This document shows, one piece after another, positions 1 through 57,503 of a stretch of 57,503 nucleotides of DNA. The number at the start of each line of letters is the position of its first letter. Position 1 is the stretch's first letter. The notes under the pieces were generated by a model. That model was not told the origin of the DNA and did no database searches. It was given only the letters and a program-made list of their open reading frames with translations. A program made the position numbers and the translations under genes. Origin of the DNA: Candidatus Poseidonia sp. (GTDB lineage Archaea; Thermoplasmatota; Poseidoniia; Poseidoniales; Poseidoniaceae); the NCBI GenBank assembly GCA_030741355.1, contig JASLVM010000007.1:1-57503 (forward strand), written 5' to 3'.

Positions 1-356
1 CGGGTAAAAAGGACCCTGCTCGAGCAAGGGAATTGTTGAAACTCGTCGGCTTGGAAGCTGAAGTTGACCGCTTTCCCGGTGAAATCAGCGGGGGCCAGCA
101 GCAGCGAGTGGCCATTGCTCGGAGCATTGCAAAGCGCCCAACCCTCTTGCTGGGCGATGAACTCACCGGCAACCTTGATACCGAAACCTCAAACAAAGTG
201 ATGGAGGCTTTGGTGAGTGCTTGCAAGCAAGAAAACATCACTTCAGTGTTCGTCACACACGACGAAGGCTTGGTGAAATATGCAACCAGAGTGATTCGAA
301 TTGACAGTGGAAAAATCGTCTCAGACGAACAAACCAACAACGATTCTTCGGAGTGA
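1..356 (+). CDS. ABC transporter ATP-binding protein, C-terminal part (LolD/MacB type), cut by the window edge
   Basis: The frame is open from base 3 to the stop at 354-356, giving 117 residues, so the true start lies outside the window. It contains the ABC signature [15 protein letters not shown], a Walker B/D-loop segment [12 protein letters not shown], and the switch histidine in FVTHD. Walker A is not in the window. The pattern is that of LolD/MacB/FtsE-type ATPases that partner FtsX-like permeases. The permease gene starts 9 bases downstream, so the two form one operon and probably one complex that energises extrusion or mechanotransmission at the membrane. One oddity is DELTGNLD where the family normally has DEPTGNLD; the second ATPase of this class in the window (56104-56808) keeps the proline. 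The catalytic Glu after the Walker B Asp is present, so activity is expected. The substrate cannot be told from the sequence. Confidence 0.9.
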
Positions 357-365
357 GGTTTTGCG

Positions 366-2813
366 ATGTCTGCTCTCTTGAACAAACGCTTGGCTCGAAG
401 CCTATGGCGGACCAAATTACGGCTTTTGGCCGTCGTGTTGATGGTGTTTGTTGGCGTCTTTGCTGGCATCACCTTTGGAGGCTATGCTCACAACCTCGGA
501 GGCATGTATGAGACCATGCAAGCCGACGATGAAAACGGAGCGAATCTCGCTGATGTTTGGATCGACAATCGTAGCGCTCTTTGGACGCCAGAAGAAGTCA
601 ATTCATTTTGTTCTGCTTTGGAAACGGCATGGGATGCTTCCACTGTTTCTCAATCGCTTGACACTTGTGAAGGTCGAGCTGTAACACAAGGTGCGATGTT
701 CCACACGAACGATTCAGGCGAGCACATCGTGAACGCACTCTGGCACGGCATCGCTGACGGTGCCAACGCCGACCGAGTCTGGATGCCAGAAGGCCATTCT
801 GAAGGCCGGACTGCCGTGGCTGCCGATGAGATTGTCATCGATGCTCACGTAACCGAAGCCCTTGACCTCAGTGTAGGGGATACGGTGACCATCGGGGCTG
901 GAAACGCAACGGCTGAGTTTACACTGGTCGGCACGGGATACCATCCGTTGCACGTCATCATGGCACCCGAGGGCGAATTGTTTCCGGCCGAGCCCGGTCA
1001 ATTCGTGGTAGGCTATCTCTCAGATGCAGGCATGGCTCGCCTCACTGGCGAGGTCATCGGCACGAGCAACACGATTCTGCTTGATGTCGAAGGAACGCCA
1101 TCCTTTGATTTGCCTGATACCAGCGAGTACGAAGGCGATGAGATTGACGCTGTGAAAGGGCTTGTTGATACAGCACTTGCCGAAGCAGCGTTGGACGCCC
1201 GAGTTCGAGATCGTGGACAAAACGAACCCGTTGAAGTCATGCGACAGGATTTGGAAGGAACAAAGCGAACGACCGTCCCCTTCACCGTCATGATCGCCTC
1301 AATTGCTGCGATTACCATTGTTCTCAGCCTTCAGCGCCTGGTTCAAAGTCAGGCCAAAGAAATCGCAGTGCTACGAACATTAGGCGTCAAACGCTCTTCG
1401 CTCATGACGGGGTACCTCATCGCTCCGTTGGCGATTGGTGGCATCGGTTGTGCTCTTGGGGCGTTGGCAGGACCCAGCGGCATGAACGGAATGTTGGACT
1501 TCTACCAAGACTTGGTTGGTGTTCCGATTGTGGAACGCACCGTTCCATCGTCCGTGGTCGCCACCGTCATCGGTTCAACCATGATCGTCGTGTTCTTTTC
1601 GGGCGCCTTCCCTGCATGGAAGGCCAGTCGCCTCGACCCATTGGCCGTGTTAAGCGGTCAAAACGAGATGCGAGTTGGTTCGAACCTGCTTCGAAAACTC
1701 ACCTCGTGGATGCCAACAACGCTTGGCCTCTCCATTCGTTCAAGCGTTCGAAAACCCATTCGTCTGACCATGACCTTTGTCGCTGTTGGCATTTCTCTCA
1801 TGTTGTTTGGCTCGATTCAAATGATGTCAGTTGGCTTACAAGATACGATGGTCGGAGGGCTTGAGGATGACCAGACCTGGGATGCGCAAGTCTACATCAT
1901 GCCGGATGGGGAACAATCGGTGGTGGATTGGGCGGACAACAAAGCGGCCAAGTATGAAATGCTCATCGAAATGCCCCTCGGTTCCGTTGCTGACGCTGAT
2001 GACATACAACGAACATTCACCCTCGTAGGTCTTGATTCATTCGAACGTGGTATGCGCGATGTCTCTCTTCTGGAGGGTGATGCGCCTGTGGGCAAGACCA
2101 CGGTTCCACAGGTCATGATGGATGAAGGAAGCATGACGTTCCTTGGTTGGAGCGTTGGCGAGCGCCACACCGTCAATCTCAACGGAGCCGAAACCGAAGT
2201 TGAAATTACGGGAACAACGGTCGCAGAACTGGCGAGAACGATGTATTTCCTGCGGGAAGATTTGGGTGAGATTTTAGGCGTCAATGCTACTTCCATCTAC
2301 CTTGAACTCCCAGAAGATGTCGAGGTAGATTCTGCACTAGGTGAGGTGTCGTTGGGCATTGTGGAAAGACAAACACTCCTCAATGGCATCAACAGTTTGC
2401 TCGACCAGCAAACCCAGGTTTTCCAGACGATGATGTACCTCGGACTGTTGTTTACGGTTGTTGTCATGTTCAATACGATGATCATGAACGTCGCTGAACG
2501 CGACTTTGAACTGGCAACCTTACGGGTTCTTGGTGCATCGACGCTCAGTCTTGGAACAATGCTTCTGTTTGAGAGCCTGCTCATTGGCATCATCGGTGGC
2601 ATTGTGGGTGTTTTGTTTGCGTATGGAGGGGCCGTGGGGTTAGCTGCCTCGTTCTCATCTTGGCAATTCTTTGTGCCGGTGAACATTGTTCCAAGCGTGG
2701 CATGGCAACTCATGAGTGGAGTCATCATCATCGCCGCAGCCATGACACCGTTTGGCGTATGGCGACTGCGTCGGATGGATTTGGTTGAGAAAGTCAAGGA
2801 CCTTTCTCAGTGA
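366..2813 (+). CDS. FtsX/MacB-type ABC transporter permease
   Basis: 815 residues. A transmembrane helix lies at about 17-40, then an extracellular MacB_PCD-like domain to about residue 300. Three helices follow at about 305-415, forming a first FtsX domain with the typical segment [13 protein letters not shown] further helix lies at about 468-490, then a second extracellular domain, and a final FtsX domain at about 690-810 with the segment [12 protein letters not shown]. This duplicated FtsX architecture with two extracellular domains is known from lipoprotein-release and peptide or antibiotic efflux systems of the MacB/LolCE type. The gene sits 9 bases after the ATPase gene and is translated with it. 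The ATG at 366 is the first start after the ATPase stop and gives a sensible membrane-insertion N-terminus. The transported substrate is not identifiable. A second, much larger permease of the same class is at 51518-56107. Confidence 0.88.
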
Positions 2814-2825
2814 AGCGATTCATTC

Positions 2826-4208
2826 ATGGGGCGACTCCCCCTGCTTGTTTCCATGGTGGAACTTCCAGAACCCGGGCTTCGCATCAAAGCGAGTGTTTCC
2901 ACCCACAACGAAACGGTGGAACATGTTGGCCTCGTGCTGCCACCGGCCGCTCCAAAACACGTCTCCATCAAATTGGACAACGGCTACAACGTTTCCTATC
3001 CTGCCGAAGCCGTGCAAGACTGGGAAGAACTCGACCCGCTTCAGCCCCCTGCCAGCGGCGAACTTCATCGGCCAGAGGAAAATGATGCCCTGCCCAGAGT
3101 GCGACTCATCCACACAGGTGGAACCATTGCATCCAAAGTGGACTACGCCACAGGCGCCGTCGAAGCCAAATTCGAACCTGAGGAAATGCTCGATGCTATA
3201 CCCGAACTCGCACAAATCGCTCGTTTGGATGCCGTCAAAATTGGCAACATGTTCAGCGATGACATTCGACCAAAACATTGGAACATCATGGCCAACGCTT
3301 GCGCCGATGCTTTTGCAGACGGTTGCCGGGGGGTGGTCATCGCTCACGGCACCGATACCCTTCACATCACCTCATCAGCGTTGAACTTCGCCTTTGCTGG
3401 CAAAGGAACACGCCCCGCTGGCCCCATCGTCATGGTGGGCTCCCAGCGCTCAAGCGACCGAGGCTCGTCCGACGCCACGGAGAATCTGCTGGCGGCTGTT
3501 CATTGGGCGGCCACCGGCCCGCTCCCCATCGGTGATGCCGGCGATGCGGTCTCGCTCGTGATGCACGACGCTCAAAGCGATGGCGTGATGGCCGTTCATT
3601 CGGGCCTTGCAGTTCGCAAAATGCACTCCACTCGGAGAGATGCCTTTCAAGCCGTGAACGGGCAACCGATCGCAAGAGTCACAATCTCACCAGACGGATT
3701 CACGACCACGTGGCTGCCGTGGTATGAGAAGGCTCGAGAAGAAGCGGATGAACGACCGGTGGCCGGGCGACCCACGTCCTATGAACCCGGACAACGCTTC
3801 GCCCAATTCATCGCAGGCCCATGGCTCTACGCCGAACAAATCGAAGCCGTGGTGAACACCGGCGTCCAAGGCGTCATCATTCACGGCACGGGTCTTGGCC
3901 ATCTTCCCATCGATGACCCGCAGAACGATGCGCCGGAAAACGCCCTCTTGTGGCGGGCCCTCACGAGATGCGTGAACAGGGAATTGCCGGTGTTGATCGT
4001 GAACCAATGCATTCACGGCCCGGTCGATATGAACGTCTACTCCAAAGGTCGCAAACAGCAGGCGATGGGGCTCTTGGGCCATGGCATCACCTCAACTCCA
4101 GAAGCCATGACGGCCAAGTTGCACTGGGTGCTTTCTCAAAACTTGGACATCAAAAAGGCCCTTGCCTCAAACCTGTGCGGAGAACACCGCGAGACCTTGT
4201 GGGAATGA
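2826..4208 (+). CDS. gatD: Glutamyl-tRNA(Gln) amidotransferase subunit D
   Basis: 460 residues. GatD is the asparaginase-like subunit of the archaeal GatDE enzyme. It releases ammonia from glutamine, and GatE uses that ammonia to convert Glu-tRNA(Gln) to Gln-tRNA(Gln). An N-terminal GatD-specific domain of about 75 residues is followed by an L-asparaginase fold. The nucleophile motif TGGTIAS is at 97-103 (Thr100), the second catalytic motif HGTDT at 174-178, the segment VGSQRSSD follows, and IIHGTGLGHLP lies in the C-terminal half. The N-terminal extension before TGGTIAS separates it from a plain asparaginase, which would begin near that motif. The gene is 12 bases after the permease stop, so it may be co-transcribed, although the function is unrelated. 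gatE is not in the window. GatD is archaea-specific and is one of the taxonomic markers here. Confidence 0.93.
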   Translation: MGRLPLLVSMVELPEPGLRIKASVSTHNETVEHVGLVLPPAAPKHVSIKLDNGYNVSYPAEAVQDWEELDPLQPPASGELHRPEENDALPRVRLIHTGGTIASKVDYATGAVEAKFEPEEMLDAIPELAQIARLDAVKIGNMFSDDIRPKHWNIMANACADAFADGCRGVVIAHGTDTLHITSSALNFAFAGKGTRPAGPIVMVGSQRSSDRGSSDATENLLAAVHWAATGPLPIGDAGDAVSLVMHDAQSDGVMAVHSGLAVRKMHSTRRDAFQAVNGQPIARVTISPDGFTTTWLPWYEKAREEADERPVAGRPTSYEPGQRFAQFIAGPWLYAEQIEAVVNTGVQGVIIHGTGLGHLPIDDPQNDAPENALLWRALTRCVNRELPVLIVNQCIHGPVDMNVYSKGRKQQAMGLLGHGITSTPEAMTAKLHWVLSQNLDIKKALASNLCGEHRETLWE

Positions 4209-4246
4209 GCGTTTGAATCAAAAACCGAGTCGGATGTGATTGAACC

Positions 4247-5809
4247 GTGGACAACCAAGTCAACGATGCTTTGGAAGACCTCCGTGCGAAGCGTGAAAAC
4301 GCTCGCCTAGGCGGTGGCTTGAAGCGTCAGGAATCCATTCGTTCAAGCGGTCGAGGAACCGCTCGAGACCGTATTGGCCTCCTTTTGGACGAAGGTTCCT
4401 TCCTCGAGGTTGACGCCTTCGTCACGCACCGAACCGATGACCACAACATGTTCCTCCACCAAACCCTGGGCGACGGTGTGGTCGCCGGCCAAGGCACCGT
4501 TGAAGGCCGTCGAGTGTATTGTTTCGCTCAAGATTTTAGCGTCCACGGCGGAAGCATGGGGGAAATGCACGCTCTAAAAATCGCCAAAATCGTTGAGATG
4601 GCTGAACGGGCAAAAGCCCCGCTTATCGCCATGTGGGACGGAGGCGGTCAACGCGCCCACGATGGCGTCAATGCATTGGCAGGAACAGGAGAGATGCTCG
4701 ACCGGCTGGTGCAGTGCAGTGGACGCATACCGATGATCAGTGTCGTCCTTGGCCCCGTAGTCGGGGTTTCTGCCTTGGCAGCCTCCCTCTCCGACTTCAC
4801 CATTCTGGGCGAGGAGCACGGCCAACTCTTCCTCTCGTCCCCTCTTGAAACGCCGGAGGTCATCAACGGCGAAGTGGACGCTGCTGGCTTAGGCGGCGCT
4901 AACCTCCACGCTTCCCGTTCCGGTATTGCTTCCTTGATTGCTGACGACGAAGAGGACGCTTGTGAATTGGCAGCGACACTTCTTTCCTATCTTCCCGACC
5001 ACAACATGGCCGAAGCGCCGGTGTTGGCCACGGGCGACCCCATGACGCGATTGAACGACACCCTGCAAGACATTGTACCCGACAACCCCAACAAACCCTA
5101 CGACATGGTCAGCGTGGTCGAAGAAGTCGTTGACGACGGGGTGTTCATGGAATTGTTCCCTGCTTACGCCGATAACATCATCATCGGTTTTGCCCGAATG
5201 AACGGTTCAACCGTTGGCGTCATCGGTAACCAACCCAAAGTGCTCGCAGGTTGTCTTGACATCGACGCCTCCATCAAAGCGGCACGATTCATTCGTACCT
5301 GTGACGCGTTCAACATCCCACTTCTGACCTTCGAGGATGTCCCTGGCTTCCTCCCTGGTGTTGTTCAAGAGTGGGGCGGCATCATCCGACACGGAGCGAA
5401 GTTGCTGTTCGCCTACGCTGAAGCCACCGTTCCCAAACTCACCCTCGTCACTCGCAAAGCCTACGGTGGAGCCTATCTCGCCATGTCTTGCAAGCACTTG
5501 CAAAGCGATTACAACGTGGCTTGGCCGACGGCAGAACTCGCCGTTATGGGTGCAGAGGGTGCGGTCAACATCATTCACAGGAGAGAGATTGGAGCGGTCC
5601 CTGATGAAGAAAAAGAAGGCGTCCGACAACGACTCGTTGACGAATACAAGGCCAAGTTCGGCGACCCCTATGTTGCAGCACGCAACGGCTGGTTGGATGA
5701 CGTCATTGAACCGCAGGAGAGTCGCCTCAGGCTGTGCCGCGCCCTGAACATTTTGAAATCGAAGCGAGAATGGTCGCCACCGAAGAAACACGGAAACATT
5801 CCGTTGTGA
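4247..5809 (+). CDS. Acyl-CoA (propionyl/methylmalonyl-CoA) carboxylase carboxyltransferase subunit
   Basis: 520 residues from a GTG start. This is a biotin-dependent carboxyltransferase of the PccB/MmdA family, which moves carboxyl from biotin to an acyl-CoA such as propionyl-CoA or acetyl-CoA. The family features are the N-terminal RARERI-like segment (here GTARDRIGLLLDEGSF), the CoA-binding DFSVHGGSMGEMHALKI, the oxyanion-type DGGGQRAHDGV (usually DGGGARIQEG), the C-terminal half motif FEDVPGFLPG, and the KAYGGAYLAMSCKHL segment (usually GGAYDVMSSKHL). Full family length is retained. The biotin carboxylase and biotin carrier subunits are not nearby, so they must be encoded elsewhere. Substrate specificity cannot be fixed from the sequence. 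The gene ends at TGA 5807-5809, directly abutting the stop codon of the opposing gene. Confidence 0.9.
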   Translation: MDNQVNDALEDLRAKRENARLGGGLKRQESIRSSGRGTARDRIGLLLDEGSFLEVDAFVTHRTDDHNMFLHQTLGDGVVAGQGTVEGRRVYCFAQDFSVHGGSMGEMHALKIAKIVEMAERAKAPLIAMWDGGGQRAHDGVNALAGTGEMLDRLVQCSGRIPMISVVLGPVVGVSALAASLSDFTILGEEHGQLFLSSPLETPEVINGEVDAAGLGGANLHASRSGIASLIADDEEDACELAATLLSYLPDHNMAEAPVLATGDPMTRLNDTLQDIVPDNPNKPYDMVSVVEEVVDDGVFMELFPAYADNIIIGFARMNGSTVGVIGNQPKVLAGCLDIDASIKAARFIRTCDAFNIPLLTFEDVPGFLPGVVQEWGGIIRHGAKLLFAYAEATVPKLTLVTRKAYGGAYLAMSCKHLQSDYNVAWPTAELAVMGAEGAVNIIHRREIGAVPDEEKEGVRQRLVDEYKAKFGDPYVAARNGWLDDVIEPQESRLRLCRALNILKSKREWSPPKKHGNIPL

Positions 5810-8554
5810 TCATTTCAACCGGTTCGCTCTTGCCAAGAGCCCCCCGCCACCGGTCGATTCCTCCGTTGAGTCGTCCTGAACCACCGCAGGCATGACGTCC
5901 TCGACGGAGTCGTTACGCTGTCGCAAGAACAAAACAGCGACGAGGGCCACGAGGAGGCCAACGCCGGCGCCTGCGAGAACCACGCTGCTCAGACCGCCCG
6001 TCTCGTCTCCTGAAGGACCGCTTTGGTCCCCGTTCGTGTTGTTGGCCAACGAGGGGTCAAACACCGTTGTTGCCAAGACGCTCCGGTCCAAATCCGAATC
6101 GTAGATTTCAAGCTGAATGTAGACCGATGCGGCGGCGGCGTTGATGGGAAGAAGCGTCACGCACTGGAAGACACCGCTGGAACTGCTCAGACACGAATGG
6201 TTCACCGCCACGTTCACGTTGTCAACGGAAACATTGGCATCGGTGTTCACCACCCCATCCACGTCCACCACAGACCAGTACATGTTCGCGGTTGACCCAC
6301 CGAGGGATTGAACCGAATCAATGTTGACAAACGGGAGGTCGGGCACAGGCTCAACGATGAGTGACAGGGAAGCGCTGTGGGCCGATGAGCCATCGGATAC
6401 ATTCAGCCAGACCTCATCGATCACACCGAAGAAATCCGTCCTTGGCGTGAACATCATCGACCCGTTGACCTGCGACACCGAGATATCGGCCCCACCCCCT
6501 TCGAACGTCCAGGACAAACCGTCCCCGTCAACATCGTAGGCCATCGCTTCCAAATCAAGCGTCATGGTTTCGTCCTCAAGCAGGGTCAGATTGCTCCACG
6601 CACTGTTGTTGATGAGGACCGGGTCGTCCACCGGGTTGACCACCACCGGTATCTCCAGCATCAACGAGGGGTTCACACCATCTGAAACCAAGAGTTGCAA
6701 AACGGTGGCTCCGTGCTGGTTTGGCAACGGTGTGATGGTGATTTGTTCGCCTTCAATGCTGTAGCGCACCGGTGACTGCGTCCCGCTCTTCTCATCATCA
6801 ATTCGAACATCCAATTCTTCGCCCTCTGGGTCGGAGACCACCTGAAGAACATTGTAGGCGAGACTCGGGCCGTCTTCGTCCATCTCCTGAATCGGGACGG
6901 TTCCATCCTTGACCGGTGGGTCGTCAACGGGGGTGAGAACAACACGGAGTTGCGTTGTTGCTTCGTCAACGGTCAAGCCATCGCTTCGTAAAACGAGGTC
7001 CAACTTGCACTCGCCCAGCCATTCCTCGTCAAGGGCGTGAGTGACGGTAAGCGACAGCCCATCTTCAGCAAGGCTCAATCCGAAATGGTCGGCGTCGGGG
7101 TCTGAAAGGGATGCGTCCACCACGCGAACGGGTTGGCCGTCAGGGTCAACAGCGATACTTGAGGTGTTGATGGCCTTCTCCCCACGTTGGGCGAGGTAAA
7201 TCACTGGCTTGGGCGAAACGAGTTCAATGGGTGTGTTCTCCCTCAAGACGGTCGTGGTGAAGATGCTGGGCGCGCCCTCCACCTCCACTCGCAACCATGC
7301 TTTCTGTAGGCCAGGAGCGACCGGTGCCATCGGATATTGACACCCTGCAGTACCGTTGGGTGATAACGAAGGCGTTGTTTCCCACGGCCCGTTGAACCAA
7401 CCGCAGGTGATGTTTACATCCCACCCCGCAGGTAATTCAGAGAAGTTGGTGCCGTCGCGAAGCGTCCATCCAAGTTGGACCTCAAGGGCCTGTGTTCCAT
7501 TGACCGAAACCGAAGAGTTGTGGCTCAACTCTTGCGAGGTCCATCGCAGGAAGGAAGCCGGCGTCAGGTCTTCGTCAACGTAGGCGTTGGCATCGCTGAC
7601 CGTACGAGGTCCATTCACACGGTTGAAGGCCTCACGGAAACGTTCGTGGTCGGCGTGCAGAATCGTATCAAGATAGGCGACGACATGGTCGGAGGTAATC
7701 TCAATTTGAGCCGTCTGACTCATCGTCGCATCACCGTCGTTTTCGAAGAAGTTCTGGCTGTCCTGGAATTGATAGTGGTTCGCACCCAGCAGATGCATCC
7801 AGTGCCAGGCGATGCCGCCGTGCTCCTCCACCCGCTCCATGGCTTCCTGTGATGGAGCGACTTCGTCAACGGTCCCCGTGATGAAGAATCCGACGTTGGG
7901 GGTAGGGAGGTTCGGGGATGCAATATCCGACCAAGAGAAGCCTTGGTCGAGGCTTTCAAGATTGAGACCAAGGCCAAACAGACCTCGAGGGGGATGGAAG
8001 GTGTCCGAACGTGTACTCAGGTCCCAGAATGGATAGGCGAGATAGGCAGCAGTGGCGCCCAAACCGTGCCCGGAAACAGCCCAATGGTCAAGGTCGATGT
8101 TACCGGTGCTGCCCAACACATGTCGGTTGGTCAGGTTTTGTTCTTCCATCTCATCAGCGAGATCCACCAGCAATTCCAGCGTCTCCTCCACATCCGTTTC
8201 GTCCGACACGGGTTGCGTCACGATGACGATGAAACCCCTCTTGACGAGTTCATCGGTCAGCAGCGTGTAGCTGTCGATGGATTCACCGCTGTCTCCAATG
8301 AACACCAACCACGAAAACGGCCCGTTGCCAGCCATCTCCTTGTCTTCTCCCTCAAACATCGCAGGGTAGACCATGCGAACTTCAGGCGAAAAAGGGCCGC
8401 CAAGACGGAATTCAGTCCACCCAACGGGGAAATCTACCCCCTCGTGGCTGCCCTCAAAGGAGGTGCCTTCCTCAAGCAACGCCAAGACAGACGGTGAAGC
8501 AAGCGAGAGAACCACCACGCATGTCAGCAGCGTACGAAGACGGAGCATGCTCAT
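5810..8554 (-). CDS. Surface-anchored protein with alpha/beta-hydrolase-like domain lacking the nucleophile Ser, plus cadherin/Ig-like repeats
   Basis: 914 residues. A signal peptide (about 1-26) is followed by an alpha/beta-hydrolase domain at about 55-310, related to chlorophyllase/dienelactone/PET-hydrolase-type enzymes. The nucleophile elbow reads SGHGLGA at 161-167, so the usual Ser is Gly164. The acid (D230, in TGTVDEVAP) and His (H260, in GANHYQF) positions are intact. After about residue 330 come an Ig-like segment and tandem cadherin/Ig-like repeats with VDDPP and VDDPV linkers and FFG turns. A C-terminal helix (about 850-875) and an acidic cytoplasmic tail complete a type I surface topology. 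N-glycosylation sequons are frequent. The hydrolase domain may be a binding pseudoenzyme. Translation could also start two codons later at Met3. The stop codon abuts that of the carboxyltransferase gene on the other strand. Confidence 0.75.
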   Translation of the reverse strand: MSMLRLRTLLTCVVVLSLASPSVLALLEEGTSFEGSHEGVDFPVGWTEFRLGGPFSPEVRMVYPAMFEGEDKEMAGNGPFSWLVFIGDSGESIDSYTLLTDELVKRGFIVIVTQPVSDETDVEETLELLVDLADEMEEQNLTNRHVLGSTGNIDLDHWAVSGHGLGATAAYLAYPFWDLSTRSDTFHPPRGLFGLGLNLESLDQGFSWSDIASPNLPTPNVGFFITGTVDEVAPSQEAMERVEEHGGIAWHWMHLLGANHYQFQDSQNFFENDGDATMSQTAQIEITSDHVVAYLDTILHADHERFREAFNRVNGPRTVSDANAYVDEDLTPASFLRWTSQELSHNSSVSVNGTQALEVQLGWTLRDGTNFSELPAGWDVNITCGWFNGPWETTPSLSPNGTAGCQYPMAPVAPGLQKAWLRVEVEGAPSIFTTTVLRENTPIELVSPKPVIYLAQRGEKAINTSSIAVDPDGQPVRVVDASLSDPDADHFGLSLAEDGLSLTVTHALDEEWLGECKLDLVLRSDGLTVDEATTQLRVVLTPVDDPPVKDGTVPIQEMDEDGPSLAYNVLQVVSDPEGEELDVRIDDEKSGTQSPVRYSIEGEQITITPLPNQHGATVLQLLVSDGVNPSLMLEIPVVVNPVDDPVLINNSAWSNLTLLEDETMTLDLEAMAYDVDGDGLSWTFEGGGADISVSQVNGSMMFTPRTDFFGVIDEVWLNVSDGSSAHSASLSLIVEPVPDLPFVNIDSVQSLGGSTANMYWSVVDVDGVVNTDANVSVDNVNVAVNHSCLSSSSGVFQCVTLLPINAAAASVYIQLEIYDSDLDRSVLATTVFDPSLANNTNGDQSGPSGDETGGLSSVVLAGAGVGLLVALVAVLFLRQRNDSVEDVMPAVVQDDSTEESTGGGGLLARANRLK

Positions 8555-8598
8555 CCCTTGGTTCGTCGTCGGCGTGGTGAATCAAAGAGTCTTCCCCC

Positions 8599-9576
8599 TC
8601 ATGCATAGGAGGACAGTACGCATTCTGCTTCGAGCAAGCGTGTGAGGAGAAGTCCCAAGTCCGGGAGGTCTCCCGCCCTTTCAGGAGCCCACAACCGTCG
8701 CCAACAAGCCAGGTGCTGAGCGACGAGAAGCCAGCGCCCGTCCAAACCATTCTGCACGATGGCTGCAACCCGTTCGTCTACAGAACCCTTCATCGGGTTG
8801 TACGAAGAGTTGAGGTAAATTGCATCGGCTTTCCCCTCGAGCGTCCCGTCAAAATCAACGAAGACCGTTGGCGCTTCATCGGTGATGCCTTTTGACCACG
8901 ATCCGTCTTCCAATGGCCGATGGCTGGGCAATTGATGGAGACGGCCCCCCGCCGCAGTCCAAGCCGCTGCGGTGGAACGTGCTGCACCACCACCGCCGAC
9001 CAGACCCAAAACATGCTCTTTTGCTTCGATACCGTGGTGGTGAAGGGCGTCCACGACCCCTTCACCGTCAACGCCTGCGCACCACCAACCGCGTCCATCC
9101 CATCGCAGCGCATTGACGCATTTGTTCACCATGCTTTCGTCGACGGCTACCACGGCTCCCGAATCGAGTTGGTGTTTGAGCGGAGCGGTCAAGTTGAGCC
9201 AAATTTCATCATCAAACATACGAGTGGGGAGGTCTGCATCCGGGGGTTGTACGTCTGTGCGCATCGGGTGTTGCGAGACCAACTTGGGATGGCATTCCAA
9301 AACCAGCATGGCTGCGTCTACGGCCTTGCTCACCAAGGCTTTGGTTCGAAATTTGTTGAAGACGGACTGGGTGTAGGCCCACGGGATGGGTTCGGGGACC
9401 GCACCTGCATAGCCCCAAGCAAAAGCATCGGGGATAGATGAGACATCAACGAGTTCCATTCTCAGCTGCTTGTCACTCACCTTCAAGCCCAAGTGTTTGA
9501 CCACCAGCGCAATGAGAAGCGGGGAAAGACTGTGGTCCACCGGTCGGCCGGCAATTCCATATCGAATTGCTGCCAT
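8599..9576 (-). CDS. Divergent shikimate dehydrogenase (AroE)-like protein
   Basis: 325 residues. AroE reduces 3-dehydroshikimate to shikimate with NADPH in aromatic amino acid synthesis. The substrate motif GRPVDHSLSPLL is at 10-21 (family GxPIxHSxSP). The lysine motif is LNLTAPLKHQ at 127-136 (Lys134; family NxTxPxK), and the catalytic Asp position is GVDGEG with Asp170 (family GxNTDxxG). A glycine-rich nucleotide-binding turn GLVGGGGAAR is at 191-200. The catalytic Lys/Asp pair is therefore present. It differs from ordinary AroE in length and in a spacer of about 105 residues between the first motif and NLTAP, where about 45 is usual. The Asn-Thr of the NTD motif is also lost. No other shikimate pathway gene is near. 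It could be a true but divergent AroE or a paralogue with another substrate. It is transcribed away from the 9658 gene. Confidence 0.7.
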   Translation of the reverse strand: MAAIRYGIAGRPVDHSLSPLLIALVVKHLGLKVSDKQLRMELVDVSSIPDAFAWGYAGAVPEPIPWAYTQSVFNKFRTKALVSKAVDAAMLVLECHPKLVSQHPMRTDVQPPDADLPTRMFDDEIWLNLTAPLKHQLDSGAVVAVDESMVNKCVNALRWDGRGWWCAGVDGEGVVDALHHHGIEAKEHVLGLVGGGGAARSTAAAWTAAGGRLHQLPSHRPLEDGSWSKGITDEAPTVFVDFDGTLEGKADAIYLNSSYNPMKGSVDERVAAIVQNGLDGRWLLVAQHLACWRRLWAPERAGDLPDLGLLLTRLLEAECVLSSYA

Positions 9577-9657
9577 GTCATCACCAAAGGCTCACAACAC
9601 AAAAAGGCGACGAATGCCGTCTTAACCTTCAAGAGGGAGTGGGCCGTCAGAGAATAC
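9577..9657. promoter_or_regulatory. Short divergent intergenic region
   Basis: These 81 bases separate the AroE-like gene (leftward) from the small membrane protein gene (rightward), so promoters for both directions must lie here or in the coding ends. An A-rich stretch (caacacaaaaag, about 9595-9606) and a TTAA (about 9622-9626) are the only AT-rich elements. No convincing TATA box can be assigned to either strand by eye. Confidence 0.35.
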
Positions 9658-9969
9658 ATGGGAAAAGCCGTCGGATTGATGACCGCAGGTCTCGGCACCT
9701 ACATGACGTTCAAGATGTGGGCTGAATTTCAGGACGCCCTTGGAACGGTCTTTGGCGCCTCATGGGGCATCATCATCGCCACCGTGGTCTTTTTGATTTA
9801 CCAGTCCAACAAGAACGAGAAAGCCTACGAAGCCTCGTTCGGCGAAATCCTCCCCAAGTCCATCAGCAAAGGACAAATGGAAGCCGACAACCCCCAACCT
9901 CTGGTTTTCATCGCTGGCTTGTACGTCTTCATCATCGTCATCTTCGAGATTCTTCTCGCTGCGATATGA
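9658..9969 (+). CDS. Small conserved-looking membrane protein
   Basis: 103 residues from the ATG at 9658. It has two clear hydrophobic segments, at about 30-48 (ASWGIIIATVVFLIYQ) and 82-101 (VFIAGLYVFIIVIFEILLAA), with a charged loop between. I do not recognise a family. An upstream in-frame start at 9493 is possible on paper. It would overlap the start of the divergently transcribed AroE-like gene and would add a basic stretch with no membrane logic, so the shorter form is preferred. The gene is followed after 12 bases by another small membrane protein and then by NfeD-like and flotillin genes. A role alongside that membrane-scaffold pair is a reasonable inference only. Confidence 0.6.
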   Translation: MGKAVGLMTAGLGTYMTFKMWAEFQDALGTVFGASWGIIIATVVFLIYQSNKNEKAYEASFGEILPKSISKGQMEADNPQPLVFIAGLYVFIIVIFEILLAAI

Positions 9970-9981
9970 TGGTGAGCCGTC

Positions 9982-10269
9982 ATGCCCGGCCTCATGGAAG
10001 TCTTCATCCTCAAAGAGCGAGTGAACGACAATCGGGACGATTCAATCTTCATGATGTTGTTTGAAAAAGCCTTCATCCTGATGTCGCTTTTGGTCATCAT
10101 GCTCGTCGGCATCGCCCTCAACCTGCCCGCTTGGGGCGTTGGAGCCCTCGTCGGGGCTTCGCTCGGACCCATCGTCTACGGGCATTACTACTTCATTTAC
10201 ATCCGGCCGGCAAAAAAACAGCAGAAGGTTGATGTGAGCAAGAAGCAAGGAAAGAACAAGAGGAAGTGA
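9982..10269 (+). CDS. Small membrane protein with basic C-terminal tail
   Basis: 95 residues. One or two membrane segments at about 30-68 (ILMSLLVIMLVGIALNLPAW, then GVGALVGASLGPIVYG) are followed by a strongly basic tail rich in Lys (AKKQQKVDVSKKQGKNKRK). Positive charge at the end suggests that the C-terminus is cytoplasmic. No family is recognised. It lies 12 bases after the preceding small membrane protein gene, and its stop is 1 base before the start of the NfeD-like gene. Translational coupling in a four-gene operon ending with flotillin is therefore likely. Confidence 0.6.
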   Translation: MPGLMEVFILKERVNDNRDDSIFMMLFEKAFILMSLLVIMLVGIALNLPAWGVGALVGASLGPIVYGHYYFIYIRPAKKQQKVDVSKKQGKNKRK

Positions 10270-10270
10270 C

Positions 10271-10903
10271 ATGGTGCTCGGATTTTCAACAATTTTGGAA
10301 TTTTTTGGTTTGGAAGAGATCTCTGGAATTGACGTCTTCTTCGCCGCCATGGCGGTGATTGGGACCATCCTGTTCATCATTTACTTCGCCTTGGTGTTGA
10401 TCGGTGGCGTTGCAGACGGCATTGCTGATGCCATTCCCTTCCTTGATGTGAATTTCGAAATGGACGCTGAAGGCGTCTTCCATATGCTGACCATACAGGG
10501 TTTGTTGAGTTTCATGATGATGTTCGGCATCTTCGGCCTTGCCGTCTCACAAGGAGACTACGGCGCCCTTCCCGCAATTACAGCCGGAACCATCACCGGT
10601 CTCGCGTCAATGTGGATGGTCGGGAAAGTCTTCCAAGCGATTGCGGGTCTGGAAACCGATGGGACCGTTGCTCACAACCAAGCCCACGGTGCGAAAGGCA
10701 CGGTGTACCGGACCATCAAGCCAGGACAATCCGGCCAAGTCCAAGTTGAATTCCAGGATGCATTGCGCACCTGCGAAGCCGTTGCGGAAGATGAAACCCT
10801 TACCATTGAAACTGGGAAGTTCATCACCGTGACTGGAAACATCGCCGAAACGTTGGTGGTCAAACCGCTCAAAATTAGCGACGCCATCGCCGAAGAAGAG
10901 TGA
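10271..10903 (+). CDS. NfeD/YqiJ-like membrane protein with C-terminal OB-fold domain
   Basis: 210 residues. Membrane segments lie at about 23-48, 72-92 and 96-118. They are followed by a soluble beta-rich domain (about 125-205) beginning GAKGTVYRTIKPGQSGQVQV and ending in a VKPLKISD segment. This resembles the OB-fold domain of NfeD-family proteins, which have the pattern G..G.a...l.p.G.v.v. NfeD and YqiJ proteins are characteristically encoded next to SPFH/flotillin genes and are thought to act with them at membrane microdomains. Here the next gene is a flotillin, which strongly supports the call. There is no ClpP-like protease domain, so this is the short NfeD type. Confidence 0.72.
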   Translation: MVLGFSTILEFFGLEEISGIDVFFAAMAVIGTILFIIYFALVLIGGVADGIADAIPFLDVNFEMDAEGVFHMLTIQGLLSFMMMFGIFGLAVSQGDYGALPAITAGTITGLASMWMVGKVFQAIAGLETDGTVAHNQAHGAKGTVYRTIKPGQSGQVQVEFQDALRTCEAVAEDETLTIETGKFITVTGNIAETLVVKPLKISDAIAEEE

Positions 10904-10953
10904 GACGGCTCGCCGTGTTAAGTCTCTTAAAGGAGAACTGAAGTGGGCCAACC

Positions 10954-12342
10954 ATGATGGAAACCTTGGTACTCATCGGAATCGCTTTGTTTGTCGGAAT
11001 CGTGCTTGCAACCGTTTATGTTGCAACCAGCCGCTACAAACTCGCCCCAGCTAACAAAATCCTCGTCGTCTACGGTAATACCAAGGGCGCTGGTGCCGCA
11101 CAGTGTTATCACGGCGGTGGTAAAATCGTCTGGCCGTTGGTCCAGAACTATGCGTTCCTCGACCTCCAACCCATGACCATCAACATCAACCTTGAGCACG
11201 CTCTTTCCCAACAGAACATCCGCATCAACGTGCCATCGACCTTTACCATCGGTATTGACACGAAGCCCTCCATCATGCAAAACGCTGCAGTCCGTCTTCT
11301 CGGCCTCCAACCCAGCGACATCGAGGCCATGGCAAAAGAGATCATCTTTGGTCAACTTCGTCTCACCGTTGCTTCGCTCACCATTGAGGAAATCAACGGC
11401 GACCGTGAAGCGTTCTTGAGCCAGGTCGTCAACAACGTCGACACCGAACTGCACAAGATCGGTCTCTACCTCATCAACGTCAACATCACGGACATCACCG
11501 ACGAAGCTGACTACATCAAGTCGATCGGTGCCAAGGCCGCTGCACAAGCCATTGCCGCTGCCGACGTCGACCGAGCCAACGCTACCCGAGACGGTGCCGT
11601 CGGTCAAGCAGAAGCCGACCGAGCCCGTGAAATTCAGGTGGCCAAGAACCGTGCAGAATCCGACAAAGGACAGAAAGAAGCAGAGGCTGACCGCCGTGTT
11701 TACGTCCAACAACAAGAGTCAAAGGCCGTTGAAGGTGAAAACTTGTCCCGTGCTGAAATCGCCGGCTACAACGCCGACCTTGCAGAGAAGGAAGCAGAAG
11801 CCGTCAAGCGTTCTGAAGTGGCCAAGCGTAAGGCTCAGGTCGAGATTGAGAAGGCTCAATACGAGTTCGAAGGCCAGCGCCTGCGTGCTGAAGAAATCGC
11901 TCGTGAAGAAGTTTCGAAGCAACAGATTGAGATCGCTGCCGAAGCCGAAGCAGAGCGCCAACGCCGCATTGCAAAGGGTCAGGCTGACGCCACCCTTGCA
12001 GCCTACAACGCAGAAGCAGAAGGTCAGCGCGCCGTTCTCGAAGCCAAGGCAGAAGGATACGCCCGTTTGGTGGCCAGTGCCGGTGGAGACGCAAAGGCCG
12101 CTGCTACGCTGTTGATGGTTGAGAAGATCGAAGAACTCGTCGCTCGCCAAACCGAAGCCATTGCCAACCTCAAGATCGACAAGATCACCGTTTGGGACTC
12201 AGGCAACAACGGCGCCGATGGTGGTGGAGCAACCTCGAACTTCGTTTCCTCGCTCATCCAAAGCCTACCGCCCGTTCATGACGTCGCCAAGATGGCCGGC
12301 GTTGACCTGCCTGATTACTTGGGCACCATGAAGGACGATTGA
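10954..12342 (+). CDS. Flotillin-like SPFH (band 7) protein
   Basis: 462 residues. An N-terminal membrane anchor (about 4-26) is followed by an SPFH domain (about 28-200), containing FLDLQPMTINI and GDREAFLSQVVNNVDTEL. A long Ala/Glu-rich coiled coil runs from about 200 to 395, full of AEAD/AEKEAE repeats, and a C-terminal segment with FVSSLIQSLPP closes the protein. This is the standard flotillin/YqiK layout. Flotillins oligomerise at the membrane and organise protein clusters. The gene follows the NfeD-like gene after 50 bases that include AAAGGAG (about 10929-10935), rather far from the ATG at 10954. A second ATG immediately follows at 10957 and could be used instead. Partner small membrane proteins are encoded just upstream. 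Confidence 0.88.
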   Translation: MMETLVLIGIALFVGIVLATVYVATSRYKLAPANKILVVYGNTKGAGAAQCYHGGGKIVWPLVQNYAFLDLQPMTININLEHALSQQNIRINVPSTFTIGIDTKPSIMQNAAVRLLGLQPSDIEAMAKEIIFGQLRLTVASLTIEEINGDREAFLSQVVNNVDTELHKIGLYLINVNITDITDEADYIKSIGAKAAAQAIAAADVDRANATRDGAVGQAEADRAREIQVAKNRAESDKGQKEAEADRRVYVQQQESKAVEGENLSRAEIAGYNADLAEKEAEAVKRSEVAKRKAQVEIEKAQYEFEGQRLRAEEIAREEVSKQQIEIAAEAEAERQRRIAKGQADATLAAYNAEAEGQRAVLEAKAEGYARLVASAGGDAKAAATLLMVEKIEELVARQTEAIANLKIDKITVWDSGNNGADGGGATSNFVSSLIQSLPPVHDVAKMAGVDLPDYLGTMKDD

Positions 12343-12361
12343 AGCGTCCGGCTCTTGTTTG

Positions 12362-12379
12362 AGGTCGGGAAACCGGCCT
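12362..12379. other. GNRA-tetraloop hairpin between flotillin and fhs genes
   Basis: A 7-bp stem (AGGTCGG paired with CCGGCCT, one G-U pair) closes a GAAA loop. It starts 19 bases after the flotillin stop and ends 55 bases before the fhs start. There is no U-run after it, so it is not a typical terminator. It may be an RNA processing or attenuation structure. Confidence 0.35.
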
Positions 12380-12434
12380 GAAGACCAACGCCTTAGGCGA
12401 GGGTTTCAAAGACTCATTGAACCGGAACGGTCTC

Positions 12435-14150
12435 ATGACCACCGACCTTGAAATTGCCCGTGCTGCAAAAATGGAGCCCATTGAAGCCGTGGCATGGAAG
12501 TTGGGCATCTCTTCTCACGAGCTCACACCGATGGGCAATGGCGTCGCCAAAGTCAGTTGGAACGCCCTGAAGGAACGCTTCTCAAAACCACAGGGAAGTC
12601 TGGTCCTGGTAACCTCGGTTAACCCAACACCGTTTGGCGAAGGGAAAACCGTGACCACCATCGGATTGACCCAGGCCTTGAATCGCATCGGGCAGTCAGC
12701 GACGTGCGTGATTCGTGAACCCTCAATGGGACCGGTGTTCGGCATCAAAGGCGGTGCTGCAGGAGGAGGTCACGCGCAAGTTCTCCCCATGGAGGACATC
12801 AATCTCCATTTGACCGGGGATTTGCACGCCGTCACCTCGGCACACAACCTTCTCTCCGCCTTGATTGACAATCACATCAAGCACGGCAACGAAGCCAAAC
12901 TTGACCCAACACGCATTTCCTGGCCCCGAGTTATTGACATGAACGACCGTGCTCTTCGCAACATCACCATCGGGATGGGCGGTCCTGCGAACGGCCAAGT
13001 GCGAGAAGATCGGTTTGACATCACGGCAGCCAGTGAGGTGATGGCCATTCTCGTCCTCGCCACCGATTATGCTGACCTTCGACGCCGTCTCGGGGACATC
13101 GTGGTCGGCACCTCCACCGAGGGCCATCCAGTCAAAGCCAGTGACATCGGTGGAGCCGGGGCCATGGCCTTGCTTCTTCGGCAAGCCTTCCTCCCGAACA
13201 TCACCCAGACTTTGGAAGGCGACCCCGCTTTCATCCACGGCGGACCCTTCGCCAACATCGCTCACGGAAATTCAAGCATCATCGCTGACCGAATCGCTCT
13301 GGCATCGGCAGATATCGTGGTGACCGAGGCAGGCTTTGGCTCGGACATGGGTGCTGAGAAATTCATGCACATCAAAGCGGCCACTTCCGGGAAGGCGCCT
13401 GATTGCGTGGTCATGAACGTCACTGTACGCTCGATGAAACTCCACGGTGGAGCCTTTGGAGACCGTGGCGGTATTCGACCGGACAAAGCCACGCTTGAGG
13501 CGGAAAACGTGGAGGCCACCAGCCTCGGAGCCAAAACCAATCTCGACCGACACATCCGTAACATGGCCTCCTTTGGCGTCCCCGTCGTGGTCTCCATCAA
13601 CCGCTTCCTCTCCGATACGGATGCTGAATTGGCCGCCATCACCCAAGCCGCCCACGAGAGTGGAGCGCAGTCGGTTTGCATCACCGAGGTGCACGCCAAC
13701 GGTGGAGCGGGGGGCAAAGAGTTGGCAGAGGCGGTCGTAAGGGCCGTGCAAAACCACGTGGCGGCAGGACGGCCGTTCGTGCCCTTGTTCACACCCGAAA
13801 CCGACATCCTCGACAAAGCGACCTCCATCGCCACCCGCCTGTACAAAGCTGAAGGCGTAGAACTCACGGCCAAAGCCGTACGAGAATTGGAGCGAATTCG
13901 AGCGTGGGGCTACGGCCACCTCCCAATTTGCATGGCGAAGACCCAATACTCCTTCTCGCACGATGCCTCCCTTTTGGGCGCACCTTCAGGCTTCACAATA
14001 CCCGTCCGTGAATTCCGACTCAACGCTGGCGCAGGCTTCGTGGTTGCCGTTCTTGGTAACATGATGACCATGCCCGGACTGCCCAAGCGTCCAGCAGCCC
14101 TTGACATGGATATGGATGAAGACGGGAACCTCCTCGGCGTGTTTGGGTGA
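12435..14150 (+). CDS. fhs: Formate-tetrahydrofolate ligase
   Basis: 571 residues from the ATG at 12435. The enzyme makes 10-formyl-THF from formate, THF and ATP, feeding one-carbon units into purine synthesis. The P-loop region TPFGEGKT is at about 65-72. It is followed by the family blocks IREPSMGPVFGIKGGAAGGG, LTGDLHAVTSAHNLL, VLATDYADLRRRLGDIVVG, EAGFGSDMGAEKF and VNRFLSDTDAE (here ISINRFLSD-like). Full family length is retained. An in-frame TTG at 12417 would add six residues, but the ATG version starts at the usual N-terminus. The gene is followed 4 bases after its stop by pelota. Fhs is common in bacteria and patchy in archaea, so past transfer into this lineage is plausible, though base composition does not stand out from its neighbours by eye. 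Confidence 0.94.
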   Translation: MTTDLEIARAAKMEPIEAVAWKLGISSHELTPMGNGVAKVSWNALKERFSKPQGSLVLVTSVNPTPFGEGKTVTTIGLTQALNRIGQSATCVIREPSMGPVFGIKGGAAGGGHAQVLPMEDINLHLTGDLHAVTSAHNLLSALIDNHIKHGNEAKLDPTRISWPRVIDMNDRALRNITIGMGGPANGQVREDRFDITAASEVMAILVLATDYADLRRRLGDIVVGTSTEGHPVKASDIGGAGAMALLLRQAFLPNITQTLEGDPAFIHGGPFANIAHGNSSIIADRIALASADIVVTEAGFGSDMGAEKFMHIKAATSGKAPDCVVMNVTVRSMKLHGGAFGDRGGIRPDKATLEAENVEATSLGAKTNLDRHIRNMASFGVPVVVSINRFLSDTDAELAAITQAAHESGAQSVCITEVHANGGAGGKELAEAVVRAVQNHVAAGRPFVPLFTPETDILDKATSIATRLYKAEGVELTAKAVRELERIRAWGYGHLPICMAKTQYSFSHDASLLGAPSGFTIPVREFRLNAGAGFVVAVLGNMMTMPGLPKRPAALDMDMDEDGNLLGVFG

Positions 14151-14154
14151 AGGA

Positions 14155-15216
14155 ATGGACGTCCAGTTTCGAGACCACCACGAATGGCGTTTGCGGGTCC
14201 AAACCGTCGACGATTTGTGGGTTCTCAACCGATTGATTCAGCCCGGGATGTCCGTGGGCATGTTGGGTGAGCGCCGAGACCAGACGACCGGCGGGGATGA
14301 GGGCGGTCGCTCCAAACAAGCCGAACGCAAGAAAATGTGGATTCGCCTCGCCGTGGAGCACACTGAACACCAGTCCTTCACCGATGTGCTCCGAGTTCAC
14401 GGCATCATCGAAGAAGCCCCCTTTGATGTGGGGCTCCACCACACTCACGCTGTTGAACTACGAAATGAACTCAAAATCACTTCACAAAAGGGGTTCTCGA
14501 AAATCGATCGAGACCTCCTCGAAGAGAGTGTGCGAGCCGCCAATCAAGGCCAAGTCGCCTTGCTGGTGGTGGAAGGTGACGAGATGATTCTGTATTTTGT
14601 CACCGCCCGAGGCCTTCGAGAGAGCGCCACATGGACGATGAGGGGAGGTGGAAAACGAGGCGACCTGCGTTTGACCGACGGCATCGCCAAGCAATTCAGG
14701 AGCACCATTGTACACGGCTTGACCCAACAACTCGATGCAGACATGCCGCTGGTGTTGTGCGGTCCGGGACGCAATCGAGACAGGATGCTCGCCGACCTCA
14801 AGGAAGCGGGCCACGCACGTCCCATGATGTCGGTGGGAACGAGCATGGGTGGGCGCGGCGCAGCCAACGAGGTTCTACGGGATGGGCTGGCTGGCAACAT
14901 GCTGGCCGACCACCGGATGGTGCAGGAGATTTCCTTGCTCGAAGAAGCATGGCAGCGCATCGCAACCAACGGTGCCGTCGCCTACGGAAAAGCCGATGTT
15001 CAACGGGCGACCGAAGAGGGCGCTGTTGAGACCCTGCTCATTGGGGCAGACGTGCTGAGAGAAGAAGAACATCAAGGCCAAATGTCGTGGGCAACGGTCG
15101 CCCAAACCGTTGAGAAGTTTTCAGGAAAGGTCATCCAATGCTCTCTTGACCACGATGCCGGTGAACAATTGATGGGGTTCGGAGGCGCCGTCGCCCTGCT
15201 TCGATATGCGATGTGA
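14155..15216 (+). CDS. pelA: Pelota (Dom34) ribosome-rescue factor
   Basis: 353 residues from the ATG at 14155. Pelota recognises stalled ribosomes with an empty A site and, with aEF1A or ABCE1, splits them. The three eRF1-like domains are visible. An Sm-like N-terminal domain (about 1-130) contains WVLNRLIQPGMSVGMLGERR. A central domain (about 132-262) contains VALLVVEGDEMILYFV. The C-terminal domain (about 265-353) contains VAYGKADVQRATEEGAVETLLI and ends in FGGAVALLRYAM. The GGQ motif of eRF1 is absent, as expected for pelota. The in-frame start at 14101 would overlap fhs by 50 bases, so the ATG 4 bases after the fhs stop is chosen. Universal in archaea and eukaryotes, it is a firm archaeal marker here. 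Confidence 0.92.
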   Translation: MDVQFRDHHEWRLRVQTVDDLWVLNRLIQPGMSVGMLGERRDQTTGGDEGGRSKQAERKKMWIRLAVEHTEHQSFTDVLRVHGIIEEAPFDVGLHHTHAVELRNELKITSQKGFSKIDRDLLEESVRAANQGQVALLVVEGDEMILYFVTARGLRESATWTMRGGGKRGDLRLTDGIAKQFRSTIVHGLTQQLDADMPLVLCGPGRNRDRMLADLKEAGHARPMMSVGTSMGGRGAANEVLRDGLAGNMLADHRMVQEISLLEEAWQRIATNGAVAYGKADVQRATEEGAVETLLIGADVLREEEHQGQMSWATVAQTVEKFSGKVIQCSLDHDAGEQLMGFGGAVALLRYAM

Positions 15217-15523
15217 TACCGTGCGAACCGTTGATTTCTCCGACCTTGGCACCGATATTCGGGGCTCACTGCAAGGCCACCGTTGGTTGATTGTGAAGGT
15301 AGCCGAACTGCCGCAAGCCACAGCAGCACTGGCGTTCAGTGAATTGGAAGATGTGTTGGTGGCGGTGGACCATCGGGGGCAACCGGTCAACGAGGGATTG
15401 TGGATGCGAGCGGTTCACTTGCTGTTGGTATCCGACGTCGACGAGGCCAACAGACTGCAGGACAGCAGCGGCATCAACCAGGTGTTGGCCACCGACCAGC
15501 CGATAGAGCAACTCCTTTGGTAG
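15206..15523 (+). CDS. Small hypothetical protein downstream of pelota
   Basis: 105 residues if translation starts at the ATG at 15206, which overlaps the pelota gene by 11 bases. A GTG at 15221, 4 bases after the pelota stop, gives 100 residues and is equally possible. It is a soluble, slightly acidic protein with segments GHRWLIVKVAELPQATAALAF and VNEGLWMRAVHLLLVSDVDEA. No family is recognised. It ends just before the 3' end of the opposing tRNA-Val gene. The tight coupling to pelota suggests co-expression, but nothing in the sequence assigns a role. Confidence 0.55.
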   Translation: MRCDTVRTVDFSDLGTDIRGSLQGHRWLIVKVAELPQATAALAFSELEDVLVAVDHRGQPVNEGLWMRAVHLLLVSDVDEANRLQDSSGINQVLATDQPIEQLLW

Positions 15524-15596
15524 TGGGTCTGGAGGGACTCGAACCCTCGATCAACTCCGTGTAAGGGAGGTGTCATAGCCGCTAGACCACAGACCC
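15524..15596 (-). tRNA. tRNA-Val (anticodon TAC)
   Basis: 73 nt on the minus strand, folding as a standard cloverleaf. The acceptor is GGGTCTG/CAGACCC with discriminator A. The D-arm contains AGCGGCTA, the anticodon loop is CTTACAC with anticodon TAC (reads GUA), and the T-arm is GAGGG-TTCGAGT-CCCTC. One apparent mismatch closes the base of the anticodon stem. No intron is present, and CCA is not encoded; the bases after the discriminator are CTA. The gene lies in the gap between the small gene after pelota and the CinA-like gene and is transcribed against both. Confidence 0.95.
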
Positions 15597-15615
15597 ATCT
15601 CGGCCTGTACCAATC

Positions 15616-15629
15616 CCTTTTTGAAAAGT
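15616..15629 (-). promoter_or_regulatory. Possible promoter element of tRNA-Val
   Basis: On the minus strand this reads CTTTTCAAAAAGGG and lies about 20-33 bases before the first base of the tRNA, the position expected for an archaeal TATA box. The match to TTTAWA is imperfect, so this is tentative. Confidence 0.35.
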
Positions 15630-15676
15630 GCGCCCTCTACGGAACGCTCAAAACAGACACCGTCAACCACCGGTCA

Positions 15677-16372
15677 ATGGATGCCAATATCCAGTCCGCT
15701 GCTGCCAAGTTGGTGCGTAAGCTGAAGACCGACAATTATTCGCTCACCGTCGCTGAGTCGTGCACTGGTGGCCTGCTTGCAAGCACCCTAACCGACATTG
15801 CGGGTGCCAGTTCATGGTTCAAAAAATCCTGGGTAACCTACGCCAACGACGCTAAAATTGCTGAATTGGGCGTCGATCCAGAAGAACTTGCACAGAAAGG
15901 AGCCGTGTCAGCTCAAGTGGCCATCATGATGGCCAAGGGGGCCTTGGAACGAGCAGAGGCCGATTACGCAATTTCCGTGACCGGTATCGCCGGACCCACC
16001 AACGAAGGCAGCTCCAAACCCATCGGAACCGTCTACATTGGCATCGCTTCAAAACACGGTTGGGCGAACGCCATCCGAACCCAAATTGGAGGGACAAGAG
16101 CCGAGAACAAAGCGGGTTTCGTCTATTTTGCTCTCTTGACCGCCATGCAGTGCTGGGAAGAGGCGATGGTTCGCAAAACGGAGGAAGAAATCGCCGCAAA
16201 ATTGGCTGAAATTGAAGCCGAGCGACGTGAACAAGAACGGGAAGCGGAGCGAGAACGCCGGGACCAAGAAGCACGAGAACAAGCCCCTTGGCAGGACGAA
16301 GCATGGTCGGAAGAAAGCGACAGTGAAGAAATCGGACTCGAAGTGGAATGGTCCGAAGACCAAGAAGAGTGA
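15677..16372 (+). CDS. CinA-like NMN deamidase (PncC type) with charged C-terminal tail
   Basis: 231 residues. The CinA C-terminal domain covers about 1-160, with the signature VAESCTGGLLASTLT (25-39), a VTGIAGP segment (about 112-118) and IGTVYIGI. This domain hydrolyses nicotinamide mononucleotide to nicotinate mononucleotide in NAD recycling. From about residue 165 to the end it has a non-family tail. A Glu/Arg-rich stretch, probably a coiled coil, runs to about 205 and is followed by an acidic Trp-containing end (WQDEAWSEESDSEE, EVEWSEDQEE). The stand-alone domain is normally about 160 residues, so the tail is an addition. The N-terminal molybdopterin-binding domain of full CinA is missing. 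The DNA polymerase DP1 gene follows on the same strand after a 59-base gap. Confidence 0.82.
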   Translation: MDANIQSAAAKLVRKLKTDNYSLTVAESCTGGLLASTLTDIAGASSWFKKSWVTYANDAKIAELGVDPEELAQKGAVSAQVAIMMAKGALERAEADYAISVTGIAGPTNEGSSKPIGTVYIGIASKHGWANAIRTQIGGTRAENKAGFVYFALLTAMQCWEEAMVRKTEEEIAAKLAEIEAERREQEREAERERRDQEAREQAPWQDEAWSEESDSEEIGLEVEWSEDQEE

Positions 16373-16431
16373 ATCCTTCTCCATTCGAACCAAGGCACAT
16401 ACCTTTTGAATCGTCGTCCTTCATTCGTGTC

Positions 16432-18030
16432 ATGGGTGAGCCGTGGTCCGACATCGTCGCCCATTTACGCAGCCAGAGGCTGCTTGCTCCTCAATCCCTT
16501 CAAGACCGTTTACTCAACCTAACCGACCCAAAATCAGTCATTGAGGCCGCCACCGCCCTCAACCTCTCGGGCGGGATGTTGACCGCCTCAATGCTTGACG
16601 AGATGATCGCCCACGCCGGTGGTGGAACACCAACAACAAGCGTTGTCAACGAGGTGGTGGCACAACCAGCAGAAGATTTGGCACGAACCATTGCACCCAT
16701 TTCGGAACCTGAACCGGTTGACCTGCTGTTACGCAACAACCTCCCGGATTGGAGCGAGGTGGACTTCTCCATGCACGCCAGTGATACGGCATCGGACATC
16801 ACCGTTCATTACGACATCACCGGGAATTCAACAACCGAAGGCAAGATGACCGATATCAACGCCTGCTTCAATGACCGCCTCCAAAGCATTCGGAAATTGA
16901 TCGTGCAAAACTCAAACCTGCCACGGAAACATCAGGAAATCTCTCGGCTGCTCGCCGAATACTCGCGCTACCAGGGATACGAAAACAAAGCGGTGGCGAT
17001 CGGCTTGGTCAACGAACCTCGCTACACCAAGAACGGGCATTTGATGTGGGGCCTTGAAGATGAAACGGGCGAGATGACCTGCCTGCTGACCAAGCGAAGC
17101 GGGGAGGACCGTGACCGTGCCCACGAGCAAATTCTCGAAGCAGGCCTCATGCCCGACGATGTGATGGGCGTTTCTGGGACATTCAGTCAAACGGGTGACA
17201 TTTTCTACGTCGACGACTTGCATTTCCCGCTTGAAACCAAGCATCAGAAAGTCAGCTCAGAAGAGGGTGTGAGCGTCGCATTCCTTTCCGACATCCACGT
17301 TGGCTCCAAGACCTTCCTTGAGGCGCAATGGCACAAGATGGTGCGATGGTTCCACACCGACCCGCTGGCGAAGACGATCAAATACCTCATCCTCTCCGGT
17401 GATTGCGTCGATGGGGTCGGGATTTATCCCGGACAAGACAAGGAACTGTCCATCCCTGATCTGTTCGCCCAATACACCGAATTTGCTCGATTGTTAGAAT
17501 TGCTTCCAGAGTGGGTGGAATGCGTGATGCTTCCTGGAAACCACGATGCTGTTCGACCTGCCGAACCTCAGCCCACCTTCGAAAAGGACATTCAACAGGA
17601 CTACAACACGACGACCTTCGTTGGCAACCCTTGTGATTTCTCGCTCCACGGGGTTCGTTTGCTGTCCTACCACGGGAAGTCCATCGATGATTTCGTTGCG
17701 GGTCTACGAACCGTCACGTACGCCGACCCTGTGGAAGCCATGCGTGAAATGCTCCGTCGACGTCATCTTGCCCCACAATGGGGAGGCAAAACCCCGCTTT
17801 CTCCTGAACCAGAGGACGGCTTGGTCATTCGAGAAGTTCCTGACATCTTCGTCACGGGCCACGTCCACGGCCATGAATGCCTTGACTTCAGAGGCACCAC
17901 CTTGGTCTGTTCGAGCACCTGGCAGGACCAAACATCCTACCAGCGCATGCTCGGATTCCAACCCAAGCCCTGTATGCTGACCATCATCAACCTCAAGAGC
18001 CACAAATCAATCTCAATTCCATTCGCTTGA
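16432..18030 (+). CDS. polB: DNA polymerase II (PolD) small subunit DP1
   Basis: 532 residues from the ATG at 16432. DP1 is the proofreading 3'-5' exonuclease subunit of the archaeal replicative polymerase D. An N-terminal region (about 1-120) is followed by an OB-fold (about 155-275) containing ALEDETGEM-like and VSGTFSQTGDIFYVDDL. The calcineurin-like phosphodiesterase domain has all metal motifs: SDIHVGS (about 284-290), SGDCVDG (about 322-328), LPGNHDA (about 367-373) and TGHVHGHE (about 474-481). The longer in-frame start at 16348 would overlap the CinA-like gene and add an unrelated basic stretch, so MGEPWSDIVAHL is taken as the N-terminus. The large subunit DP2 is not in the window. 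PolD is restricted to archaea and marks this as euryarchaeal-type DNA replication. Confidence 0.93.
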   Translation: MGEPWSDIVAHLRSQRLLAPQSLQDRLLNLTDPKSVIEAATALNLSGGMLTASMLDEMIAHAGGGTPTTSVVNEVVAQPAEDLARTIAPISEPEPVDLLLRNNLPDWSEVDFSMHASDTASDITVHYDITGNSTTEGKMTDINACFNDRLQSIRKLIVQNSNLPRKHQEISRLLAEYSRYQGYENKAVAIGLVNEPRYTKNGHLMWGLEDETGEMTCLLTKRSGEDRDRAHEQILEAGLMPDDVMGVSGTFSQTGDIFYVDDLHFPLETKHQKVSSEEGVSVAFLSDIHVGSKTFLEAQWHKMVRWFHTDPLAKTIKYLILSGDCVDGVGIYPGQDKELSIPDLFAQYTEFARLLELLPEWVECVMLPGNHDAVRPAEPQPTFEKDIQQDYNTTTFVGNPCDFSLHGVRLLSYHGKSIDDFVAGLRTVTYADPVEAMREMLRRRHLAPQWGGKTPLSPEPEDGLVIREVPDIFVTGHVHGHECLDFRGTTLVCSSTWQDQTSYQRMLGFQPKPCMLTIINLKSHKSISIPFA

Positions 18031-18038
18031 GCGGGACA

Positions 18039-21000
18039 TCATGCCCATGGGTCATCTTCGTCGGGTTCATGGCCCCGCACTCGAAGGAAGGCGAGGAGAA
18101 CGAGGACGAGGACCACCAGGGCCACCACTTGCAAGGTGGTGCTTGAGACACCCGAACCCGTTTCTGAATCATCGTCCATTGAATTCTCATTGCCGTTCTC
18201 GGGTTCGTCCATCACTGCACCTGCCGACACCGTGAAGGACACCGAACTGGTGTTGGTGTTCCCTGATGCATCGGCACTGCTGATTTCCGCACGGTAGGTT
18301 CCATCAGCGAGAATATCGGTGGTGAACGCATGGTTTTTCTTGGTCGCAAAGGCGTTTTCATGAACCAACTCGCCGTCGATGAGAATCAATTCCGTGGCGC
18401 TTTCTGAGGTGTACCATGTGAGGACAACGCGCCCATCTTCCAAGACCTCTGCGGCCAGATTCAAAACGTCCGGCGGGGTGTTGTCAATAACATCGCTGGT
18501 GGTGAAGGAAAGCAAGACATCTTCGGTTTCGTTGGCTGAAATGTACGCAACATAGCTCGTATTGGCCTCCAATCCGGTCAAGGTCACGGCGTGATCGGTT
18601 CCCGATGCAGTCCATGTTTGAGACCCCTCGCTCTGCGTCGGTTGTTCGCCAGTAAGGACGACTTCTACCGCCGTTGCTTCGGCCACCGTGGTCGACCACG
18701 TGAGGACGGCTGAAGCCGAAGTGACCGTGTCCACCGAAGCACCAAAGATCTGTTGCGGCACCTCCGGCATTTCAAAACCGGTCAATTGCGCATACGCGTG
18801 ACCGGCGACATCGTAGCTGGAGAGCATGGCCGTTTGCCCCTCGCCGTCCAGAATCACATCGATGATGTTCGGGTCGTAATCAATACCGTCGTCCGGTGCA
18901 GGGTTGGCCCCACCGCCAAGCGTCCACGTCGCTGGCTCTTCCATCACATCTCTCCACTTTCCTGTGCCAAACCCGTCTTGGCTTCCGATAACGATGATGT
19001 AGCGGTAATTCGGTATGTCCGAGCCAATGACGTCTTTGCTCACGGTGAACGTGATGGTTTTCGCATCCACATCTCCGCTGACATCAATCCCGCGGGCTGA
19101 AGCGCTTCCTGTCTCGGCTTGAACGGCCTGAACCGCACCCGGTTCGCCTGTTCCACTGATGGCCACCTCCCACGCCCAATCGGGGTGGACTTCGGCATTG
19201 GCACCGGTGAGCATTGAAGTGCGGCCGTAGCTGGTCTCGCCTTGGTCAACATAAATTTGCACAATTTGGTGACTGAAACCGTTGGCTAAACCCCAGATGT
19301 CGGTCATTTCGCTCATCGTGAGAATAAATTGTGCATTCCATGCACTCTGGCGCACGGTCAGATGGGTGGCGTCCCAAAGTCCTCCACCGTTGGGGGTGTT
19401 GAAGTCCGTCGCCAGCGGATAGACGTAATCGCCGTCCCCTGTTTCATCGCCTACGGCGTCGTTCAACTCCAGCAAGGTCACCCAATCTTCAAGGTCGGGC
19501 AAAACCATTTCTGCAGGCGCAGGTGGTGCCATTTCGGCGTCAATACCATCGCCGTAAGACAGCGAATCTCGCCAAGAGGTGACGACCTTGACGCGCGTTG
19601 AATAGCGAGGCGCCAAACCGATGTCAGACCATGGAATAGCAAATTCATAGACATCGTCAACCGCACAGCCACCGAGGTTTGAACTGCCCGAAAGCACCCA
19701 GCGTTCCTGGTCGCCGACCTTGCCTTGGGCGCTGAACAGATTCCATTTCGCCCGGCCGTCCTCTCGAACCGTATCAAAGTCAAACGCAACCATGTATTTT
19801 GACGGGAATCCAAGAATCTGATTGCCGTAATACGTGCGGAAGTTCGTCTCGGCTTCGTTGAAATTTACGGCGTTGGGTTGCATGAAGTAAATCGCCAAAT
19901 CAGGCGAACTGTACTGGTCATCGGTGTCAATGTCAACCAGTTCTTCAAGCGTTGTCGCATCCACTCTGAAGAAAACATTGGAAGCATCGTAGCCGAAGTA
20001 AAAAGATTCAATGTCAAAATTCCCACCTGAAACAGGTGCGTCATAGCGAGCGGCACCGTCCCATTCCCCTGGCAGGGCAACACCGTCGATCATCGGTTCA
20101 ACAATGCCGGTCGCTGCAGGCTCGGCCACGGCAGGATTGGTCCACAAGTCCTGCAGGTAGGGGGGAAGGTCGAGGTTGATGGCGCGATAGATGTTCGAAA
20201 GGTGGACCTTGAACAGCACGTCCCAGTTCTCATCATAACCGCTGTCCTGGTCAAGGCCGTACCACCAATACCAGTCGCTGCCTTCTGCGATGTAGAGGGA
20301 TTCCCAAGCGGCGGAAAGTCCGGGGTCGTTCGGGTGACTTTCCTCGAATTCAACAAGGGCTTGACGGGCTTCGACCAAGCGCTGCCATGCGAGGCTTTCT
20401 TCTTCTTCCCCAGCCCATGTTCGGAGCGTGCCGTCAATCCATGAACCCGTACCGATGGTTTGGATTTCGGGCAGGGTGGTTTCTTTGGTCAAAAATTCGG
20501 AGGGCGTGGTGGTCACGATGGTGGGGTGTTCGGCCAAGCGACTGTACCATTCGGCCATGAACGGGCGGGCGTTGTCTTGATGTTGAAATTCAGACATGAA
20601 CATCCAATTCTCGCCGTCAAGGGCCACGGTGAGCAAGTGCTCAGACGGGTCTTCGCCCGCATCCAAGAGTTGTTGGCGGACGTTGTCGAGGTAGGCGATG
20701 AAGTCCGATACGGCCGCTTCCGGCGTCATGGTGCCGTATTGGAAGGCGATGCGGTCAGAAATCACTCGGTCTCGGAAAATGACGGCCACTTCGCCGCCTT
20801 CGGCGCCGGTAACCTTCCACGGAGTGGCGAGGTTAGCAGCGTCCTCAACATCAACCAAATTCCCGTTGACGTCGGTGGATTGTTTCAGAATTTCTTCATC
20901 GGTGACCATCCACTGAATGCCGACATCGGTCACCGGTTCCACCATGGCAGGGGAGACCGCTTCTTCGCTTGGCCACATGCCGGTTGGCCGGAAACCGAGC

Positions 21001-22514
21001 TGTTGCTCAAAGAGATCCATCCCCGTCACAAGGTGGTTTTCAACGTCTTCCGGCCAGGCTTCCTTGTTCACACGAATGCCGTCTTCCATCGTCCATCCAT
21101 CCATCATCAACAACGGCATGATGGGGTGGTAATACGGGGTCGTGGTCAATTCAACTTGCCCTGCGGCTGCCAGTTCGCTGTACATGGGCATGACGTTACC
21201 CATGTGGTCGTGTTGCGCATCGAGAACATACGCCAAATCGTTCAGGGAATAATTCCCGTCTTGCATGAACAAGGCGATGAGGCCGTCGTCTCGATGACTG
21301 CTGTTGTAATCGCCCTGCACATAATCTGGAGAGAACTGGTAGAGGTACCAAAGGACTTGGAGATCAAGAAACGCTTGAGGCTCAAGTAGCTCGTCATCCA
21401 TGATGGTGTCGGGTTTGAGGTTGTGCAGGGTCATGTCGTAGAGTTGCTTGTACCGAGCGCTCGAAGGATAGAGCCAGCCCAATTTTTCATCGCTCTGGGA
21501 AACGTTGTAGATCCAACCGCTGTTCCAAAAGGATTGGAATTGCATGGTGTGAAGTTCCAACGCAGTGGCGTTGGGATAGTCACCTTCGCTCCACGACCGT
21601 TTGGCAATGTCCGTGTGCACGTCAAGGGTTTCATTGAGGTTGTAATCGACGAGTTGCTCAATGAATGACGGCACCAGGTTGTACGTCACCTTGGTATCGG
21701 TTTGGCCCAAAATACCGGGCGAATCCACGTACTCGGTCATGGCGTGAACACGAACCCAAGGCATCTCGTACATGCCGGTTAGTTTGTTCTTGTAATACGG
21801 TTGGTGTTGGTGGAAGACAATCGCGAGGTTCAGAGCGTCCTCGACCTTGTCAACGCCTCCCGATTCAAGGACCGGAAGAGTGTTTGGAACCGTGGCGTTT
21901 GAGACGTTCTCGACATGCCAAGCATGGGTGAACGTCTCGGCCCCGTTGTTGCTTGCGGGATTCTGAAGGGGGAAGGACGCCCAAACGTTTCCTGCTTCTT
22001 GCCATTGGGCGTAGACCATGATGTCAAACGACTCTGGCGAACCCATGGCCGCCCAAGGAAGCGCAATTTCAGTCGCCAAGTTGTCAGACCACCCTGCGTA
22101 CAGACCCACTTGGGAAGACTGATCCGTCCAGGCACTTCCATCGTGGGTGATGTGTTGGTAGTAGGTGTCGTCCTCAAGGACAAAGCCGTGGTCTGCAGCG
22201 AACGGTAGGGTGTGGGCAAAGCCCCAATCCCGTGCAAGTACCGAGCCACCCTCGGAGGTGTTCAGGTAGACGAACAGGTCGGCCCCTTCTTCACTGGATT
22301 TCCAATCCGTGCCGTCCCAACCGAGGAAAAGATGGGTGGCGTTCCAAGTCATTCGAAACGCAATGCCGTTGCTGTCCGTATCCATCAATGAATCAACCGG
22401 CCAATCCGTGTAATCGCCATCGATAACGACGTCATCCGGAGTTTCACCTTGGACGAATCCAACAAAAAGAGATGACAAAAATATCAGCACGAGGAACCCA
22501 GCCTTCGCTCGCAT
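18039..22514 (-). CDS. Surface-anchored GH57 amylopullulanase with DOMON-like and FN3 domains
   Basis: 1491 residues. A signal peptide (1-23) is followed by a DOMON/CBM9-like domain (about 25-185). The GH57 catalytic domain spans about 228-790, with HQHQPY at 235-240, the nucleophile Glu517 in GMWPSE, the acid/base Asp633 in ALDGENW, and the aromatic motif WYWWYGLDQDS at about 748-758. A further CBM9/DOMON-like region (about 800-1020) and a glucodextranase-C-like module (about 1040-1270) precede an FN3-like region (about 1290-1460). A C-terminal helix (about 1463-1482) and an acidic tail complete the protein. GH57 amylopullulanases cleave alpha-1,4 and alpha-1,6 bonds of starch or pullulan. 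The topology places the enzyme outside, tethered to the membrane. It is divergent from malQ, and its stop is 8 bases from the converging DP1 stop. Exact specificity is inferred. Confidence 0.88.
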   Translation of the reverse strand: MRAKAGFLVLIFLSSLFVGFVQGETPDDVVIDGDYTDWPVDSLMDTDSNGIAFRMTWNATHLFLGWDGTDWKSSEEGADLFVYLNTSEGGSVLARDWGFAHTLPFAADHGFVLEDDTYYQHITHDGSAWTDQSSQVGLYAGWSDNLATEIALPWAAMGSPESFDIMVYAQWQEAGNVWASFPLQNPASNNGAETFTHAWHVENVSNATVPNTLPVLESGGVDKVEDALNLAIVFHQHQPYYKNKLTGMYEMPWVRVHAMTEYVDSPGILGQTDTKVTYNLVPSFIEQLVDYNLNETLDVHTDIAKRSWSEGDYPNATALELHTMQFQSFWNSGWIYNVSQSDEKLGWLYPSSARYKQLYDMTLHNLKPDTIMDDELLEPQAFLDLQVLWYLYQFSPDYVQGDYNSSHRDDGLIALFMQDGNYSLNDLAYVLDAQHDHMGNVMPMYSELAAAGQVELTTTPYYHPIMPLLMMDGWTMEDGIRVNKEAWPEDVENHLVTGMDLFEQQLGFRPTGMWPSEEAVSPAMVEPVTDVGIQWMVTDEEILKQSTDVNGNLVDVEDAANLATPWKVTGAEGGEVAVIFRDRVISDRIAFQYGTMTPEAAVSDFIAYLDNVRQQLLDAGEDPSEHLLTVALDGENWMFMSEFQHQDNARPFMAEWYSRLAEHPTIVTTTPSEFLTKETTLPEIQTIGTGSWIDGTLRTWAGEEEESLAWQRLVEARQALVEFEESHPNDPGLSAAWESLYIAEGSDWYWWYGLDQDSGYDENWDVLFKVHLSNIYRAINLDLPPYLQDLWTNPAVAEPAATGIVEPMIDGVALPGEWDGAARYDAPVSGGNFDIESFYFGYDASNVFFRVDATTLEELVDIDTDDQYSSPDLAIYFMQPNAVNFNEAETNFRTYYGNQILGFPSKYMVAFDFDTVREDGRAKWNLFSAQGKVGDQERWVLSGSSNLGGCAVDDVYEFAIPWSDIGLAPRYSTRVKVVTSWRDSLSYGDGIDAEMAPPAPAEMVLPDLEDWVTLLELNDAVGDETGDGDYVYPLATDFNTPNGGGLWDATHLTVRQSAWNAQFILTMSEMTDIWGLANGFSHQIVQIYVDQGETSYGRTSMLTGANAEVHPDWAWEVAISGTGEPGAVQAVQAETGSASARGIDVSGDVDAKTITFTVSKDVIGSDIPNYRYIIVIGSQDGFGTGKWRDVMEEPATWTLGGGANPAPDDGIDYDPNIIDVILDGEGQTAMLSSYDVAGHAYAQLTGFEMPEVPQQIFGASVDTVTSASAVLTWSTTVAEATAVEVVLTGEQPTQSEGSQTWTASGTDHAVTLTGLEANTSYVAYISANETEDVLLSFTTSDVIDNTPPDVLNLAAEVLEDGRVVLTWYTSESATELILIDGELVHENAFATKKNHAFTTDILADGTYRAEISSADASGNTNTSSVSFTVSAGAVMDEPENGNENSMDDDSETGSGVSSTTLQVVALVVLVLVLLAFLRVRGHEPDEDDPWA

Positions 22515-22565
22515 TGCTGACGCCTTGCATGATAGATTGAAAGGCTTTGTCGCTCCTTAGCAACC
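22515..22565. promoter_or_regulatory. Divergent promoter region of amylopullulanase and 4-alpha-glucanotransferase genes
   Basis: Only 51 bases separate two divergent starts, so both promoters must overlap here, which would allow joint control of extracellular and intracellular alpha-glucan enzymes. A moderately AT-rich core (GATAGATTGAAAGG, about 22531-22544) is the best candidate for TATA elements on either strand. No clear operator repeat is visible. Confidence 0.4.
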
Positions 22566-23822
22566 ATGCAAGGGAAAGGTGTGTTGTGCCACCTCACTTC
22601 TCTCCCCGAGGTCTCGCTCGATGGTGCACTTCGCTTTGTCGAATGGCTCCAACATCACGGCTACAGTGCGTGGCAAATGTTGCCGCTCACGCCTCCGGAT
22701 GAACACGGCTCCCCTTACGCCTCTCCGTCAGCCTTCGCCGCATGGCCCGAACTGATGCAAAGTGAAGGGACTCCCAGCATGGAAGATGAAGAGGATTGGT
22801 TGGAGGATTGGGCACTGTACGCAGCCATCAAGGAAGACCATGACCACAAACCGTGGTTTACTTGGCCTTTACCTCTGAGAAACCGCGAACCGTCGGCACT
22901 GGAGGCCTACCGAGAGGCGGCTCAACACCATCGACGGCGCCAGCAGCGTTTCATGGCGGCCTGGAACCAACTCAGCACCAAAGCCAACGAAGCAGGCATC
23001 TCGTTGATTGGAGACATCCCTATTTTCATTGCGCACGATTCGGCCGATGTGTGGGCGCATCGGGAACTCTTCCAGCTCAACGAAAACGGTTGGCCAGAGT
23101 ACGTGGCTGGTGTTCCCCCGGATTATTTCAGCAAGGGAGGACAAAAGTGGGGAACGGTGCTCTACAACTGGGAAGCCCATCGAAAGGAGGGTTGGGCGTG
23201 GTGGACCCAACGAATGCAGCGTATGTTTCGTTTGTTCAATGTGGTTCGAATTGACCACTTCCGAGGCCTCCACTCCAACTGGGCCGTGCCGATTGATGAC
23301 GAGGACGCTCGAGGGGGATTCTGGCAACATGGCCCTGGAGATGAACTGTTGAAGGTGCTCCTTCCTTTGGCCCAAGGGACTGACGAAATTCTTGCCGAAG
23401 ACCTCGGCATCATTCCCGACGAGGTGATCCAACTTCGCCAGCGCCATCGGTTGTGCGGTATGGCCGTCCTGCATTTTGGGTTTCATGGAACCCCTCATCA
23501 GAACCCGCACCATCCCCATTTCATACAGAACGACCAGGTGGTTTACACGGGCACACACGACAACAACACCACCCTCGGTTGGTGGAATGAACTCGATGAA
23601 GAAGCGAAATCAAGCGTTCAATCTCTCCTCGAACCAGGCGAAGAACCGGTTGAGGGCATGATTCGTTTGGCGTGTGAAAGCAAAGCACGTCTTGCGATCT
23701 TTCCACTTCAAGACCTTCTGGCCTTGGACGCGTCAGCGAGGATGAATACCCCCGGAACATCCGATAACAATTGGCTTTGGCAGTGCACATGGACGGACCT
23801 CAAAGCGTACAAGAAAGCCTGA
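22566..23822 (+). CDS. malQ: 4-alpha-glucanotransferase (GH77, amylomaltase)
   Basis: 418 residues, cytoplasmic, with no signal peptide. The enzyme disproportionates maltodextrins by transferring glucan segments, releasing glucose and lengthening chains for the phosphorylase. The GH77 signatures are all present: the substrate loop SPYASPSAFA at 49-58, the nucleophile Asp230 in RIDHFRG, the acid/base Glu278 in LAEDLG, and Asp332 in GTHDNNT. Bacterial MalQ is usually about 500 residues, so this is a compact form that mainly lacks peripheral insertions, while the catalytic core is complete. It is followed after 39 bases by the phosphorylase gene, with which it works in the classic maltodextrin pathway. 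Confidence 0.93.
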   Translation: MQGKGVLCHLTSLPEVSLDGALRFVEWLQHHGYSAWQMLPLTPPDEHGSPYASPSAFAAWPELMQSEGTPSMEDEEDWLEDWALYAAIKEDHDHKPWFTWPLPLRNREPSALEAYREAAQHHRRRQQRFMAAWNQLSTKANEAGISLIGDIPIFIAHDSADVWAHRELFQLNENGWPEYVAGVPPDYFSKGGQKWGTVLYNWEAHRKEGWAWWTQRMQRMFRLFNVVRIDHFRGLHSNWAVPIDDEDARGGFWQHGPGDELLKVLLPLAQGTDEILAEDLGIIPDEVIQLRQRHRLCGMAVLHFGFHGTPHQNPHHPHFIQNDQVVYTGTHDNNTTLGWWNELDEEAKSSVQSLLEPGEEPVEGMIRLACESKARLAIFPLQDLLALDASARMNTPGTSDNNWLWQCTWTDLKAYKKA

Positions 23823-23861
23823 CCGTGAACATCATAACCGATATTGTTGAGGGGCCCGTTA

Positions 23862-25511
23862 ATGCCAACCATTGCCTATTTCACCGCCGAAATCGGTTTG
23901 TGGTCCGAACTTCATACCTATTCAGGTGGTCTGGGTGTTCTCGCAGGGGACCATGTCAAATCGGCCGCTGATGCGAACCTCCCGCTGGTGGCCATCAGCC
24001 TTCTTTACCGAGAAGGGTACGGCCGGCAGCATTTGGATGCCAAAGGCGACCAGTCAGAGACGTACGCGCCCATCGACCCTGCCGAGCACCTGGTCAACAC
24101 CGGGCAAACCATCCAACTCCCACTTGACGGTTCAACGCTCTATGCTAGCGTGTGGAGAACCGATGTGGTCGGTGTATCGGGCCATGTCGTCCCTGTCTAC
24201 TTCCTCGACACGTTCCACCCAAACAATTCTGCTGAATTCGTCGGCTTAGGTGCACGGCTCTACGGTGGAAATGATGACACCCGCGTCCGACAGGAATACC
24301 TCTTGGGCGTAGGCGGCGTACAGGCCCTCCAAACCCTCGGACACAACTTTGCCGGCATGCACCTCAACGAGGGTCATTGCACCTTCGCCATGCTGGAAAT
24401 GCTTCGACAGGGATGGACCCGCGAGGAATTGGCGCAGCGAACATTGTTCACAACTCACACGCCGGTTCCGGCTGGCCATGACCGGTTTGAATGGAGCCTG
24501 GTTGAGGACGTCATTGGCGAATTGTTGCCCGATGATGCCCGAGCACTGGTCAAGAACGCCGGCGATGATGAGGAAGGGAGGCGCTGTTCAATGTCTCACC
24601 TCGCCGTTGCCCTTTCCACTGCGGTCAATGCGGTCTCAAATCTCAATGCTCAAGTCGCATCGGGAATGTTTGGCAGCACCCACATCGCCCCCATCACCAA
24701 CGGCGTGCACCACATCACCTGGACCTCACCCCAGATGGGCGGGCTGTTCGATGTTCATCTTCCCGGCTGGAAGGAAGACCCAAGTCAATTGGGCTATGCA
24801 GGCAGTCTGCCAGACGAGGCCCTGCTTGAAGCACGCCAAGCAAACCGACGGATGCTGAGGGAGTTGGTTCGAGCGTCAACCGGTGTTGAATTGGAAGAAC
24901 ACCGGCTCACCATTGGCTTCGCACGTCGTTTCGCCACCTACAAGCGTGCCAATTTGGTGTTCAGCGACCTCGAGCGCCTGCGAGCCATCGGTGCGGACCG
25001 AATCCAATTCGTCTTCAGCGGCAAAGCACATCCTAAGGACGAGGGTGGAAAGCAGTTGATTCGAGACATCTTTGCATCGGCCGGTGAAGTTGCCAATGAA
25101 ATCCCTGTGGCGTTCATTGAGAATTACGACATGGACACCGGTTTGGCAATGACCAGCGGTGTTGACATCTGGCTCAACAACCCCATTCGCCCCTTGGAAG
25201 CCTCTGGCACCTCGGGGATGAAAGCGGCCATGAACGGCGTCCCCAATTGCTCCATCCTCGATGGCTGGTGGCCTGAAGGTTGCGAACACGGCGTGAACGG
25301 TTGGGCCATCGGTGGAGCCGAAGACGAGCGAGATGATGCAAGGGATGCTGAAAACATCTACAACGTTCTCGAACACGAGGTGCTTCCACGCTGGGACGAG
25401 GGCCCAGAACGGTGGGCCAAATTGATGCGAGCAAGCATCGCCACTTCAGCCCGATTCACTGGCGCTCGAATGATCGCCGACTACCTGCACTTCTACGACA
25501 AGTTTGCCTGA
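23862..25511 (+). CDS. glgP: Alpha-glucan (maltodextrin) phosphorylase, GT35
   Basis: 549 residues from the ATG at 23862. The enzyme phosphorolyses the non-reducing ends of alpha-1,4-glucans to glucose-1-phosphate with a pyridoxal phosphate cofactor. It belongs to the short archaeal/bacterial phosphorylase type and starts MPTIAYFTAEIGL. The glucan/active-site loop is THTPVPAGHDRF, FARRFATYKRA follows, and the PLP-binding motif EASGTSGMKAAMNG carries Lys454. The upstream in-frame TTG at 23844 would add six residues, and the ATG is preferred. The gene follows malQ closely, so they are likely one operon. Its 3' end overlaps the end of the converging GH13 amylase gene by 19 bases. Confidence 0.93.
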   Translation: MPTIAYFTAEIGLWSELHTYSGGLGVLAGDHVKSAADANLPLVAISLLYREGYGRQHLDAKGDQSETYAPIDPAEHLVNTGQTIQLPLDGSTLYASVWRTDVVGVSGHVVPVYFLDTFHPNNSAEFVGLGARLYGGNDDTRVRQEYLLGVGGVQALQTLGHNFAGMHLNEGHCTFAMLEMLRQGWTREELAQRTLFTTHTPVPAGHDRFEWSLVEDVIGELLPDDARALVKNAGDDEEGRRCSMSHLAVALSTAVNAVSNLNAQVASGMFGSTHIAPITNGVHHITWTSPQMGGLFDVHLPGWKEDPSQLGYAGSLPDEALLEARQANRRMLRELVRASTGVELEEHRLTIGFARRFATYKRANLVFSDLERLRAIGADRIQFVFSGKAHPKDEGGKQLIRDIFASAGEVANEIPVAFIENYDMDTGLAMTSGVDIWLNNPIRPLEASGTSGMKAAMNGVPNCSILDGWWPEGCEHGVNGWAIGGAEDERDDARDAENIYNVLEHEVLPRWDEGPERWAKLMRASIATSARFTGARMIADYLHFYDKFA

Positions 25512-28429
25512 TCGGCTTCGGCCTCAACCGTCTCCTTGAACCCGTCCTTCGGTGGACGCCGTCCGGTAAAGGCGAGCACCAGAGCAAGCAGCAAAACCAC
25601 GCCAATCAAACCGTTCCTGACCGTATTTTCCGACGAGGAGGTCGTGGCGGCATCCTCATCCTCACAGGGCAAGCACATCATCGATGGACATGGTTGGTCA
25701 GCCGGGTGTTGAGAGGTTTCCCCGCAGCAAAGGTCGCATGTTTGCATGTCGGTATCGTTGTTCCCGTCGTTGTCTTCGGAACCCACTCGAATCAGGGTCA
25801 TGTTTTCGGCCAACACTTCGCCGTTGTCCGAGTCGTACAACGTGGCATCAAAACGGTACAACCCGTTGGCGAGATTGCTGATGGTGATGTCCTCCATTCG
25901 GGTGGAGTTGGTCGCCGTCCAGGAGGCATTGCCCTCGTGGATCACCGTGGATTCAATGCCCAGCGACCACGCCAGCGTGTAATTTCGGCCGAGTGTCAAG
26001 TTGGTGGCCTCTGGATAAGCGAAAACCCTCATGCCTGAAAGCCAGACAGGTTCTCCACGAACCATGACAAAACCGCCATAGTAATGGTCCAACTGCTCCC
26101 GACGCTCGGTGGTGTTGGTGGCGTTTACATCATCCGGTTCATCGAAAGTACACGTTCCGTCATCTTGGGTCGCCTGAGCGTTGTAATTGGTCGCTGTATC
26201 GTCGGTGCAACCCAAGACTGGGGCAGGAAGGTAGGTGCAACTGTTGTCATCTTGGGTTGCGGTAGGGTCGTAGTTCTCTGCGGTAGAATCCGTGCATCCC
26301 AAGACCGTGGTGTTCTGGCCCGTGTTGTTGGATGGAGGGTCGTTGCTTTGAACGTTCAACTCGATCACGGAGACCGAATGGGCACCGATTGAGAGTTGCC
26401 CCGATGAGAGCACAGCCTCACCAAAACGCACCGTATCGTTGGCACCAAAGCCCGCAACCTGCGTGGGCCCGCCTCTGTTCAAGACGACCGACATGGTTTG
26501 GTCGTCGTGCGTCATGTTGTAGACAAGCAAGTTGGCCATGGCGAGCCGTGTCGAATAACTCCCTTGTCGGAGGGCGATGGATTCCAGGCGCAGTTGGCCA
26601 AGTTGTGAGATGTTTTCGAAAAGGGCCAGCTCATGTTCGCTCCACATGGACTCGCCACGGTACATGTGCCGATTGTCGGGGTCTGCACCCCCGTACTCCC
26701 CGTACTCATCCCCATAATACAGCAGAGGTGCACCCGGTGTGGTCAGAAGCCAACCGTAGGCTTGGAGCGCAGCATGATAGGCGGAAACATCGCCAGGCTG
26801 CCCGGGTAGTCCGTCCTCAGCCCACTGATTGTAGGCATCACCGGTCCCGGTATCCGCACGACTGGTCAGGCGTGAGACATCGTGGCTACCGACGTAGGGG
26901 ACCATCAACGAACCCGCTGTGTACTGGTCTTGACTGCGGTTGGTCCAGTAATCCAAATGCTGATAATTCTCGTTGCCCGAAACAAAGACGTTGTCGACGA
27001 CCGCATGATAGAGGACGAAATCCGCCTGACCGTCAAGTCCGTCAGGACCCATGTAGGCGTTGATGGCATCGTACTGTGCTTGGTTCGCCTCCAAGGAATG
27101 ACCCGACCATCCCATGGCCGTTTCACCTTTGAGATACACATCGGTTCCCACCGTCTCGAACCGATGATTGATTTGAGCGACCAAATTCGAGACGGCGAGG
27201 TTTTCAACGTGCTTGACCGCATCAATTCGCGCCCCGTCCAGGTCAAAGGTTTCCATCCACCACAAAGCATCGGCGATGAATTGTTCCGAAGCGTTTCGGT
27301 TTTTCCAATTCACATCGGGCATGTAGGAGGTGAATTGGCAATCGAGACGGTGTTCGGTCCAATCGCAATCAGCCTGTCCGCAAATGCAACCGCTGTTGAA
27401 CCACTCAGGGTGGGCATCGAAGTATTCGTGGTCCTCGTGGACGTGATTCACCACGAAGTCCATCATGACCCGAATCCCGGCATCATGAGCAACGTCGACC
27501 ATCTCTTGGAGTTCATCAGGCGTCCCCAAACGGGCGTCCACGCCTCGTGCTTCCACCGGCCAATAACCGTGGAAGGCGGCCACATCGTGAACGCCATCAG
27601 CGGCTTTTCCAGTACCGTTGGCCGCCGTGTTGAAGGGCGTGAGCCACAGGGCGTTGACACCAAGGTCAGCAAAATATCCGGCCTGAATCATGGAGGTGAC
27701 ACCGGCAAAATCCCCGCCCTGCCAGTCTGCACCTTGAGCAGCACCGGTTGGCGGGCCGTCGTTGCTTTGGTTACCGTTGACAAAACGGTCGGTCATGACC
27801 ATGTAAATCAGGGCGTCCTCCCAAACAAAGGAGGCGTGGGGGCCTCGCCAAAAAGGAACGAGAAGATCGTAAGCGGCATGACCTTCAACATCGCTTCCCT
27901 CGATCAGGAGGCTGTGCTTGCCGTCATCCAACCCTGTCAAATCAAGGGTCCATGTGGAAGACGACGCATCCCAAAGTGCACCGGTCAAGGCCGAAGGCGT
28001 GTCATCTGGAGCCGCAAGGGACGAGCCGGGATGATAGACCACGTGCAAGACATCACCCACGATGGTGGCCGAATAATGTGGTCGGGTGTGGTCGTCAACC
28101 CGCAAAAGAGAATTTTCAATATCATCGCAGTAAACCCGTTCAGGATTGCTCGGGTCGAAAAGATAGACACCATCAACGACGAACTTGTAGCAATACAGCC
28201 CTTCTTCCAATTCGACATCAACCGTCCATGTGCCACTGTTGTTGGTCATGTTGAGTGGTGTGTTCCAGTCCCACTCTCCGACCAGTTGAACGGCCTCTGC
28301 CGAACCATCATAGGTCAGCGTTGTGCCGGTTGAAGAACGCCCTTCTGCGGCCCTAACCTCATTGGACAACAACGGCGTACAGACAACGGCGACAAGAATG
28401 AACACGATGAAAAGAGCCGTCCGTCGCAT
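25493..28429 (-). CDS. Surface-anchored GH13 alpha-amylase/pullulanase-type enzyme
   Basis: 978 residues. A signal peptide (about 1-28) is followed by a CBM48/CBM20-like starch-binding domain (about 35-112) with GEWDWNTPLNM and LYCYKFVVDG. The GH13 (beta/alpha)8 barrel spans about 200-640. Region I is DFVVNH (324-329), region II has nucleophile Asp403 in GARIDAVKH, region III has Glu436 in LKGET, and region IV has Asp517 in VGSHD. Four cysteines (348-364) sit in a domain B insertion. The C-terminal side has two 25-residue GCTD repeats, a beta-rich domain, a six-Cys cluster, one membrane helix (about 942-960) and a short tail. The enzyme would hydrolyse starch or related glucans outside the cell. 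It shares a strand with the importer genes, 3 bases after the ATPase gene stop, so it belongs to the importer operon. Confidence 0.88.
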   Translation of the reverse strand: MRRTALFIVFILVAVVCTPLLSNEVRAAEGRSSTGTTLTYDGSAEAVQLVGEWDWNTPLNMTNNSGTWTVDVELEEGLYCYKFVVDGVYLFDPSNPERVYCDDIENSLLRVDDHTRPHYSATIVGDVLHVVYHPGSSLAAPDDTPSALTGALWDASSSTWTLDLTGLDDGKHSLLIEGSDVEGHAAYDLLVPFWRGPHASFVWEDALIYMVMTDRFVNGNQSNDGPPTGAAQGADWQGGDFAGVTSMIQAGYFADLGVNALWLTPFNTAANGTGKAADGVHDVAAFHGYWPVEARGVDARLGTPDELQEMVDVAHDAGIRVMMDFVVNHVHEDHEYFDAHPEWFNSGCICGQADCDWTEHRLDCQFTSYMPDVNWKNRNASEQFIADALWWMETFDLDGARIDAVKHVENLAVSNLVAQINHRFETVGTDVYLKGETAMGWSGHSLEANQAQYDAINAYMGPDGLDGQADFVLYHAVVDNVFVSGNENYQHLDYWTNRSQDQYTAGSLMVPYVGSHDVSRLTSRADTGTGDAYNQWAEDGLPGQPGDVSAYHAALQAYGWLLTTPGAPLLYYGDEYGEYGGADPDNRHMYRGESMWSEHELALFENISQLGQLRLESIALRQGSYSTRLAMANLLVYNMTHDDQTMSVVLNRGGPTQVAGFGANDTVRFGEAVLSSGQLSIGAHSVSVIELNVQSNDPPSNNTGQNTTVLGCTDSTAENYDPTATQDDNSCTYLPAPVLGCTDDTATNYNAQATQDDGTCTFDEPDDVNATNTTERREQLDHYYGGFVMVRGEPVWLSGMRVFAYPEATNLTLGRNYTLAWSLGIESTVIHEGNASWTATNSTRMEDITISNLANGLYRFDATLYDSDNGEVLAENMTLIRVGSEDNDGNNDTDMQTCDLCCGETSQHPADQPCPSMMCLPCEDEDAATTSSSENTVRNGLIGVVLLLALVLAFTGRRPPKDGFKETVEAEADQANLS
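26144..26305 (-). repeat. Two tandem 25-residue GCTD-type repeats in the GH13 enzyme
   Basis: The copies are 26231-26305 (VLGCTDSTAENYDPTATQDD then NSCTY) and 26144-26218 (VLGCTDDTATNYNAQATQDD then GTCTF), separated by LPAP. Asp-rich spacing and two conserved Cys per unit suggest calcium-binding, disulphide-closed modules in the stalk between catalytic domain and membrane. This unit is widespread in secreted proteins of marine microbes. Confidence 0.8.
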
Positions 28430-28432
28430 GAT

Positions 28433-29227
28433 TCAAACCTCCTTATTTGCTCCAAACCCTGGACGCAACAAGGTGTTCGCCGTTTCGACCAAGTCATCGA
28501 GGTGACGACAGAGGAAGGATTGGACGAACTCGTTTGCAGGTTGCTGGTAGGCCTCAAGCGGAGGAGCGTGCTGCTGAAGAACACCACGGTCAAGAATCGC
28601 CACACGGTCTGCCAGGGTCATGGCCTCGATTTGGTCGTGGGTGACGTAGATGGTCGTGGTTCCAAGCTCATCGTGAAGACGACGGATTTCGTGACGCATT
28701 TGGTGGCGCAGTTCTGCATCCAAGTTGGAAAGTGGTTCGTCCATCAGCAAGACCTTTGGCCGACGAATAAGGGCCCGACCAAGCGCAACACGTTGCCGTT
28801 GGCCTCCACTGAGTTCCTTCGGTTTCTTGTAGAGATGGTCCTCGAGCTCGAGCATGGTGGCGGCCTCCTTGACTCGAGAGGCGATTTCAGCGTCGGAGAG
28901 GCGGTCTTTTCCTTTGACCATTCGAAGGCCGAAGGTCAAGTTTTCACGGACCGACATGTGGGGATAGAGGGCATAGGATTGGAAGACCATGCCCAAACCT
29001 CGAGCGCCGGCAGGGAGATGATTCACGGTAACATCGTCAATACTGATCTCGCCATCGGTGACCTCTTCTAATCCTGCAAGCATACGAAGCGTGGTTGATT
29101 TCCCACACCCAGAAGGCCCCAAAAGGACCAGGAACTCTCCGGTCTTTACCTCCAAATCCAAGCCTTTCACCGCTTCAAATCCATCTTCATAGCGTTTTGA
29201 TACATTTGTAAATTTCACACTTACCAT
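28433..29227 (-). CDS. malK: Maltodextrin-type ABC transporter ATP-binding protein, short form
   Basis: 264 residues from the ATG at 29227, 4 bases after the permease stop. Walker A GPSGCGKST, the Q-loop FQSYALYPHMSV, signature LSGGQRQRVALGRAL, Walker B LLMDEPLSNLD and the switch His in YVTHDQIEAMTLADR are all present and match the MalK/UgpC (CUT1) group. MalK proteins are usually about 370 residues, with C-terminal TOBE/OB regulatory domains. This one stops about 20-30 residues after the nucleotide-binding domain, so that regulatory module is missing. An upstream in-frame start (29266) would overlap the permease gene by 35 bases and is less likely. It energises import by the MalEF fusion and MalG encoded upstream. 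Confidence 0.88.
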   Translation of the reverse strand: MVSVKFTNVSKRYEDGFEAVKGLDLEVKTGEFLVLLGPSGCGKSTTLRMLAGLEEVTDGEISIDDVTVNHLPAGARGLGMVFQSYALYPHMSVRENLTFGLRMVKGKDRLSDAEIASRVKEAATMLELEDHLYKKPKELSGGQRQRVALGRALIRRPKVLLMDEPLSNLDAELRHQMRHEIRRLHDELGTTTIYVTHDQIEAMTLADRVAILDRGVLQQHAPPLEAYQQPANEFVQSFLCRHLDDLVETANTLLRPGFGANKEV

Positions 29228-29231
29228 GGTC

Positions 29232-30479
29232 TCACCCCTTGACTCCTCCAGCGGAAAGTCCCTCAATGAGGAACTTCTGGAAAATCAAGAACAGCAAAGC
29301 AACCGGTAGACTCACCAAGAGGCTGGCCGCTGCAAAATCACCCCACGCCTGACCGGTGGACGAAATCATGGACGCTAGACCGACGGGGAGGGTGTACATG
29401 TCGTTGGAGGTGTTGAACGTCAATGCGAGAAGGAATTCGTTCCAAGCCGCCAAGAAACTGAACAACGCCGTAACGGCCACCGCAGGAAGCGAGAGCGGCA
29501 GAACGACTTTGGTAAAGACCTGAAATTGAGTGCATCCATCGAGCAAGGCGGCTTCTTCCAATTCTCTTGGAACGGTATCAAAGAAACCCTTGAGCATCCA
29601 AACGCACAACGGAAGCGCCGTCACACAATAGGCCAAGATGAGTCCGAGATGGGAATTCAACAAGCCGAGCGTTTTCATGACGAGGAAATATGGGACGAGG
29701 ATAATGATGCCTGGAAACATCTGGACCAGCAAGAAGGCGAACATGGAAACGTCTCGCCCCGTGAATTTGTACCGACTGAAGGCGTAACCGGCAGGAACGG
29801 CCACAATCAGTCCCATCAGGGTCGTACCGACGCTGACGATGAGCGAATTGCGCATCCAAGTCCAAAACGCTTCACTTTCCAGCATGTTGGAAAAATGTTC
29901 ACCGGTGTAAGGGCCACCCAGAGAACCTCCCAAAGCATTCCCCGGTGAAAGTGCAATGTCAAGAATCCAAACGAGTGGCAACAAGGTCAAGGCCACGAAA
30001 TGAAGGAGGACAAGATGGGCACCGATGGAACGCCAGCGTCCGTCATGTTGTTGATTTCGTGCAAGACCGTACTCAATGGCTTCGAGCGACATTCGTCGCG
30101 TGGACCACGCAGACACCGGCCGACTGGACACCCATATGAGGGTCAAAGCACCTGGCCCAACCAGCCATCCTTGCATCCAGATATCAAAGCCGGTTGCCGG
30201 TGATGACAATAAACGCACGAGGCCGATGAGAAGCAAGGCACCACCGAGAACCAAGGCGATGTTTCGCCGTGATGGGTTGGCTTCCTCCGGCAGGAAATTC
30301 AGCAAGAGGCCGAGGACGACCACGCCAAGCACACCCAACATTGCGTTTGATTGAGATCCTCGCAAGAGGTCCACCGCCAAGAGCACGATGTTCACCACGA
30401 AACTCACCAACAACCACCGCTGAAGAGTGCTCACCTCTACGGGCGTGTACCATTGACGGACGGTGGATTCAGTGATCAT
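29232..30479 (-). CDS. malG: Maltodextrin-type ABC transporter permease (MalG-like) with extra N-terminal membrane domain
   Basis: 415 residues from the ATG at 30479, which overlaps the stop of the MalEF fusion (ATGA). The C-terminal 240 residues are a normal CUT1 permease, with FSRYKFTGRD and the EAA loop EEAALLDGCTQFQVFTKVVLPLS, ending FQKFLIEGLSAGGVKG. Before it lies an unusual N-terminal part (about 20-150) with several hydrophobic segments (for example VVNIVLLAVDLL, VLGVVVLGLLLNFLP, IALVLGGALLLIGLVRLL). These are not found in ordinary MalG (about 280-300 residues). The extra helices could stabilise the complex with the fused partner or be a lineage feature. A longer start at 30560 would reach into the MalEF coding region and is not favoured. 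Confidence 0.87.
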   Translation of the reverse strand: MITESTVRQWYTPVEVSTLQRWLLVSFVVNIVLLAVDLLRGSQSNAMLGVLGVVVLGLLLNFLPEEANPSRRNIALVLGGALLLIGLVRLLSSPATGFDIWMQGWLVGPGALTLIWVSSRPVSAWSTRRMSLEAIEYGLARNQQHDGRWRSIGAHLVLLHFVALTLLPLVWILDIALSPGNALGGSLGGPYTGEHFSNMLESEAFWTWMRNSLIVSVGTTLMGLIVAVPAGYAFSRYKFTGRDVSMFAFLLVQMFPGIIILVPYFLVMKTLGLLNSHLGLILAYCVTALPLCVWMLKGFFDTVPRELEEAALLDGCTQFQVFTKVVLPLSLPAVAVTALFSFLAAWNEFLLALTFNTSNDMYTLPVGLASMISSTGQAWGDFAAASLLVSLPVALLFLIFQKFLIEGLSAGGVKG

Positions 30480-33103
30480 GCGGCCGCCTCCGTTGCTTGT
30501 GTGCGCTTCATGTAGGTCCATGAGAAAGCGACCAACATCATGAAAATCACCACAGACCATGCGGCAGCGACACCGTAGGCGCCGTCTCTGAAAGCCACAT
30601 CGTAAACGTACGTGATGAGAATATCTGTTTGGCCAGGCTCACCGAAGTAAAGGTCGGGTCCACCATCGGTGAGCAAGTAAATGACGTTGAACATGTTGAA
30701 CGTCCAGATGAATCCCAACAAGGAGAGGGGAACGAGGGCGCTCTTCAAATTGGGGAGCGTCAAGTGTCTGAAGGTGTCCCATGCCCCCACGCCATCAAGT
30801 TTAGCGGCCTCGTACATCTCACGAGGAAGCGCCTGAAGAGCACCGCTCAGTGACATCATCATGAACGGAACACCAAGCCAAATATTGACGAAAATCACCA
30901 CGATTTGAGCACCGGTGGGTTCAGCGAGGAAATGAAGGTCAGTCCCTAAAACAGCGTTCACCAAACCCTCTGGCTGAAACATCCCCTTCCAAACGAGAAC
31001 AGAGATGTAGGATGGAATCGCCCATGGAAGAAGGAGAACCGTTCGATAAGCTGTTTTTCCACGAATGTTGGCGTATTGAAGGACCATGGCCAAAAACAGA
31101 CCAAGGCCAATATGGGCCGCGACGTTCACCACCGTCCAAATCAAGGTAAACAGGGTAACGCGCAGGAAGCCCGACGCCGTGAACACCTCGATGAAATTTG
31201 CAAGCCCGATGAAGGCCTGATCACCAAGTCGGGTGGCATCGGCGTCGGTAAAGGCAAGCCAAATGCCGTACAACACCGGATAAAAAGTGAGCATGGCGAG
31301 GGCAAACATCGCTGGAGCGATGTAGAAATGTGCAGATTTCCCGTGAAGCCGACCTGCCCGCACGTCCATCGCTCGACCATAACCAAGCAGCACCACGAGA
31401 GACAGGAAGATGGCCCCCAAAGCAAACAACACCGGCGAGGTGTCGCCTGCACGAGGAAGAACATCCCCCACGGTGGTGCTGAGACTGGCCTCAAAGACAA
31501 CGCTTGATTCGCCGCGAATCACCACTTCATGAAGGACATTTGGCACCATACCCGTCAGGTCACATGCGACCAAGGTGGCTCCATCTGGAAGCAATCTTTC
31601 TCCATTGACTTCGACCATTTCTTGGCCGTCAGCCGTGCAAGAGGCGTAATGGGGGAGGAATGACTCCGGCGAAGAGGTTTGAACCAGTCGGCTGTGAAGT
31701 TCACCGTCAACCAATACCGTGTAGTCAGAAGAACCGTCGGTCGTGAAATTTACCGATACGGTCCGATACCCAAGATTCGCTGGTGGGGCCTCGGCTCGTT
31801 GAAGACCGTTCACGATGGAAATCAATTCATCGTTGGCGCCAACGAGGGCGTCTTCAGCGGTGGCCGTTTCGGTGTAGACCTGTTCAAAGGCGGTCACAAG
31901 GGGGCCGTAAACCATGGCCATGGCCCGAGTGGTGGGGGCAGGCGTACCGACTTCGATTTGGTCCATGAAACCGGACAGGACCGGGTCGGCGTTGATTTCA
32001 GAGTCGTTGGAAAGGGAGACATGCGTAGGCAACGTGTAGGTTTCCAAAGCAAAGGATTTCTGGACATCGCTGCTAGAAAGGAAAAGAGCCAACTCCACGG
32101 CTGCCATTTTCTCCTGGCTTTGCTTGCTCACGGTCCAACCTTTGTAGGTAACCAGCGGCGCCACCCGTTCTCCGGTCTCTTCAATGGTCGGCAACATTGC
32201 CTGACCCACATCAAGGCGACTTGCTTCGTAGGTAGCCCAATTCCATGGTCCATCGACGATCATGGCGGCTTTGGAGCCGATAAACTGGTTTTTCATGCCC
32301 TCCGTTTGTGTACCGGTGGCCACCACACCGTGTTCAAGTTCCAAATCCAGTAACCAATCGAGGGCTTGAGCGGAACCGGTTGAGTTCAGTGAAGGATGGC
32401 CGGTCTCGTTGAACAGAGAACCGTTGTAGCCTGCTTGAAAACCAAACCACCAGTAAGCGGATTTGACAGGAAGCGCAAGCCCTTGAACGTCCTGATAGGT
32501 CAACGCCTCGGCAGCCTCGAGCAAATCATTCTGCGTCCACGATGCATCAGGATAATCCACGCCTCGTGTGTCAAAGAGGGCCTTGTTGTACACCAAGGAG
32601 AGGGCATCTTGACTGGCGGGGAGGCCGTACAATGCTTCCCCATAGCGCATGGCGTGCAACGCACGTGCGTCAAAATCAGCGCGCTGCACCGGTGTGAGGT
32701 GAGGTCGTAAATCCTCGAGAAGGGGGAACCCATCAACGCGAACCTCTCCAATTGCACCCAATTGATCGCTTGACAAACGCATGAGGTCAGGGGCTTCACC
32801 GCCTTGGGCAGCCGTCATGAACAGGTTGTCTGCATCGCCAAAGGGAACGAGGGCCACATCAACGGTGATGTTTGGATTCAATGCCTCAAAATCTTTGACG
32901 GATTGAAGAAAGACATTCTCTTCCTTACTCTCGGCAGCAAAGGTGTGCCAAACGGTCAACGTAATCTGTTCACCCTCAGCCTCCTCTCCTTGAGCGGTGT
33001 TCTCGCCACCTCCCAAACAGCCAGAGAGAAGCAGTGCCCCCACCATGAAGAGGACCAGGCAAACCCGCCGGGCCTTCAACGGCTGAGGAACGGCCACGGT
33101 CAT
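30476..33103 (-). CDS. Maltodextrin-binding lipoprotein fused to MalF-type permease
   Basis: 875 residues. The N-terminus has a lipoprotein signal ending LLLSGC, with Cys29 as the lipidated residue, and a Gly/Glu-rich linker. A family 1 extracellular solute-binding protein follows (about 45-425), with SQDALSLVYNKALFDTRG and the MalE-like block MIVDGPWNWATY. A beta-rich segment (about 455-545) leads to a hydrophobic helix (about 553-573). A complete MalF-type permease covers about 590-870, with the EAA loop YEAAKLDGVGAWDTFRHLTLPN. In standard CUT1 importers the binding protein and MalF are separate genes. Here one polypeptide carries both, with the binding protein outside and the permease C-terminal. 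It is the first gene of the operon MalEF-MalG-MalK-GH13. Substrate is inferred from the enzyme neighbours as maltodextrins. Confidence 0.9.
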   Translation of the reverse strand: MTVAVPQPLKARRVCLVLFMVGALLLSGCLGGGENTAQGEEAEGEQITLTVWHTFAAESKEENVFLQSVKDFEALNPNITVDVALVPFGDADNLFMTAAQGGEAPDLMRLSSDQLGAIGEVRVDGFPLLEDLRPHLTPVQRADFDARALHAMRYGEALYGLPASQDALSLVYNKALFDTRGVDYPDASWTQNDLLEAAEALTYQDVQGLALPVKSAYWWFGFQAGYNGSLFNETGHPSLNSTGSAQALDWLLDLELEHGVVATGTQTEGMKNQFIGSKAAMIVDGPWNWATYEASRLDVGQAMLPTIEETGERVAPLVTYKGWTVSKQSQEKMAAVELALFLSSSDVQKSFALETYTLPTHVSLSNDSEINADPVLSGFMDQIEVGTPAPTTRAMAMVYGPLVTAFEQVYTETATAEDALVGANDELISIVNGLQRAEAPPANLGYRTVSVNFTTDGSSDYTVLVDGELHSRLVQTSSPESFLPHYASCTADGQEMVEVNGERLLPDGATLVACDLTGMVPNVLHEVVIRGESSVVFEASLSTTVGDVLPRAGDTSPVLFALGAIFLSLVVLLGYGRAMDVRAGRLHGKSAHFYIAPAMFALAMLTFYPVLYGIWLAFTDADATRLGDQAFIGLANFIEVFTASGFLRVTLFTLIWTVVNVAAHIGLGLFLAMVLQYANIRGKTAYRTVLLLPWAIPSYISVLVWKGMFQPEGLVNAVLGTDLHFLAEPTGAQIVVIFVNIWLGVPFMMMSLSGALQALPREMYEAAKLDGVGAWDTFRHLTLPNLKSALVPLSLLGFIWTFNMFNVIYLLTDGGPDLYFGEPGQTDILITYVYDVAFRDGAYGVAAAWSVVIFMMLVAFSWTYMKRTQATEAAA

Positions 33104-33105
33104 GA

Positions 33106-33127
33106 TGCAACCAAAGGGATGGTTGCA
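33106..33127. promoter_or_regulatory. Inverted repeat (candidate operator) at the start of the importer operon
   Basis: Perfect 7-base arms TGCAACC and GGTTGCA are separated by 8 bases. The repeat ends 2 bases before the MalEF start codon (minus strand) and abuts a TATA-like TTTATT (about 33126-33133). A repressor bound here would block TBP/TFB or the start site. Half-site spacing suits a dimeric winged-helix regulator such as the TrmB family, but no regulator gene is in the window. Confidence 0.5.
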
Positions 33128-33157
33128 ATAAACCTCATGCGCAACAAGATTCCAAAC

Positions 33158-33832
33158 TCATTCAAATCCCATGAGGGGGAGAATCTCCCGTAGGTCCTTG
33201 TTGCGAACAATCGGTACATCGGCTGAGAAAAATGCCTCTTCCGAAGATGCACGACTGGGATTGAATCCAATGAACCGACTTCCGTCAACTTTCATCGAGA
33301 GGTCCATCTCTGAATCTCCGATGGAAACACAGGCTTCTGGTTTGTACCCGTTCATTTCCAGCAAACGCGTGATGATCTCACCCTTTCCGCTGGCGTGGAG
33401 TCGACAGACACCCTCATCCGTCAAGTACCCATCATCGTCAAAGACAAAGCCGTTGGCAATCCAATCATCCACGTCAAGCATGCTGGCAATTGAACTGACA
33501 AAGAGGTCAACTCCTGCACTCACGATGGCCACGAAGACCCCTTCTTCCTTCAGGCGCTGGACCGTTTCCCGTGCACCTGGCATCAATTTGACGCCAGCGT
33601 AGGAACGAAACAGCTCGTCCTGATGGATCGGGTCCTGAACGGCTTTCCACATCTGGATGTCCGAGCGCATGAACTCAACGTCGCTGATCTCACCCCGGAT
33701 AAACCGGTTCAGATTCAGCGCATTGTCCGTTCCAAAGGCATCGTGCAGCGTTCTCCATGAACTGACAGCATCCACGAGGACACCATCGCAATCGAACACA
33801 ACGACATCGGGCCGTCCACGGTTGTCTTCCAT
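33158..33832 (-). CDS. HAD-superfamily phosphatase, SerB (phosphoserine phosphatase)-like
   Basis: 224 residues from the ATG at 33832. HAD motif I is VVFDCDGVLVD, motif II is AIVSAG, the motif III Lys is in ASGKGEII, and motif IV is SIGDSEMDLSM. A four-helix-type cap (about 20-85) follows motif I, as in SerB-like enzymes, and the residue after GDxxxD is typical of that group. The most likely reaction is hydrolysis of a small phosphomonoester such as phosphoserine. Substrate cannot be fixed, and a sugar phosphate connected with the neighbouring alpha-glucan locus is possible. An in-frame start at 33889 would add 19 residues (MVRLLCCAKPFKEG...) with no family counterpart. It is separated from the MalEF gene by 54 bases and from the giant surface gene by two hairpins. 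Confidence 0.78.
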   Translation of the reverse strand: MEDNRGRPDVVVFDCDGVLVDAVSSWRTLHDAFGTDNALNLNRFIRGEISDVEFMRSDIQMWKAVQDPIHQDELFRSYAGVKLMPGARETVQRLKEEGVFVAIVSAGVDLFVSSIASMLDVDDWIANGFVFDDDGYLTDEGVCRLHASGKGEIITRLLEMNGYKPEACVSIGDSEMDLSMKVDGSRFIGFNPSRASSEEAFFSADVPIVRNKDLREILPLMGFE

Positions 33833-33895
33833 GCCGTCACCTGCACTGCCTTCCTTGAAAGGCTTCGCACAACACAACAAGCGCACCAAGGAGAG

Positions 33896-33943
33896 GAGGT
33901 CCCGAGGGACCTCGCTCTCCGAGGCGTTCGTCCGAAGGACGAA
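33896..33943 (-). terminator. Two tandem hairpins after the giant surface-protein gene
   Basis: Hairpin one is GAGGTCCC-GA-GGGACCTC (33896-33913), and hairpin two is TTCGTCC-GAA-GGACGAA (33927-33943). Both are perfect and lie 25-72 bases past the stop of the minus-strand giant gene. No U-run follows, so they may stabilise or process the mRNA 3' end, terminate transcription, or both. They overlap the upstream region of the SerB-like gene. Confidence 0.5.
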
Positions 33944-33967
33944 ATCGCTGTTCGACGTCAGTCAGCC

Positions 33968-34534
33968 TCAAGCCTTCTGGTCGTAGCTCAGGTCATCCCA
34001 AGTTCGGAGCAAAGCACCGTCTCCGTTGATAGGAGCGTAGCTCAGGGTGATCGTAGCGTCTTCAAGAGGCGTACCGTCTGGAGCATGGGTTCGCACAAAG
34101 ATCGTATCTCCGGAGTTGAAGGTCGAAACCGACCGAGTCTCCGATTCTGAGATTTGTTCCTTGGTCACCGAGTCCACGAAGGTCACGAAGGCGTCGCTGT
34201 TGGCAGGGTTGAACCCGTACACGCCGGCACTGTCAGCCAGGTTTACCGAGTACGTGTTGAGGGCACCCGTAGCGTTGGTGTAGAACACCTTCACTTCGAC
34301 CGCTTGAGTAGCAAGCGGGGTTTGGGATTGCTCAACCGTGATGCGCCAGTGGCCTTCGTCAGCATCAAAGCCGTTGATGTCTTCGATGTCGAAGGTTACA
34401 CGGGGCACACCCTTCACGTCGGTTTCAGCGAGGCTGGAAGCCCACACGTAGATGACACCGGACAGAACCACGGTGATAGCGACCATCAGGATGGTAGCGA
34501 TCACAGGGCTGACGGCAGCGTCGTCCTCAGCCAT
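33968..34534 (-). other. Type IV pilin module at the C-terminus of the giant protein (possible internal translation start)
   Basis: This in-frame segment begins MAEDDAAVSPVIATILMVA and would by itself be a normal 188-residue archaeal pilin precursor: a short acidic leader, a likely prepilin-peptidase site near Ala4423-Val4424, an H-domain helix, and a polar head. GGAG lies only 3 bases before its ATG, and there is no AT-rich promoter upstream, so separate expression is unsupported. The preceding helix ends in RR and would place the leader in the cytoplasm, the side where prepilin peptidase cleaves. Cleavage could therefore free the pilin from the giant protein. Confidence 0.7.
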
Positions 34535-37500
34535 CGACTCCACTTCTTCTTCGTCATCAGCACGGCGGCTGGCGAAGGAGAGCGCACTGACGAAGAGACC
34601 CGTGAGGGCCACAGCGACGATGCTTGGGGCGAACGATGGAACAGCGCTGGCACCGATGGTCTCCACAACATCTGGCAGGAACTGGTCCGTGGCCAGGAAG
34701 TTGCTGGCTGGTTGGTTGGCGTGATTACACACGTCAGCCGTAGCCAAGGAGGTCATGATGTTGTTACACCAGTTGCTGTCTTCGAGGAGCGGTCGGCGTT
34801 CCGACGTCTTCGTAGCGTTCTTACCGTACTGACCGGGCTTGGACCATGGGTCATCGCTCTGCACGTTGTTGATGATAGCGTAGTGCGATCCGGGCTCATC
34901 AGCCTGGAAGCGGTCTGCAGCGGTCACCGACATGTCGCAGGGGTTGGCCAAACAGGTCACAACGTCCATCTCGACCCACACATGGGTGGTGTCCTTGGTG
35001 ATGTAAACATCCTCGGTGTACTTGACGCTGGCACCGTAGTCAGGCACAGCGTAGTAGCGAGTCAACTCAACATCATCATGTCCATCCGTGTGGTAGGTGA
35101 TGGCCAGCATGTGGTCGTATCGGTAAGGTCCTTCGTCGCCACCGCCGTTGACAGCGATGGTGACCGGCACGTAGGTTCCGGTCATGACGTTGGTGACACC
35201 GTTGAAGCTGAAGCCAGCCTCGTCGTCGAAGAAGTAGTCTGGCACCTGCTCACGGACGTTCTCAACACGAACACCGATTTCCTTCGTAGCCACACCTTGC
35301 TGGTAGTCAGCAATGGCCATCACGCTTTGGTCGTAGTTTGGCACATACGTGTTGTACTCGCCTTGCGTGGTTGGAGCCGTTGGTGTGTCTCGGAGGACCA
35401 AGCGGATCTGACAGTACTCCGAACCGGACGGTCCAATCTGGTGGATACCGTTGTTGTTCAGGTAGTCAATCTCCCAGTCGTTGGCGTTGGTGGTTGCATC
35501 CTCAATGAGGTCGAACACGAGGTCATCACCGACGATGGTCGTGGTGAAGTAGTTCGTGTAGACACACTGGTCAGTGGATTCAACCGTCCAAGTCAAGTCG
35601 TCCAGGTCATGGTCGATGTCAGTCTTGATGGCCGACAGGTCGTAGGTCAAGTTCGCCACGTTCTCGTCATCTTCCATCAAGGAGATGGACCATGGGAGGG
35701 CGGGGATTGAACCGTTGTCAGCGACCATAACGGTGTCCGTCGAGCGGTTCCAATCCATGATGACTGGAGCGTCGTTGACTGGAGCAACCGAGAAGACCAC
35801 ATCAAAGGATGCAGCATCTTGGTTCTCTGCACCGTCGTCAGCGAGGCCGAGCGTGACCGTACACTTGCCACCCAACTCGTTGTTGGTGTTTTCAGTGATG
35901 GCCAGTTCGTTGTTCAGGATGTCGACGCTGAAGGCGGAACAGGCGTCCGATGTGCCCGTGTCAACAGCGCTGGCGGACCAGGTGTAGACTTGGCGGGCAG
36001 GGGACTGCTCGTTGGCCATGTCTCGGATGTACGATCGGGTAGCGTTCGACACATCGCCCAAGAACTTGGTGTGTGTACCAAATCCTTCTGGGAGGATGTT
36101 GTAGTTGCCGTCGTCTTCGGAGAAGATTGGCATACAGTCGCTGCGCTCGATGTTACAGATGACTGGAGCGTCGTTGATGTTGTTCACCGTGAAGGTGATG
36201 TTGTGGGAGTCGCTCAGACCGTTGCTGTCAGTGACCTCGAACGAGAACACCATGGTACCGAACTGGTCGGTCTCTGGCGTCAGCGTGACGTCTTGGCCGT
36301 TGAGGGCGCTGTGAAGGAGGTCGTTGTTGTTGAACGCAACCATCGTTCCTTCTGCCATGGTCCAAGTCAACGAGGACTCTTCGTCTTGCACATCGTCAGC
36401 CAAGTTGGTGAGGCTGAAGGTGAAGGCGCCTGAGTCTTCGTCTCGACTGAAGTCCACAAGACCGTCGGCCGTGTCCGTTCCATCGGTGTCGATAACTGGA
36501 CATGCACGCTTGATGTCAATGGTGGCTTGGACGTTGGTCGTGTCGCCGGTTCCAGCCACGTAGTTGTCATCAAAGACGACGTTGGTGGCCATGGAGATGT
36601 CCTCAACAGTTGCCCAGTCGTAGGCACAGGCTGCTGGCGTCTTGATCATCAGGTCGTAGTTCTTCTGACCGGTGGCCGTGGTGCTGCCCTTGTAGGACTG
36701 GTAGACCAAGACCTCGGAGGTCAAGGTGCCGTCAGCGAGATCGCCGTGGGTCAACTCAACGGTCATGAACTTGGAAAGGTCCTGCAGCGTAGCAGAGCTG
36801 TCCAAGGTCTGAGTTGGGTGAACCACACTGATGTCAGCCGTGGTTTCGCCTTGCACGATGGCCACGATGTCAATCTCGTCTGGCATGCCGCCGATGCGAC
36901 TCCATGGGACGCCGAACTCAGCAAGCGAGGTGGAGAAGTCCACATCGACGTTGGCCGTGCTCAGAGAGGATGGACTCCATCCGAGGAAACCGTAGCTGTA
37001 GAGGTCGTAGGAACCTTCGCTGTCAGCCCACAACACGTAGTTGGCGCTGAACGGTAGGTCGTGTGCACCACCGAGACCGTTGTAGCCGACATCGGAACCA
37101 CCGCTACCGGTGTTGAGGTAAATCAACACGTCCGAGTTGGACAGGTCGGTGTTGGTCATTCCGAAGTAGATACCATCGCCTTCGATGTAGGTGGCGAGGA
37201 AGTCATCCGTACCGTCGCCGCTCATCACACCAGGCATAGCGTAGCCGGATGGGTTGAGGGCGTTGCCGCCGTTCCAGTCTTCATCCGAGCCGTCGACCGT
37301 CATGGCCTCGGGCTGGAAGGAGGTTGAAACATAGGAAGCACGCTCGTCATCAGTGGACATCAAGAGAAGAGCAACCTCGCTGGATGGAGCCGTACCCAAG
37401 TGGGTGGACTCAATGCTCATGAGGTTGGCTTCGTCGATGACAGCCGAGGTAGCAACGGCAATCTTGCTGGAGTCCAGCGTGTTGCCGATCGAGGTGATGT

Positions 37501-40500
37501 GGGCGTTGTTGCCAGCGTTCACTTGCGTGGTGGCGTCGGCCCAGGTCATGTTCTCAACGCTACCGGTAGCATCGACCACAGACAGAGCGGTGGTGGCGTC
37601 AACAACACCACCGTCCCAGCGGAACGGAGTGTCTTCGACGTACATACCGATGAGGCCTGAAGCGTCCATTGGGTAGACCCACACATCTGGGCTGCTGACC
37701 ACATGGAGACCGGTACCGGTGGCACCGCCGTCAACATGAGCGTCAATGGCCACAACGTAGGTGTCTTCTGCGTAAACAGCGTAATCGCTGCCTGCGAGTG
37801 AAGCACCGCCAATCATGAAGAGATCACCGTTTTCCTTGCTAACACCAGTGGCGAAGCCGCTGATGTCGGTGCCGTTGAGCGTCAACACCGTGTTGGTGTC
37901 GTCGCCGAGGATACCGACCGTGGACGAGAGGTCATCACCGGTAATGGTGGAACCAACGTCGCTGAAGTCGCAGTCTTCGATGATAATGGCGTTGTCGCCG
38001 AGGTTGATGGTGTTGGTGCCGGACTGGATGGCCACCGAGTCACACGAGGTGGCCGTGATACCAACAGCGTTCGGAGAGGTTCGACCAGAGGACAGGCCAA
38101 TGGTGTTGCCACTGACATCGGGTCCGAGGTAAGAACCACTGCCGCCGGAGGATTCAACGACGCTGATCGTTGCACCACCGTCGCCCCACGAGTCAGAAAC
38201 CACAAGGCTGTAGCTTCCAGCATCCGAATAGGTTCGGAGAGGGCTGTACTCTGCGTTGCTGTTGAACGAGTAGGTTGGCCAGGTGTCCTTGGTGCCGTCT
38301 GGCTTGGTGACTTCGATGCTGATTTCGTAGCCCCAACTGTCGGTACCGAGGTTCAAGGCGGCGCTCTTGCCGGCGGCAAGGGTCCACGTACAACTGGTGG
38401 TGCGGCGGTAATCGCTGCTGCCAATTGAACAGAGTGAATTGGTCGGTGATGGTGGAGCTTCCATGCTGTCGAGATACATACCACCGTCGGCGTCCGTGAG
38501 GACGTTGTTGGTGATGTTTCCACTGCCTCGGAAGACGTAGACACCCGTTGAGGTGTCATCACTGATACCGCCAATGTCGTTGCCGTCAATGGTGAAGTCA
38601 GCCACACGGTTGAGGTAGAAGGCGTCATCGCCGCCCACGACCGTGTTGTCCTGAATCAAAACATCCTGAGTCTTTCCGTTGTAGATGGCCACTGCGTGTC
38701 CATTGGATGGGTTGAACTCGTTGTCAGTGATGGTAGCACCCTGAACTTCGTTCGAGTTGTAGAACCAAACATCGGCGATTTCACCACCGTCTTCGAAGAC
38801 GTTGTTGGTGATGGTCACGTTGTCTGCTCCGATCTCACTGGTGCTGTGGCTGTAGTAGTATGGAGAACGTTCGTTCATGATACCAACACCACAGTCAACG
38901 AAGGTGTTGCTGTCAACGAAGTTGCCGTCGCCACCGTTCATAATGACACAGATGTCGTTGTAGTTGATGGCGTTGTTGAGTTCGGTGTAGCCCTTGAAGT
39001 GGACGAACGTGTTGTTTGTCAACTTGAAGAAGTCCAACTCGTACTGGTTGTAGTAGCCGTAGCCCATAGCACCAATGACGTTCGAAACACCGGAGATGGT
39101 GGTGTTGTCCATGTCAAGGTTGAGCGAGTAGTAGCGGTAGCCAATGGTGAAACCTTGAGGCACGCCAGCACTCGAAACAGCAACTGCGGTGACACTTGCA
39201 TCGTGCATGTAGAGTGAGGACTCACCCTGGTAGTATGGATACATACGGTTGTTGCCTTCGAAGTCGTAGGAAGCGGTGGAAATCCAGGTGCTTCCGTTCC
39301 AGTTGTGCTTGCCTTGTGAGAGGTACATGAATGGAGCGTCCATCATGACGGTTTCACCAGCAAGGTCGTTTCCACTGTGGCTTCGGAGGTATCCGTACTC
39401 AACCAAACCGTTGCTGAACGTACGGCTGCCCGAGGAGGACAGGCCGCTTGCACAGCGATCTTGCTTGATGTAAGCTGTTGAGGTGTAGCAGATACGGGCG
39501 GTAAACTCGTCTTCGAGGTACACGGTATCGCTGTTTCCAGCGGTGTCCGTGAGACTCATGGTATGGAAGACGTATCGGAAGTCCGCTGCGTTGTTACCAC
39601 TGTTGGTCCACGAATATGCAATGGTTGCGGAGGCAACTGCTTCGTAGCCGTTCAAGTTCTTGGTACAGATGCTGGAACAAGAGCCACTGTCAACGGTCTG
39701 GGTGACGAAGGTGATGTCGTTGGCAACACCGTTAGTGTCGGTGTCGGCCATGCCGGTCACCGTACCATCGGCGTCCTTCAAAATCACCGTTGTTCCGTCC
39801 ACATTCTCTGAAACACCAGAGACGTTAGCCTGCAAGGTGATGTCAACTTGACGTAGGCGAGAGAACAGACCTGTTCCTGTGACTTCCACCGTATTGGTGT
39901 CAATTGAACCTTCGATGAATTCCATCTCGGAGGAACCGCTGATCACCACATCCTTGGTGTTGGACATGACCACATCGGTGAGGATGAAATCACCGCTACC
40001 GGCGCTTTCAATACCCACGGCGTTGTTTTCGATGTTCATGTTCGCCAACTCTACGGTTGCAGAGGTGCGTGAAGCATACTTGAACGCAGGTCCAGCGGAA
40101 CCCGTGAAGGTTCCCGTTAGGTCGCCACCAAGGTCGGTCTGGTAGTAGATACCAGCAACGAGTTGGTTTTCCAAATCAATGTTCTCAAGGTCAACTTGAC
40201 CCGATGCTGTGTTGGAAACAAGCACACCGTAGTTGCCGTCTGAAACGTTCAAACGGTTAGCGGAAGCAGAGGCTTGACCAATAACTTCCATACCCGCCTG
40301 AGAGGGTCCGACAACATCGATGTCTTCGAAGTGTCCAGCAGCGAAAGCGCCGCCGATCTCAATACCGGTGTCGGCTCCCGTGATGGTACCTTCCTTGAAC
40401 AGAGGCGTACCTGATTCACGGACGTAGTCTCCAAGGTCGCTGGCATCGTTGCCGGAGCGAGCGACGAAGTCGTATCGGTCCTGGTAGTTGTCAGCACCAC

Positions 40501-43500
40501 GGTGGAGGACGTCCATCCAAAGGTAGACCTTCGAGATGTTTCCGCCGTTAGCCGCAGCAGCAGAGATGTCAACAACCGGGAAGGTCATTCGAGCGCTGTC
40601 GCCGCTGTTCATGTAGTAGGTGTAGGCGTAGTCTTGACAGATACCGTAGTTGTTGGGGTATCCACCTGAAGCGTAGCTTGGTGGGTTTCCAACGTTTCCG
40701 GGCTGACCTGGTCCAGTTGAGGGCTGTCCGTTGTTTCCTTCAGGTGGTGTGTAAACACCGTTGAAGTAGAAGGACGGAGAGTAAGCGCCCCAGTACTTGT
40801 ATGGGTAGCGGGACTGGAAATTGCCGGTTGGACTGTTATCCGTAGCCTCCCAATCGAAACCGAACTCGTCCGGTGATTCGTAGTAGTCAGGGAAGCTGAC
40901 TGCTTGGTTGAGCCAGTAGCGGTAGAAGTAGTAGAAGTAGCCGTCGTAGCTAGCGTAGTTAGGACCGTAATTGTAGCCGTAGTAGTTGCAATGCCAGGAG
41001 GGTGCACCACCGGTTCCACCGTTGTAGGTGTGCGTTCCTGCGGTGACCGCTGGGTCGTTGGAACCGTATGGATAGTATCCTTCTTGGCCGCTATCGGTGA
41101 TGTTCCATTCGTTGCCAGCATCGTCCTCGAACATGATGTTCATTCGGTCGGTGATGAAGTAGTACTTGCTCGTAGCATAGTTGTAGCTTGGGTGAGCGTT
41201 TCCACCGGCGTAGACTGAGTTCGCACCAACCTGTAGGTAGTTGCCCGTGCCCAAGTAGGTGGACAGGTCAATCTTGTAGGTGGTCCAACCAGCGGCTGCG
41301 CCAGAGAGGGACGTACTTCGGTAGATGGTCGGCAACGACATGCCACCGTAGGCGTTGATACCAACGGTGTTGCCGGTTGACGTGAAGCCATCAACTTGAG
41401 GAGCGCCGTTGTAGCTTTGGATACCAATTGCAGCGTTCTTGACAATGATGTCAGAGAGCGTAGCACCGGAGTTTTCGATCCAAATCGCCGTACCGGTTTG
41501 GCCGGTGTTGATGATGCTGGACGAATCAATGCTTGCAGAGCCGCCTTGGATCTTGACCGTCGACATTTCGTCAGCAGATGCAGACGAACCGAAGATGGTA
41601 GCTGCGTCCATCATGTTCAGCGTAGCACCGTTGCCGATGTAGAGCGCTGATTCAGTGGTCGTGTCCCAAGCGATGTCTCGCATGTTGGCGTTGTCAAGTG
41701 TCAGCGTACCGCCGTTCTGGATGTCCATGTGCAGTCCGTAAGTTGACGAAACAGCACGGATGGACGCAGGGCTTCCGGAGGTACCGTCGTTGTTAGCGGT
41801 GAGGAAACCGGTGTCCTTGATGGTGATGACCGGAGATGACGTAGCCGTGCTGAGCACACGGAGCGAACCACCTTGCAACTCAAATCCACAGGTGTCGAGC
41901 GTGATGTCTGCCGCGACCGTAATGGAGGTGTCGTCAAACGTAAAGGTGCTCGTAGCAGCGTTGTAGTTAGCGCTGAGGTTGCTGTACGCTGGGAGGTTGA
42001 TCAACTTGTAACAATCCAAGGTAGGATCGTTGAACACGATTGGAGCGGGCTCCAAGAGCATGTCAAGGTGCGTCCCCCAGGTGTATCCGTTGGTTGGGTA
42101 CCAGTCACTGGCCAAGGTCGCATCAGGGTAGTCATCGGGGTAGGTCTCGTTTTGACCGGCCGTACCGAAGGCACGGATAACGTGGTCTTCGTAGGTCGTA
42201 CCGTCGCTGTCTCCCACAACAACCCAAACGCTGGTGTTTCCGTTAGCGTCCGTGGTGTGGCTTCCGATTTCAAACAATTCGTTCATGCTGCTGTCAAGGA
42301 GTGAGGCCGTGATAGTATGGTCGGCCTTGTACACCTTGACTTGAGTTCCACCTTGGTTAGCAAGACGGTAGACCGATGCGTTTGCAAGGCCACCGAAGTA
42401 CACCATTGACGGGTTCGAGCTGGACGATGAAACATCGTAAGCACAGTTGCTGGTATCGCCACTGGAGTCCGAACAGTCGTTGCCGTTGAGGGCGACGTCG
42501 ATCAGAACCACATTGGTTCCGGAGCGAGCCTTTGCAAGTTCGGTTGTACCGCTGCTAACGCTCGTACTGGAGACGGTGGATTCACCCAGCGTGATGTGGG
42601 AGTTTCGTCCGTCGATGACGTGAGCAGAACTGGCACCGTGAGCAATGGTTGCATCGCTGATGGAAATCTGGTTCTTTGCCGAGGAACTGGAACAGCTGCT
42701 CTTGAACGATTCAAAGGACGGGCTGTCAATAACCATCGACCAGCCACAGCCAGAGACCGTAAAGGCGTCAATGTCCCAGTTGTCCATGGACAACGTTTCA
42801 GTGACAATGGATGAACCACTCATCGACACATCTTCTGCAGTGATGTCGGTAAAGGTACCAGGGTGCATACGCTGCATGGTGATGTCACCAGCGGTGACCG
42901 TGTCAAACACGGCGCTGGAACTCGATGGACCGTTTCCGGTTTGTGACCATCCACCGGGGATGAGCCACAAGTCAGCACTGCCGAAGTCAACATCCGTCAT
43001 TTGGATGCTGCCCATGGCATTGATACCAGAGTTGGCGTAGCTGTCAACATCGACGTTGTTCAGGACAACGTTGGAGTTGGTTCCGAACATCGAGTCAATG
43101 GCCACACCGGTTTGAGCCGATGGGTTGGTGACCGAGACGTTGGAAACCGTGACATGTTGCAAGTCAACATCGATGAAGTTCACGTACGAGTTCTCGACCG
43201 TCAAGTTCTCTGCGTGGAGAGCACCTGCAGTGGAACCGGGGTAGTTCACAATGGTACCGCCCCATGTTTCACCGTCGGTGTTACAGTTCTTGATGGTCCC
43301 TTCCTTGAGTGTCGCAATGGAGTTTTCAGGGAAGTTGAAACAAGCTTCGTCGACACCGTCGATTGAGAAGTCCTGCATGGTCACCACTGTACCTTGGCCG
43401 CTACCGTGCGTGAACACAGCACCAACGTTGGTGAAGGTGACATCGCTCATGGTGTAGTTGCCCGTGTTACAGTCAGCGGTTGCACTTCCACAAGATGGAC

Positions 43501-46500
43501 CGGATCCATCGTGTCGGCTACCAGAGCGGAACACGGCATCGTCGGTGTTGTTGAAGTTCACGTGGCTGAATTGATGTCGGTCATCTGTACCACTTGCGGT
43601 CGTACAGTCGTCGGTGAAGGCCATACCTGTCCAGTCGCCACCGTTCATGCCGGTGATGTTGATTGGATGGGTGGCGTTTCCGAGGGCCGTCATCTTGGTG
43701 CACGCACCGTCAAAGGAGATTCCCTTGCCTGCAGCAATTTCGATTTGAACACCAGGCTTGATGGTCAAGTCGGAAGAGACGACGAGGTAATCGTTCGAGG
43801 GGTTGATGCGAATTGGGCTGTCGGTCATGTCCCACACTGGGTCGGACGTGATGTCAGCCGTGACATCGGTTCCCTTGCCTTCGTAAGGCATCACGCGGTA
43901 GTAGACGGAACAATCCTGACTGGAGGTCGTGTAGCAGTAGTACTGGTTGTAGCCGGTCCAGAACGGAGCGATGGTACCTGGGCGTGATAGCGAGCTGCCA
44001 GAGTATGGCAGAGCAGGCTGGTGGTACGTCCAGAGGTTGCGCTCAACGTTGGTGTTACCGTTGCTGATGAAGTACATCGAGCCTTGGCGGCTGAGTTGGA
44101 TACGGTCGTTGGAGTCGTCGCCGTCGTAGGTTGTTCCGAAGTAATCGAACTCAAATCCTGCAGGGATGTCAATGTTCGCGTTGCAGCGAGCCTTGTAGGT
44201 GTTCCAGTAGTAGGAAGAGATGCAGTAGTAGAGGTAAGGTCGGCCGTTGGAGGTGCCCGTCATCGCTGTGTCAGCGTTGGTGACTTCCACCAATCCCTTG
44301 TCAAAGGATTCCCATGCGTGTGAAGTGGAACTCGTAGAGATACGGAAGTTCGACGTCGTAGGGATGTGCCCTGGGTTGGTGTTGAAGCTGGTGGAAGAGG
44401 AGTGAGCGATGCTCGCACCCTTCTGACGGGTTTGGTCCATGTAGCCGATCGACCAAGAGTTGTAGGTGGTACGGCAGTTGCTGTCGTACTTGTATTCAAT
44501 CTCGTTGGTCACGTCGTAGAACAAGGCTTGGACCGTACAGAGTTGTCCGTAGGTGTAGTAAGCCATGTCTCGCCATTCAACGACGAACACCTTGTTCGGG
44601 TCGCCTCGCTCAAAGGAGTACGTCGAAGAGGTGTTGGTGTTGATTCCAGCAGAGACCGTTGAAACGTCTTGAGACTTGAAGTAATACTCGACCGTGTCGT
44701 TGACTTCCAAGTCTTCGATGTCGGCACTCCACGTACAAGCAGCCAGTGCACATTGTGCACGGGTCTTACCGGCTTCTTGGGACATAGCCGTCGATGTCCA
44801 GCTACCTGCCGTACCGCCATCAGGCGTGATACGGTGATAGAGGGTCGGGCCAGTACCAGCGGCACTGCTCACGTTCAAACCGGATGCAGGGTCGCCACCG
44901 TCAATGATGGTGACCGAGACCGTACGCTGCTTGGCGTGCGAGTCTTGCATGGAGCTGTGAATCATCTCAGGCTTGAAGGTGTCAGGCGTTGGCGCCACGT
45001 TTCCGACCTTGTAGGTGATGTCGCCCGTGCTGGCTTGACGGCCGTAGTAGCCGGAGCCGAGAGCGAAACCACTCCATCGGTAGGAGGAAGTGGAACCGTA
45101 GATCATGTAGTAAGCCGAGGTACAGCGGTCCGTGCTGATGGACCGGTAGAAGTAGTACCATCCGTTGGTGGTGACACACAATCGGTTGGCGGTCGTGGTG
45201 GTCTGCGTTGCGTTGAACGAGAACGTACCGAAGCTACCGGTGATGTCGCCGGGGATGGCGAACTTGTAGGCTTGCGAGTATCCATAGGAGACACTGGCCG
45301 TAGCGCTGTTGCCACCGGTGAGTGGCGTGTCGATACCGGTTTGGGTGTCGACACCAACGGTAGCCCATGCGTTCTTGGTGCTGTCGTACACGAAGATGAG
45401 GTTCATGCTTGGACCGTTTTTGGCACTGATCCACAAGTAGCCATCACCGTTGTTGTTCCAAAGGTTCTGGTTGAACTTGTTCGAACCGCTGTTCATGCCG
45501 TAATAACCGTAGGCAGGTGCCGTGTTACCACGAGCCAACCAGTTTCCGTAGAAGGTGCTGGTTCCGGTGTAGAAACAGGACGAAGAGCCAGTACCACAGC
45601 TTGAGGTGTCGAATTCAAAGAAGTATTCGTCAGAGTGGCTGTAGTAGGTCATCTGTCGGTCAAAGAACCCTTGTGGGTTGAAGTAGCTACCAGCGTGGAC
45701 ATCGGTGGTCAACACGGTCATCTTCTTGTGAGAAGTTGGTGCGTTGGCTGGGTCAACGATGTCGACTTGGTAAGGCGTAGGCGTGGTTTGCGTACCGGTC
45801 AAGGCAGGCTCGTAACCCACGTTTGCGCCGTTGCTACCCTGGTTCAGGTCTTGGTATTTCCAGTAGTACTGGAAGTCGTCACCGTAGCTCAAAGCGTCCA
45901 CTCGAGCCTTGAATCGGCATTCGGTGGTCGTGCTCGAGCAGGTTCCGATAGAGACGAGTTCACCTGCGTCGAATTGGTTGTTGGAACCCAATCCGTACGT
46001 CGTGCTGCTCCACGTGGTACCACCATCGGTGGTGTAGTGGAGTTGAGGTGCACCGGAGGTGGTGGTGTCAATTCCAGACATGTCTGTTAGCGTGATGAAG
46101 AGGGTTCGCTCACCTTCAATGTAGGAATCTAGTCCGGTGTAAGGGACGAAGTCCGAGGTTGGGGCGTCGGCATCCGTACCACCAGAGTAGGTGATGAGGA
46201 GGTGAGAGTTACGGCTTCCAGAGGCAATGCCGTAGGTGCTGAAGTAAGCGCTTCCACCGGTGTAGTACTCGCCGATACCAACGTTGCCATTGTTGCTCAT
46301 GGCGTTGGTGATGATGGAGACACCACCGGAGGTTGCGGCACAAGCTGTAGCGGAGTTACAGAGGTTCACGGTCTTCCAACCGGTACCGCTGCTGCTCACC
46401 GTGGCTGCGGAGGGCGAGAGGCCAATGGAAGCCTTGAGGCTTCGACCTGCCGTTCCACCGTAGTTGGTGGTCATGTAACTGTTGCTGATGGAGGAACCGG

Positions 46501-47782
46501 AACAAGAGCCGGAACCCATCGAGTAGGAATAGCGGGGTGCTAGACCACAGCTTTCGAGAACCTTCACTTGGAAGGTGCGGGTGGAACCGTAGGCGTAGTT
46601 CATGTATTTCTTCCACTCGATCTTGTCGACCGTAGCACCGCTTGGGAGGGAGCTGGAAGAGGTGAACGTGTACTTGTGCCATGGGATGTAGTAGTACGAA
46701 CCATAGTAGCGGTAGTGGCGTCGGTAGGTGTTTGTGTAGCAGTTAGCGTAGTAGATGTAACAGTAGCCACCGCTGGAGGAGTTCACACGGATTGACGGGT
46801 CAATCACGATTGGGTAAACGCGGTCCTCGTCAAGAAGCCAGTCGGACTCAACCACGGTGATGAGGAGAATCTCTGGGCCGTGGACTTGAACGAAGAACGT
46901 TCCCATGTAAGGCTCGTCGGCGCCGGCTTCCATGATAACAGGAGCAGGGATTTCGACAAGCAATTCACCGGTTTCGATGTCGCGGATTTGAAGGTCTTCT
47001 TGCGTCTTGAAGAGGTCTTCACCGAGCATCGTTTCTCCGGAGTAGAGGGCGTAGCCAGCAGGCATTCGCAGACCTTCACTGAGTCCGAAGTATTCGGCAG
47101 GCTCTGGAAGGACAGGGACCTCACGGAGGATGAGGTTCTGCTTGACCTCAGTGCTCTCGACGGCGTAGTCGAGGTCATAGCCTTCAGCGAGCGGGTAGCG
47201 GATGACGTTGCCGCCAACTTCCACGCCGTTCGGGCTAGGAGCAGTGATGAAAGGTTCAGGAGCTGAACCTGATGCATCGAGGGTCACGAGCATGGGGTTG
47301 ATACCGGAGATCACCGGCTCAACAAACTCGTTTGCCTGGACCGAGATACCGCTTGCGACTTCAGGGGCAAAGTACGTCGTGAAGGTGTTCTCCGTGACTC
47401 CCCAGCCCTCTGGGTAGGCCTGAATGTTCAGGTCAATGTCTTCCCAAGTTCCGTCAGCCGACATGTAGTGCACAGGTTCACTGCCCACGACTTGCGTGAT
47501 GGTGCCGTCCTCATTGAGGAAGGCCTTGGTCTTGGCGTCTCGCATCCCTTGTAGTTCAAGCGATGGGTCGTATTCGTAATCTGCTTCAGCGATTTTTTCG
47601 GGGAGAGCAAAGGAATCCTCTGCTCCAGTGGTGGCTGCTTCCACAGACTCCACAGTTGCCGCTGCCTCGTCGTTGTTCACGTAGCCGCTCATTGGCATGA
47701 GCACCATCAATGCGCACAACAACAGTGCAATCCCGATACCGCCGAAGACGGTCTTTTTCTTGTTATTCTTGTTTCCCAACAT
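33968..47782 (-). CDS. Giant (4604 aa) surface protein: DNRLRE-like, Ig-like, beta-helix, DOMON-like and cadherin-like regions, ending in a membrane anchor fused to a type IV pilin module
   Basis: A signal segment (about 12-32) is followed by an N-terminal domain (about 50-330) with FLNEDGTITQVVG and a Tyr-rich DNRLRE-like domain (about 331-545). Ig-like units follow (about 545-690 and 935-1060). A parallel beta-helix-like territory covers about 1310-2190 and 2390-3430, rich in short Asn/Gly/Thr turns. It is interrupted by a Tyr/Gly/Asn/Pro-rich stretch (about 2220-2390) and a PPC-like unit (about 3120-3215). A DOMON-like domain (about 3490-3660) resembles that of the amylopullulanase, and cadherin-like units with NDAPVI follow (about 3750-4050). 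A helix (about 4380-4403) ending in ASRRADDEEE is followed at Met4417 by EDDAAVSPVIATILMVAITV, an archaeal Pilin_N segment, and a pilin-like head of about 150 residues. It is probably an adhesin or cell-surface structural protein. The frame is unbroken throughout. Confidence 0.85.
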   Translation of the reverse strand: MLGNKNNKKKTVFGGIGIALLLCALMVLMPMSGYVNNDEAAATVESVEAATTGAEDSFALPEKIAEADYEYDPSLELQGMRDAKTKAFLNEDGTITQVVGSEPVHYMSADGTWEDIDLNIQAYPEGWGVTENTFTTYFAPEVASGISVQANEFVEPVISGINPMLVTLDASGSAPEPFITAPSPNGVEVGGNVIRYPLAEGYDLDYAVESTEVKQNLILREVPVLPEPAEYFGLSEGLRMPAGYALYSGETMLGEDLFKTQEDLQIRDIETGELLVEIPAPVIMEAGADEPYMGTFFVQVHGPEILLITVVESDWLLDEDRVYPIVIDPSIRVNSSSGGYCYIYYANCYTNTYRRHYRYYGSYYYIPWHKYTFTSSSSLPSGATVDKIEWKKYMNYAYGSTRTFQVKVLESCGLAPRYSYSMGSGSCSGSSISNSYMTTNYGGTAGRSLKASIGLSPSAATVSSSGTGWKTVNLCNSATACAATSGGVSIITNAMSNNGNVGIGEYYTGGSAYFSTYGIASGSRNSHLLITYSGGTDADAPTSDFVPYTGLDSYIEGERTLFITLTDMSGIDTTTSGAPQLHYTTDGGTTWSSTTYGLGSNNQFDAGELVSIGTCSSTTTECRFKARVDALSYGDDFQYYWKYQDLNQGSNGANVGYEPALTGTQTTPTPYQVDIVDPANAPTSHKKMTVLTTDVHAGSYFNPQGFFDRQMTYYSHSDEYFFEFDTSSCGTGSSSCFYTGTSTFYGNWLARGNTAPAYGYYGMNSGSNKFNQNLWNNNGDGYLWISAKNGPSMNLIFVYDSTKNAWATVGVDTQTGIDTPLTGGNSATASVSYGYSQAYKFAIPGDITGSFGTFSFNATQTTTTANRLCVTTNGWYYFYRSISTDRCTSAYYMIYGSTSSYRWSGFALGSGYYGRQASTGDITYKVGNVAPTPDTFKPEMIHSSMQDSHAKQRTVSVTIIDGGDPASGLNVSSAAGTGPTLYHRITPDGGTAGSWTSTAMSQEAGKTRAQCALAACTWSADIEDLEVNDTVEYYFKSQDVSTVSAGINTNTSSTYSFERGDPNKVFVVEWRDMAYYTYGQLCTVQALFYDVTNEIEYKYDSNCRTTYNSWSIGYMDQTRQKGASIAHSSSTSFNTNPGHIPTTSNFRISTSSTSHAWESFDKGLVEVTNADTAMTGTSNGRPYLYYCISSYYWNTYKARCNANIDIPAGFEFDYFGTTYDGDDSNDRIQLSRQGSMYFISNGNTNVERNLWTYHQPALPYSGSSLSRPGTIAPFWTGYNQYYCYTTSSQDCSVYYRVMPYEGKGTDVTADITSDPVWDMTDSPIRINPSNDYLVVSSDLTIKPGVQIEIAAGKGISFDGACTKMTALGNATHPINITGMNGGDWTGMAFTDDCTTASGTDDRHQFSHVNFNNTDDAVFRSGSRHDGSGPSCGSATADCNTGNYTMSDVTFTNVGAVFTHGSGQGTVVTMQDFSIDGVDEACFNFPENSIATLKEGTIKNCNTDGETWGGTIVNYPGSTAGALHAENLTVENSYVNFIDVDLQHVTVSNVSVTNPSAQTGVAIDSMFGTNSNVVLNNVDVDSYANSGINAMGSIQMTDVDFGSADLWLIPGGWSQTGNGPSSSSAVFDTVTAGDITMQRMHPGTFTDITAEDVSMSGSSIVTETLSMDNWDIDAFTVSGCGWSMVIDSPSFESFKSSCSSSSAKNQISISDATIAHGASSAHVIDGRNSHITLGESTVSSTSVSSGTTELAKARSGTNVVLIDVALNGNDCSDSSGDTSNCAYDVSSSSSNPSMVYFGGLANASVYRLANQGGTQVKVYKADHTITASLLDSSMNELFEIGSHTTDANGNTSVWVVVGDSDGTTYEDHVIRAFGTAGQNETYPDDYPDATLASDWYPTNGYTWGTHLDMLLEPAPIVFNDPTLDCYKLINLPAYSNLSANYNAATSTFTFDDTSITVAADITLDTCGFELQGGSLRVLSTATSSPVITIKDTGFLTANNDGTSGSPASIRAVSSTYGLHMDIQNGGTLTLDNANMRDIAWDTTTESALYIGNGATLNMMDAATIFGSSASADEMSTVKIQGGSASIDSSSIINTGQTGTAIWIENSGATLSDIIVKNAAIGIQSYNGAPQVDGFTSTGNTVGINAYGGMSLPTIYRSTSLSGAAAGWTTYKIDLSTYLGTGNYLQVGANSVYAGGNAHPSYNYATSKYYFITDRMNIMFEDDAGNEWNITDSGQEGYYPYGSNDPAVTAGTHTYNGGTGGAPSWHCNYYGYNYGPNYASYDGYFYYFYRYWLNQAVSFPDYYESPDEFGFDWEATDNSPTGNFQSRYPYKYWGAYSPSFYFNGVYTPPEGNNGQPSTGPGQPGNVGNPPSYASGGYPNNYGICQDYAYTYYMNSGDSARMTFPVVDISAAAANGGNISKVYLWMDVLHRGADNYQDRYDFVARSGNDASDLGDYVRESGTPLFKEGTITGADTGIEIGGAFAAGHFEDIDVVGPSQAGMEVIGQASASANRLNVSDGNYGVLVSNTASGQVDLENIDLENQLVAGIYYQTDLGGDLTGTFTGSAGPAFKYASRTSATVELANMNIENNAVGIESAGSGDFILTDVVMSNTKDVVISGSSEMEFIEGSIDTNTVEVTGTGLFSRLRQVDITLQANVSGVSENVDGTTVILKDADGTVTGMADTDTNGVANDITFVTQTVDSGSCSSICTKNLNGYEAVASATIAYSWTNSGNNAADFRYVFHTMSLTDTAGNSDTVYLEDEFTARICYTSTAYIKQDRCASGLSSSGSRTFSNGLVEYGYLRSHSGNDLAGETVMMDAPFMYLSQGKHNWNGSTWISTASYDFEGNNRMYPYYQGESSLYMHDASVTAVAVSSAGVPQGFTIGYRYYSLNLDMDNTTISGVSNVIGAMGYGYYNQYELDFFKLTNNTFVHFKGYTELNNAINYNDICVIMNGGDGNFVDSNTFVDCGVGIMNERSPYYYSHSTSEIGADNVTITNNVFEDGGEIADVWFYNSNEVQGATITDNEFNPSNGHAVAIYNGKTQDVLIQDNTVVGGDDAFYLNRVADFTIDGNDIGGISDDTSTGVYVFRGSGNITNNVLTDADGGMYLDSMEAPPSPTNSLCSIGSSDYRRTTSCTWTLAAGKSAALNLGTDSWGYEISIEVTKPDGTKDTWPTYSFNSNAEYSPLRTYSDAGSYSLVVSDSWGDGGATISVVESSGGSGSYLGPDVSGNTIGLSSGRTSPNAVGITATSCDSVAIQSGTNTINLGDNAIIIEDCDFSDVGSTITGDDLSSTVGILGDDTNTVLTLNGTDISGFATGVSKENGDLFMIGGASLAGSDYAVYAEDTYVVAIDAHVDGGATGTGLHVVSSPDVWVYPMDASGLIGMYVEDTPFRWDGGVVDATTALSVVDATGSVENMTWADATTQVNAGNNAHITSIGNTLDSSKIAVATSAVIDEANLMSIESTHLGTAPSSEVALLLMSTDDERASYVSTSFQPEAMTVDGSDEDWNGGNALNPSGYAMPGVMSGDGTDDFLATYIEGDGIYFGMTNTDLSNSDVLIYLNTGSGGSDVGYNGLGGAHDLPFSANYVLWADSEGSYDLYSYGFLGWSPSSLSTANVDVDFSTSLAEFGVPWSRIGGMPDEIDIVAIVQGETTADISVVHPTQTLDSSATLQDLSKFMTVELTHGDLADGTLTSEVLVYQSYKGSTTATGQKNYDLMIKTPAACAYDWATVEDISMATNVVFDDNYVAGTGDTTNVQATIDIKRACPVIDTDGTDTADGLVDFSRDEDSGAFTFSLTNLADDVQDEESSLTWTMAEGTMVAFNNNDLLHSALNGQDVTLTPETDQFGTMVFSFEVTDSNGLSDSHNITFTVNNINDAPVICNIERSDCMPIFSEDDGNYNILPEGFGTHTKFLGDVSNATRSYIRDMANEQSPARQVYTWSASAVDTGTSDACSAFSVDILNNELAITENTNNELGGKCTVTLGLADDGAENQDAASFDVVFSVAPVNDAPVIMDWNRSTDTVMVADNGSIPALPWSISLMEDDENVANLTYDLSAIKTDIDHDLDDLTWTVESTDQCVYTNYFTTTIVGDDLVFDLIEDATTNANDWEIDYLNNNGIHQIGPSGSEYCQIRLVLRDTPTAPTTQGEYNTYVPNYDQSVMAIADYQQGVATKEIGVRVENVREQVPDYFFDDEAGFSFNGVTNVMTGTYVPVTIAVNGGGDEGPYRYDHMLAITYHTDGHDDVELTRYYAVPDYGASVKYTEDVYITKDTTHVWVEMDVVTCLANPCDMSVTAADRFQADEPGSHYAIINNVQSDDPWSKPGQYGKNATKTSERRPLLEDSNWCNNIMTSLATADVCNHANQPASNFLATDQFLPDVVETIGASAVPSFAPSIVAVALTGLFVSALSFASRRADDEEEVESMAEDDAAVSPVIATILMVAITVVLSGVIYVWASSLAETDVKGVPRVTFDIEDINGFDADEGHWRITVEQSQTPLATQAVEVKVFYTNATGALNTYSVNLADSAGVYGFNPANSDAFVTFVDSVTKEQISESETRSVSTFNSGDTIFVRTHAPDGTPLEDATITLSYAPINGDGALLRTWDDLSYDQKA

Positions 47783-47833
47783 ATGTCATTCACCCTATAC
47801 GGACTGTATGCACTGCATCCCACGCCTTACACC

Positions 47834-47843
47834 ATTTATATGG
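47834..47843 (-). promoter_or_regulatory. TATA box of the giant surface-protein gene
   Basis: Reads CCATATAAAT on the minus strand, with its core 52 bases before the ATG at 47782. A start of transcription about 25 bases downstream gives a leader of about 25-30 bases, which contains GGGTGA 7 bases before the ATG, a plausible ribosome-binding site. Confidence 0.7.
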
Positions 47844-48096
47844 ATTGGGGTGCAAAATCTTTGATTAATTGGCCAAAATCTCGCCAATCGTACATCGTTT
47901 AGAATCGAAAACTGACGCCGAACGATTCAAAGATTTCAAGAAATTTTGAAAAAAATATCAAAGCTTGGTTTGTGGTCGATGATGAAGTCGTTCTTCCTTG
48001 CTTGCAGGGTGGTCAAAGACCTCGAGGAAGGGGATCAAAACCCAGCATTGACTTGTCCAACGTCTCTGGGTTGGAGGAAGAGAAAAGAAAAGGCCA

Positions 48097-48145
48097 GAGG
48101 GGCCGCCTTGGCGACCCCTCCAGCGTTGTACACCTCGGAGAGGTG
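48097..48145 (-). terminator. Hairpins and U-rich tract after the 1050-aa surface-protein gene
   Basis: Reading in the transcript direction, CACCTC-TCC-GAGGTG (48131-48145) comes first. A strong hairpin follows, GAGGGG-T-CGCC-AA-GGCG-G-CCCCTC (48097-48120), and then a pyrimidine tract TTTTCTTTTCTCTTCC (about 48076-48091). Stem plus U-rich tract is a good terminator candidate. Confidence 0.65.
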
Positions 48146-48170
48146 GATGTGCTTTAGCACGGTTCAGGGA

Positions 48171-51100
48171 TCAGTAATCCCAGTCCTTGCCTTCGCCGTC
48201 TTCACCGTCTCCACGGGAGAGGATGAAAGCACCTGCGATGAACGCCACGATGACGACGCCACCGATGAGGCCCCAGGTCCAGGTTGGAACGCTGGAAGAG
48301 GTATCATCGCCGGTATCGCCGATGGTTCCGTTGCCATCATTGGTGTTGCTGCTGTCAGAGACACGGGTGTCAATGATGCTGTTCATCGAGGCAGCGGCGT
48401 CCATGTTGCCCAAAGCGTCCATTGGCACAGCGGTGAAGAAGTACTCTTGACCGGTGCGGATGCTGGGCATGTCGATGCTGACCGTGGTTGCCGAAGCACC
48501 CATGGCTGCGTCTGGACATGGCGTAGGCATTTCACCAACGGTGAAGTCCTCGGTTGACCAGCAGACATGCCACATGGCTACGTCGCTGGAGTCTCCGGTG
48601 ACTTCCCAGGTGATGACCCACTGACCGTCTTGAGCGGCCACAGCAAGGTTGCTCGCTGCGACATCGCCGTCGACTTGCTTGTCGGCCACAACGCTGGCGA
48701 TTCCTGGTGTGGAACAGCCTTGCTCGTTGCAAACGGCGACTTCGAGGTGGTAGGTCTCACCGTGGGTGGTCTGAGAACCACTGTAGGTGTAGGTGCGGTC
48801 TTCGTCAGCGACGGTGGCTTCGAATGCATTGGCACAGTCGGCCTCTGCAACACAAATGCTCACGACAATGCTGTCGGAATTCAGCAGGGTACCGGTGATG
48901 TCCCAGGTCATGGCGATAGCGCCGCCACGGGTGGCCTCAGCACTGAATCCACTGACGGAGGCGTCGGGGATGGAAGCTTGGGCGAGTTCGCCGCCCATGA
49001 GCACCATCTTGCCGGCGGGGACAACTGGGCTGTTGGAAGGCACGTCGTAGGTGAACATCTCGGTGCTGGCGTCAACATCGGTCGAAGCATCGGAGAGGAG
49101 AATCCACTTGCCGGAGCCGTCGATGTACCAAAGCGAGGTGGCTTCAACGTCCTTGGCCACGATGACCGAGATGGACTGTTCGAGCACGTCGCTGGCCGTG
49201 TAGGTGCTGCTTGGAACGTAATCCAACGCAGCCACAGCACCGTAGGTGCCCGTGAAGCCCTCAAGTTGCACGGCGTCGTAGGAGGTTGCATCAGCGTCCG
49301 AGAAGGACGTGATGGTGAACTCCGACTGACCGTTGTAGTCAAGGCTGTATTGAAGCTCTACACCAGCATCGCTGGTGGCGGTGGCCACGGCGCTGTTCCA
49401 AACGAACATGTCAATCTCCTGAGAGACCTCGCCGTTGTGAGCGTCGGTGACGACCACGGTGACCGGAGAGTTTCCGATGAAGTCAGGGAAGACCGGCGTG
49501 GTACACACGGTGGCGCCCTCGGCCTGCGTACCGGTACAGCCGCCAATTTCGCCACCGGGGTAAGAGTAGGCGAAGTTGAGGCCGTCACCGGATGGGTCGT
49601 CCACGTCAAAGGCCGAAACGGCAAAGACGAGTGGGGCTTCTTGTCCAACGACGATGTCGCCTTCGGTGTTCAACTCAAAGGAGGTGATCACGGGAAGGTT
49701 GTTGACAACATCAACGACCATGGTCATGTCGTTGTTGCTGGGTCGTAGGTCCGTACCGCCGTCCCATGGAACTGGGTCGGTGTCCGTGCTGGACTTGTTG
49801 TTCATGTGGAGACTGAAGTCGATGGTGTACTCGCCTGGTTCCATGGTCACAAAGGTACAAACCGAACCGCCCATGATGCCAAGTGGAGACCAAGCATAGG
49901 GCATGTCAGTACCTTGGAGACATTCCGTGAGGACGCCGCTGGCGGTTTCAACGCCGTCGAGCGAAATCGTGTAGGTCATGTTCCAGCCGTATTCCTTGGT
50001 CATCTTGCTACCGCGGTGTTCAACGTCAGCGTAAACGAGGGAACAACCCACGTTGAGGTCACCGTCTTCACCTTGTTGTGTGAAGGTGGAGGCGACGCCG
50101 CTGCAGTCGGAATTGTATCCTTGGTAGACGCCCATGCGAGAGATGCGGATGTCATCGTAAACATCGGTGCTTCCAGAAATCATGTCCGAATCGGTCTTTG
50201 GTCGGTCATCGCCGGATTGAGCGACTTCACAGAGGTTGTTCCACGTGGTCACGTTCTCGTTGCCTTCGGTCGCTTCTGATGATTCAACACACTCTTCGTA
50301 CTGGCCGTACATCGTGTATTCCACCAACTCAGCCTCAAGTTGCCAAGCGGCGTTCGACTGGGTACCGGGCGTGATGGCTCCGGAAATTTCCCATGTGGTT
50401 TGGTAGGAGAGGACCGCACGGCTACCGGTCTGGGTAGCGTTTGGGTCGGATTCGTTGGCGTAGATGTCAACGGTGGTCGTGGTTCCTGCCACCAAGGTGT
50501 TGATGGTCAAAGCATTTCCACCAACCTGGCCGGAGGCTTGTCCACTCAGGGTGAGGAGGACCTCAACGTCTCGTGGGTCAAAGGTGTCAGAACCGTCCGC
50601 AGTGACCTTCAACTTGAAGTCAATGTCGCCTTCAGTGGCGCTGGCGTCGAACGAGGAAGCTTCCAGTTCTTCAGCCATGCCATCGCCGTCGGTGTCAGCG
50701 ACCCACAAGAGGTCAACCTCGACATCGTACCAGTCCTCAACGAGAACGTAAACGAGTTCGGCGTTGTTGGCCGTATCGATATCGGTTGGGGACTCAACGG
50801 AGATTTCAACCATGTATTCGCCACGGGTTGGAGTCCAGGTGATGTCGCCACCGCCGCCATCGAGTTGGAGAGTGGATTTACCGCCTCCAAGGAAGGCGCC
50901 TGCAGTCAACGGGTCAACGCTACCGTCGTAAAGACAAACGGTGATGTCGTCACACATGACGTTGGCGTTTTCCCAGATCAAATCATTGCCGGTTGCATCC
51001 TTAGCAACCCCGCCCACAGCACCGCTCGAGTCGGTGAGGTAAACGGTGACCGAGTACGACAACTCGTCGATGTCCGCATCACCGTCGTTTTGGATGAACG

Positions 51101-51323
51101 CCGAGAACGTGGTCTCTTCGCCCACCTGCAAGGTGTTGCGGCAACCCTGGTCGTTGCACGTGGTTTCTTTCGGTGTTGTGATGGCAACCACCGTTGCGTC
51201 CGCTCCAGAGCGTGCGCCGGTTTCTTCGATTACCACTTGTTCTTCAAGCTCGTGAAAGTCAATGCCAGCGAACAAACTCGTCAACATCAACATCCCGAGG
51301 ATTACAGGTGTCATATTCTTCAT
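48171..51323 (-). CDS. Secreted, membrane-anchored protein with CARDB-like and FN3-like domains
   Basis: 1050 residues. A signal peptide (about 1-20) is followed by a CARDB-like domain (about 40-175) with ETTFSAFIQNDGDADIDEL and the usual late motif DTANNAELVYV. A second domain of similar type (about 180-310), a Cys-containing beta-rich middle part, and a third CARDB-like unit (about 430-560) with LRPSNNDMTMVVDVVN come next. A cadherin/Ig-like unit (about 565-660) and two FN3-like units (about 815-1000) lead to a C-terminal helix (about 1018-1037) with an acidic tail GDGEDGEGKDWDY. No catalytic motif is seen. It is probably a structural or ligand-binding component of the cell surface. It has its own TATA box and terminator, shares strand and promoter style with the giant gene downstream, and is probably highly expressed. 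Confidence 0.75.
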   Translation of the reverse strand: MKNMTPVILGMLMLTSLFAGIDFHELEEQVVIEETGARSGADATVVAITTPKETTCNDQGCRNTLQVGEETTFSAFIQNDGDADIDELSYSVTVYLTDSSGAVGGVAKDATGNDLIWENANVMCDDITVCLYDGSVDPLTAGAFLGGGKSTLQLDGGGGDITWTPTRGEYMVEISVESPTDIDTANNAELVYVLVEDWYDVEVDLLWVADTDGDGMAEELEASSFDASATEGDIDFKLKVTADGSDTFDPRDVEVLLTLSGQASGQVGGNALTINTLVAGTTTTVDIYANESDPNATQTGSRAVLSYQTTWEISGAITPGTQSNAAWQLEAELVEYTMYGQYEECVESSEATEGNENVTTWNNLCEVAQSGDDRPKTDSDMISGSTDVYDDIRISRMGVYQGYNSDCSGVASTFTQQGEDGDLNVGCSLVYADVEHRGSKMTKEYGWNMTYTISLDGVETASGVLTECLQGTDMPYAWSPLGIMGGSVCTFVTMEPGEYTIDFSLHMNNKSSTDTDPVPWDGGTDLRPSNNDMTMVVDVVNNLPVITSFELNTEGDIVVGQEAPLVFAVSAFDVDDPSGDGLNFAYSYPGGEIGGCTGTQAEGATVCTTPVFPDFIGNSPVTVVVTDAHNGEVSQEIDMFVWNSAVATATSDAGVELQYSLDYNGQSEFTITSFSDADATSYDAVQLEGFTGTYGAVAALDYVPSSTYTASDVLEQSISVIVAKDVEATSLWYIDGSGKWILLSDASTDVDASTEMFTYDVPSNSPVVPAGKMVLMGGELAQASIPDASVSGFSAEATRGGAIAMTWDITGTLLNSDSIVVSICVAEADCANAFEATVADEDRTYTYSGSQTTHGETYHLEVAVCNEQGCSTPGIASVVADKQVDGDVAASNLAVAAQDGQWVITWEVTGDSSDVAMWHVCWSTEDFTVGEMPTPCPDAAMGASATTVSIDMPSIRTGQEYFFTAVPMDALGNMDAAASMNSIIDTRVSDSSNTNDGNGTIGDTGDDTSSSVPTWTWGLIGGVVIVAFIAGAFILSRGDGEDGEGKDWDY

Positions 51324-51517
51324 GTCTATACCCCCGAAGGTTCGGTATGCCTCACCACGCCATGCGTCGTATTTATACTATGGGCAGGGTGAGTCATGGG
51401 CAAAAATGCCCTTTTTCGCCCATTTTAGCCGCTTTTTGGCGTTTTAGGCACCGATTAACTCGCCGAATGGTGCAATATTTTTGTGAAGGATTTGAACATC
51501 CATGCCACAGATATTTT
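51324..51517. other. 194-base intergenic region with promoter and palindromes
   Basis: It lies between the stop of the large FtsX-type permease gene and the start of the CARDB/FN3 protein gene, both on the minus strand. It holds the TATA box at 51371-51380, a palindrome GGGCA-AAAA-TGCCC (51398-51411), two further GGC/GCC-flanked T-runs (about 51411-51446), and GATTAACTCGCCGAAT (51453-51468). No ORF is convincing. Confidence 0.55.
51371..51380 (-). promoter_or_regulatory. TATA box of the 1050-aa surface-protein gene
   Basis: Reads TAGTATAAAT on the minus strand, with its near edge 48 bases before the ATG at 51323. Placement and sequence closely match the TATA box of the giant gene (52 bases before its ATG), suggesting similar strong promoters and short leaders. 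Confidence 0.7.
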
Positions 51518-54500
51518 TCACGCACTTCTTAGCGCAGCAGAAGGAGGGATTTTGGACGCTTGACGAACTGGCACAAAAGTGGTGATGAGAACGATGATCC
51601 ATCCCACGAAAAACAGCCCCAACGTGCTTGTCCACGGGAAGGTAAACACGGCCCCTTCAGCCTCCCAAACGGCCTTGTAGAGCACCACATGGAAACCATA
51701 ACCGATGACAAATCCGTTGAGCATACCCAAAAGGGCCACCCAAGAAACCTCGATGGAAAAGAGTCTCAACACATGCCGTTGGCGGAAGCCCACGGCCCGT
51801 AACATGCCGATGGTCGCTCTTCGCTCACTCACGTTTCGTACGGTTACCACACCGATGCCCGCAACGCCAACCAGCAACCCGAGAGCAAGATAGCCCTCAA
51901 ACAAGGACAAAATAGCCAGCACCAGGGATTGGATGATGGAGATTTCATCGGCTACCGTCTGTACGTTGATGTTTTTCGAAGCCAGTTCAACATCAAGCAC
52001 CGATTCAAGTTCGCTCGCAGCCTCTCGAACTTCGACCGATTTCCCTTGAGGTGGAAGGCTTTGAGATTCGTGGTCAGCGCTTGGACGTGCATCCGGTGAG
52101 ACGCTGACATACATGCGAGTCATCTTGCCGTTGAATTGCTCAGCGACGACTTCACCGTTCATCCACACCCCGGGCGAGAAGATGTAAGATGACTGTTTGA
52201 GGAAGCCCCCTACGGTCATTTCACGGGTGTTTTTCGGGTTTGAAAAATCAATTAGCAAAATTGAATCTCCAATTGAAAATTGAAGGGGCACTAAAGTGGT
52301 TCCATCCGCCGAGGATTCCAAACCAAACGAGGCGTCTAAAAACACGATATTTTCGAACATCCCGATCGAATTCCAAGCATCGTTGGAGGAATTCCCAAGG
52401 CTCTTGTCCCACGCATGCAGCGGAAGACCTCCGTGTTGAATGAAACCGTCATCCACGCCACGTAACAGGTAAGGCATGCGTTCGCCTTGAGCGTCTTCTA
52501 AATGCACGGGCGAACGATAGACACCACCAACGCCATCGACGTTGGCCATGGCCGTGTGGTTGATGCCCCATGCCATCGGGTCAGATTCCAAATCGATGGG
52601 TTGGGAACGAGTTGAGGTCAACAACAACTCAAATTCGCCTTCCGCCTCTTCAACGAAATCAGAGGAATAGGTGTCAAATTGTTCGGTGTATCCTGCCAGA
52701 ACCACCACGGAAAACATCGTGATGGAAAACATGCCCATCACCACCGCCGTTCGAACAGGGTGAGCCAAGGGGTGAGCCAAGGCCACTGAACCAACCGGGC
52801 CGGTCCGGCGGGTGATCCACGAACGCTTCGCCAGCCACCCGACCACTTGCGGAGCGATACTGGTCAAAACCAAGACGCCTGCAAAGACCTGCAAAAGGCC
52901 GAGGACGATGAACGCCAGTTCGTTGGGGTCCATTTGTTGCCGAAGCGGGTCGATTGGAGCCAAGGCCAAAGTCCACATCAAAAACAAGACCCCGATGGCC
53001 CCGAGGGTGTTGCGAGCTGCGTATCGAGTCCAACGGTTCACCGGTTTCTTTCTGTTCAAGAACGAAGGGAGTTGCCAAGTGAACAACGGCGTGAACAACA
53101 GAATCAAGCCCACGCCCAACAGAATGTACAGGGCGTAGGAGAGGCCGCCCTTCAACCCGAACAACACCAATCCAACGGTGCATATGCCGATCAGTCCGAA
53201 CGCCATCACCTGCAGCAAAACGACACCCCATGGCACACCACGTTTCAGCATTGGACGGGCTCCCCGAAGGGCACGAACGATGTTCAACTGTGCGTTGTAG
53301 ACGGCGCTTGACCACAGCAAAACCAAGGCGAGTAAAGCACCCCAAATCCAACCGGCCAAAAAGGAATCCAGCGTCCAAGAGAACACGAATTGCTGCGCTC
53401 CCACCGACGAAAAAATGGTGGAGAAGCCGACGGAAATAACCCATGCCAGACCCAAGCCAAGCACCGAACCCAAACCACCGGACAAGAGGGCGAGGAGCGC
53501 TCCTTCGAAAACAAAGAGGGCACGTGCATCGCTGCGACGAAGACCAAGAGCACGGACGGCTGCAAGTTCGGTCCTGCGCACATCAGCCAGGAGCATGATG
53601 ATGGTGAGCGAGAGCAACACTCCTGCAGCCATGGTAAAGGTCCCGAACACGAGGAACATGGCCGATAACGCTCCGGAAGAGGCTTCTGCTTGCTCGCTAG
53701 CGTCCAATTGCACGGCTTGAACCCGGAGATGAACATCCTCGATATCGCTTCGGTCGTCAAACCAAGATTGGATCGCGAGGAGCGCTGAAGCGTCATCTGA
53801 ACTGAATCCCGCCCCTGAAAACATCAGCAATGAACGGTCATCGGCCTCGGCAAGGGCCAGCACTTCTGCATCGGGTAAGGAGACCAAACCAAGCACCACG
53901 CCGTCCAAATCAGCGAGTTGGTCAAAGCCTTCAACCGACGCATAAGTGCCTGCGTGAAGGAGCGACGAGGGAGTGTCGTTTCCATAGGCATAAGGAAGAA
54001 CGCCCGTCAACGAAAGAGAAGAAGTGTTCGCAAGTTGAAGGGCATCAAGGCGCGCCGAAGTGAGAACTTGGCCTTCCTCCACCTCAAGGGTGGCTTCTTC
54101 TCCGCCAAAGGCCAGAACCATCTGTGGAAGGCGGCCAAATCCGGCGGCGTCCGAAAGGACGGGAAGGCGAACGCTCTCGACGTGCTCGACCTCGCTGTTC
54201 CAGCGCAGAACGCCGTGTTCAAAGGTGCACAATAGACGCTCATCATCGTAGGGAAGAACGGCGATGCCGTCGCAAACATCGGGGTGAACTTCCGGAGGAG
54301 AAGCGGGTTCACTTGGCCAATCAACGGACTCAATTTCAACAAAGGAAACACCATCGATGGACCGGTAGTATTCGGTGGTGAGCAAGCCCTCAATGCGCAG
54401 GTAAAGGTCGTCCTCAGCCTGAAGGTCGTACGAGAGGACGGTGCTGGGCAAGGTGACCTCAAGAATTCGGCTTGATTCGAGGGAGAGGTTTTGGTCAAAT

Positions 54501-56107
54501 TCCAGCAGTTCGAGAGAAGACCCGTTGGAAAGCAACACCCACCAACCGCTGCCTTCAGCGTCGACTGCTACCGGCGGCCGGACCGGTTCAAACGAAGCAC
54601 GCTCGCTTTCATCCTCCAGGAACACGTCCGCCAGGAGAATCTGCTCTTGGCTGAGAAAAACCGCAGAGACAGCGTCATCGGTCCATGCAACATCCACCAA
54701 ACGGTCGCCTTCATCAGCTTGCCAAAGCCATGCATCTCCGCCTTGGATTGGCTCAAAACCAATCCCCGACAAGGCCACATGCCACCATGCGTCTTGACCG
54801 AGACGAAGTTCAGTTACGTCCCCGTCAGCCAGGGTCAGGAGGGCTTCATCGGCGTACTCGACATCGATGAGAGGAACCTGAAGAACTTCGAGGAGGGCAG
54901 CGCCCGGATAGAGCGACGATTTGTTCTCGCGTAAAGCCACCACGTCCGTTCCAGAGATGCGTTGTAAACCTGTACTGGTTGAGACGGTCAGCGAGGATGT
55001 GGCTTCGTCGAGCGTCCAATCCACGCCGACATCCTCCGCCGTTAACGAGGCGTTCATCAGCGCTTCCAAGCCCTTGATGGCGGTGCGAAGTTCATCGTCG
55101 GCGAGACTTGGCCCATACGCCAACGATAACCGATTGAGCCTGCCGGACATATCGAGCAGGGTTTGAGCGGTTTCGAGGTCGGTGAAGACCGCTGGAGAAC
55201 GGGTGCCCGCCATGGCGCCCTGACCTTCGTTGGGCACAACGGCATGAATCAACACGGAAGAGGAGTTACGAACACGGTCGGTTCCCTGTGTGACAAAAGC
55301 CCCCAGTTCAAGGGCATCGCCTTTGTTCACCTCAAGGGCTTCTGCAGCGGCGTCGTTGATGACCACGTGAACGGATTCTCCTTGAGCGTTCAAGTCACGA
55401 AGGTCAGAAAATCGCATACCGCTCGATGCTTCCAATGGCGCCCAAACCCCTTCATCGTCCACCGTTGCGTTTCGGGCAAACAGGGGAACGGACGGCTCAG
55501 CTCGACCGTTTTCAGCGGCCAAACTCACCGTGGTGGACACGCCGTATTGACGCCCATCCAACCGGTCGCTCAACGACGAATCTGCGAGGACGGACTGCCA
55601 AAAACGCTCGGCCAAGTCCTCTTCAAATTCAACCGAGACCCCCGTGAGCGGGTTGATGCCTGCGATGAGTACATCGGTTTCCCCCCATGCAGCACGGACT
55701 TCCTGACTCACGGTGGCGTCCAGAGAATCCCCGACCACCAAGGACGAGGTGATGATGCTTGAAGCGATGACCAAACCTGCGATCATCAAGGCTGATTGAC
55801 GTTTTCTCCTCAGAATGTTCTCCTTGGCAAGGCGCCATACCAAAAGGCGTTGAGGCACCAGCAGGGGTTGAACAAAGAGCATGGACATCGTTCCGAAAAG
55901 AACAGCCCCTGCAGCGACGGTCACGTCCGAGGCACCCAGCCAAGCGAGCAACAGGCCGACAAGAACCCCGTCGACCGGCCCGGTGAACACCAAGAGCAGT
56001 CGTTGGCCCCATGACCATTCACTCCATCGGCGGGCCGTGATCAGCGAGGTGATGCTCAAGAGCAGCACCAAAACGCCGGCCGACACCAGCCAAAACAGCA
56101 CGCTCAT
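51518..56107 (-). CDS. Very large FtsX/MacB-type ABC permease with long extracellular insert
   Basis: 1529 residues. Two to three N-terminal helices (about 1-80) precede a MacB_PCD start with RKRQSALMIAGLVIASSIITSSLVVGD (about 101-127). The first extracellular region (about 128-830) is very long. Its part from about 430 to 680 is rich in W/G/D repeats of about 40-50 residues (LLSNGSSLELLEF, DLYLRIEGLL, GIAVLPYDDERLLCTF), suggesting a beta-propeller-like fold. The first FtsX domain (about 840-960) has TELAAVRALGLRRSDARAL. A middle set of helices (about 985-1160), a second extracellular domain (about 1165-1380) and a final FtsX domain (about 1385-1525) with RRATIGMLRAVGFRQRHVL complete it. The start ATG overlaps the ATPase stop (ATGA). 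With the ATPase it forms a MacB-like exporter or mechanotransmission complex; the substrate is unknown. Confidence 0.85.
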   Translation of the reverse strand: MSVLFWLVSAGVLVLLLSITSLITARRWSEWSWGQRLLLVFTGPVDGVLVGLLLAWLGASDVTVAAGAVLFGTMSMLFVQPLLVPQRLLVWRLAKENILRRKRQSALMIAGLVIASSIITSSLVVGDSLDATVSQEVRAAWGETDVLIAGINPLTGVSVEFEEDLAERFWQSVLADSSLSDRLDGRQYGVSTTVSLAAENGRAEPSVPLFARNATVDDEGVWAPLEASSGMRFSDLRDLNAQGESVHVVINDAAAEALEVNKGDALELGAFVTQGTDRVRNSSSVLIHAVVPNEGQGAMAGTRSPAVFTDLETAQTLLDMSGRLNRLSLAYGPSLADDELRTAIKGLEALMNASLTAEDVGVDWTLDEATSSLTVSTSTGLQRISGTDVVALRENKSSLYPGAALLEVLQVPLIDVEYADEALLTLADGDVTELRLGQDAWWHVALSGIGFEPIQGGDAWLWQADEGDRLVDVAWTDDAVSAVFLSQEQILLADVFLEDESERASFEPVRPPVAVDAEGSGWWVLLSNGSSLELLEFDQNLSLESSRILEVTLPSTVLSYDLQAEDDLYLRIEGLLTTEYYRSIDGVSFVEIESVDWPSEPASPPEVHPDVCDGIAVLPYDDERLLCTFEHGVLRWNSEVEHVESVRLPVLSDAAGFGRLPQMVLAFGGEEATLEVEEGQVLTSARLDALQLANTSSLSLTGVLPYAYGNDTPSSLLHAGTYASVEGFDQLADLDGVVLGLVSLPDAEVLALAEADDRSLLMFSGAGFSSDDASALLAIQSWFDDRSDIEDVHLRVQAVQLDASEQAEASSGALSAMFLVFGTFTMAAGVLLSLTIIMLLADVRRTELAAVRALGLRRSDARALFVFEGALLALLSGGLGSVLGLGLAWVISVGFSTIFSSVGAQQFVFSWTLDSFLAGWIWGALLALVLLWSSAVYNAQLNIVRALRGARPMLKRGVPWGVVLLQVMAFGLIGICTVGLVLFGLKGGLSYALYILLGVGLILLFTPLFTWQLPSFLNRKKPVNRWTRYAARNTLGAIGVLFLMWTLALAPIDPLRQQMDPNELAFIVLGLLQVFAGVLVLTSIAPQVVGWLAKRSWITRRTGPVGSVALAHPLAHPVRTAVVMGMFSITMFSVVVLAGYTEQFDTYSSDFVEEAEGEFELLLTSTRSQPIDLESDPMAWGINHTAMANVDGVGGVYRSPVHLEDAQGERMPYLLRGVDDGFIQHGGLPLHAWDKSLGNSSNDAWNSIGMFENIVFLDASFGLESSADGTTLVPLQFSIGDSILLIDFSNPKNTREMTVGGFLKQSSYIFSPGVWMNGEVVAEQFNGKMTRMYVSVSPDARPSADHESQSLPPQGKSVEVREAASELESVLDVELASKNINVQTVADEISIIQSLVLAILSLFEGYLALGLLVGVAGIGVVTVRNVSERRATIGMLRAVGFRQRHVLRLFSIEVSWVALLGMLNGFVIGYGFHVVLYKAVWEAEGAVFTFPWTSTLGLFFVGWIIVLITTFVPVRQASKIPPSAALRSA

Positions 56108-56808
56108 TCCTCCTCAACACGGGCAGAGACAGCATCGGTGAGGATTGAACCATCACTCATGGTGATGGTACGTTGGCACCTCGAGGCAATGGTTGCATCG
56201 TGAGTTACGATGAGGAACGTCGTTTGTTGCGTTTGATTCATCTCGGTGAGCAACGCCATGACCTCGTCAGAAGTGGTGTTGTCCAAATTCCCGGTGGGTT
56301 CATCGCACAAGATGATGGAGGGCTGATGCACAATGGCCCGAGCCACAGCGACGCGTTGCTGTTGACCCCCCGATAACTCAGCAGGTCGGTGTTCACCGCG
56401 GTCGCTGAGGCCAACCTGGGACAGGGCATGCATCGCTTGTTGGCGAGCCTCCTGTGGTGCATAGCCGTTGAGCAAAAGCGGCAATTCCACGTTTTCCACC
56501 GCAGAGAGAACGGGGAGGAGGTTGAAATCTTGGAAAATGAAACCAAAGTGCTTCCCTCGCAGATCCGTACGAGCGTCGTCTGAAATTCCGTAAAGGGGTT
56601 GGCCGTTCACCGCCACCATACCGGAAGTCGGTTCATCAATACCGGAGAGAATGTTGAGTAAGGTCGTTTTTCCACACCCGGAGGGCCCCATGACCGCCAC
56701 CATTTCCCCGGCCTGAACGAGAACATCCACGCCACGCACGGCTTCTACCGTGGATTCGCCGGCCTGGTAGAGTTTCCACAACTGGCTGGCTTGAAGCGCA
56801 GGGGTCAT
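56104..56808 (-). CDS. ABC transporter ATP-binding protein (LolD/MacB type)
   Basis: 234 residues from the ATG at 56808. Walker A GPSGCGKTT, Q-loop FIFQDFNLLPVLSAVENVELP, signature [15 protein letters not shown], Walker B and D-loop IILCDEPTGNLD, and the switch His in VTHD are all canonical for the group that partners FtsX-like permeases. The stop codon overlaps the start of the 1529-residue permease gene (ATGA), so the pair is translationally coupled. In-frame ATGs at 56835 and 56949 are possible. The latter would run over the start of the divergent MoaD-like gene, and MTPALQASQLWKLY is the normal beginning for this family. Confidence 0.9.
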   Translation of the reverse strand: MTPALQASQLWKLYQAGESTVEAVRGVDVLVQAGEMVAVMGPSGCGKTTLLNILSGIDEPTSGMVAVNGQPLYGISDDARTDLRGKHFGFIFQDFNLLPVLSAVENVELPLLLNGYAPQEARQQAMHALSQVGLSDRGEHRPAELSGGQQQRVAVARAIVHQPSIILCDEPTGNLDNTTSDEVMALLTEMNQTQQTTFLIVTHDATIASRCQRTITMSDGSILTDAVSARVEEE

Positions 56809-56859
56809 GGTTTCACCAAAGGGAATTGTATTCATAAATCCCTGCCCGAAAGGAGCCTC

Positions 56860-57114
56860 ATGACCAAGGACGACAACACGGTGCGCATCCGCATCATCGC
56901 TTTCGGCCCAATCGCTGAACGACTGGGTGGCCGAGAGCATGAACTTCATGTCCCATCTGGCTCAACCGTTCGAGAAGTGGTGGAACTCATGAACCTCGGC
57001 GAGTGGATTTCGTTCGGCCTCTCCGTGGCCATCGATGGGAACCGGTGCGCCGTTGATACCGTGGTGCTTGATGGAGCAGAATTAGCACTCCTGCCACCCG
57101 TCAGCGGCGGTTAA
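56860..57114 (+). CDS. MoaD/ThiS-like ubiquitin-fold (SAMP-type) protein
   Basis: 84 residues from the ATG at 56860, preceded by AGGAG with a 4-base spacer. It is a beta-grasp protein with IRIIAFGPIAERLGGRE at the start and LLPPVSGG at the C-terminus. The terminal Gly-Gly is the residue pair that is adenylated and thiocarboxylated by an E1-like enzyme. Such proteins deliver sulphur for molybdopterin or tRNA thiolation and in archaea can also serve as protein modifiers (SAMPs). The E1-like partner and molybdopterin genes are not in the window, so which role applies is open. It is divergent from the ABC ATPase, with only 51 bases between them. Confidence 0.85.
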   Translation: MTKDDNTVRIRIIAFGPIAERLGGREHELHVPSGSTVREVVELMNLGEWISFGLSVAIDGNRCAVDTVVLDGAELALLPPVSGG

Positions 57115-57186
57115 CCGCCCCCAAAGGACACAAAGTCAGGCAAGGCTTCAACAACGGGAAGCACGAGCGAGGGATGAGGAAGGACC

Positions 57187-57503
57187 ATGGTGGGTGGACT
57201 CGGACCGCTTGAATTGAGCATTCTGCTCTTGTTGTTTTTCGTATTGTTCGGGGCCCAGCGCCTTCCGGAGTTGGCCAACGCTTTGGGCCGCTCAAAGGGA
57301 GAGTTTCACAAAGGCCTCACAGAAGCGACGTCAATGGGAGAGGCAGCACGAACGGTGGCCGACCTTGAAGCAGGCGGCCGCACGCCAGACCAGGTCTTGA
57401 TGGACCGCGCCAAGGCCGTGGGACTTGAACCAGCAGGCATGCCCGTTGAGGAACTCGAAAAGAAAGTGGAAGCCCTCGAGGCCCTGCAGTCGAGCGAAGA
57501 AAA
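57187..57503 (+). CDS. tatA: TatA-like twin-arginine translocase subunit, cut by the window edge
   Basis: The ATG at 57187 opens a frame that runs off the end of the window (105 codons visible). It starts MVGGLGPLELSILLLLFFVL and continues FGAQRLPELANALGRSKGEFHKGL. This is the TatA/TatB pattern of a short N-terminal helix, the FGxxxLPxL hinge, then an amphipathic helix with conserved Gly and Phe. The following acidic, Glu/Ala-rich region is longer than in a minimal TatA and resembles TatB or extended TatA forms. TatA oligomers form the pore-like element of folded-protein export. The 72 bases before it hold no gene. Confidence 0.85.
   Translation, partial: MVGGLGPLELSILLLLFFVLFGAQRLPELANALGRSKGEFHKGLTEATSMGEAARTVADLEAGGRTPDQVLMDRAKAVGLEPAGMPVEELEKKVEALEALQSSEE

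Follow-up and report, generated by a model that had tools for sequence, protein, structure and literature searches.

A type IV pilin fused in frame behind the membrane anchor of a giant surface protein in Marine Group II archaea

The window, a stretch of 57,503 nucleotides from Candidatus Poseidonia sp., contains a minus-strand frame of 4604 aa (33968-47782) that runs without interruption in the open reading frame (ORF) reading and encodes a giant surface protein whose C-terminal membrane anchor is followed, within the same chain, by a predicted archaeal type IV pilin. This fusion is a real and conserved gene structure. We infer that an adhesin and a minor pilin may be made 1:1 in one chain, which a prepilin peptidase would cut before the pilin enters a pilus, a reading that we hold to be evenly poised between right and wrong. 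In order of translation, the gene comprises:

47684..47782, minus strand: N-terminal secretion signal, residues 1-33 (MLGNKNNKKKTVFGGIGIALLLCALMVLMPMSG), predicted from the sequence and a hydropathy peak at residue 11
34643..47683, minus strand: very large outside part, residues 34-4380, with a Big_9/tandem-95-like stretch at about 3782-3877 (sub-threshold profile matches and full-length orthology)
34562..34642, minus strand: C-terminal membrane anchor, residues 4381-4407 (VPSFAPSIVAVALTGLFVSALSFASRR; hydropathy, conserved motif and AF2 helix)
34514..34561, minus strand: acidic linker, residues 4408-4423 (ADDEEEVESMAEDDAA), ending at the predicted prepilin-peptidase site between Ala4423 and Val4424 (114 distinct sequences)
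34427..34513, minus strand: pilin N-terminal helix, residues 4424-4452 (VSPVIATILMVAITVVLSGVIYVWASSLA), near-invariant (PF07790 and TIGR02537 above their cut-offs)
33971..34426, minus strand: pilin head, residues 4453-4604, a predicted beta sandwich (AF2 model and fold matches)
33968..33970, minus strand: stop codon of the fused gene (ORF reading)

The pilin thus forms only the last 4% of the 4,604-residue chain, its signal being preceded by 4,423 residues that include another membrane helix, with a linker of 16 residues between the anchor and the pilin. The outside part is mostly blank to Pfam, apart from a sub-threshold Big_9 match at 3782-3865, and gave a weak NCBIfam tandem-95 match. In the anchor, the V.SF.P motif, the hydrophobic stretch and the Arg are conserved among relatives, and the AF2 model shows a helix there at low confidence. 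The preliminary description, which had read the pilin as fused in frame to the C-terminus of a giant surface protein, is borne out by the frame and the conserved junction. It had placed Met4417 and Val4424 correctly; the anchor that it described likewise exists, but with limits of about 4381-4407, so that the ASRR end falls at 4407 and not at 4403. The VPSFAP segment resembles the VPxxxP motif of archaeosortase (CTERM) substrates, although none of the CTERM models of NCBIfam gave a match at E 10, in a search in which short models are easily missed.

Several neighbouring genes of the window also encode surface or membrane proteins. The gene next to that of the giant (48171-51323, minus strand) encodes an anchored surface protein of 1050 aa that Pfam does not recognize, and a similar protein of 1028 aa occupies the same place beside the giant gene of genome G035. 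Further upstream, at 51518-56949 (minus strand), lies a 1529-aa FtsX/MacB-type permease beside a 281-aa ATPase-like gene. At 30476-33103 (minus strand), an SBP_bac_1 solute-binding protein and a BPD_transp_1 ABC permease are joined in one 875-aa chain, and the genes around it encode an anchored alpha-amylase, a GH57/glucodextranase-like surface protein and an ATPase-like protein, a neighbourhood that looks like a surface alpha-glucan uptake cluster.

By profile comparison, the tail is a genuine archaeal type IV pilin, in agreement with its earlier identification as a Pilin_N protein. Two curated libraries recognized it above their cut-offs: Pilin_N (PF07790) at residues 4423-4472 (32.9 bits with the full protein and 38.7 bits with the tail alone; cut-off 25.2) and TIGR02537, the archaellin/type IV pilin N-terminus, at 4423-4451 (33.7 bits; cut-off 20). 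Among solved structures, its best matches are type IV pilins of archaea (8fj5, 2e-11; 9myg, 3e-7; 8gi2, 2e-6). The AF2 model of the tail, which is of moderate quality (mean pLDDT 70, head about 80, pTM 0.54) and has low confidence in the anchor and linker, shows a pair of helices and a beta head. Of its eight fold matches at E<=0.001, six were to archaella or an archaeal filament, though the TM-scores over the whole chain were low. The fused helix and the consensus for the standalone 'type-A' pilin of the same genomes, presumed here to be their major pilin, disagree at only 2 of 29 positions. A profile comparison of the two families aligned the helix and the start of the head (82 columns, 3e-24) and gave no alignment of the remainder of the heads. 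Among the 114 distinct DNA sequences of the region, the fused helix was nearly unchanged despite codon variation.

The last 230 residues matched 168 of the 171 genomes of the family (Candidatus Poseidoniaceae, 11 genera), named matches being Candidatus Poseidonia, Candidatus Poseidoniaceae and Poseidoniales metagenome genomes, i.e. Marine Group II. In about 140 of the family matches, anchor and pilin were covered by one open frame, and many of these ORFs were 4,500-5,500 aa in length. All 114 distinct DNA sequences of linker and helix were in frame and free of stops and frameshifts, and the cut site always lay 17-22 residues beyond the first Arg that follows the anchor. That two genes had been joined by an assembly or sequencing artefact is a suspicion raised by the fragmented metagenome assembly from which the window comes, but the same junction in many independent genome assemblies, including the single-contig 2.06 Mb genome G035, makes it negligibly probable. 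We therefore rejected an assembly or frame error, and the hidden stop or frameshift contemplated in the preliminary description does not exist in these sequences. A single TGA seen in some genomes of genus g3, considered as a stop between anchor and pilin, was the normal end of the gene. Nor were anchor and pilin found as separate genes in any relative: the matches in very short ORFs (e.g. G090, G039 and G054) sit at contig ends, which explains them, and no separately encoded copy of the fused pilin was present among the genomes searched with the tail, a search that would reveal one.

Production of the pilin also, or only, from a Met within the linker appears very improbable. An in-frame ATG is present in 91 of the 114 linkers, and an ATG, GTG or TTG in 99, but the other 15 contain no start codon at all, which led us to reject a universally conserved internal start. 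The upstream frame, moreover, is intact in every sequence, whereas with independent production of the two parts one would expect breaks.

In the sister family f2, the fusion was found in genera g12, g14, g19 and g20 and was absent from the other f2 genera. Orthology across both families extends over the full length, the protein of f2 genome G223 being about 34% identical in an alignment that covers residues 8-4596. Searches of eight genomes of family f3, which belongs to the same class and is probably Marine Group III, and of another 27 genomes from the phylum yielded no fusion. When the stalk of the giant (query without anchor and pilin) was searched, full-strength matches were obtained only in the five fusion-genus controls, while nothing stronger than weak, partial matches to domains appeared in 48 other f2 genomes and eight f3 genomes. 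Since the stalk is absent where pilins are absent, it is the whole giant protein, and not the pilin tail alone, that goes with pili. One f3 genome encodes a large, otherwise unrelated protein with a V.SF anchor and a stop directly after RRKEEE (L276:5600-10000, minus strand), possibly the unfused state of the anchor. Frames of 5,100-5,500 residues with the same tail occur in G062:C28, G059:C135, G104:C9, G049:C30 and G052:C35, and G104 carries a second, shorter copy of the giant. The giant frame of G004 (genus g2) is shorter (2,493 residues, with the same tail), and this genome has eight Pilin_N matches, some of them in frames of 500-830 aa.

The distribution of pilus-building genes followed that of the fusion. 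T2SSF platform proteins were detected in 26/26 tested genomes of fusion genera (2-5 copies each) and in none of the 38 genomes of g13, g15, g16, g18 and g21, while g17 genomes carry one at most, which is of archaellum size and occurs in most of them. Pilin_N proteins showed the same split between genera, the exception being one weak, sub-cut-off match in g17. The genome of the window itself has three motor loci:

C22: T2SSE ATPase with two small split T2SSF proteins
C61: second T2SSE with two T2SSF proteins
C58: archaellum-type set with a KaiC-like ATPase

The in-frame conservation of the join and its restriction to genomes with pilus-building genes suggest that a single chain contains both a putative adhesin and a pilus subunit, which are probably cut apart. 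In an RpoB tree (built without G124, a wrong-frame row), the co-occurrence of pili and giant is explicable by as few as one change, the deciding branch being poorly supported. The link between fusion and pili is a correlation of low independence that may reflect a single evolutionary change.

Pfam Peptidase_A24 (PF01478) was detected in none of 70 genomes at E<=0.001, despite being positive in 12 of 14 controls. The conclusion that these genomes have no prepilin peptidase was nevertheless rejected, as a more permissive search surfaced a divergent family of 330-340 aa in which D-x-K-x-R and HGGADAK motifs, the two catalytic-Asp motifs, are invariant. Two orthologues pass Arc_PepC_II, and the copy of the window's own genome (G000:C116:4540-5535), a multi-helix membrane protein with both catalytic-Asp motifs, reaches 25.1 bits, below the cut-off of 29.9. 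The model of this copy (pLDDT 87) had FlaK (3s0x, E 7.7e-4) as its sole significant fold match. On the strength of motifs and modelled fold, this protein and its orthologues (L111-L140) are predicted to be a divergent FlaK-like prepilin peptidase family, missed by Peptidase_A24 in this order. It was present in 24 of 26 fusion-genus genomes, own genome included (both misses in g19), in 6/6 g17 genomes and in 0/38 of the other non-fusion f2 genomes tested. The pilus genes that the preliminary description had looked to elsewhere in the genome are hence there: ATPases, platform proteins, another Pilin_N pilin and a prepilin peptidase.

The predicted cut site has the G, A or S expected at -1 before a hydrophobic helix, this residue being Ala in all 114 fused sites. 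Position -3 is Asp or Glu in 112/114 and -4 is Asp in 106/114, and -2 takes 11 different residues across the 114 sequences (Ala in this window). An invariant -1 beside a varying -2 is the pattern expected if a protease reads -1. A charged residue at -2 is described as critical for archaeal prepilin processing (PMC4371748), and was found in 11/107 fused sites vs 15/26 standalone pilins, sequences that are related, so that the Fisher p-value of this comparison is not a true probability. The charge has been lost mainly in fused sites of family f1, most f2 fused sites retaining Glu or Arg. In f2 genera g12, g19 and g20, position -2 of the type-A pilin is occupied by Gln, so the local enzyme may not require a charge there. 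In the substrates described in the literature consulted, the site is located in an N-terminal signal peptide and not behind another membrane segment. Cleavage by the peptidase at an internal site flanked by two membrane segments, freeing adhesin and pilin from one polyprotein, is offered tentatively, at slightly short of an even chance.

The main rival of cutting is an uncut tether, in which the pilin would stay joined to the giant as pilus base, cap or docking subunit, or would bind the platform protein; we regard it as rather unlikely, though worth serious consideration. A helix that is almost the same as in the presumed major pilin should be compatible with the same partners, the charge at -2 is mostly lost at fused sites and the fusion is unbroken in every relative, all of which speak for a tether. 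The invariant Ala at -1 beside a freely varying -2 is, however, hard to explain without cutting, pilin processing precedes assembly in described pili (PMC4371748), and an uncut chain could probably sit only at the end of a filament. Sequence by itself would not decide between the two, as Ala at -1 favours cutting and the lost charge at -2 opposes it. A decidedly less probable reading is a membrane-held pilin domain with no role in a pilus, either as a two-helix hairpin anchor or with its helix binding a membrane regulator, as has been proposed for the H-domain of the PilA pilins of Haloferax volcanii. This conserved H-domain affects swimming motility from within the membrane (PMC4371748), and the genomes studied here carry an archaellum-type locus too. 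Against this, a plain anchor needs neither an invariant pilin motif nor an invariant Ala at -1, and g17, with the peptidase, mostly one archaellum-size platform protein and no clear Pilin_N, lacks the giant.

In the cut model, the N-terminal signal would export about 4,350 residues and the first C-terminal helix would anchor the chain, with Arg-Arg at the inner face. A short acidic cytoplasmic loop would follow, from which the pilin helix would return outward to leave the head outside, a topology proposed in the preliminary description and consistent with the sequence. The FlaK-like prepilin peptidase of the genome would most likely cut between Ala4423 and Val4424. The products would be a conventional surface protein, anchored and with an acidic tail, that is probably an adhesin (a role assumed from size and location alone), and an ordinary mature pilin beginning VSPVI, a minor pilin, both made 1:1 and at the same spot. 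The released pilin would join or start a pilus built mainly from the standalone type-A pilin, the adhesin remaining anchored. In support of cutting, the tail of the giant after the cut would match that of nearby anchored surface proteins (helix, Arg and acidic end), and the peptidase, pilus platform proteins and T2SSE ATPases are all encoded in the own genome.

Archaeal type IV adhesion pilins with a Pilin_N domain (e.g. H. volcanii PilA and Natrinema PilA2, 8gi2) share with the fused pilin the VSPVI helix, a small residue at -1, a predicted beta head and a peptidase with motors, but here the pilin stands at the end of the chain behind another membrane helix and -2 is mostly uncharged. Elsewhere in the phylum, many strong Pilin_N matches lie in ORFs of 900-2650 aa (L171-L188, other Thermoplasmatota). 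These proteins too have a Pilin_N helix and a huge outside part within a single chain, but with the helix near the N-terminus and the big head after it, whereas here the order is reversed and a separate anchor intervenes. Twenty such loci were examined, several of which gave no clear motif; for those that could be placed, the pilin was N-terminal and the same arrangement was rejected. The bindosome of S. solfataricus and other non-pilin PibD substrates are likewise far larger than a pilin and have a pilin-type processing site, but in an N-terminal signal peptide (PMC4371748) and not internally. Ordinary anchored surface proteins of the same archaea resemble the giant in signal, large outside part, C-terminal helix, Arg and usually an acidic tail, yet end after that tail with no pilin behind.

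Bacterial PilY1-type tip adhesins work with minor pilins. The likeness of these large adhesins to the fusion is one of function, and adhesin and minor pilins are separate genes there. No published description of an anchor-pilin fusion was found in a search of open-access papers, and papers on Marine Group II (PMC6461757, PMC6336850 and PMC9723583) and an archaeal pilus census (PMC4858521), when searched for it by terms, made no mention of one. With subscription journals largely outside its scope, this search is weak evidence of absence, consistent with the earlier statement that no described system of this type is known.

Marine Group II are described as exceeding all other planktonic archaea of surface seawater in abundance, and none of them is in culture; their adhesion has been proposed to occur via the archaellum operon (PMC6461757). 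The synthesis of a giant surface protein and a pilin in one chain offers a concrete, testable candidate system for the particle attachment of this group. If the internal site is cut, the range of prepilin peptidases would be wider than described, with a new substrate topology for this protease family. The fusion would then represent a polyprotein strategy for pilus components and a new coupling of a surface adhesin to pilus assembly.
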